Assembly: GCA_021108405.1 (NCBI GenBank)
Contig: JAIOQW010000196.1
Location: 1-32,258 of the forward strand
Length of the DNA stretch: 32,258 nt
Source: Methanosarcinales archaeon
GTDB taxonomy: Archaea; Halobacteriota; Methanosarcinia; Methanosarcinales; Methanocomedenaceae
Direction: 5' to 3'
Shown: one piece after another, positions 1 through 32,258 of the stretch
Layout: each line of letters starts with the position of its first letter
Numbering within the stretch: position 1 is the first letter of the stretch
The notes under the pieces: model-generated
What the model saw: the letters and a program-made list of their open reading frames with translations, nothing else
The model's database searches: none
Told to the model about the DNA's origin: nothing
Position numbers and translations under genes: made by a program

Positions 1-86
1 AGCTTCGAAGAAGCTGAAGATTAGAAAATGTGAACGGAGTGAGCATTTTCGATACTGAAGCTCCGAAGAAGCTGAAGATTAGAAAA
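1..86. repeat. 28-bp direct repeat, two copies
   Basis: Positions 1-28 and 59-86 match at 27 of 28 bases, 58 bp apart. Each copy is followed by a segment ending in ATTTTCGAT. The unit contains the inverted stretch AGCTTCGAAGAAGCT. The repeat may continue to the left of the window. It lies just upstream of the hpt promoter area. No function is evident. Confidence 0.75.
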
Positions 87-171
87 AACGAAGTATTTTC
101 GATTCAAGTTATACTTGATATACTAACACAAAACGATAGATACATATGTGGTTTCAATTAATATGACTATT

Positions 172-726
172 ATGTCAAGCATACTAGAAGAGTCGCTCAA
201 GGCAGCACCCATAATCAAGCGCGGTGAATATCATTATTTTATACACCCTATTACAGATGGGGTTCCGTATCTGGAACCTGAACTATTAAATGAAGTAACT
301 GATAGAATAACAGATGTATTGGAAGCTGATTTTGATAAGATACTTACAATTGAGGCCATGGGGATACACATCGGAACCGCCCTGGCACTTCGAATCGGTA
401 AACCGCTTTCTATTATTCGAAAAAGGTCATATGATCTTCCTTCGGAAATCGAAGTAGGTCAATCTACAGGCTATTCAAAGGGAAAACTATACTTAAATGG
501 TATATTGCCAGGTGATCGCCTGGTAATAGTCGATGATGTGGTCAGTACAGGCGGCACACTGATAGCTGTTAAGGAGGCTGTTGAAAGGGCAGGTGCAGTG
601 ATCGTGGATACAATAGTGGTCATCGAGAGGGGAGATGGAGCCCGGCGTCTCAGGGAAGCGGGATTACCGCTTAAGACCTTGATAACCATCGATGTAGGTC
701 CCAACGGCGTGATCATAGAACAATGA
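172..726 (+). CDS. hpt: Hypoxanthine/guanine phosphoribosyltransferase, archaeal type
   Basis: Purine salvage enzyme that transfers a phosphoribosyl group from PRPP to hypoxanthine or guanine in the cytoplasm. The PRPP-binding loop VIVDDVVSTGGTL is clear in the second half, and IIKRGEYHYFIHPITDGVP near the N-terminus is typical of the archaeal Hpt family. The start is uncertain: the frame is open from a GTG at 148 and has ATGs at 163 and 172. I favour 172 because MSSILEESL aligns with the N-terminus I recall for methanogen homologues; there is no clear Shine-Dalgarno sequence at any of the three. The stop overlaps the dph2 start (ATGA), so the two genes are probably translationally coupled. 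Family assignment is confident; base preference is inferred from the family. Confidence 0.9.
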   Translation: MSSILEESLKAAPIIKRGEYHYFIHPITDGVPYLEPELLNEVTDRITDVLEADFDKILTIEAMGIHIGTALALRIGKPLSIIRKRSYDLPSEIEVGQSTGYSKGKLYLNGILPGDRLVIVDDVVSTGGTLIAVKEAVERAGAVIVDTIVVIERGDGARRLREAGLPLKTLITIDVGPNGVIIEQ

Positions 727-1736
727 ACAGCCAATCTCTCTATTGTAGTTTTTATCTGGACCCGGATGATATCGCCAGCAAGATAAAGCATTCCCGAGCT
801 CGAACAGTAGGACTCCAGTTCCCGGAAGGATTGAAAAGATCAGCTTTTTTTATAGCAGAAGAACTGGAAAAACGCACTTCTGTAAATATAATAATCTCAG
901 GAAACCCCTGCTATGGGGCATGTGATGTAGATATGGAACTTATGAGGTCAGTAGATGTTCTGTTCCACTTCGGACATTCTGAACTGATAAAGGGCCTGGA
1001 CAATGTGATATATATTGAAACACCGGCAAGGGGAAATATTAAAAATGTCCTTGAAAAGGCCACATCCGAACTGGGCCCAGGCACAGTAGGACTGGTAACA
1101 ACGCTGCAGCATGTACACAAGATTGATGATATAAAAACATTTATAGGATCAAAGGGAATATCATATGTAGTGGGTACCGGGGATTCCAGGATCAAGTATC
1201 CTGGCCAGATACTCGGATGCAACTTCTCTGCTGCTGATATATCATGCGATCAATATCTTTATATTGGCTCAGGAACATTTCACCCACTGGGCATTGCAAT
1301 AGCTACTAAACGCAAGGTCCTCTGTGCTGATCCTATGACAACATCAATAGGATGGGTAGACCCTGATAAAGTCCTGCGTACCAGATGCGGAATAATAGCA
1401 AAATGCCGCAGGGCAGAAACATATGGTATACTCATATCTACAAAGATCGGCCAAAATAGGGCTGCACTTGCCCGAAGGATGGGCAAGCTGGCAAAAAAGT
1501 ACGGTAAGAAATATATTATGATCTCTCTTGATAATATCACTCCTGATGCCTTGATGCAATTTAAAATGAATGCCTTTGTGAATACTGCATGTCCCCGTAT
1601 TGCTATTGATGATGCAGGTATGTTCAGTGCACCTGTACTGACACCGGTGGAATTTGAGATTGCGTTGGGACATAAGAACTGGAATGAATATGTGTTTGAT
1701 GAGATCAGGGAACAAACCGTACAGAAAGAATATTGA
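723..1736 (+). CDS. dph2: Diphthamide synthesis protein Dph2 (3-amino-3-carboxypropyl transferase)
   Basis: Radical-SAM-like [4Fe-4S] enzyme for the first step of diphthamide formation on elongation factor 2: it transfers a 3-amino-3-carboxypropyl group from SAM to a histidine. The 337-aa length fits archaeal Dph2. The three widely spaced cluster cysteines of the family can be placed at Cys67 (NPCYGACDVD), Cys166 (ILGCNFSA) and Cys290 (NTACPRIAIDD). The conserved LQFPEGL lies near residues 31-37. Translation is coupled to hpt by a 4-bp overlap. In archaea one Dph2 forms a homodimer, unlike the eukaryotic Dph1-Dph2 pair. Confidence 0.95.
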   Translation: MNSQSLYCSFYLDPDDIASKIKHSRARTVGLQFPEGLKRSAFFIAEELEKRTSVNIIISGNPCYGACDVDMELMRSVDVLFHFGHSELIKGLDNVIYIETPARGNIKNVLEKATSELGPGTVGLVTTLQHVHKIDDIKTFIGSKGISYVVGTGDSRIKYPGQILGCNFSAADISCDQYLYIGSGTFHPLGIAIATKRKVLCADPMTTSIGWVDPDKVLRTRCGIIAKCRRAETYGILISTKIGQNRAALARRMGKLAKKYGKKYIMISLDNITPDALMQFKMNAFVNTACPRIAIDDAGMFSAPVLTPVEFEIALGHKNWNEYVFDEIREQTVQKEY

Positions 1737-1771
1737 ACATAGAGTTTTATGAGATCGTTGAGGTGATTCGG

Positions 1772-1912
1772 ATGTCAAAATTTAAGAAAAGAGATTTGGA
1801 ACGAAAAGGTGACAGGAAACAACAGATTCTTGAAAAGAAATTGATCGATGATAATTTGGAATCACTAACCAGCTCACAAGGAGAAGAAGCACAATATCCT
1901 GATGAGGAGTAA
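1772..1912 (+). CDS. Small charged protein of 46 aa, unknown function
   Basis: A short reading frame starting MSKFKKRDLERKGDRKQQ and ending with acidic residues (YPDEE). It has a good ribosome binding site (GAGGTGAT at 1760-1767, 5 bp before the ATG). It sits 35 bp after dph2 and 6 bp before the ubiquitin-like gene, so it fits an operon. The N-terminal half is strongly basic and the C-terminal half acidic, with no cysteines and no membrane segment. I do not recognise the family. The RBS and tight spacing are the main support for it being real. Confidence 0.6.
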   Translation: MSKFKKRDLERKGDRKQQILEKKLIDDNLESLTSSQGEEAQYPDEE

Positions 1913-1918
1913 TTCCTT

Positions 1919-2125
1919 TTGAAGGTTGATGTCAGGATCACAAGAGGAGAGAGTTCGAATAAATCAATAATGGTCAAGGATGGAAGTACATATAATGATG
2001 TACTTTCATCACTTAATATCAATCCCGAGACTGTTATCATTATGGTGAATAATAGACCGGTACCAGTAGATGAAATAGTATGTACAGATCATATGGAGAT
2101 ATTGATGATCGCATCCAGGGGTTGA
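1919..2125 (+). CDS. MoaD/ThiS-like ubiquitin-fold protein
   Basis: A 68-aa beta-grasp protein of the MoaD/ThiS/SAMP type, which act as sulfur carriers (molybdopterin, thiamine, tRNA thiolation) or as protein modifiers in archaea. The pattern fits: VDVRITRG strand, KDGSTYNDVLSSLNINPETVIIMVNNRPVP in the middle (dissected here as two motifs, TYNDVL and VNNRPVP), then DHMEILMIASRG. The start is a TTG, with no usable in-frame ATG upstream and GAGGAG at 1904-1909 as ribosome binding site. The C-terminus is SRG, with one final glycine, not the usual Gly-Gly needed for adenylation. That may mean a variant chemistry or a role as a non-conjugated fold. It ends the hpt-dph2 operon. Confidence 0.8.
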   Translation: MKVDVRITRGESSNKSIMVKDGSTYNDVLSSLNINPETVIIMVNNRPVPVDEIVCTDHMEILMIASRG

Positions 2126-2152
2126 AGTGAAAGCAATATGTATCCACTTCAA
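2122..2152 (+). terminator. Possible hairpin terminator of the hpt-dph2 operon
   Basis: TTGAAGTG at 2122-2129 pairs perfectly with CACTTCAA at 2145-2152 across a 15-nt loop. It overlaps the stop codon of the last operon gene and is followed by T-rich sequence. Archaeal terminators need mainly T-tracts, so this is only a suggestion. Confidence 0.35.
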
Positions 2153-2486
2153 ATCTAATGGATTTCTTTTGAATGCTTATTGGTAAATACTCATAATCCG
2201 GTCTTAATCTTAAATCATATCTCTATCGACGCTGCTGAATTTGAGATCGTCTCGGTTACCATCTAATTTAAAAGAGATACTGAATCTAATTATTAATAAT
2301 ATATAATTACCAGTAATGTAAATCGAAAATTATATCAGATAATACATTTTTTATATAGAAAATAATGTTAATTAAAAAAATTATTATAGGTATTATCTAA
2401 TCTACCTGCACATAGAAAAGATGGAAATGTCATTGTTATTTCCATGAAAACAGCATATATTTGAAAAAAGTTGAATAAATTGATGG
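2153..2486. other. AT-rich intergenic region upstream of the cytochrome gene
   Basis: About 330 bp with no supportable gene on either strand. It is very AT-rich between roughly 2290 and 2400 and has several TATA-like stretches (for example AATATATAATTA near 2298), so the promoter of the large cytochrome gene should lie here. No convincing Shine-Dalgarno sequence precedes the ATG at 2487. Confidence 0.5.
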
Positions 2487-5400
2487 ATGTGGATGAGAAT
2501 AATAAAACGAAAAAGGGCATATGTCGTTCTGGTTCTATTAACAATATTCCTGTGTATTAATAATTCACTGGCACTGGTAGAAAATGATTGTAGGATCTGC
2601 CATACTAAGGATCTTGTTAGATCACACCATATACTAGATGAGGACGGATATTTATGTACGGACTGTCATTATTCCGGAGACGTATCAGAAGGTAATTTTA
2701 GAGATTGTCTTATCTGCCATACCAATCCGGGAGAAATAGATCACGGAATTAATTGTACTCACTGTCATCTGGAAGGTGGAGGCTTAACAGTCCCTAACTG
2801 GAATGGCCCGATTTTAACATTATCAGGTTTCTTTAATAGTGTGCATAAAAATATTACAGGAGATTTCAATGGCAGCAATTATTCTGATATCAATTTGGTA
2901 TGCTGGGGTTGTCATTACAAGGAAGAAGTATCAAGAACACAACCACCCCCCAGACATCCGTTATCTCCCAGAAACTGTAGTAATATGGACTGTCATAATG
3001 TCAAACAGTCTATCTATAATGAACCTATGATCTATGAACATTTTAAAGAGGTAGACGAGATAGATGAAAATGTATCTACTGCAGTTAACTGTCCGGAATG
3101 TCACGTTAATAGTATTATTAATCCACAAAAAAATATTGTGCTTTCAAACACTTCTTTAGTATCTCATTATGGTTCCACGGATGACCTGATAAATACTACT
3201 AGCTGTATCTATTGTCATCTTGATGTGGATAATGCGCAGGATTGGGGTAATGCACCTGACCCTACGGATAATGTATCCACTCTTTCGGATGAAGAATGGG
3301 AGGAAACATTGTATGTTGGTGATAAATGGGATCTAAGCAACCGTTACTTCTTGATATTCCAGGATATGACTGTCGAAGGTGAAAGTGCACATCTCCAATT
3401 ATTCCTTAATGATATATTAATTGAAGATATTGTATTACATGAAGGTACGAATTATACTTATGAAGACGAATTTATAGATTCAGATGATAAACAGGTTGAT
3501 TCAATAGTATTGGAATTAGACCTGGTCTCAGTGTTCAGTGGAATGAACAATACGAATTTTGTAAAGTTAAAAGGGCATTACTGGAAGCGCATTCATCCTG
3601 AGAATAATGATTCTACATGCTGGGCCTGCCATATGGATAATTATGTAATAGAAAAAAACAGATATATCGTACTGGATGAGGATGATGATGAGGATAATGG
3701 CCTTATTTATTATGTAGAGATATTACTGGACTTTTCTGAGAAAGATACAGTTGATCAGGAGATATTAACCCCGAAAGACTTTGTATTAAAAGAAGGCTAC
3801 AACCAGACAATGCAACTTGGTGGTGGATTCGAATTAATAGTAAATGAAGTAGACATTGATGGTAAGCAGGTCAGTGTCACTCTAACCAAAAACGGTAGTG
3901 TAGTAGAGGAGTATATCTGGCACGAAGGGGAATATATTGAATACGAAGAGGATCTGTCTTTTGAGGGACATGATATTGATGATGTTGTTGTAGTCAGAGC
4001 CAAACTGGATAGTGTTTTTAATGGGATCAGTTATGATGCTGCAATAATAACAGATGTAAAAGTGATCTCTGGGCTTTATGGAATTGAAGATGATGAAATA
4101 CTGGGTGGATATAATACCAGTCAGCTTCATATTGGTAACACATTCTCTATTGGCGGAACTCCTGATACATTCCATGTGCCTTTGTTAAATGAGGGATTAG
4201 ATGGTGCTTCGGACTGTGTTTACTGTCATGAGATCAGTAATGGTTTTAACATTTCAGCAGTTAGTGCAGTACACTCACGTTTAGGCGGTCACGACAAGCT
4301 TAATGCTAATGCGATAAGTAATGAAGAACTCATCAGTGATATTAATAAGGCCTGCTGGGCCTGTCATGGAGACGGAACTGAGCCTGGAAGGCATCCTCCG
4401 GATTATTTATATCCAATGCAGTGTGAAGACTGTCACGTTGCACTTAAGGATCCGAATTTCAATGCAGTGGATATAAGTGATGAAGTTCATGGCCAGGCAG
4501 AGGATTGCAGCCGGTGTCACGCTGCAGATTATCCCGGGTTACATGTTATCAATATGTTCGATCCATTAACACCCTATATCATCAGTATGAATGTAACGTC
4601 TGATAAAAGAGATGAAGGACAATTTATAACAACAGCATTTACTGCAGTGGCTGGTTGGAACATGAAGGTCAGGTCTATGGAGTATTTCATAGATATTGAA
4701 GGTCAGCCCGGAGATGGTATATCATTAGAGCCTGTCGATGGAATTTTCGATGAACAGATGGAAGATGCACAGTTGTGTGTCAATGTGAGCGAACTTGAGC
4801 CTGGCGAGCATACTATTATTATTCGCGCAATGGAACGTGATAATAAATGGGGCCCTGTGACCTCAGCAGAATTTTCAATAGAATCTGAGTCTATAATATC
4901 GGAACATCTTGGATTTAGCCTGCTGGGAGTATCTATATTGGTATTGATCGCCTGTATAATATTCCGGCGTAGAAGTAAGCCTACTCTTAGTGTTTCGAAT
5001 GTGCTTATCTTAACCATTATTATTGTATTGGTTATTACAGGATCCGGGTGTCTTTCTTTTTCGGATGAATCGGATCAGAGCCGGATTGAACAGGAAGATA
5101 ATGAAGATAAAGTAGATAATGAAAAACAGTTAAATCAAAGTACTACATTATCAGAAGGTATCGGACATGATAGAGAATGTACTTTTTGCCACAGTGAGCT
5201 TGGTCATATACCGGAGTGTACACAGTGTCACGGCCTGTTCCATGGTAGCCCACTTTCTGAGTGTAAAAAATGTCATGATGCTCATGCCCCTTTGAATTTT
5301 ACCGGTAGTCAGTCATATGAGAATAATTGTAGCATCTGTCATGTCAGGCAGTTTAATGAAACAAACGATTATCCAGGCAGACATGCTGATATGAAATGTG

Positions 5401-5999
5401 ATTACTGTCATCCCAAACACAGACAAATAGAAATATGCATTAACTGCCATGAGCCGCATGGAACTGATCTCACATATCGCGATTGTATTAACTGTCACCC
5501 AGCTCATATGCCGCAGCAGATCGATTATCCTGATGATGTTGCCAGTGAAGATTGTGCATATTGTCATGAAGAAGTAAGCATTATACTTAAATCAGGACAC
5601 ACGTTACATAATAATCTTGAATGTACATACTGCCATACGGTCCATGCGCTGATCCCTGATTGTAATGACTGTCATACACCGCATACCAGCAATCAAACAT
5701 ACGAAGACTGTATCATTTGTCATGATGATGCACATGATCCTGTGGTTATGGAATTACCTGCAGGCACCTGGCGGGATACGTGTACAGCTTGCCATAAGCA
5801 GATAGATGATGAACTGTATGAAAGCGAGACTATACATGATGATCTTGGCTGTATCTACTGCCATCCTCAACACGGATATCTACCAACCTGTGATTCATGT
5901 CATGGATTGCCGCATAAAGAAATACATGAGAGTTATACGCAGTGTAATATGTGTCATATTCATTCGCATGCAGTGAAGGATATTATGTTTACTAAGTGA
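2487..5999 (+). CDS. Giant 28-heme cytochrome c with S-layer-like domains and central membrane anchor
   Basis: An exported multiheme cytochrome of 1170 aa, probably for electron transfer across the cell envelope. Residues 1-30 form a signal peptide. There are 27 CXXCH motifs plus one CX4CH (Cys164-His170). The N-terminal half has 13 hemes (first at Cys35, last at Cys674). Within it, residues about 270-365 and 390-530 resemble the Methanosarcina S-layer domain (PF07752-like; compare YVGDKWDLSNRY with the protein at 19951). A beta-rich domain (690-800) follows. Two hydrophobic helices (about 809-826 and 838-853) are separated by RRRSKP, and the second ends in a lipobox-like VITGSGC (Cys855). 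After a charged linker, 15 CXXCH motifs are packed between 898 and 1157 with many extra histidines. The topology puts both heme regions outside. It resembles S-layer/cytochrome fusions described in ANME-2 archaea. The exact partner is unknown. Confidence 0.92.
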   Translation: MWMRIIKRKRAYVVLVLLTIFLCINNSLALVENDCRICHTKDLVRSHHILDEDGYLCTDCHYSGDVSEGNFRDCLICHTNPGEIDHGINCTHCHLEGGGLTVPNWNGPILTLSGFFNSVHKNITGDFNGSNYSDINLVCWGCHYKEEVSRTQPPPRHPLSPRNCSNMDCHNVKQSIYNEPMIYEHFKEVDEIDENVSTAVNCPECHVNSIINPQKNIVLSNTSLVSHYGSTDDLINTTSCIYCHLDVDNAQDWGNAPDPTDNVSTLSDEEWEETLYVGDKWDLSNRYFLIFQDMTVEGESAHLQLFLNDILIEDIVLHEGTNYTYEDEFIDSDDKQVDSIVLELDLVSVFSGMNNTNFVKLKGHYWKRIHPENNDSTCWACHMDNYVIEKNRYIVLDEDDDEDNGLIYYVEILLDFSEKDTVDQEILTPKDFVLKEGYNQTMQLGGGFELIVNEVDIDGKQVSVTLTKNGSVVEEYIWHEGEYIEYEEDLSFEGHDIDDVVVVRAKLDSVFNGISYDAAIITDVKVISGLYGIEDDEILGGYNTSQLHIGNTFSIGGTPDTFHVPLLNEGLDGASDCVYCHEISNGFNISAVSAVHSRLGGHDKLNANAISNEELISDINKACWACHGDGTEPGRHPPDYLYPMQCEDCHVALKDPNFNAVDISDEVHGQAEDCSRCHAADYPGLHVINMFDPLTPYIISMNVTSDKRDEGQFITTAFTAVAGWNMKVRSMEYFIDIEGQPGDGISLEPVDGIFDEQMEDAQLCVNVSELEPGEHTIIIRAMERDNKWGPVTSAEFSIESESIISEHLGFSLLGVSILVLIACIIFRRRSKPTLSVSNVLILTIIIVLVITGSGCLSFSDESDQSRIEQEDNEDKVDNEKQLNQSTTLSEGIGHDRECTFCHSELGHIPECTQCHGLFHGSPLSECKKCHDAHAPLNFTGSQSYENNCSICHVRQFNETNDYPGRHADMKCDYCHPKHRQIEICINCHEPHGTDLTYRDCINCHPAHMPQQIDYPDDVASEDCAYCHEEVSIILKSGHTLHNNLECTYCHTVHALIPDCNDCHTPHTSNQTYEDCIICHDDAHDPVVMELPAGTWRDTCTACHKQIDDELYESETIHDDLGCIYCHPQHGYLPTCDSCHGLPHKEIHESYTQCNMCHIHSHAVKDIMFTK

Positions 6000-6018
6000 C
6001 TATAGTTAAAATACTTAT

Positions 6019-6111
6019 AAGTGACATACACTAAATATAATGAGTAAATTAATTATTGTATAATGGAACTCTGCATTTATCGGTATTGCCCCTTTAATTT
6101 ACTGGGATTTT
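6019..6111 (+). pseudogene. Remnant of AAA ATPase promoter and start codons
   Basis: Positions 6019-6080 match 28389-28450 at 55 of 62 bases without gaps. The match covers the promoter and first six codons of the intact ATPase at 28433. Here the frame starts MELCIY (intact copy MELYIY), then diverges and stops after 16 codons at 6111. This looks like the left-over 5' end of a deleted paralogue. It could also be a conserved regulatory segment kept for another reason. Confidence 0.6.
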
Positions 6112-6245
6112 GAAATTATCTTGATCATGATGTCGATCTGCATAGTACCTTGTTGATTGCTATGAAGGTACATGACGTTGATGTTTTTAAAAACACCAGT
6201 AGATTAGCAGGTCAATATCCTTCTTTGCAAAACAAAGTTATTTAA
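6112..6245 (+). other. Possible gene remnant with an internal hairpin
   Basis: From about 6112 one frame is open to TAA at 6243-6245 and reads like real protein (for example STLLIAMKVHDVDVFKNTS), but it has no start in place and no recognised family. A 7-bp inverted repeat, GTACCTT at 6145-6151 and AAGGTAC at 6165-6171, lies inside. It may be decayed coding sequence, or the end of the cytochrome transcript. Confidence 0.3.
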
Positions 6246-6282
6246 AGGACGAAGATAAGTCATAAAAAGGAGGTAAATAAAA

Positions 6283-6882
6283 ATGTCAACAATAACCCAT
6301 TTTATACTGCCAGCAGATGACATGGAGCGAGCGAAAAAGTTCTACACTGAATTATTTGATTGGAAAATTGAAAAATTTCCGGGACCAATAGATTACTATG
6401 CAATTACCACTACCGATATAAACGGCGAGGAAGGTCTTGGTGGCGGACTGGTAAAAAGAGACAAACCACAAGATACAATTATCAACTATGTTGATGTTCC
6501 ATCTGTGGATGAGTATATCACCAAAGTTGAAAAACTCGGTGGTAAAGTAGTGGTTCCCAAGATGGCTATCCCCGGTATAGGATATGCTGCTGTTTGCATT
6601 GACACGGAGAATAATACCTTTGGACTCTGGGAATGCGATGAAGACGCGAAAATGAACCAATGTGAAAGTTGCGGGATGCCGCTTGTTGAAAATACTACAT
6701 CCAAATTTGATGATAAGTATTGCATCCATTGCCAGAATCAGCAAAGCGGTGAGTTGGGGACTAAAGAACAGGTAAGAGAAGGAAGTATAAGAGCAGCGAT
6801 GCAGTTTATGAGTAAAACGAGAGAGGAAGCCGAAAAAATGGCTGATGAAATGATGCCAAAACTACCTCGGTGGCGAGAATAA
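6283..6882 (+). CDS. VOC-family (glyoxalase-like) protein with C-terminal zinc ribbon
   Basis: A 199-aa two-domain protein. Residues 1-120 have the vicinal-oxygen-chelate fold pattern: ITHFILPADDMERAKKFY at the N-terminus, with His6 in the usual metal position, and FGLWECDEDA with Glu117 near the end. Residues 124-150 form a zinc-ribbon-like module with Cys127, Cys130, Cys147 and Cys150 (CESCGMPL ... YCIHC), followed by a helical tail ending MMPKLPRWRE. The ribosome binding site AAGGAGGT at 6267-6274 is excellent. The substrate is not predictable; members include glyoxalases, dioxygenases and resistance proteins. Its stop is followed in the same frame by an unrelated remnant. Confidence 0.85.
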   Translation: MSTITHFILPADDMERAKKFYTELFDWKIEKFPGPIDYYAITTTDINGEEGLGGGLVKRDKPQDTIINYVDVPSVDEYITKVEKLGGKVVVPKMAIPGIGYAAVCIDTENNTFGLWECDEDAKMNQCESCGMPLVENTTSKFDDKYCIHCQNQQSGELGTKEQVREGSIRAAMQFMSKTREEAEKMADEMMPKLPRWRE

Positions 6883-7152
6883 AGAATCGCAAGCAAAACC
6901 ATTGAGGCTCAAAAATTTCTAGAAAAATATCCTAATGTAACAGCACATATGGATAGAAGCGGTTCATTGGCTGTAGATTTAAGAGTTGATATCTATGATG
7001 ATGTAGGTACCAATGTCAATTACCTGAGGTTGAGAGTTTTTATAAACCCTCGAAATCATCGGCCAACCGGAAAGAAATTTATTGATTCTAAAGGGAAACA
7101 TGTTGAAAACAATATACTCGGATATATAAAAACAGAAAAATGTCTTGAATGA
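6883..7152 (+). pseudogene. N-terminally truncated small secreted-type protein
   Basis: Immediately after the VOC stop codon, and in the same frame, the reading frame continues with KTIEAQKFLEKYPNVTAHMD and runs to a stop at 7150-7152. The first ATG (6949) falls inside what looks like the conserved part. Archaeal proteins with similar AQKFLEKYPNV segments normally have an N-terminal signal sequence, which is absent here. I think a deletion joined this tail to the VOC gene. It could alternatively be a short 67-aa gene from 6949, but there is no ribosome binding site there. Confidence 0.5.
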
Positions 7153-7201
7153 GGCTGCTTTCGCATCGCAGAGTATTTAAAAAGAAGGGAGGTACAATAT
7201 T

Positions 7202-7573
7202 GTGATGAAAATGAATACAAAATTCGGGCTGATCGTATTGTTTGCGTTTGGAATCGCCGTTGGTGTGGCTATCACCTGTGTATTCGGGCCGTTCTGTGAC
7301 GTTCGTGTGCATGTATTGGAAGGTTATATAAACGCTGTGAACCAGGATGGGACTGCAATCGGCATAACGATAGAGCCGGGTGGGCAACCGGAGGCGTATA
7401 TAATCGCCGGTGCCACGTGGCGGGAGCATGGCGGTTCCTGGAGTGATAAATTTCCTACTTGTCTCGAGCCCTTAACAAGTGGTCAAAAGGTGCGCTTGGG
7501 CGTCGTGTATACTGCTCCCACAAAGGGAGGACCTGGAAGACCGGTCGTTGTCTGGCTGGAGTGTCTCGACTAG
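7202..7573 (+). CDS. Small exported or membrane-anchored protein, unknown function
   Basis: A 123-aa protein with an N-terminal hydrophobic helix (about residues 8-28, FGLIVLFAFGIAVGVAITCV) that is a signal peptide or anchor, followed by about 95 residues predicted mostly beta (VHVLEGYINAVNQDGTAIGI; VRLGVVYTAP; RPVVVWLECLD). The ribosome binding site GGGAGGT (7187-7193) suits a GTG start at 7202; ATG at 7205 is an equally plausible start one codon later. Cysteines at the C-terminal part and after the helix could form a disulfide outside the cell. No family is recognised. It has a higher GC content than its flanks. Confidence 0.65.
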   Translation: MMKMNTKFGLIVLFAFGIAVGVAITCVFGPFCDVRVHVLEGYINAVNQDGTAIGITIEPGGQPEAYIIAGATWREHGGSWSDKFPTCLEPLTSGQKVRLGVVYTAPTKGGPGRPVVVWLECLD

Positions 7574-7640
7574 GCGATGACCCGCTGCAGCGGTCTGTGA
7601 AGTTTTCCCAGGGATATCGCACCAGATATGACGGTATTGA

Positions 7641-7739
7641 TTTAGCGATAAAATCCAGAATCTATTAAAAGAGAGAAATACTTTCATAGAAGATGTACGT
7701 GCGGAAGGAGACTTCAAATCAGCTAAAAAAACTGGATAA
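7641..7739 (+). pseudogene. Short orphan C-terminal fragment
   Basis: After an in-frame TGA at 7638-7640, 32 codons read FSDKIQNLLKERNTFIED and continue to TAA at 7737-7739. The peptide looks like an amphipathic protein tail but has no start codon and no recognised family. It is probably a remnant. The stretch 7574-7640 shows nothing. Confidence 0.25.
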
Positions 7740-7770
7740 AAAATTTATAAATACGACATATTCATCTAAT

Positions 7771-7804
7771 TTGTCCTACTAAAGTATGACAAATTATTTA
7801 AATA
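7771..7804 (+). promoter_or_regulatory. Palindromic operator next to a TATA box
   Basis: Positions 7771-7792 form a 22-bp imperfect palindrome (TTGTCCTACTAAAGTATGACAA; 9 of 11 base pairs matched). It directly abuts an archaeal TATA-box-like ATTTAAATA at 7796-7804. The TATA box lies about 22-30 bp before the ATG at 7826, so the ATPase mRNA is probably leaderless. A repressor at the palindrome would block TBP/TFB access. Similar half sites occur at 19809-19827. Confidence 0.6.
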
Positions 7805-7825
7805 TGTACTCCTATACTACTTCAT

Positions 7826-9121
7826 ATGTCAAATAGCATTGAAGAAATCATCACTGAATTTCATAAACAGGACATCCCGGAATTATTTAATAGAGAACTT
7901 ATCGTTCCTGCAGATATTGACAAAATAATTACCATAATCGGATTGAGAAGGGTTGGAAAGACATACTATCTATTTCATATCATCCAGGAGTTGCTTAACA
8001 AAGGACTGGAAAAAAAGAGGATTTTCTACATAAACTTTGAAGATGAGAGATTAGGCGGGATATCTGCTAAGGATCTATCCAGGATCATTGAGCTATACTA
8101 TAAAATAAATCCGGATGCCGGAACAATGTATCTATTCTTTGATGAGATCCAGGAGGTTGAGAACTGGGAAAAGTTCATCAGGCGGATTACACAACGTAAA
8201 GATGTCAGGATCTTTTTAACAGGTTCATCTTCAAAGCTATTATCCAGGGAAATTGCTACAAGTCTGAGGGGGAGAACAATATCATATAATCTCTTTCCAT
8301 TATCACTGAGGGAATTTCTTATAGCAGAGGGATTTAAACCTTACTTTCCGCTAATTGAATCCGAAAGAGGCAAGTTACAAAGATATTTGGATAAATATCT
8401 GACATATGGCGGTTTTCCTGAATTATTACACCATGAGAAAATAATAACATTAAAGATTTTAAAAGAATATCTTGATCTGATTATTTATAGAGATCTAATA
8501 GAACGATATGGTATAGTAAAGATCTCTGCTATGAAGTTTTTGATCCGGTCAATGACAAAAAATTTTGCAAGAGAGATGTCGGTAAGAAAACTTCATAATT
8601 TCTTTTTATCAGCAAATGTGTCACTCAGCAAGAACAAGGTATATGAGTATGTATCTTACCTTGAAGATATAAATTTTATTTTTCTTATCAGAAAGTACGG
8701 TAAGGGATCAAGGGAAGTTGAAGGAAGTATACCTAAGTTATATATCATTGATCTGGGATTTGTAACCTTATACGGTCTTGAGGATAAAGGAAGAAGAATA
8801 GAGAACCTTGTTGCAATAGAGTTGATCAGAAAAAAGTGTTATGTTAATCCACTGCTTGAGATATATCACTGGAAAAATCAAACAGGACTTGAGGTTGATT
8901 TTGTTATTGAAGAAGGACTGAAGATCAAGCAGTTGATCCAGGTCTGCTATGATATTGAAGATCCTGATACAAAACAGCGTGAATTAAAAGCACTGACCAG
9001 GGCGTCATCCGTACTTGATTGTAGTGATCTACTTGTAGTTACCTGGGATTATGAGGGAGAAGAGATGTTTAATGATATGAAGATTGTGTATAGGCCTCTT
9101 TGGAAGTGGCTCCTGGATTAG
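7826..9121 (+). CDS. AAA-type ATPase with DUF4143 C-terminal domain
   Basis: A 431-aa protein of the widespread archaeal/bacterial ATPase family with an AAA_14-type core and a DUF4143 domain. Walker A is GLRRVGKT at residues 39-46, Walker B is YLFFDEIQ at 102-109, and a sensor-like FLTGSSSKLLS lies at 130-140, followed by the typical SLRGRTISYNLFPLSLREF. The C-terminal part has the nuclease-like pattern NLVAIEL, then WKNQTGLEVDFVIEEG and IQVCYDIED. Members are often multi-copy and their biological role is poorly defined; association with defence or mobile DNA is suspected. The gene stands alone behind its own operator and TATA box. Confidence 0.88.
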   Translation: MSNSIEEIITEFHKQDIPELFNRELIVPADIDKIITIIGLRRVGKTYYLFHIIQELLNKGLEKKRIFYINFEDERLGGISAKDLSRIIELYYKINPDAGTMYLFFDEIQEVENWEKFIRRITQRKDVRIFLTGSSSKLLSREIATSLRGRTISYNLFPLSLREFLIAEGFKPYFPLIESERGKLQRYLDKYLTYGGFPELLHHEKIITLKILKEYLDLIIYRDLIERYGIVKISAMKFLIRSMTKNFAREMSVRKLHNFFLSANVSLSKNKVYEYVSYLEDINFIFLIRKYGKGSREVEGSIPKLYIIDLGFVTLYGLEDKGRRIENLVAIELIRKKCYVNPLLEIYHWKNQTGLEVDFVIEEGLKIKQLIQVCYDIEDPDTKQRELKALTRASSVLDCSDLLVVTWDYEGEEMFNDMKIVYRPLWKWLLD

Positions 9122-9170
9122 AAAAACCAGCTCATATTTTGTTCTCTACTTCGTCCCGATGACTATTTAA

Positions 9171-9186
9171 TACAATAATTATTGTA
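9171..9186. promoter_or_regulatory. 16-bp perfect palindrome upstream of the acyltransferase
   Basis: TACAATAATTATTGTA is a perfect palindrome in the 90-bp gap between the ATPase stop and the acyltransferase start, next to a TATA-like ACTATTTAATA at 9162-9172. It could be an operator. Its low complexity (only two G/C pairs) means chance is possible. Confidence 0.35.
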
Positions 9187-9210
9187 ATAAATGTGGGATG
9201 TCCTGGAAAT

Positions 9211-10509
9211 ATGTTTAAAAAAGAAATAGAAGGCAAACCAAGGATGTTGCTAAGACGACCAAATGAAAATGTGGTGATGTATGGTGTGCTTGAAACTATT
9301 ATTTCAAAAAATGTCTTAGAAAAATCAATTCTTTTTTTATCTGATAAGCACAAACTTCTGAATTGTCATATTGAAACTGACAAGGAAAATAAAGTTTGGT
9401 ATGTAATTGACAAAAATTTATTACCTGAAGTTAATACGTCCAAATCCAAAGACATAAATGAGATACTCATAAATGAACTTAAACACCGTTTTGATTTTGA
9501 AAAAGGCCCTTTGATTAGATTTACTTTGTTAAACCAAACAGAAACAACTATAATAATCAATTGTAATCATAGTATTTGCGATGGAATGTCTCTTATGTAT
9601 CTTTTTAAAGATGTTATAAAAATCTTATCAGGAGAGAAAATTGAGATAAAACAAAAAGTGCCTGTTTTTCTTGAACCTGATAATATTCCGCAAAGGCTGG
9701 GTAATCCAATTTCTAGATTTTTTATTAACTTAATAAATAGAAAGTGGAACAAGAAAACTATTAATTTTTCAAATCAAAAATATCAGGAAATGCATAATAA
9801 TTTCTGGAAAGAACACAAACCTCAAATTATTAATTTTAAATTTTCTAAAGAAGAAACAACAAATATTATTTCGCAATGCAAACAAAATAATATCACAGTT
9901 AATACAGGACTGGTTACTGCTTTCTTATATGTGGAAAAAAAACTGTTTAAACAAAAGGAGTATTCAAACAAAGTTTTAATCACTGATGACCTAAGAGCTC
10001 ATCTTAAAAACCAACCTGGTGAAAGTATTGGCTATTTTGCTTCAGCTGTAAGACCTAACCTAAAATATATTGAGAGAAAGACTTTCTGGGAAAACTCACA
10101 AATATTCCAAAAAAAAATTAAACGGCTTTTAGAAAAAGATCTTTTCGCCAGTCAAACGATTGATCTATTCACTCCAAAATTTTTGGATACGATTATATTA
10201 AATATTTTTGGACAAAGAGAGGATAAGCTAGCTAAGATATTGATAAAGAAAGCAGGAATGGATAAAATAAATTCAACATTTGCTATTGCAAATTTAGGAC
10301 TAATAAAAATGTCTACTAATTTAGAGAAGTTTAAAATAAGATCATTATTTGGTCCGGTAGTACTTTCTGAAACGGTGGAAAAATACCTGGGTGTTCTAAC
10401 AATTAACAATGAACTACATTTTTCAATATGTTTTGAAGAAAATCTTGTTAATCAAGAATCAATATTTAAAATGAAAAAATTGATATTACAAATATTCAAT
10501 GATAATTGA
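9211..10509 (+). CDS. Condensation-domain / PapA-type acyltransferase-like protein
   Basis: A protein of about 432 aa from the chloramphenicol-acetyltransferase-like superfamily that includes NRPS condensation domains, alcohol acetyltransferases and PapA acyltransferases. The catalytic HXXXDG is present as HSICDG (His120 to Gly125 from this start), preceded by a beta strand TTIIINCN. DDLRAHL in the second half matches the structural (D/N)LRP-type motif, and FGPVVLSE near the end is typical. It is stand-alone, with no adenylation or carrier domain, so it probably makes an ester or amide on a small molecule or lipid. An alternative GTG start lies at 9193; neither start has a strong ribosome binding site. 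It opens an AT-rich block of foreign appearance. Confidence 0.75.
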   Translation: MFKKEIEGKPRMLLRRPNENVVMYGVLETIISKNVLEKSILFLSDKHKLLNCHIETDKENKVWYVIDKNLLPEVNTSKSKDINEILINELKHRFDFEKGPLIRFTLLNQTETTIIINCNHSICDGMSLMYLFKDVIKILSGEKIEIKQKVPVFLEPDNIPQRLGNPISRFFINLINRKWNKKTINFSNQKYQEMHNNFWKEHKPQIINFKFSKEETTNIISQCKQNNITVNTGLVTAFLYVEKKLFKQKEYSNKVLITDDLRAHLKNQPGESIGYFASAVRPNLKYIERKTFWENSQIFQKKIKRLLEKDLFASQTIDLFTPKFLDTIILNIFGQREDKLAKILIKKAGMDKINSTFAIANLGLIKMSTNLEKFKIRSLFGPVVLSETVEKYLGVLTINNELHFSICFEENLVNQESIFKMKKLILQIFNDN

Positions 10510-10606
10510 ACGAGCAACGATTGGTGATGCACAGGAAATACTTACTCTTCAGAAATTGGCCTATCAAAGTGAGGCTGAAATTTATATACAGATGAAGCGG
10601 AGATGA
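10499..10606 (+). pseudogene. Truncated GNAT acetyltransferase N-terminus
   Basis: A 35-codon frame that begins MIIERATIGDAQEILTLQKL, the typical first strand and helix of GNAT N-acetyltransferases, then ends at a TGA. The remaining roughly 120 residues, including the acetyl-CoA loop, are missing. It overlaps the acyltransferase by 11 bp at its start and the next gene by 4 bp (ATGA) at its end, so a deletion seems to have removed the body of a gene that was already coupled to its neighbours. Confidence 0.65.
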
Positions 10607-11325
10607 ATACAATGGATCATAAAACTAATTGTTTAATTTGCGGTCATGAATTAGTTTATAAAGACAGATCTGATAAATTAGAATGCTATTTTTGTAAGAA
10701 GATTTACGAGTCAAATGTGAAATGCGTGAATGGACATTTCATTTGTGATAGTTGCCATAGTTTACCGGCAAACGAGTTAATAAAGCAGTTCTGTATTAAT
10801 AGTAAATTAGAAGACCCTATCGAAATGGCTTTAATTTTAATGAGAAACCAGAAGATTAGAATGCACGGGCCAGAACATCACTTCCTGGTGCCTGCGGTTC
10901 TGCTCGTTTCTTATTACAATCTTAAAAATGATACTGAGAAAAAGGTGGAAAAGATAAAAGAAGCAGAAAAAAGAGCTAAAAATCTCTTGGGAGGGTTTTG
11001 CGGATATTATGGCGCTTGTGCTGCTGGCATTGGAACTGGTGTTTTTATCAGTTTGATTACCGAGGCTACCCCTTTATCTAAACATGAGTGGAAATTAAGT
11101 AATATGATGACTTCAAAGAGTTTACTTTCTATAGCAAATGTAGGCGGACCAAGATGTTGTAAAAGAAATACATTTTTAGCAATAACTGAAGCAGTGAATT
11201 TTTTAATTGAAAACTTCGGAATAACAATGAATATCAACAAAAATTTAAAGTGTGAGTTTAATTCTTTAAACAAAGAATGCTTGAAAGATGAATGTCCGTA
11301 TTTTTATAGTATATTAGAAAAATAA
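10603..11325 (+). CDS. DUF5714 domain protein with N-terminal cysteine-rich (metal-binding) region
   Basis: A 240-aa protein. The first 51 residues carry zinc-ribbon-like cysteines (Cys10, Cys13, Cys28, Cys31, Cys41, Cys48, Cys51). The rest matches my memory of the DUF5714 family: MHGPEHHFLVPAVLL, then GGFCGYYGACAAGIGTGVF, ATPLSKHEW and VGGPRCCKRNTFLA. The conserved Cys and His suggest metal or redox-cofactor binding, but the biochemical role is not established as far as I know. The start ATG overlaps the GNAT remnant stop. Confidence 0.75.
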   Translation: MNTMDHKTNCLICGHELVYKDRSDKLECYFCKKIYESNVKCVNGHFICDSCHSLPANELIKQFCINSKLEDPIEMALILMRNQKIRMHGPEHHFLVPAVLLVSYYNLKNDTEKKVEKIKEAEKRAKNLLGGFCGYYGACAAGIGTGVFISLITEATPLSKHEWKLSNMMTSKSLLSIANVGGPRCCKRNTFLAITEAVNFLIENFGITMNINKNLKCEFNSLNKECLKDECPYFYSILEK

Positions 11326-11343
11326 CAAAAAGATTGTATTAAT

Positions 11344-11610
11344 ATGACAGAAATTAGAACAGCTATAGATATCATTGACAATCAAATTGTTAAATTAATT
11401 GCCAGTCGTTCAAAATATGTAAAAGAGGCTGCAAAGTTTAAAAAGGATGAAAAAGCTGTAACAGATTCAAATAGAGTGCAAAAAGTTATTAATTCCAAAA
11501 AAGAATTAGCAGAAAAGTATGGTGCATCTCCGGAATTAATTGAGAAAATATATAAAATGATGATTGATTTTTTTGTAAATGAAGAAATGAAAGAATGGAA
11601 ATCAAAGTAG
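11344..11610 (+). CDS. Chorismate mutase type II-like (AroQ/PchB family) protein
   Basis: An 88-aa all-helical protein of the AroQ-class chorismate mutase fold, which rearranges chorismate to prephenate; PchB-type members remove pyruvate from isochorismate. Visible signature: IDIIDNQIVKLIASRSKYV in helix 1 (Arg22 as substrate-binding residue), AAKFKK with lysine, then SNRVQKVI and PELIEKIYKMMIDFFVNEE. The stand-alone form and YVKEAAKFK are closer to PchB-like or secondary-metabolism mutases than to housekeeping bifunctional enzymes. It follows the DUF5714 gene by 18 bp. Which of the two reactions it performs cannot be decided here. Confidence 0.8.
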   Translation: MTEIRTAIDIIDNQIVKLIASRSKYVKEAAKFKKDEKAVTDSNRVQKVINSKKELAEKYGASPELIEKIYKMMIDFFVNEEMKEWKSK

Positions 11611-11631
11611 CTTTTTGGATATCAACAACCA

Positions 11632-12120
11632 ATGATGGAAATGCGACCTATGGAAAAGAAAATTAAAATTGGGTTAATTACTTTATTCATTGGAATTATC
11701 GTTATTGGTGGATATTTTATCCTAAGCAATCAGCTAAAAATTTCAAAAGAAGAATTTGGAATTTATCTCTTGGAAAATGATGAATTAGTGATATCAGATA
11801 GAGATATTATATCGTACAATAAAAGTTCTCATGAAATCAAACTTACTGAAGAAGGAGTTAGAAAAATTAAAACACTGGATTTATATCATAAACTTTTTAC
11901 AATCAAATTAAATGGTAAAGAGATTTATAATGGATCATTTTGGACTGGTCTTTCTTCTTTATCTTATCCGGGAATAGTGATAATGGATGTTTCGCGTATT
12001 CAAGATAGTATAGTAATAGAAGCAGGTTATCCCTCCCAGGAGTTTTTTAAAGGTATGGACCCAAGAAATAATTCTGAAATATTTGATTATTTTCAAAAAG
12101 TTGGAAAATTAATCCAATGA
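11632..12120 (+). CDS. Membrane-anchored protein, unknown function
   Basis: A 162-aa protein with one N-terminal hydrophobic helix (about residues 12-31, KIGLITLFIGIIVIGGYFIL) and an extracytoplasmic domain of about 130 residues. That domain contains the pattern YLLENDELVISDRDIISYNK, then KLFTIKLNGKEIYNGSFWTG. ATG codons at 11632, 11635, 11644 and 11650 are possible; the last gives MEKKIKIG directly before the helix and seems natural. It is AT-rich like its neighbours. I recognise similar hypothetical proteins in bacteria and archaea but no function. Confidence 0.65.
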   Translation: MMEMRPMEKKIKIGLITLFIGIIVIGGYFILSNQLKISKEEFGIYLLENDELVISDRDIISYNKSSHEIKLTEEGVRKIKTLDLYHKLFTIKLNGKEIYNGSFWTGLSSLSYPGIVIMDVSRIQDSIVIEAGYPSQEFFKGMDPRNNSEIFDYFQKVGKLIQ

Positions 12121-12131
12121 GAAAATTAGAA

Positions 12132-12198
12132 CCCCACAACTCTTCGCCACTTTGTGGCTTGAAAGTATATACGAACGCAGATATACCCGAGTTGTGTG
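12132..12198 (+). repeat. Cloverleaf-like inverted repeat, attC-type recombination site candidate
   Basis: CACAACTC (12135-12142) pairs with GAGTTGTG (12189-12196). Inside this stem are two perfect hairpins: GCCAC/GTGGC (12146-12150 with 12154-12158) and GTATAT/ATATAC (12165-12170 with 12181-12186). The ends read CCACAAC and GTTGTGTG, close to the inverse core sites of integron attC elements (RYYYAAC and GTTRRRY). Size (about 67 bp) and position, between two short genes of different origin, fit an attC site. A tRNA is excluded by the absence of T-loop bases. Confidence 0.5.
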
Positions 12199-12228
12199 AA
12201 AGAGCAAGTCAGGACATGGAGAAATAAA

Positions 12229-12990
12229 ATGAAACAATGGTATGAAACACTATTTGAAGACTATGGTAAAAAATATGATAATGAAAACTTTACACAAGGC
12301 ACAATTGGTGAGTGTGATTTCATCGAAAAAGAAATTAATTATGATAAATCGCTAAGAATTATTGATATAGGATGTGGAACTGGCAGACACTCGATCGAAT
12401 TAACAGAAAGGGGATACAAGGTTATTGGAATTGATTTGTCAGAATCACAATTGGAGCAAGCAAAAGTAAAAGCAAAAGCTCAAAACCTGCAAATAGATTT
12501 TCAGAAACATGATGCAAGGAATTTGCCATTTAAGAATGAATTTGATTTGGCAATAATGCTTTGTGAAGGAGCATTTCCATTAATGGAAACAGATGAAATG
12601 AATTATGAAATATTAAAAAATGCTGCAAAGTCTTTAAAGAATTCTGGCAAGCTGATTTTTACAACACTAAATGGATTATTTCCACTATATCATTCAGTTG
12701 AAGAATTTTGCGCATCAACAACGGAAGAAGAGAATGCGACCTATAGAAGTAATACTTTTGATTTAATGACTTTCCGAGATCACAATATTACCACAGTAGA
12801 AGATGATTTTGGGAATAAGAAGGAATTGGAATGTAATGAAAGATATTATGTACCATCTGAAATTACATGGTTATTAAAAACATTAGGCTTTAAAAAGATT
12901 GATATTTATGGAGCAAAACTTGGAACTATTTCAAGGAATGATAAACTTACCACTGAAGATTTTGAAATGTTGGTTATTGCTGAAAAATAA
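12229..12990 (+). CDS. Class I SAM-dependent methyltransferase
   Basis: A 253-aa cytoplasmic methyltransferase with a standard Rossmann fold. SAM-binding motif I is IIDIGCGTGRHSIEL (about residues 44-58), motif II gives VIGIDLSESQLEQAK with the ribose-binding Asp, and DARNLPF and LAIMLCEGAFPLM follow as motifs III and IV. The start at 12229 has TGGAGA as ribosome binding site; an upstream GTG at 12196 falls inside the inverted-repeat element and is unlikely. The substrate is unknown. The gene is alone between two attC-like elements (12132-12198 and 13001-13088), the layout of a single-gene integron cassette. Confidence 0.85.
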   Translation: MKQWYETLFEDYGKKYDNENFTQGTIGECDFIEKEINYDKSLRIIDIGCGTGRHSIELTERGYKVIGIDLSESQLEQAKVKAKAQNLQIDFQKHDARNLPFKNEFDLAIMLCEGAFPLMETDEMNYEILKNAAKSLKNSGKLIFTTLNGLFPLYHSVEEFCASTTEEENATYRSNTFDLMTFRDHNITTVEDDFGNKKELECNERYYVPSEITWLLKTLGFKKIDIYGAKLGTISRNDKLTTEDFEMLVIAEK

Positions 12991-13000
12991 TGGCTCGCTC

Positions 13001-13088
13001 CATCGTACAATAGCGGCTACACGACTCCGCTTCGTTAAGATTGGTTCTTGCTGGTCACCAATTTCGTGTAGCTGCAAAACGTTATATG
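13001..13088 (+). repeat. Second attC-like inverted repeat
   Basis: GCGGCTACACGA (13013-13024) pairs with TCGTGTAGCTGC (13064-13075), 12 bp with a single G-T wobble. Within the loop ATTGGT (13040-13045) pairs with ACCAAT (13057-13062). The element ends AAAACGTTATATG, where GTTATATG mirrors GTTGTGTG in the element at 12198; the left end is less well conserved. Similar structures separate gene cassettes in chromosomal integrons. It follows the methyltransferase stop by 10 bp. Confidence 0.5.
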
Positions 13089-13122
13089 AAATTAATTATG
13101 AGTTAATCTACAAGGAATAACT

Positions 13123-14295
13123 ATGAAACAAAATATCAATAACAGGTTTACCTTTCCGGTCGGATATCATAAATTTCATAGAAAACAACTTTATAATTTT
13201 CAACTAAATCGTTGGTATTCTCTAGGATATTTGCCATATGAAGACCTGCAAGAGTTAGGCAAGAAAATATCAAATTTCAAATCGTGGAATACTGAAATGA
13301 AAAGCTTTGCTGAAAATGCCCTTAATCAAGGAAAATTATTAGAAGCAGCGTTTTATTTTCGTGCCGTTGAATTCTACACATTTCCTGGTGATAATGAAAA
13401 GGAGATTCTTTATGATAAATTTTCCGAGTTATTCTACAAATCTCTTAAAAACGATAATATTGAAAAACATAAAATCCCTTATGACACTTCATTTTTACAT
13501 GTAATTCGTAGACCACCAACCGATATTGAAAATAATAAAGGAACAATATTGTTACATGGTGGATTTGATTCGTTTATAGAAGAATTCTATTCAATGATGA
13601 AATATTTTTCAGAAAATGGTTATGAGGTGATTGGTTTCGATGGACCAGGACAAGGGGCAACTCTTAAAAAATATGGAATTGCTTTTGACTATCAGTGGGA
13701 GAAACCAACAAAAGCGATTTTGGATTATTTTAAACTTGAAGATGTTACACTGATAGGCTTATCAATGGGAGGCTGGTTATGTCTAAGAGCCTCAGCTTTT
13801 GAAAACCGCATAAAACATGTAATTGCTTCAGGAAATGCTTATGATTATTATAAAATACCACCGGCTATTGCCAGATGGTTAATGAATTTCTTCAATGCAA
13901 AGCTTAAAGACTACTCCAACAAAATAGCTCTTAAAAACATAAAAAAAGGCGGAATGGATGGATGGAAAATGAGCAACCTTATGTATATAACGAAAATTGA
14001 TGTTCCAATGTCTGCTTTCGATTACGCAATGCAAATGAATGAAAAAAATCTTCATTCGGAATTAGTGAATCAGGACGTTTTAATTTTAACCGGTCGAAAT
14101 GATCATTTTATCCCTTATAAACTGCATGATAAACAAATTAAACTCCTATCAAATGCAAAATCTTTGACTGATATTATTTTTACCAAAGAAACACAAGCCC
14201 ACAATCATTGCCAGATTGGAAATATCGGATTAGTTCTTGATACTATGCTTAAGTGGGTTGAAGAAAGAAATAGAAAGTTATCAAAAAAGGTATGA
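13123..14295 (+). CDS. Alpha/beta hydrolase with long N-terminal helical region
   Basis: A 390-aa hydrolase. Residues 1-135 are mostly helical and contain a TPR-like ALNQGKLLEAAFYFRAVEFY. The hydrolase fold follows: oxyanion-hole motif LLHGGFDSF (143-151), DGPGQG, nucleophile elbow GLSMGG with Ser214, acid Asp327 in TGRNDHFIP, and a histidine at 360 or 362 in AHNHCQIGN. These make a complete catalytic triad. Similar enzymes are esterases or C-C hydrolases; the substrate is unknown. Ribosome binding site AAGGAA (13111-13116). Its 3' end overlaps a DUF3795 remnant in another frame, so the last residues may be altered by a rearrangement. Confidence 0.85.
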   Translation: MKQNINNRFTFPVGYHKFHRKQLYNFQLNRWYSLGYLPYEDLQELGKKISNFKSWNTEMKSFAENALNQGKLLEAAFYFRAVEFYTFPGDNEKEILYDKFSELFYKSLKNDNIEKHKIPYDTSFLHVIRRPPTDIENNKGTILLHGGFDSFIEEFYSMMKYFSENGYEVIGFDGPGQGATLKKYGIAFDYQWEKPTKAILDYFKLEDVTLIGLSMGGWLCLRASAFENRIKHVIASGNAYDYYKIPPAIARWLMNFFNAKLKDYSNKIALKNIKKGGMDGWKMSNLMYITKIDVPMSAFDYAMQMNEKNLHSELVNQDVLILTGRNDHFIPYKLHDKQIKLLSNAKSLTDIIFTKETQAHNHCQIGNIGLVLDTMLKWVEERNRKLSKKV

Positions 14296-14449
14296 GGTTA
14301 GTCTTGTAGAAAATAGTAGGTTAGTTAAAGAAAAAAGATTTGAGTTATTTTTTCAAAGAGAAAGGTTACATTGGACGTGTACGGAATGTAATGGCATCAT
14401 TTCTCTTCATGATAAAGAATGTACGGAATGTGATAAGGAAAGTGTTTGA
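14261..14449 (+). pseudogene. C-terminal remnant of a DUF3795-like zinc-binding protein
   Basis: In the frame overlapping the hydrolase end, KEIESYQKRYEVSLVEN is followed by RLHWTCTECNGIISLHD and CTECDK. This corresponds to the C-terminal part of DUF3795-type proteins (helix, then a CXXC...CXXC ribbon). The N-terminal cysteine-rich half is missing and no suitable start exists. The join lies close to 14260, inside the hydrolase coding region, which marks a rearrangement point. Confidence 0.55.
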
Positions 14450-14505
14450 TCCAGACTTATCAACAGTTAGTAAAAATTAACCAATACAAAAAACATATAC
14501 GATCT

Positions 14506-14550
14506 GGTATATATACCTCTTAATGGTATAATAATCAACATTCAGGGAGG
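14506..14550 (+). promoter_or_regulatory. Promoter area of the decayed S9 peptidase gene
   Basis: A perfect 12-bp palindrome GGTATATATACC (14506-14517) contains a TATA-like core, a second TATA-like GGTATAATAATC follows at 14525-14536, and a strong ribosome binding site CAGGGAGGA ends near 14551, 8 bp before the ATG at 14559. The signals look intact although the gene is broken. Confidence 0.45.
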
Positions 14551-14558
14551 AATACGGA

Positions 14559-15276
14559 ATGAAAAGGTTTTCAATATTAGTCCTTATAATCATCATGCTG
14601 CTGGCATCTGGTTGCATCAGCGATGAAAATGCTGCAACATAAGAGTTATCTGATAGTATAAGTCAGATGAACGGGACATCCATTATCCCACGCGAACTCC
14701 TATTTGGAAATCCGGACAAGACCACAGCCCTTCTCAGCCCTGATGGAACCCGGATCAGCTACATTGTGGGGTATGACCAGTACTCCCGAGATGTTTGTCT
14801 GCGGTGTGGATATCGTAGGTCCGTCAAACCTTACTTCATTATTTGAGACGATCCTACCATACTGGCAGCCGTATATCGAAATGTCTGCAGCACGTATGGG
14901 CGATCCCAGAATTCAAGAAGGAAGAGCTTTCCTCGCTACGCGATCCCCACTTACCTATGTGGACCGGATCCAAAAGCCACTCCTGATCGGCCAGGGTGCA
15001 AATGACCCGCGTGTCAAACAGGCAGAGTCAGACCAGATCGTTCAGGCAATGCAGGATAAGAATATCCCTGTGATATATATACTATATCCGGATGAGGGGC
15101 ACGGTTTCTCCAGGCCCGAGAATAGACTGTCGTTCTATGCCGTAACCGAGGCATTCCTCACCGAGCATCTGGGCGGGGAATATGAACCTATTGGTGATGA
15201 TTTCGAAGGTTCGAGTATAACTGTTTTGGTGGGTGCAGAAGATGTAATAGGACTTTCAGAGGTACTGGCCGGGTAG
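14559..15276 (+). pseudogene. S9-family (prolyl oligopeptidase-type) peptidase, internally deleted
   Basis: The gene starts with a lipoprotein signal (LLASGC lipobox, Cys19) and stops at TAA 14640-14642. The same frame then continues with IIPRELLFGNPDK and LLSPDGTRISYI, the usual N-terminus of exported S9 peptidases. At about 14760 the sequence jumps, with a frame change, into the catalytic domain: ATLWGMTSTPEMFVCGVD, then PLLIGQGANDPRV (catalytic Asp) and YPDEGHGFSRPENR (catalytic His). The beta-propeller and the GXSXGG nucleophile region are missing. Premature stop, large deletion and frameshift together make it non-functional. A shorter product from 14704 is possible but would lack the nucleophile. 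Confidence 0.85.
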
Positions 15277-15321
15277 CTGAGAATTGATTATATTGCTCCC
15301 AAAAGCATCAGGAATTGTAAG

Positions 15322-15401
15322 GACTTTAAAGGATTCTGCAATTCTGCTTCTATTGAACAGGTGAGTGAACTTGATTCCGTGCTGACTCCAGGTCGTTATT
15401 A
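15322..15401 (+). pseudogene. HsdM C-terminal fragment
   Basis: The frame reads DFKGFCNSASIEQ then SVLTPGRYY. It matches GFCKSASIERLRELDYVLTPGRY near the C-terminus of the HsdM at 29786 (compared as motifs GFC.SASIE and VLTPGRY), also clearly at the DNA level. It is an isolated piece with no start. Together with the fragment at 28117 it flanks the transporter region. Confidence 0.75.
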
Positions 15402-15408
15402 TAAAATA

Positions 15409-15444
15409 TCGAATCCATATAAAATTTCATTGATATGGATTCGA
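15409..15444 (-). terminator. Hairpin at the end of the minus-strand transporter operon
   Basis: TCGAATCCATAT (15409-15420) and ATATGGATTCGA (15433-15444) form a perfect 12-bp inverted repeat with a 12-nt loop, 25 bp beyond the binding-protein stop codon. Read on the minus strand it is followed by T-rich sequence (ATTTTATAAT). It is a good candidate for transcript end or 3'-end stabilisation. Confidence 0.55.
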
Positions 15445-15468
15445 AAATTTAACTGCAAGTGTAGGGCA

Positions 15469-16683
15469 CTATTCGACAGTCCAGTCCATCCATTGGGCTG
15501 AGCGTAACTCCTTTGCAGTGTCACGGTCCACACCATAGACATTCTGGTAGAACTCTAGAAGCCACTCAGCAAGGTCTATTTCCCCGAATTGCTCCGGATA
15601 TGTTGCCTTTGCGATCACCATTACATCGATCGGGTATTCAAGCCGTTTAGCACAGTTGCAGGGTGACCAGGGTAATGATGCCACCCGTCTGTTCTTTATA
15701 GCATCCAGTTCCTGCAGGTTCTGGTAGTAAGGTGCCTCATAAAGTTCAAGTGGCGGATGGTATCCATATGCAGTGCAAAGTACAATTACATCAGGGTTCA
15801 ATACCAACACCTGCTCTGCACTCACAACTTTGAAATATCCGGGTTCCTGGAAGCTATTTTTTGCATGAACGAGATCCTGGATAAAGAAAGATTCAATCGT
15901 ATCAAGACCAAAGACCTGACCTGCACCATTAGCACTCCGGGCTTTAGGTGATGCCCCAAAAATCAACACTTCAGGTTTTTCTTCATCGGGAATGTCTTTT
16001 GTTTGCTCATTTACGTGGTTGACCTGGCTTTCAAGATATTTTGCAAGATTGGTAGCTTCGGCATCTTTGTCAAAGACCTGGCCAATGATACAGATCTCAT
16101 CAGAGATTTTTAACATATCCGGATCATCATAGCAACTTGATCCATATAGAACGACCAGCGGTATTCCAAGAGATTCAATCGTTTCAATGGACTTTTGCGT
16201 GCTTTCATCATCAATATACCGCATCGAACAGCTACCTAGACGGACGATCACTACATCAGGATCAAGGCCTGCAAGTGTTTCATAGTTCACAGCAGAACCG
16301 GATTGTGCAAATAATGGGAGGTCCACGATCCAGGGATTTAAATAGGTAACCGGATTCATCCCATTTTCATAAGTAAATGTCTCTCCACCGACGGTCTCGT
16401 AGGTGTAATTAAAGTTCCGCTGGAGACAGCTGGACCCCAAACCTACAAGAGTGTCCGAAACGCCGATTGAGGTCATAACCCCTTCGATCAAGCCATCACT
16501 GATCGTGGCCACCTTTTCAATATTTGTTGGTATTTGCACAGCAACTCCGCGACTATCAACAACTGTCCGGTACTGTTCGTGGGATACTGCAGCACCGTCG
16601 CTCGTTTTATCTACACATCCTACACTCAGCAGGACGCTCAATAATACAGTAACAAGAACACAATACTGTAAATTAAATTTCAT
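15469..16683 (-). CDS. Lipoprotein substrate-binding protein of a FecCD/BtuCD-type ABC importer
   Basis: A 404-aa binding protein (periplasmic binding protein family PF01497, as in iron-siderophore, heme and cobalamin uptake). The signal peptide ends in the lipobox LLSVGC (Cys23), so it is lipid-anchored to the outer face of the membrane. Typical elements are YRTVVDSRGVAVQIPTNIEKVATI, then LDPDVVIVRLGS, LNPDVIVLCTAYG and the C-terminal lobe with YPEQFGEIDLAEWLLEFYQ. It has several cysteines beyond the lipid one (GSSCLQ, GSCSMRY, GSSCYDD, SPCNCAK). Ribosome binding site AAGGAGGA precedes the start. It is the last gene of the operon permease-ATPase-methyltransferase-binding protein. Its cargo is not identifiable. 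Confidence 0.88.
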   Translation of the reverse strand: MKFNLQYCVLVTVLLSVLLSVGCVDKTSDGAAVSHEQYRTVVDSRGVAVQIPTNIEKVATISDGLIEGVMTSIGVSDTLVGLGSSCLQRNFNYTYETVGGETFTYENGMNPVTYLNPWIVDLPLFAQSGSAVNYETLAGLDPDVVIVRLGSCSMRYIDDESTQKSIETIESLGIPLVVLYGSSCYDDPDMLKISDEICIIGQVFDKDAEATNLAKYLESQVNHVNEQTKDIPDEEKPEVLIFGASPKARSANGAGQVFGLDTIESFFIQDLVHAKNSFQEPGYFKVVSAEQVLVLNPDVIVLCTAYGYHPPLELYEAPYYQNLQELDAIKNRRVASLPWSPCNCAKRLEYPIDVMVIAKATYPEQFGEIDLAEWLLEFYQNVYGVDRDTAKELRSAQWMDWTVE

Positions 16684-16721
16684 TTATTATTTCCTCCTTT
16701 TTGATATACTATATAATTATA

Positions 16722-17585
16722 TTAACTAAGTTCTCCCGCATCTCCCACTACATGTTTCTCCCACCAGATCTTTACAGAGGTATACAAATTTCTCATAACC
16801 AACGAATCATTGTTCTTTTCAAGAACACTCTGCAGATAATCTTTGAGCACTGATTCCTGAAGGTCCGTCGTGATACTATAGTGGACCCTGAAATGTTCAA
16901 TAGCCTCTTCAATAGAGTAAAAACGGTTGATATGCTCAACCGTGGAAACCTCCATATGGGGATAGATACCCATCTGGTAGAGCACATTGTAAATCACATC
17001 GCATTTTAGGCCAGGCTGATAATCAGCCTCATAAAGGGAGGGCCAGAGTGCCCTATAATGGGTGTCCCATGAGGGTTCCCCTGCAAACCAATATACGTAG
17101 ACATATCTCGAGGATGCGTCCATCATCTTTTGCATTGCTTCTTTTATATCAGGCATACCTAAAGAATAAGAGGCTATAACCACATCATAAGGGCCATCAA
17201 GGTCGGCTGTTACATCAACATCTTCCCATCGCTTCCGAACACATTTAACATTGTCAATTCCATACTCTGCGATATTGTCCAGCAGCACACTCATCATACC
17301 TTCTGAGGGTTCTACCGCTGTTACATGGGTAACCTGATGGGAAATTGGAATAGTAAGTGTTCCTGGCCCGGCACCAACATCGAGTATTCTGGAGTCTGGT
17401 GTGAGCGCAAGTCCTTTGATGGTTTTTTGGGTTTGTTCTTTGTTATTCTGCACTGCCTTCCAGTATTGCCTTGCATTTTCTTTTTTCTGCCAGATACCTG
17501 CACAATCCATAGCATTATTTGATTCAGTATTCTTTGATGCCTGATTTTTCCAGATTTCATTCCAGTCAATTATATTATCATTCAT
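16722..17585 (-). CDS. Class I SAM-dependent methyltransferase of the uptake module
   Basis: A 287-aa methyltransferase. Motif I is ILDVGAGPGTLTIPI (about residues 67-81), followed by VTAVEPSEGMMSVL and KRWEDVDV. The N-terminus IIDWNEIWKNQ and the C-terminal IWWEK are shared with the methyltransferase at 22699, which sits in the other uptake module. The start at 17585 has AGGAG (17593-17597) as ribosome binding site and lies 2 bp after the ATPase stop; an earlier in-frame ATG at 17609 overlaps the ATPase gene. It may methylate the imported ligand or a chelator. I infer this from position only. Confidence 0.85.
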   Translation of the reverse strand: MNDNIIDWNEIWKNQASKNTESNNAMDCAGIWQKKENARQYWKAVQNNKEQTQKTIKGLALTPDSRILDVGAGPGTLTIPISHQVTHVTAVEPSEGMMSVLLDNIAEYGIDNVKCVRKRWEDVDVTADLDGPYDVVIASYSLGMPDIKEAMQKMMDASSRYVYVYWFAGEPSWDTHYRALWPSLYEADYQPGLKCDVIYNVLYQMGIYPHMEVSTVEHINRFYSIEEAIEHFRVHYSITTDLQESVLKDYLQSVLEKNNDSLVMRNLYTSVKIWWEKHVVGDAGELS

Positions 17586-17587
17586 AG

Positions 17588-18430
17588 TTATTCTCCTGTC
17601 ATTATACACTCATTCGGAGCTCTGGCATCTGTTTTGGTTTCCAGTCTTTTTTTTACAGCTACATCACGAGGCAGTATCATTTTAACCTTGCCCAGACTCC
17701 TGACTGTACACATGTTCTGGTAGATCTCGTCGAGGATTGTCTCTGTGATCACATGGTTGGGAGCCCCCTGGCCGATGATTCCATTATTATTCATGACCAC
17801 TACTTTATCACAGAACCATGTGACATGATTTGGGTCATGACTGCATGCTAAGATAGTAATTCCCTGTTCTGCCACCTTGCGCAGTAGTGTCCAGATTCTC
17901 ATCTGGTTGCTAAAATCAAGAGCAGAGGTAGGTTCGTCCAGGAATATCAGTTTTGTTTCCTGAGCTATTGCCCGCGCTATCAACACCATCTGACGCTGTC
18001 CGCCTGATAACTGGTTGTAAGGTTGTTCACCAAGATGGGAAATATCCAGCAGTTCAAGTGCGTCCAGCGCTTTTTTTTTGTCAGCACGCTTGACACCAAA
18101 AAAGCCTCCGAGATGTGGTGTTCTTCCCATCAATACCACTTCCTTCACCAAATATGGAAATGGAGGCTTATGCTCCTGGGGAACGTAGGCAACCACCTTA
18201 GCCATATCTTCAATCCTGTGTTTTTTAATATCTATACCATCCATGACCACCGAACCCTTATGGAACTTTAAAAATTTCATGCAGCATTTAAAAAGCGTGG
18301 TCTTTCCACATCCATTTGGACCAAATAACCCGCAGAGTAGTCCTTCTTCAACATCAAAAGAGATGTTTTTAAGAATTTGGTTTTTTCCATAGTTAAAATG
18401 AATATCTTCTACTTGTAGCATAAGAATCAC
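17588..18430 (-). CDS. ABC importer ATPase, FecE/BtuD type
   Basis: A 280-aa ATPase that powers the adjacent permease. Walker A is GPNGCGKTT (residues 37-45), signature LSGGQ (141-145), Walker B LIFLDEPTSALD (161-172), and the switch His lies in ACSHDPNHV. VPQEHKPPFPYLVKEVVLMGR is typical for iron-chelate/cobalamin importers. The GTG start overlaps the permease stop (GTGA); an ATG at 18421 is an alternative. The C-terminal tail of about 35 residues (VKKRLETKTDARAPNECIMT) is longer than in most relatives. Confidence 0.92.
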   Translation of the reverse strand: MILMLQVEDIHFNYGKNQILKNISFDVEEGLLCGLFGPNGCGKTTLFKCCMKFLKFHKGSVVMDGIDIKKHRIEDMAKVVAYVPQEHKPPFPYLVKEVVLMGRTPHLGGFFGVKRADKKKALDALELLDISHLGEQPYNQLSGGQRQMVLIARAIAQETKLIFLDEPTSALDFSNQMRIWTLLRKVAEQGITILACSHDPNHVTWFCDKVVVMNNNGIIGQGAPNHVITETILDEIYQNMCTVRSLGKVKMILPRDVAVKKRLETKTDARAPNECIMTGE

Positions 18431-19509
18431 CCGATCAAAGAACTTCCTTTACTTCTTAAAAGATAGAAAAGGTATGGAGCCCCAAGAATTGACGTGATAA
18501 TCCCAACTGGAATCTCGGAAGTCGTCAGCGTGCGTGCCATCGTATCACAGATGATAAGATATACCCCTCCAAGCATTGCTGCAGAAGGAATTACAAATCT
18601 GTGATCAGGTCCGAGGATCATTCGCGTTGCGTGAGGCATCATAAGGCCAACCCATGCGATAATTCCAACAGTTGAAACCGCAACAGCTGTGATAAGCGTT
18701 GCAAGTGCGATTAAGATCATCTTGGATTTCTCAGGATTAATACCCAGTGCCTGGGCTTCTTCATCTCCCATCGAGAGAATATTTAGTTTCCAGCCATACA
18801 TCCACAATACCAGAAAAGACAGAGTAACAATAGGTACGATAATGGCAACGTCATCCCAGGTGGCATAGTAGAACCCTCCCATCAACCAGAACACAATCTC
18901 ACGTAATGAGGAATCATTAGCTGTATATTTCAGGATGGAAACCAGGGCTGAAAAAATAGAACCAATAATGATCCCTCCAAGAATGAGAGTGATAATCGGG
19001 GTCTGGCCTCGCGTTCTTGCCAGTATATATGCAGCTATAACGGCAATTGAGGCAAAAATAAAGGCTGATATCTGGATAGAGAAAAAAATATGGGGATAAA
19101 CAATCCCCAGTGCCGCCCCGAACGCCGCTCCCGAGGAAACACCGAGAATATAGGGTTCGACCAGTGGATTCCTGAAACATCCCTGGAAGACCGCACCGGA
19201 TGTTGCAAGGGCAGCACCTACTATAATAGCCAACAGGACCCTTGGCAATCGTATATCCCAAATTATAGTATTGTGCAGTTTATTAAAATTAGAAACATCA
19301 TGAAGAGGGCTGAGATTAGCGATGATAGTTGCATATACATCTACAAAAGAGATATTGTATGCACCAAGCACCATGGCGAAGGCTGCTGCAAGTAACATCA
19401 CTACAAAAAGGATGCAAAGGATTACAAACTTTCTCATATCCGAAAAACCCTTTACATCATGATTGTTCATCCTTTCCAGGATATTAGTGTGTTTTAATCT
19501 TTTAAACAT
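18427..19509 (-). CDS. FecCD/BtuC-type ABC importer permease
   Basis: A 360-aa membrane protein with about ten hydrophobic helices from the FecCD family (iron-chelate, heme, cobalamin). Family signatures: IRLPRVLLAIIVGAALATSG, FRNPLVEPYILGVSSGAAFG, LMGGFY, VGIIAWVGLMMPHATRMILG and PVGIITSILGAPYLFYLL. The N-terminus carries about 25 extra hydrophilic residues; starts at 19470 or 19437 would be closer to the family norm. A TATA-like sequence on the minus strand (about 19526-19531) suits leaderless initiation near 19509. It is the first gene of the four-gene minus-strand operon. Confidence 0.92.
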   Translation of the reverse strand: MFKRLKHTNILERMNNHDVKGFSDMRKFVILCILFVVMLLAAAFAMVLGAYNISFVDVYATIIANLSPLHDVSNFNKLHNTIIWDIRLPRVLLAIIVGAALATSGAVFQGCFRNPLVEPYILGVSSGAAFGAALGIVYPHIFFSIQISAFIFASIAVIAAYILARTRGQTPIITLILGGIIIGSIFSALVSILKYTANDSSLREIVFWLMGGFYYATWDDVAIIVPIVTLSFLVLWMYGWKLNILSMGDEEAQALGINPEKSKMILIALATLITAVAVSTVGIIAWVGLMMPHATRMILGPDHRFVIPSAAMLGGVYLIICDTMARTLTTSEIPVGIITSILGAPYLFYLLRSKGSSLIG

Positions 19510-19548
19510 TATTAATTTTACTCACTTATATTCACTATTGATCATTAT

Positions 19549-19689
19549 TTATTCTTTTTTGGCGATGAATAAAACCGCAAGAATTACCAGAATTACAAAC
19601 ACATTTTTAAATTTTGTCAAATGATACAGTGGATTTTGAATATCCAGTTCGTATGTACCCTGATAATAATTTATAATATATAAATATGC
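19549..19689 (-). pseudogene. Orphan C-terminal membrane-anchor fragment
   Basis: On the minus strand one frame reads GTYELDIQNPLYHLTKFKN and ends VILAVLFIAKKE before a TAA at 19549-19551. It looks like the C-terminal anchor of a surface protein (ectodomain end, hydrophobic helix, short basic tail). Upstream there are stops and no start. It could be the tail of a lost surface protein. The rest of the 19510-19950 gap holds the divergent promoters. Confidence 0.3.
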
Positions 19690-19808
19690 CTATTCGTAAT
19701 ACTAAATAATATGAAGTAATCAAATTAGAATTAAATCTTGAATTTATAATTTTAAGCGAAGATCCCATCATAATAAAAGAAAATCTTTATATCATATTAA
19801 TTGATACG

Positions 19809-19860
19809 TCTTACTAAATTAGTATGAAAATATATAAAATCATACTAAAATACAATACTA
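19809..19860 (+). promoter_or_regulatory. Operator palindrome, TATA box and repeated TACTAAA motifs
   Basis: TCTTACTAAATTAGTATGA (19809-19827) is palindromic with 8 of 9 arm pairs matched. It lies immediately before a TATA box TATATAAA (19831-19838). Further copies of the half site follow (CATACTAAAA at 19841-19850, AATACTAAAA at 19855-19864). The arms TCNTACT and AGTATGA also form the operator at 7771-7792, with a shorter spacer. This is a likely site for a regulator of the plus-strand module, possibly of both modules, with a leader of about 90 nt before 19951. Confidence 0.55.
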
Positions 19861-19950
19861 AAAATCAACATTAACCACTTCAGCCCCTGACCTTCGATCG
19901 GCATCGGTGCCTGGAGCAGCTAAGGTTAAACATATCATGAGGTAAGCGAT

Positions 19951-20754
19951 ATGCATAAAAAAATAATGTCAATAGGCGATGTATGGGAACTCGACCAGAA
20001 CTACACCCTCACTGTCAGCGGCATTGATCAGGATGGTGAAAAAGCGACACTGGAACTTGCAAAGAACAGTGATGTTGTTGAATTTACAGTGATCGAGGCA
20101 GGAAATGCTTTTGAATATAAAACCGACATTGAAAGCACAGATGATATTATTCTCTTCACCTGTAAGGTTGATACAGTTCTGCGTGGAACCAATTCCAGTA
20201 TAGTCGTGCTAAAAACAGTTAGACATTATTCTGACACCCCGTTTATCCTTGAAACCGGGGATGAGTTTGGTGATTTTAAGGTAACTTCTATCACAAATGA
20301 CACGATAGAAATGAAAAACACCAAAACAATTTCGTGCTCGCTTGATAAAACAATTGATCTTCTGGATGACTGGATAAAGTTAAAAGTTTCAAGCAAGGGC
20401 TATTGGGGTTATGTCTATTCCGAAGAAATACTGGAGTGTCCGGAACTCGTAGAAGTATCTTCTGCTACTGAATCTACGGTTATCGATTCCACCATACAGA
20501 ATACCACTGCATCAAACATTTCTGACGATACCGGGACAAATAGTACGGTTGCTGCTGTCCTTCCAGTAACGTCTGCTGCGACACCCAGCGCCATTTCTGC
20601 AGTGACAACAGGAACGGAACAGCCCGCGGTGCTCGCAGACGCAGGGGGTGCCGGAATAGCACCGTATACATTACCTGCACCGTGTACAGCATCACTGTTC
20701 GGTTTGTTTGGGATCTTAGCATTGATGATGAATATCAGTAAAAATAAAAAATGA
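19951..20754 (+). CDS. S-layer-domain protein with Ser/Thr-rich stalk and C-terminal membrane helix
   Basis: A 267-aa protein. Residues 1-165 match a Methanosarcina-type S-layer domain (PF07752-like): IGDVWELDQNYTLTVSGI, DGEKATLELAKN, then DDIILFTCKVDTVLRGTNSS. The stretch 165-235 is rich in Ser, Thr, Ala and Val, as in extracellular stalks. Residues about 246-260 are hydrophobic and followed by ISKNKK, a membrane anchor. The ribosome binding site TGAGGT (19938-19943) supports this start, but no signal peptide is present, which is unexpected for a surface protein. Either the N-terminus was lost or export uses another route. It opens the plus-strand module 37 bp before the cohesin gene. Confidence 0.75.
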   Translation: MHKKIMSIGDVWELDQNYTLTVSGIDQDGEKATLELAKNSDVVEFTVIEAGNAFEYKTDIESTDDIILFTCKVDTVLRGTNSSIVVLKTVRHYSDTPFILETGDEFGDFKVTSITNDTIEMKNTKTISCSLDKTIDLLDDWIKLKVSSKGYWGYVYSEEILECPELVEVSSATESTVIDSTIQNTTASNISDDTGTNSTVAAVLPVTSAATPSAISAVTTGTEQPAVLADAGGAGIAPYTLPAPCTASLFGLFGILALMMNISKNKK

Positions 20755-20791
20755 TGTGTTACAATCATTAAAATATTTAAAAGGTGATCAA

Positions 20792-21370
20792 ATGAAAAAT
20801 AATTCACATAATGGTTTAAAGAGAAGTACCCTGTTCGGTATCTGCTTTACTGTGTTATTTATTGTATTTGCAGCAGTTCCTGCACAGGCGCAGCAAACTA
20901 CAGTCAGTCTGAATACTCCTGAACTGGTAAAAGGAAGTACGGTTCATGCTGCAGTAGAAATTGATAATGTTAACAACCTTGATGCAGGTCAGTTTGGCCT
21001 GTCATTCAATCCGGATGTTCTAAAAGTTATCAATGTCGAGAACGGGAGCATAGAGGGAACGAAGATACCAGTACAGTGGAGTTCAATTGATAGTGATATA
21101 GTTATGGTGATCTTCAATCTGGAAGGTGTTACCGGAATAAGCGGTTCAGGACAACTGGCCAGGATTGGGTTTGAGGTGATAGGCGATGGTGAGAGCAATC
21201 TACTCATTTCTAGCGGACTGCTCGGTAATACTGAAGCTAACCAGATCGACACGGACTGGGGAGTTACTACTGCGACAGATGTGGAAAAATCTACGCCAGG
21301 ATTTGAAGTAGTGTCTGCCCTTATTGGTTTTATCGTGATTCTCGGATTGATCAGGTTTCGTAGGAGTTGA
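20792..21370 (+). CDS. Cohesin-domain surface protein with PGF-CTERM anchor
   Basis: A 192-aa surface protein. Residues 1-34 are a signal peptide (cleavage after AQA). Residues 35-160 form a cohesin-type beta-sandwich: TVSLNTPELVKGSTVHAAVE, NLDAGQFGLSFNPDVLKV, then GSGQLARIGFEVIGDG. The C-terminus has PGF (169-171), a hydrophobic helix and RFRRS, a PGF-CTERM signal recognised by archaeosortase A, which leads to lipid anchoring outside the cell. Start chosen at 20792 because AAGGTGAT (20781-20788) precedes it. Cohesins bind dockerins, and the very next gene (6 bp away) begins with a dockerin, so the two products are likely partners. Confidence 0.85.
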   Translation: MKNNSHNGLKRSTLFGICFTVLFIVFAAVPAQAQQTTVSLNTPELVKGSTVHAAVEIDNVNNLDAGQFGLSFNPDVLKVINVENGSIEGTKIPVQWSSIDSDIVMVIFNLEGVTGISGSGQLARIGFEVIGDGESNLLISSGLLGNTEANQIDTDWGVTTATDVEKSTPGFEVVSALIGFIVILGLIRFRRS

Positions 21371-21376
21371 TGCTAT

Positions 21377-22678
21377 ATGACAGGTAACAATTTATTGTTC
21401 GGGGTGGTCATAACTGCGATCTTACTGATCTGTGTGCCATCAGCATCAGCCTACACACTTGGTGTCTTCGGCAACGCAAATGAGGATGACACTATAGACC
21501 TCAAAGATGTGGAATATACCGAATCCATCATTCTGGGACTTGATGATCAAACACAACTTGCAGATGCAAAGTACGACGGCGAGATCAATATCTTTGATGT
21601 GATGCAGATCGAGCAGATCATGCTCGGGCAGGAGAAAGAGCTGACGGTAATGGATATTGATGATCGAATCGTGACAGTACCAAAGCCGATCAAGCGAATG
21701 ATCACCAGAGCTCCTGACGATGCCAGATTGACAATCGCTCTCGGTGCGGGTGATAAACTTGTAGCATCGGAAGCTGCTGTCAAGTCCTGTCTCTGTCCCA
21801 CAAATTATGAGGCGTATACTGAGGGATGTATGGATTGCTATTTCGAAATACTTAATGAAAGAATGCCTGACCTTCCAGAGACGAGTACAAGACATACCAT
21901 AGACTATGAGTTGATGGCGTCTCTTAATCCGGATGTGATCTTTACAACCGAAGATGGCGATCTCTTTGAAAACAAGGTGGGTTGCCCCTGTGTAACCTTC
22001 GGTTATGGCAGTAACGAATATAATTACGATGGTTTGTATGGACAGATCGAACTTATGGGATATGTATTGGGAACAAGGGATGAGGCAGATGACCTGATCG
22101 ATTTCATCGAATCCAAGGTTGATATGGTGAGATCTGTTACAGATGCAATCGACGAGAGTGACAGGCCAACTGTCTATTTTGCACCAAGAGGCTGTTCCAA
22201 GGGTTTCTATGATCCAAAAGAGGGGCGTGATTTCACACGTACCGTGTCGAGCTATGAACCTCTGGATATCGCCGGCGGGATCAATGTAGCAAGAAATGAG
22301 CCGACTGGCAACCTTAATGTCGGAATCGAGCAGATCATCGCATGGGATCCGGACTATATGTTCGTTGCCTGTAGCAAAGCCGAGGACAAGGGTTCGATTA
22401 ATATGATCATGGAGTCCGATGATCTGAAGACAGTGAGTGCCGTGAAGAATAACATGGTCTGTAATAGTTTCTATCCGTATTGCAGGGGTCACCCTCCTGA
22501 CAGAAGCCTCTTTAATATGATATATATGGCTAAACTGCTTCATCCGGAAGAATTCGCGGATCTGGATCTGGAGGCAGAGGGTAACGAGATATTCAAGGCA
22601 TTCCTTGGAGTCGACGGTGTCTTCACACAGTATGCCGACTGGCTGGAATGGCCACGAGAGTATCTGGATACGCAATAG
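21377..22678 (+). CDS. Dockerin-substrate-binding protein fusion
   Basis: A 433-aa exported protein. Residues 1-25 are a signal peptide without a lipobox. Residues 29-84 form a type I dockerin with two calcium-loop repeats (NANEDDTIDLKD at 33-44 and DAKYDGEINIFD at 63-74), each followed by a helix ending in LG. From about 92 it is a PF01497-type binding protein: DDRIVTVPKPIKRMITRAPD, LNPDVIFTTEDGD, WDPDYMFVACSKAE, and a C-terminal GVDGVFTQYADWLEWP. Cysteines are numerous (CLCPTNYEAYTEGCMDCYF, GCPC, RGCSKGF), which could bind metal. Instead of a lipid anchor the protein probably docks to the cohesin encoded just upstream. It delivers ligand to the permease at 24549. Confidence 0.88.
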   Translation: MTGNNLLFGVVITAILLICVPSASAYTLGVFGNANEDDTIDLKDVEYTESIILGLDDQTQLADAKYDGEINIFDVMQIEQIMLGQEKELTVMDIDDRIVTVPKPIKRMITRAPDDARLTIALGAGDKLVASEAAVKSCLCPTNYEAYTEGCMDCYFEILNERMPDLPETSTRHTIDYELMASLNPDVIFTTEDGDLFENKVGCPCVTFGYGSNEYNYDGLYGQIELMGYVLGTRDEADDLIDFIESKVDMVRSVTDAIDESDRPTVYFAPRGCSKGFYDPKEGRDFTRTVSSYEPLDIAGGINVARNEPTGNLNVGIEQIIAWDPDYMFVACSKAEDKGSINMIMESDDLKTVSAVKNNMVCNSFYPYCRGHPPDRSLFNMIYMAKLLHPEEFADLDLEAEGNEIFKAFLGVDGVFTQYADWLEWPREYLDTQ

Positions 22679-22698
22679 AGAACATATGAGGTAATAAT

Positions 22699-23550
22699 AT
22701 GGCAGGAATAATAAACTGGAATGAATTATGGAAGATGATGGTGTCGGGGCATAAGCGCAGAGGAGATCACGGTGAAGATATGGACCGCGCATGGGACAAG
22801 CGAGCAAAGAAGTTCAATGAGTCTGTGATGCAGCATACCGAACGTACCCGGAGGCAGATAGCAACGCTCGAATTGAAACCAGAGTATACTGTTCTGGACG
22901 TTGGTGCAGGAACCGGAAGGCTTTCAGTTCCGATTGCAAAGCAGGTAAAGTCTGTTACTGCGGTAGACCCTTCAAAAGGCATGCTTGCGTGCTTACAGGA
23001 GAATATAAAGAGGGAGGGCATAACAAATATAACGTCCATTAACAAACGCTGGGAGGACATCGAGCTGGGTGTGGATATAGAACCGCACGATGTCGTCATA
23101 GCATGTCATTCGCTTGGTATGTTCGATATACAAAAAGCACTTGCAAAGATGGATGCCGCATCGAAAAGATATGTCTACATTATCAATTTTGCAGGCAAAT
23201 GGATGGGGAACGGTGACGAAGAACTCCTAAAAGCAGTTTTCGGGGAAGAACATCGACCCCGGCACCCATTGGATTATATTTTATTTTATAATATTCTACA
23301 TGATATGAAAATATATGCGAATGTCAACATTCTGGACACGGAATTTGAACAGCACTACGACAGTCTGGATGATGCAGTGGACAGATGGGCAGAGATGCGT
23401 GATATACCAAAAGAGAAGGAGGACGTTCTGAGAGAGCATCTATCCGGAATTCTGGCAAAGAACAATAAAACAGGAGCGCTATTTTTCAAACGTAAATCAA
23501 AAAGCGCTACGATATGGTGGCAGAAAAATGAAAATACTAATTTGCGGTAA
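22699..23550 (+). CDS. Class I SAM-dependent methyltransferase, paralogue of the one at 16722
   Basis: A 283-aa methyltransferase. Motif I is VLDVGAGTGRLSVPI (residues 65-79), then VTAVDPSKGMLACLQEN, KRWEDIEL and VVIACHSLGMFDI. INWNELWK at the N-terminus and IWWQK at the C-terminus match the protein at 16722. Ribosome binding site GAGGTAAT lies just before the ATG, 20 bp after the binding-protein gene. Position inside an uptake operon in both modules suggests a function tied to the ligand, such as ligand modification. Its stop overlaps the next start by 23 bp. Confidence 0.87.
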   Translation: MAGIINWNELWKMMVSGHKRRGDHGEDMDRAWDKRAKKFNESVMQHTERTRRQIATLELKPEYTVLDVGAGTGRLSVPIAKQVKSVTAVDPSKGMLACLQENIKREGITNITSINKRWEDIELGVDIEPHDVVIACHSLGMFDIQKALAKMDAASKRYVYIINFAGKWMGNGDEELLKAVFGEEHRPRHPLDYILFYNILHDMKIYANVNILDTEFEQHYDSLDDAVDRWAEMRDIPKEKEDVLREHLSGILAKNNKTGALFFKRKSKSATIWWQKNENTNLR

Positions 23551-23761
23551 AGGCGGCAGTGGAAAGAATATTTACTTCGTTCTCAACAAAGTTGATGACG
23601 ATAATAGGGCTATGATGCTCGAATCACTGGATCAACTGAATGTTGTAGGTGCAATTCCGGCAAACAGGGATATATCCAGGGCTGGTCTGTCAGGTGAAGA
23701 ACTCAATCTCAATCTACCAGAGATCAAATCGCTTGCCGAGGCGATCCTGGGAGGTAATTGA
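23528..23761 (+). pseudogene. CooC/MinD-like P-loop ATPase, internally deleted
   Basis: The 77-aa frame starts MKILICGKGGSGK, the deviant Walker A of CooC/NifH/MinD-type ATPases, but the residue after the lysine is Asn instead of Ser/Thr. It then jumps to NIYFVLNKVDDDNRAMMLES and GAIPANRDISRAGLSGEEL, which belong near the C-terminus of the family. Roughly two thirds of the protein (switch regions, DxD motif, CXC) is missing, with the frame kept. CooC relatives help insert nickel into CO dehydrogenase or serve related metal-cofactor steps, which hints at a metal theme for the operon. Confidence 0.75.
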
Positions 23762-23762
23762 G

Positions 23763-24539
23763 ATGGCGCTGAACATTCCATTTTTGATCGGAGGAGTCGT
23801 TGTCCTCGTCCTCATAGTGGTGGCTGTGAAGATTACAAGGCAGTATGAGCGGGCTGTGGTATTTCGGTTCGGGAAATTGCTCGGTGAGAAAGGTCCTGGC
23901 CTATTTTTGATTATACCATTCGTGGACAGGATCGAGAGGGTTGACCTGCGTGTGAGGGAGCTTGATGTACCAAAGCAGACCGTGATAAGCAGTGACAACG
24001 TAAGCCTCGATGTGGACGCGGTAATCTACTACAAAGTAACAGACTCATGCAAGGCGATTGTTGAGGTTGAGGAGTATGAGGCTGCAACATCACTCCTTGC
24101 CCAGACGACACTTCGTGATGTGCTCGGTCAGAATGAGCTTGATAGTATTCTCTCTGAGAGGGACAGGATCAATAAAACGGTACAGGAGCTACTGGATGTT
24201 GCAACCGACCCATGGGGGATGCAGGTTGTTGTGGTCACCATGAGGGATGTTGCTCTGCCGGAGAATATGCTTAGAGCGATTGCAAGACAGGCAGAAGCAG
24301 AACGAGAGAAGAGGTCGAGGATCATACTTGCCGAGGCCGAATACCAGGCATCGGAGAGGATGAGTGAGGCTGCAGCATTCTATGAGAAAACGCCTGTTGC
24401 GCTGAAGCTCAGGGAATTCCAGACATTAACCGAGATAGCTAAAGAGAAGAATCTGATTGTGATATCGAGCGGTGCAACAGGAGGAAATGGGGATATTAAC
24501 ACAACCGCTGGTCTCACCAAAGCATTTACCGAGCGGTAA
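23763..24539 (+). CDS. SPFH/Band 7 (stomatin-like) membrane protein
   Basis: A 258-aa stomatin-type protein. An N-terminal membrane helix (about residues 5-24, IPFLIGGVVVLVLIVVAVKI) is followed by YERAVVFRFGKLLGEKGPGL, DLRVRELDVPKQTVISSDNV and VDAVIYYKV, the SPFH core, then the coiled-coil RQAEAEREKRSRIILAEAEY. Such proteins form membrane microdomain scaffolds, often with a membrane protease (NfeD/STOPP), which is absent here. The start at 23763 has GGGAGGTA (23750-23756) as ribosome binding site. Its place inside an ABC importer operon is unusual. Confidence 0.9.
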   Translation: MALNIPFLIGGVVVLVLIVVAVKITRQYERAVVFRFGKLLGEKGPGLFLIIPFVDRIERVDLRVRELDVPKQTVISSDNVSLDVDAVIYYKVTDSCKAIVEVEEYEAATSLLAQTTLRDVLGQNELDSILSERDRINKTVQELLDVATDPWGMQVVVVTMRDVALPENMLRAIARQAEAEREKRSRIILAEAEYQASERMSEAAAFYEKTPVALKLREFQTLTEIAKEKNLIVISSGATGGNGDINTTAGLTKAFTER

Positions 24540-24548
24540 AGGAAGAAA

Positions 24549-25646
24549 ATGGCAACAGAAGTAAGGCGCAGATCATCACGCACCGGAAAGCTGAGTGCGA
24601 CGCAGGAAGCATACAAGAAGTTCATCTTCAGAAAGACGGCCTTTATGAGTACAATCTTGCTGTTGATCATACTCCTGACCGGTGTGATCATAACACTTGG
24701 ACCACTGGATATCACAGTCACAGAAGCTTATTGTGCACTTCTTAATAAAATTTTTTCAAATTGTTTCACGGTAGATGATCTTGCAGAACAGGTTATATGG
24801 AACATACGTTTTCCCAGGATCATCGGGGGCGTTATGGCTGGCTTCGGTTTTGGCGTATGCGGGTGCGTGATGCAGGCAGTGCTAAAAAATCCGCTGGCAA
24901 GCCCTTTCACACTCGGGATCTCGTCAGGTGCGCAATTTGGTATCGCTCTTGCAGCAGTTCTCGGTGTTTCTGTAATCGGAGGACCATACCTTCTCATAGG
25001 AAATGCCTTCGTATTTGCATTGTTATGTTCGGGTTTCATCATTGCACTGGCAACCATTAAAGGGGCAACATCCGAGACCATGATACTTGCCGGGATTGCA
25101 GTGAACTATCTATTCACTGCATTGAGCCAGTTATTCAAGTACTTCGCTTCAGACGAGCAACTGCGACTGATGACAAGCTGGGGAATGGGTGATCTTGCTG
25201 CTTTCACGTGGGAGAGATTCCCGGTCATACTCACCGTCTTTGTGATCTGTGTCCCTCTACTCATGTTGAAAGCGTGGGACTTAAACATCATGACAGCTGG
25301 AGACGAGACCGCAAAGAGCATCGGTGTGGATGCTAACAACGTCAGAACGTTCATCATGGTAATCTCAAGTCTGTTAGTGGCAACTGTTGTCTGTTTTACC
25401 GGAACCATCGGGTTTATCGGTTTGGTCGCACCGCATATGGCACGCATGATAATAGGCGGCGATCACAGATTTCTCATCCCGGCATCCGGCATTCTCGGTG
25501 CATTCGTATTAATCTCGGCTGATGCCATTGGAATGAATATCATAGCTCCCACCATAATCCCCACAGGGATCATGACATCCCTCATCGGGGTTCCGTTCTT
25601 TATATACCTGATACTAAAAGGAAAGAGGAGGGAGTTCTGGACATGA
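24549..25646 (+). CDS. FecCD/BtuC-type ABC importer permease (second module)
   Basis: A 365-aa permease with about ten membrane helices. Family signatures: IRFPRIIGGVMAGFGFGVCG, LKNPLASPFTLGISSGAQFG, SWGMGDLAAF, FTGTIGFIGLVAPHMARMII and PTGIMTSLIGVPFFIYLIL. A basic N-terminus (TEVRRRSSRTGK) of about 30 residues precedes the first helix. Ribosome binding site AAGGAAG at 24539-24545. The stop overlaps the ATPase start (ATGA). It is paralogous to the permease at 18427. Confidence 0.92.
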   Translation: MATEVRRRSSRTGKLSATQEAYKKFIFRKTAFMSTILLLIILLTGVIITLGPLDITVTEAYCALLNKIFSNCFTVDDLAEQVIWNIRFPRIIGGVMAGFGFGVCGCVMQAVLKNPLASPFTLGISSGAQFGIALAAVLGVSVIGGPYLLIGNAFVFALLCSGFIIALATIKGATSETMILAGIAVNYLFTALSQLFKYFASDEQLRLMTSWGMGDLAAFTWERFPVILTVFVICVPLLMLKAWDLNIMTAGDETAKSIGVDANNVRTFIMVISSLLVATVVCFTGTIGFIGLVAPHMARMIIGGDHRFLIPASGILGAFVLISADAIGMNIIAPTIIPTGIMTSLIGVPFFIYLILKGKRREFWT

Positions 25647-26434
25647 TGATAAAACTCCAGGCAAAGGATATTGTGTTCAGCTACAATAGCTCACCAATTC
25701 TCAATAATGTGAATTTCGATATACCTCCATCCAAGCTTGTGAGCATCGTGGGTCCGAATGGTTCTGGCAAATCCACGCTCATCAAATGCATAGACCGGAT
25801 ACTGGCACCGCAAAGCGGCAGCATTCTTATCGACAGAAAGGAGGTAACCAAAATGAAGAGGATGGATGTTGCAAGAAACATTGCTTATGTGCCGCAGAAT
25901 TCGCTACGCATTTTTCCTAACAACGTCGTTGATACGGTGCTCATGGGCAGGCGCCCACATCTCGGATGGCTCAGCAGTGATGATGACGAGGAGAAGGTGT
26001 GGGAGGTATTGAGGATGCTTGGGATTGAGGATCTCGGAATGAGCAATTTCAACGAACTGAGCGGGGGTCAGCAGCAGAAAGCGCTGCTTGCACGGGCGCT
26101 TGTTCAGGAAGCAGACGTTCTACTGCTCGATGAACCAACCAGCAATCTTGATATATGGCATCAACTCGATGTGATGAATATAATAAGAAATCTTGTAAAT
26201 AAAAAAGTGATCACTGCTCTAATGGCGGTCCATGATCTGAACCTCGCATCACGATATTCAGACAGGATGATTATGATGAAAAAAGGTAAAATTGTTGCTG
26301 CTGGCGAGCCTTCTTATGTGCTGACTCCGGAGAATATTAAGTCTGTCTATAATGTCGAAGCAGCCGTAAGGCGACAATCAGAGACACCCTACATTATACC
26401 GTTGAAACAGGTCGCGATGGGGAGAAAAGGATGA
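25643..26434 (+). CDS. ABC importer ATPase, FecE/BtuD type (second module)
   Basis: A 263-aa ATPase. Walker A is GPNGSGKST (residues 37-45), signature LSGGQ (139-143), Walker B VLLLDEPTSNLD (159-170), and switch His in AVHDLNLASRYSD. It is coupled to the permease upstream by a 4-bp overlap and is its obvious energy partner. The C-terminal VYNVEAAVRRQSETPYIIPL is typical of iron-chelate/cobalamin importers. Confidence 0.93.
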   Translation: MMIKLQAKDIVFSYNSSPILNNVNFDIPPSKLVSIVGPNGSGKSTLIKCIDRILAPQSGSILIDRKEVTKMKRMDVARNIAYVPQNSLRIFPNNVVDTVLMGRRPHLGWLSSDDDEEKVWEVLRMLGIEDLGMSNFNELSGGQQQKALLARALVQEADVLLLDEPTSNLDIWHQLDVMNIIRNLVNKKVITALMAVHDLNLASRYSDRMIMMKKGKIVAAGEPSYVLTPENIKSVYNVEAAVRRQSETPYIIPLKQVAMGRKG

Positions 26435-26437
26435 AAA

Positions 26438-27313
26438 TTGAAATATACGATTGAGACGCACGATCTGACAAAAAGGTTCGCACTACAAAAGGAATTTGCC
26501 GACTTTTTACGACACCCCTTCACAAAGGATGAGATGACTGCTGTTGAAGATGTGAACCTCAATGTTAAAAGTGGTGAACTATTTGGCATTCTCGGACCGA
26601 ATGGTGCTGGCAAGACCACACTTATAAAGATGTTATGTACACTGATTCTGCCCTCAGAAGGAACCGCTCACGTGAACGGGTATGACATCTTAAAGGATAG
26701 TGGAAAGGTCAGGGAATCGATCGGTTTTGTTACTTCTGATGAACGGAGCTTCTACTGGCGGCTGAGCGGCAGACATAATCTCAGATTCTTTGCTGCTCTT
26801 CACAATTACTATTCTGATGATGCCAAAGAGAGAATAGATGAGCTGTTGAGCCTCGTTGGCATGGAGGATAGGGCGGATGATAGGTTTCTCAGCTATTCTG
26901 CAGGAATGAAGCAACGGATGGCTATTGCACGTGGACTATTGAACGATCCGGCGGTTCTGTTCATGGATGAGCCGACGAGAGCACTGGATCCTGGTGCGGC
27001 ACAGAATGTGAGGAAGTTTGTGAAGGAACATATCACGCGGGACGAGGGAAAGACTGTTTTTCTATCCACTCACCATCTTCCTGAGGCTGAAGAGTTGTGC
27101 GACAGGATTGCGATCATCAATGAGGGCAGAATAGTGGCAGTCGGTACACTGGAGGAACTGAAAAGCGCGCTTGATAAACCAGACCCGGGATTGGGTGACG
27201 TCTTCACGCACTACACAGGCAAAGAGTTTGAGAGGGGGGCAGCACCAAAGCACGTTTATCAGGGGCGTAGAAGGATGATGGGTGGCGGTAGACCCGGGAG
27301 AATAAGATATTGA
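26438..27313 (+). CDS. ABC-2-type exporter ATPase
   Basis: A 291-aa ATPase of the DrrA/CcmA-like branch. Walker A is GPNGAGKTT (residues 53-61), the signature is the variant YSAGMKQR (153-160), Walker B VLFMDEPTRALDPG (173-186), and STHHLPEAEELCDRIAIINEG follows. The start is TTG, 3 bp after the previous stop, with GGAGAAAAGGA as ribosome binding site. The C-terminal tail is rich in Gly and Arg (RRRMMGGGRPGRIR). It pairs with the permease at 27310. Members export drugs, lipids or polysaccharides. Confidence 0.9.
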   Translation: MKYTIETHDLTKRFALQKEFADFLRHPFTKDEMTAVEDVNLNVKSGELFGILGPNGAGKTTLIKMLCTLILPSEGTAHVNGYDILKDSGKVRESIGFVTSDERSFYWRLSGRHNLRFFAALHNYYSDDAKERIDELLSLVGMEDRADDRFLSYSAGMKQRMAIARGLLNDPAVLFMDEPTRALDPGAAQNVRKFVKEHITRDEGKTVFLSTHHLPEAEELCDRIAIINEGRIVAVGTLEELKSALDKPDPGLGDVFTHYTGKEFERGAAPKHVYQGRRRMMGGGRPGRIRY

Positions 27314-28116
27314 TATACAAAAAAGCGGTTTCCTTCATAATAAGAGATCTGATACTTGCAACAAGCTATAAATTCGAATTCTTCCTGAGATTCTTCTTCA
27401 TGCTCTTCTCGATTCTGACCTTCTACTTCGTTTCCAAACTGATCGGGGGTGCGGGAACGGAGTATCTTGAGCCATATGGCGGGGACTATTTCTCCTTTGT
27501 GCTGATAGGCATAGCCTTTTCAGGGTATCTGATGACTGCGCTCAGGAGTTTTTCAGAGAGCATCCGGGGTGAGCAGATGATGGGAACACTGGAAGCGATG
27601 CTTGTTACCCCGACCGATACTTCGGCAATAGTAATTTTATCCTCTCTCTGGAGTTTTATCTTTATGTCTTTTCGAGTTTTGATGTATCTTGTAATCGGTA
27701 TTCTCCTGGGCGTGGATATGAGCAATGCAAATGTCTTTGCTGCTCTGATAATCCTTGTTCTAACGATAATATGCTTCGGCAGCATCGGCATAATCTCTGC
27801 AAGCTTTATCATGGTACTCAAGAGGGGCGATCCGATAAATATGTTCTTTATGAGCACATCCGAACTCTTTGGTGGAGTGCTCTTCCCGATCTCTGTCTTA
27901 CCCGAGTGGCTCAGGACAATCTCATATCTTTTACCGATCACATACTCGCTGAGTGGGATGAGGCATGCGCTTCTGCAGGGCTACTCGCTTTTTGCCCTGG
28001 CTCCGGAGATAATCGCGCTTTTGATATTCTCGGTTGTGCTGGTGCCTCTGGGTTTGCTTTCGTTCAGGTATGCTATCAAGAGAGCAAAATTGGACGGGAG
28101 CCTTGTTCAGTATTAG
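27310..28116 (+). CDS. ABC-2-type exporter permease
   Basis: A 268-aa membrane protein with about six helices. Recognisable ABC-2 features: [20 protein letters not shown] near the N-terminus, the conserved [13 protein letters not shown], and [17 protein letters not shown] followed by [18 protein letters not shown]. The TTG start overlaps the ATPase stop (TTGA). It closes the plus-strand module; sequence directly after its stop codon belongs to a different, HsdM-derived fragment, so the 3' end of the operon coincides with a rearrangement junction. Confidence 0.9.
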
Positions 28117-28294
28117 TTTGATCGACTTGGTAGGCAACATCGCACTTGGCGATGCCAAAGCCAGAAGTGCCGATATCCTGGGGCATGTGTTTGACCCCTG
28201 CTGCGGCTCAGGCGGCATGTTCGTGCAGTCGGAAAAGTTTGTAAAAGAACATATAGGGAAAATAAACGACATCTCGATATACAGGCAGGATTGA
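28117..28294 (+). pseudogene. HsdM fragment carrying the catalytic motif I
   Basis: Starting right after the exporter stop, the sequence matches 30204 onwards of the HsdM gene ([19 protein letters not shown], then LGHVF). It then jumps in frame to [20 protein letters not shown], the SAM-binding motif I of type I methylases, and ends with NDISIYRQD at a stop. About 35 residues between HVF and DPCC are missing compared with HsdM. No start or ribosome binding site is present. Confidence 0.8.
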
Positions 28295-28388
28295 AAGCAG
28301 GCGTTTACACAGTAGATGTACTATGGAGTAAGAGATACGTTTGAATTACAAACTGATAACATTCTTGATTTTAGATGAAATACTCTAC

Positions 28389-28432
28389 AAGTGACATACA
28401 CTATCTATAATAAGTAAAACAATTAATGTATA
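28389..28432 (+). promoter_or_regulatory. Promoter of the AAA ATPase, duplicated at 6019
   Basis: A TATA-like CTATAATAA (about 28405-28413) lies about 20-28 bp before the ATG at 28433, which suits a leaderless transcript. Together with the first six codons this segment repeats 6019-6080 (55 of 62 bases identical). No Shine-Dalgarno sequence is present. Confidence 0.55.
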
Positions 28433-29752
28433 ATGGAACTCTACATTTATCCCACATCACGAAAAAAATTATTCACTAACCGAGAGCATTTACGATCTGA
28501 AATTAAAATAAGCCTAAACCAACTCGAAAAGGGAAGGGGAAAGCATCTTTGTTTTTGTGGACTTAGAAAGATAGGAAAAACCGAGCTTCTTAAATATTCA
28601 CTTAGTGAGCAGATATTATCAAGTCAGGTTATCTATCTTGATCTGGAAGAAGCGGGATTAACACCCGAAGCCTTCGTAAAATATTATTACTGCATGATAG
28701 GGTACTGGATATTAACAAAAGGGCAGGTAAGTCCACAAAAATACCACAATGTGAATTTTGTCATTCAAGAAGCAATAAAGAATAATGAGACCACAATAGC
28801 AAATACCGGATTAGCACTAAATACTGAACTTGAAAAGATCAATATTGATCAACGCTATATCCTTGAACTTGTGTTTGGGTTACTGGAAAGTGTAGCTATT
28901 GAAAAAAATTCTTTTGCTGTAGTTTTTATAGATGAATTTCAGGAAATACTTCAATTGAATAATTTCCGCCAGATTAAAAATATTATTGCGCTGTTTAGAG
29001 CCAACCTGCAAAAACAAAATCGAACACGGTATATTATTGCAGGTTCAGCCACACGGATACTTGAGAATATCATCTGTGATGCATCATCTCCAATTTTCGG
29101 GCATTTCACTTTACGCCACATTGAACCTTTCACAAAAGAAGATACTTTTGAATTCACTGATAAACTAATCAAACGACTGACTGATATGGAAAAATATATG
29201 GTTTATAAACTTACAGGTGGTCATCCATATTACATTTATTCCCTATGTAACAGGCTTGAGATCATGCTTGAAAGATACGGTAGAATGGAGGAGATGGTGA
29301 AAAAAGCATTCGTATTTGAAGTATGCTCCAAAGAAGGAGATATCAATATGCACTGCAATTATGTTTTTAGTATATCTCTTGCACAGGCGCGTGGGTATGC
29401 ATCCCTTCGGACTATACTACTTGAATTGGCACAAGAGGATGGACTCAAATTGTCGCAGATCAGCAGAAAAGTTCAAAGAGGTACTGGCGAGATTTTGACT
29501 TATTTGAATAATCTTATAAATGTTGACCTGTTAATAAAACGAGATAAAAAATACTACTTCAAGGACCAGGTGTTGCGTTACTGGCTTTTAAAGTTTAGAT
29601 TAGGGATTGAACCTATGCTTCCAACTGATAGGATAATGAATGAACTTGTATCAGAACTGGAAGAAAAATATCAGCGTATTGCTACTGAATTAGGTGTTGC
29701 AAAGCAAAGTGAGATACAGGATGTGGAAGAGATAAATATTACACTGGAATGA
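28433..29752 (+). CDS. Archaeal AAA ATPase with C-terminal winged-helix region
   Basis: A 439-aa ATPase of the archaeal STAND-like ATPase family (PF01637-type). Walker A is GLRKIGKT (residues 43-50), Walker B VVFIDEFQ (163-170), followed by RYIIAGSATRIL (sensor) and LTGGHPYYIYSLCN, a motif typical of the family. Residues about 335-390 look like a winged helix (QISRKVQRGTGEILTYLNNL), and YYFKDQVLRYWLLK follows. These ATPases are often multicopy in methanogenic archaea; their roles are uncertain. It lies inside the decayed restriction-modification locus. Confidence 0.87.
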   Translation: MELYIYPTSRKKLFTNREHLRSEIKISLNQLEKGRGKHLCFCGLRKIGKTELLKYSLSEQILSSQVIYLDLEEAGLTPEAFVKYYYCMIGYWILTKGQVSPQKYHNVNFVIQEAIKNNETTIANTGLALNTELEKINIDQRYILELVFGLLESVAIEKNSFAVVFIDEFQEILQLNNFRQIKNIIALFRANLQKQNRTRYIIAGSATRILENIICDASSPIFGHFTLRHIEPFTKEDTFEFTDKLIKRLTDMEKYMVYKLTGGHPYYIYSLCNRLEIMLERYGRMEEMVKKAFVFEVCSKEGDINMHCNYVFSISLAQARGYASLRTILLELAQEDGLKLSQISRKVQRGTGEILTYLNNLINVDLLIKRDKKYYFKDQVLRYWLLKFRLGIEPMLPTDRIMNELVSELEEKYQRIATELGVAKQSEIQDVEEINITLE

Positions 29753-29785
29753 CCGGAAAGTCAGTAATCAGGAAGGATTGGTAGT

Positions 29786-31039
29786 ATGGCAAAGAATAAC
29801 AATAAAACCCAGGAAGAGCCTCTTGAGAACCAACTGTGGAAAGCGGCGGATAAACTCAGAAAGAATATTGACGCTGCCGAGTACAAACATATTGTCCTGG
29901 GTCTGATCTTCCTGAAATATATCTCAGATGCCTTTGAGGGATTATATCAAGAACTGCAAAAAGGGGAGGGGGATTACGCCGGTGCTGACCCTGAGGACAG
30001 GGACGAATATAAAGCCGAGAATGTCTTTTTTGTTCCTGAAATTGCCCGCTGGTCATATCTTCAGGCGAAAGCCAAACAGCCGCAGATCGGTAAAGACGTT
30101 GATGACGCGATGGACGCGATCGAGAAGGAGAATCCATCGCTCAAAGGGGTTTTGCCAAAGGTCTATGCAAGAGGCAACCTTGACCCGACCAGTCTTGGCG
30201 GTTTGATCGATCTGGTAGGCAACATCGCACTTGGTGATGCCAAAGCCAGAAGTGCCGATGTTCTCGGTCATGTTTTTGAGTATTTTCTTGGCGAGTTTGC
30301 TCTTGCGGAAGGAAAAAAGGGGGGGCAGTTCTACACTCCCCGAAGCGTTGTTCAATTGCTTGTAGAAATGCTGGAACCTTATAACGGCAGATGGAAATAC
30401 GGCGTACCGCCTACCGGAAACGCCAACTATGCCTGGATACAGCATTTCCTGTATCATCTTAGTCCGAGCGGACAGACGGGCTTTGTTCTGGCAAAGGGGG
30501 CGCTGACCTCTAAATCTTCAGGTGAGGGCGAAATCAGGAAGGAGCTTGTGGAAGCCAGACTGGTTGACTGTATTGTGAACCTGCCTACGAAACTGTTCCT
30601 AAACACGCAGATACCCGCCAGCCTGTGGTTTTTAAGCAGAAACAAATCCAATGGAAAATACAGGGATAGGACAGACGAAATCCTGTTCATTGACGGTAGG
30701 AATATGGGGCATCTGATCAACCGCAGGACACGGGAGTTCTCACATGAAGACATACAGAAGATTGCCGGAACCTACCACAACTGGCGCAATCCTGATGGGA
30801 ATTATGAGGACGTTAAAGGATTCTGCAAATCTGCTTCTATTGAAAGGTTACGGGAACTGGATTATGTGCTGACCCCGGGCCGTTATGTGGGACTGGCAGT
30901 TGAAGATGATGATTTTGATTTCAAGGAACGGTTTACACAATTAAAAGGCGAGTTTGAAGGGCAGTTAAAAGAGGAGGCGGAACTGAATCTGAAGATATTG
31001 GAGAATCTTGCAAGGGTGAGTTTAAAAGATGAAAATTAA
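29786..31039 (+). CDS. hsdM: Type I restriction-modification methylase HsdM, catalytic centre deleted
   Basis: A 417-aa reading frame. Residues 1-140 match the HsdM N-terminal helical domain (LENQLWKAADKLRKNIDAAE, YKHIVLGLIFLKYISDAF). Then LGHVFEYFLGEFALAEGKKG and FYTPRSVVQLLVEMLEPYNG lead to residue 202, where the frame continues directly with WKYGVPPTGNANYAWIQHF. The normal intervening part of roughly 85-100 residues, with motif I (DPxCGSGG) and motif IV (NPPF), is gone without a frameshift. The C-terminal part (LPTKLFLNTQIPASLWFLSR, VLTPGRYVGL) is intact. It cannot bind SAM or methylate adenine as such. Ribosome binding site GGAAGG near 29772. It overlaps the next gene by 11 bp. Confidence 0.88.
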   Translation: MAKNNNKTQEEPLENQLWKAADKLRKNIDAAEYKHIVLGLIFLKYISDAFEGLYQELQKGEGDYAGADPEDRDEYKAENVFFVPEIARWSYLQAKAKQPQIGKDVDDAMDAIEKENPSLKGVLPKVYARGNLDPTSLGGLIDLVGNIALGDAKARSADVLGHVFEYFLGEFALAEGKKGGQFYTPRSVVQLLVEMLEPYNGRWKYGVPPTGNANYAWIQHFLYHLSPSGQTGFVLAKGALTSKSSGEGEIRKELVEARLVDCIVNLPTKLFLNTQIPASLWFLSRNKSNGKYRDRTDEILFIDGRNMGHLINRRTREFSHEDIQKIAGTYHNWRNPDGNYEDVKGFCKSASIERLRELDYVLTPGRYVGLAVEDDDFDFKERFTQLKGEFEGQLKEEAELNLKILENLARVSLKDEN

Positions 31040-32258
31040 GAAGATCATAAAACAGCCGGAGGGTAGAAGACTGGAATTCAAGGAACAACTCCCTTCCGGA
31101 TCTAATCTGGCTAAAACGGTTATTGCCTTTTCCAACGATGCAGGCGGTGAGATATACCTTGGCGTAAAAGATGAACCAAGAGAACTTGTCGGATTGAACC
31201 CGGATACAATAATACAGCTGGAAGAACGGATTAGTAGTATGATCTTCGACCAATGTGACCCCGTTATTTTACCTGAATTTATAATTATGACTGTGGATAA
31301 GAAAGCGATCCTGCGAATTAAGATATTCAAAGGGAACAGCCCGCCTTATTTCCTCAAATCAAAAGGAAAAGAAAGCGGCACTTATATAAGAGTCGGGTCG
31401 TCCAATCGGCTGGCATCTGCTGAAATTGTTGCCGAATTGGAAAGGCAAAGTGTAAATCGATCTTTTGATAGCGAAATCATTTTTGAAAAAACGCTTCCTG
31501 AAATTGATATTGAAAAATTCAAACTATATTTTGAAGAAAGAACCGGTGAAGAATTAAACCTTAAGACCTTATCGAAACTTCGCCTTTATGAGGAGATCAA
31601 CGGAATAAAAAATCCTACCTATGCCATGATCTTGCTTTCCGACGATCCGTTGAGATACAAATTATTTCCTTATGCTAAAATAGAATGTGCCCGTTTCAAA
31701 GGGACAACACCAGGCAATTTTATCGATAGAAAAACCATTGATATAAATACAGCGCAACAAGCTGAAATGGCTTTTCAATTTATTATGCGGCATATTTCAC
31801 AGGGAACAGAGGGATATGATGGAGTTTACCGTATTGACCGCTGGGAATATCCTATCAATGCTATTCGTGAAGTAGTGCGTAATGCCATTGTTCATAGAGA
31901 TTATGCCCTTTCCGGTAAAGATATTAAAATCGCTGTTTTTGACGATAAAATAGAGATCACAAGCCCGGGGAAGCTTATGCCTTCGGTGGATTTTAGCCTG
32001 ATGGAAGACGGACAGTCGGAAATACGCAATAAATTGATTGCCGCTACATTTAAAAAACTGGGGATTATTGAAGAATGGGGAAACGGACTAAAAATTATTT
32101 TTGATGACCTGAAAAACTACCCGGAAATAGAGCTAAATTGGAGCGAGCCGGGCATTGCTTTTAGAGTAACTTTCAGTAAGAAAAGCTATTCATCTGAAAG
32201 CGCGGAGAAAACTAGGGAGAAAACTAGGGAGAAAACTAGGGAGAAAATTTTGTCTATT
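31029..32258 (+). CDS. AlbA_2/Schlafen-type and RecG-like ATP-binding protein, partial
   Basis: An open frame of 410 codons that runs off the right edge. The N-terminal domain (EGRRLEFKEQLPSGSNLAKT, then VIAFSNDAGGEIYLGV and YIRVGSSNRLAS) is the AlbA_2 putative DNA-binding domain. The second domain carries AIREVVRNAIVHRDYALSG and IEITSPGKL, followed by RNKLIAATFKKLGIIEEWGN, as in HATPase_c_4 proteins annotated RecG-like. Then comes an EKTR repeat linker and the start of a probable winged helix. Such genes are frequent inside type I restriction-modification loci between hsdM and hsdS/hsdR, and may act as regulators. The ATG overlaps the hsdM end by 11 bp. Confidence 0.88.
   Translation, partial: MKIKKIIKQPEGRRLEFKEQLPSGSNLAKTVIAFSNDAGGEIYLGVKDEPRELVGLNPDTIIQLEERISSMIFDQCDPVILPEFIIMTVDKKAILRIKIFKGNSPPYFLKSKGKESGTYIRVGSSNRLASAEIVAELERQSVNRSFDSEIIFEKTLPEIDIEKFKLYFEERTGEELNLKTLSKLRLYEEINGIKNPTYAMILLSDDPLRYKLFPYAKIECARFKGTTPGNFIDRKTIDINTAQQAEMAFQFIMRHISQGTEGYDGVYRIDRWEYPINAIREVVRNAIVHRDYALSGKDIKIAVFDDKIEITSPGKLMPSVDFSLMEDGQSEIRNKLIAATFKKLGIIEEWGNGLKIIFDDLKNYPEIELNWSEPGIAFRVTFSKKSYSSESAEKTREKTREKTREKILSI
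32205..32240 (+). repeat. Three tandem 12-bp units coding EKTR
   Basis: GAGAAAACTAGG is repeated three times perfectly and begins a fourth time. It stays in frame and codes for a repeated Glu-Lys-Thr-Arg linker. Such charged linkers with EKTR units are common in this AlbA_2 family, and the copy number may vary by slippage. Confidence 0.85.

Follow-up and report, generated by a model that had tools for sequence, protein, structure and literature searches.

Two adjacent genes in the genome of a methane-metabolising archaeon encode a putative split surface anchor for an ABC importer. The first encodes a membrane-anchored cohesin protein of 192 aa (20792..21370), and the second a dockerin-bearing importer binding protein of 433 aa (21377..22678). 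Both lie in the window, by which we mean the whole stretch of 32,258 nucleotides analysed, contig C23 of a 3.67-Mb archaeal genome; features are on the forward (+) strand unless stated otherwise. It is likely that the cohesin is lipid-anchored and that, through a predicted non-covalent binding of the two modules, it keeps the binding protein in the vicinity of its permease. The genes share a reading frame and are separated by 6 bp, and they have the composition that the original prediction assigned to them: a signal peptide, a cohesin and a PGF-CTERM-like tail in the first, and in the second a signal peptide without lipobox, two dockerin calcium loops and a PF01497 domain.

The first gene was taken to start at the ATG at 20792; the open reading frame list instead uses a GTG at 20756. 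Its signal peptide (20792..20890), read from the sequence, consists of a hydrophobic core and then VPAQA/QQTTV. The cohesin domain (residues 37-153; 20900..21250) matches PF00963 at E=7.5e-10 and 39.6 bits, over the curated cut-off of 24.1, and the profile of its subfamily matches cohesins in the PDB (4ums, 3.3e-7; 2xdh of Archaeoglobus, 7.8e-5). A low-confidence structural model (pLDDT 43) returned a Foldseek list led by and rich in cohesins (2vo8, 1anu, 5nrk, 2vn5, 2ccl), every E-value being at least 0.001. The orthologue in G011, a genome of the window's family recorded as ANME-2 cluster archaeon (98% complete, 6% contamination), is 80% identical, and a paralogue in the window's own genome is 77% identical. 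The C-terminus of the protein, TPGFEVVSALIGFIVILGLIRFRRS, holds a PGF-CTERM-like sorting signal (21296..21367), read from the sequence, in which the PGF motif (PGFE), a transmembrane helix and a basic tail (RFRRS) are all present. This tail scores below both cut-offs (PF18204, E=0.02, 15.3 versus 18.8 bits; TIGR04126, 7e-4, 19.1 versus 24.5 bits). Because the 77% identical paralogue clears the TIGR04126 cut-off (24.9 versus 24.5 bits) and archaeosortase A is present in the genome (TIGR04125, 2.3e-71), processing by this enzyme is what one would naturally assume. The linker between the cohesin and the PGF motif is about 10 residues long.

The second gene begins with a signal peptide (21377..21451), read from the sequence, with cleavage expected after SASA; we class it as lacking a lipobox because its single Cys is preceded by LLI. 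A type I-like dockerin follows (residues 26-90; 21452..21646; profile match 1.6e-33). Its two complete 12-residue calcium loops, NANEDDTIDLKD (residues 33-44; 21473..21508) and DAKYDGEINIFD (residues 63-74; 21563..21598), have Asp/Asn ligands and keep all calcium ligands. Recognition positions 10-11 are Leu42-Lys43 in loop 1 and Ile72-Phe73 in loop 2. Alone, this dockerin is sub-threshold in Pfam (Dockerin_1, PF00404, E=0.17; 12.6-16.9 bits versus a cut-off of 22.9). Ten of its 14 sister dockerins match PF00404 at E<=1, the best at 9.3e-10, and the profile of all 14 matches type I dockerins in the PDB, led by 2ccl_B (1.4e-5), with 1ohz_B at 3.4e-5. Cellulosomal enzymes of clostridia, or the dockerin modules of these, make up the ten best PDB matches of this profile. 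Since the sister profile matches solved type I dockerins, the dockerin is not a chance pattern, and on these profile matches we regard it and the cohesin of the first gene as genuine modules.

The dockerin runs directly into a cysteine-rich PF01497 substrate-binding domain (21647..22675; 2.4e-27, 96.3 bits versus a cut-off of 27.5), whose closest relatives of solved structure are binding proteins of the iron/siderophore type (2etv, 4.3e-20). The protein is equally close to a homologue in a genome of another family (G017, L091 8534-9835, 81%) and to that of G011, of its own family (82%); these similar identities suggest transfer between ANME lineages. Genes of CobN/Mg-chelatase type accompany several operons with dockerin-bearing binding proteins (L091 9991-13797; L098 921-4664; L093 8357-12109). 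Our best guess for the substrate is a metal chelate or tetrapyrrole, because of the iron/siderophore-type relatives, a weakly CpaM/CbiT-like methyltransferase in the operon, and the CobN-type genes near the G017 orthologue and others.

Downstream, the importer operon continues with a SAM methyltransferase (22699..23550; CpaM/CbiT-like matches, sub-threshold) and an SPFH/Band-7 protein (23649..24539; PF01145, 1.7e-41), both conserved in the operon, a FecCD/BtuC-type permease (24549..25646; PF01032, 2.7e-85) and the ABC ATPase of the importer (25643..26434). Upstream of the pair lies an S-layer-domain ORF (19951..20754), which we considered as an intact S-layer partner and rejected. It is 5'-truncated and has no signal peptide: its match covers positions 111-253 of the 259 of PF07752, and about 170 N-terminal residues, the N-terminal third, are missing relative to the Methanosarcinaceae counterpart. 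A full-length version (~420-440 aa) sits in a nearby slot in Methanosarcinaceae. The suggested assembly of the pair with an S-layer protein encoded just upstream is therefore not supported at this locus. The original prediction also contrasted the pair with a lipid-anchored paralogue at 15469..16683 on the reverse (-) strand, in a divergent FecCD/ATPase/methyltransferase operon (15469-19509). That protein does have a clear lipobox (LSVGC), but it is a remote paralogue (27% identity to the second gene's product) and its anchor and that of the pair are probably both linked to lipid ultimately, which reduces the contrast to an anchor on a separate polypeptide rather than the lack of a lipid anchor. 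About 15 kb from the pair, at 2487-5999 (+), the window also encodes a protein of 1170 aa that combines S-layer domains with 27 CxxCH haem motifs; it is an S-layer multihaem cytochrome such as has been reported under the name ANME-MHC.

The arrangement is not peculiar to the window. In ten loci, which span three families and two transporter classes, the gene immediately upstream of that for a dockerin-bearing binding protein encodes a cohesin: the window, C175/C17 and C13 in the same genome, one each in G011, G034, G038, G040 and G017, and two in G028. The gap between the genes is -4 to 16 bp in seven of the ten, 31 bp in one and ~140-160 bp in two. In the G040, G028 and G017 cassettes the product of the upstream gene either has several cohesins or is a cohesin protein that lacks the tail. 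In the window's own genome there are 14 matches to cohesin and 20 to dockerin; a PGF-like tail is present on three cohesins of the same subfamily as the window's (on C23, C175 and C13), and eight binding proteins carry dockerins (on C23, C175/C17 and C13, three on C96, and one each on C180 and C113). Contigs C175 and C17 (L089, L097) share 55 identical overlapping bases, and thus form a second complete locus of cohesin, dockerin-bearing binding protein, FecCD and ATPase. On C13, the cohesin gene overlaps by 4 bp a gene for a dockerin-SBP_bac_5 protein, after which come Opp/Nik-type permeases and ATPases, so the arrangement serves a second importer class besides that of PF01497. Adjacency is not obligatory, since a close orthologue on contig C9 of G017 has CobN rather than a cohesin upstream. 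Proteins with several cohesins of this subfamily occur in the ANME relative G028 (L112), where a 3144-aa (255-9689) and a 1415-aa protein (9693-13940), with at least six and at least four cohesins respectively, lie beside a dockerin-bearing binding protein. Contig C98 of the window's genome encodes a 1616-aa S-layer protein (L121 346-5196) with a cohesin outside the importer subfamily (PF00963, 1.1e-9) and, C-terminally, a partial match to dockerin that is below threshold (0.28).

The two modules also occur together across genomes. Counting close matches to the dockerin profile (17 genomes) and to the cohesin profile (20) in the same 100 genomes of the order, both module types are found in 17, cohesin only in 3, dockerin only in none and neither in 80 (Fisher p = 1.7e-16, a value that ignores phylogeny). 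Within the window's own family the same three of 17 genomes have both modules, for which p=0.0015, the fairer figure, likewise with phylogeny ignored. G011 has a single cohesin and a single dockerin of these subfamilies, adjoining each other, along with other Pfam-type cohesins and dockerins outside them. The recurrence of the cassette and the joint distribution of the modules lend good support to the original reading of the pair as a tether, for which co-conservation in relatives had been named as a test.

We propose that the products of the two genes together make up a split anchor at the cell surface for the FecCD/BtuCD-type importer. The first protein would be exported and archaeosortase A would exchange its PGF-CTERM tail for a lipid, leaving the cohesin near the membrane on its linker of about 10 residues. 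The second would be exported as a soluble binding protein, whose N-terminal dockerin would load two calcium ions and dock on the cohesin, keeping the binding protein beside the permease encoded downstream (24549-25646). Because the linker is so short and the dockerin is joined directly to the binding domain, the docked protein would lie close to the membrane. Seawater contains about 10 mM calcium. Given this abundance in the marine setting of ANME-2, a standing, effectively permanent tether is to be expected and not a calcium switch, and the calcium-dependent exchange that had been envisaged finds no support. A joint fold of cohesin and dockerin, for which the TGA between the in-frame genes was read through as Trp as a folding device only, reached pLDDT 43 and pTM 0.33 with the dockerin unfolded, on a three-row alignment.

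We examined how selection has acted on the pair. In comparisons with the window, dN/dS is 0.12-0.22. The cohesin has values of 0.16-0.21, the dockerin of 0.12-0.16 and the binding domain of 0.19-0.27. These ratios indicate that both genes are under purifying selection, and decay of the pair into pseudogenes was rejected on the same values. The dockerin is the fastest-evolving part, with dN of 0.19-0.20 versus 0.07 for the binding domain.

Both partners depart from their relatives at positions that bear on recognition. Of the 44 cohesin domains compared, all of them related, 33 have both of two conserved residues, an Asp (GQFDLSF) and an Arg (TIRVLF), and changes at the two positions are associated (Fisher p = 0.004, computed on related sequences). 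The window cohesin has lost both. The positions were placed by profile alignment to cohesins of C. thermocellum and C. cellulolyticum, and we take the Asp to correspond to position 41 and the Arg to position 81 in C. thermocellum numbering. Gly69 (20996..20998), in place of the Asp, aligns with position 41, two residues past the contact Asp39, and Met105 (21104..21106), in place of the Arg, aligns with position 81, two residues before the affinity hot spot Leu83. Asn37/Asp39 are described as cohesin contact residues (PMC5772552) and Leu83 as the hot spot (PMC12484212). Since each lies two residues along the strand from a published contact or hot spot, the conserved Asp and Arg are probably on the dockerin-binding face. 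The window dockerin, in turn, is an outlier at the recognition positions, with LK versus MQ in loop 1 and, in loop 2, IF where others have MQ or IL; Thr has been replaced, by Glu and by Met, two residues beyond each of the loops. Most relatives have MQ in both loops and their dockerins are near-symmetric, in contrast to the window dockerin, whose LK and IF depart from the internal two-fold symmetry of recognition residues that goes with dual binding. Such coordinated change on both partners resembles a specificity switch, and the pair would then be private and single-mode, as far as these few sequences indicate.

The cohesin might nevertheless be a general socket, the binding protein exchanging with others or docking on multi-cohesin scaffolds. 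The three PGF-type subfamily cohesins set against eight dockerin-bearing binding proteins in the genome fit sharing; the dockerins of C96, C180 and C113 hardly differ from one another, with no cohesin next to them in the contigs retrieved, and multi-cohesin proteins adjoin dockerin-bearing binding proteins in other genomes (L127). The recognition residues point instead to a private pair, as the window dockerin has LK/IF against MQ and MQ/IL and its cohesin is without the conserved Asp/Arg pair, and in G011 the one cohesin and one dockerin sit side by side. The exchangeable or clustered capture system suggested earlier is supported in part: it agrees with the gene counts but not with the changed residues on both sides, and shared docking by the window pair is possible but on balance doubtful. 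It is quite plausible, if short of likely, that the window pair has drifted into a specificity of its own and that the other dockerin-bearing binding proteins of the genome share canonical anchors.

Alternatively, the dockerin may attach at a distance from the membrane, to a scaffold of the S-layer or matrix, leaving the neighbouring cohesin protein to hold something else. The cohesin-bearing S-layer protein on C98 (1616 aa) would be a candidate scaffold, and surface and matrix roles have been proposed for ANME cohesin-dockerin systems by Chadwick et al. (PMC9012536). The C98 cohesin, however, is outside the subfamily, three of the five matches to the subfamily profile in this genome are PGF-type anchors, and both the cassette pattern and the genome with one cohesin and one dockerin favour the neighbour as partner, which makes this alternative unlikely. 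We consider it more improbable still that the modules are relics, the dockerin no longer binding and the binding protein being secreted free, as seems likely in Methanothrix. The rapid evolution of the window dockerin, its weak Pfam match, its altered recognition positions and the Methanothrix orthologues without an anchor gene would agree with this, but its dN/dS is 0.12-0.16, its calcium ligands are all kept, and the changes on the two partners occur together. Docking of the binding protein on its neighbouring anchor is the reading that we prefer.

Orthologous binding proteins occur in other Methanosarcinales, at 54-61% identity in Methanothrix and its family and 45-50% in Methanolobus and Methanococcoides. 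The downstream set of methyltransferase, SPFH, FecCD and ATPase genes is common to the window and Methanothrix, and FecCD and ATPase are common to Methanosarcinaceae too. Among the Methanothrix loci listed and inspected, none has a PGF partner in the position next to the binding-protein gene on its upstream side, and the binding proteins listed have an N-terminus that is short and EF-hand-like, or none. Methanothrix-type loci (L131-L154) keep the importer operon, some with a DLDGD..VSDEE EF-hand-like N-terminus, and tandem copies occur. In Methanosarcinaceae (L102, L103, L104; L155-L161, L163, L164) the slot holds a PGF-anchored protein of ~200 aa, whose gene usually overlaps that of the binding protein by 4 bp, and the binding protein starts with the EF-hand-like PCDxxDG..LTExEV..YxLDDVGDASY. 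Contigs labelled Deltaproteobacteria and Syntrophomonadaceae (L158, L164) also carry the Methanosarcinaceae operon and are probably mis-binned. In a check of ten genomes, strong matches to this partner and to the module were single-copy in the same three genomes, and a fourth had a weak partner match (5.8e-5).

The Methanosarcinaceae partner was modelled as a beta-sandwich (pLDDT 76, pTM 0.71). As a cohesin homologue it was rejected by profile comparison (hhalign probability 0.3); its 50 best PDB folds include no cohesin, and the fold search gave generic immunoglobulin-like matches, none with an E-value <0.001. Likewise, comparison did not demonstrate the methanogen EF-hand-like module to be a dockerin homologue. 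By these comparisons the gene slot is conserved and its contents are not recognisably homologous. We put forward tentatively, as a possibility we would not call probable, that the slot for an anchor gene directly upstream of that of the binding protein predates what it now contains, that the PGF-anchored beta-sandwich of Methanosarcinaceae grips the EF-hand-like module, and that the window came by its cohesin-dockerin version through replacement or extreme divergence, private specificity being acquired afterwards.

The general phenomenon is already published. Cohesins and dockerins of ANME were counted in 2017 (PMC5244752), partner bacteria also carry such modules (PMC10553843), and Chadwick et al. 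(2022; PMC9012536) describe dockerin-bearing ABC binding proteins and multi-cohesin proteins of ANME and cite an experimental demonstration of archaeal cohesin-dockerin binding. The systems described there belong to the same group of organisms and join a dockerin to a NikA/OppA or TroA-type binding protein, with multi-cohesin scaffolds. In that text we found no single-cohesin PGF-CTERM anchor directly upstream of a binding protein, no recurrence in two importer classes and no co-divergence. Likewise, the two-gene PGF-anchor cassette, its two-class recurrence, co-divergence and replacement in methanogens were not found in these papers, from a search of open-licence literature, and priority is uncertain.

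The cohesin (2xdh) and dockerin of Archaeoglobus fulgidus are likewise archaeal and non-cellulosomal, and 2xdh is matched by the cohesin subfamily profile (7.8e-5); within the literature covered, that pair is not described as an importer anchor. With clostridial type I pairs (2ccl, 1ohz, 2vn5) the window shares both modules, the two calcium loops and recognition at loop positions 10-11, but the cargo is a transport protein instead of a glycoside hydrolase, and the anchor has a single cohesin with a PGF-CTERM tail instead of SLH or sortase attachment. As regards a cellulosome, the locus holds one cohesin and a transport protein, and no multi-cohesin scaffold with dockerin-bearing glycoside hydrolases. 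The haloarchaeal PGF-CTERM binding protein (TIGR04281) is also of PF01497 type, and both would be held ultimately by archaeosortase chemistry; there, however, the tail is on the binding protein itself, whereas in the window anchor and binding protein are separate polypeptides, the latter matching TIGR04281 weakly (3.3e-9), far below cut-off. The operon of Methanolobus and Methanococcoides resembles that of the window in its binding protein, in a PGF-anchored partner directly upstream and in FecCD and ATPase genes downstream; it differs in that the partner is no recognisable cohesin and the EF-hand-like N-terminal module is no demonstrable dockerin.

How binding proteins are retained on a cell surface that consists of an S-layer only is a basic question of archaeal physiology; the answers known so far are that the protein itself bears a lipid or a membrane tail. 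If the anchor is separate and takes up a plug-in module, a single surface site could accommodate many binding proteins, or these could be insulated from one another. With its three sockets and eight plugs, the genome is a natural matrix for direct tests of specificity. The version found in methanogens may represent a protein-protein clip of a new kind; if so, archaea would possess two or more unrelated clips for one and the same importer.
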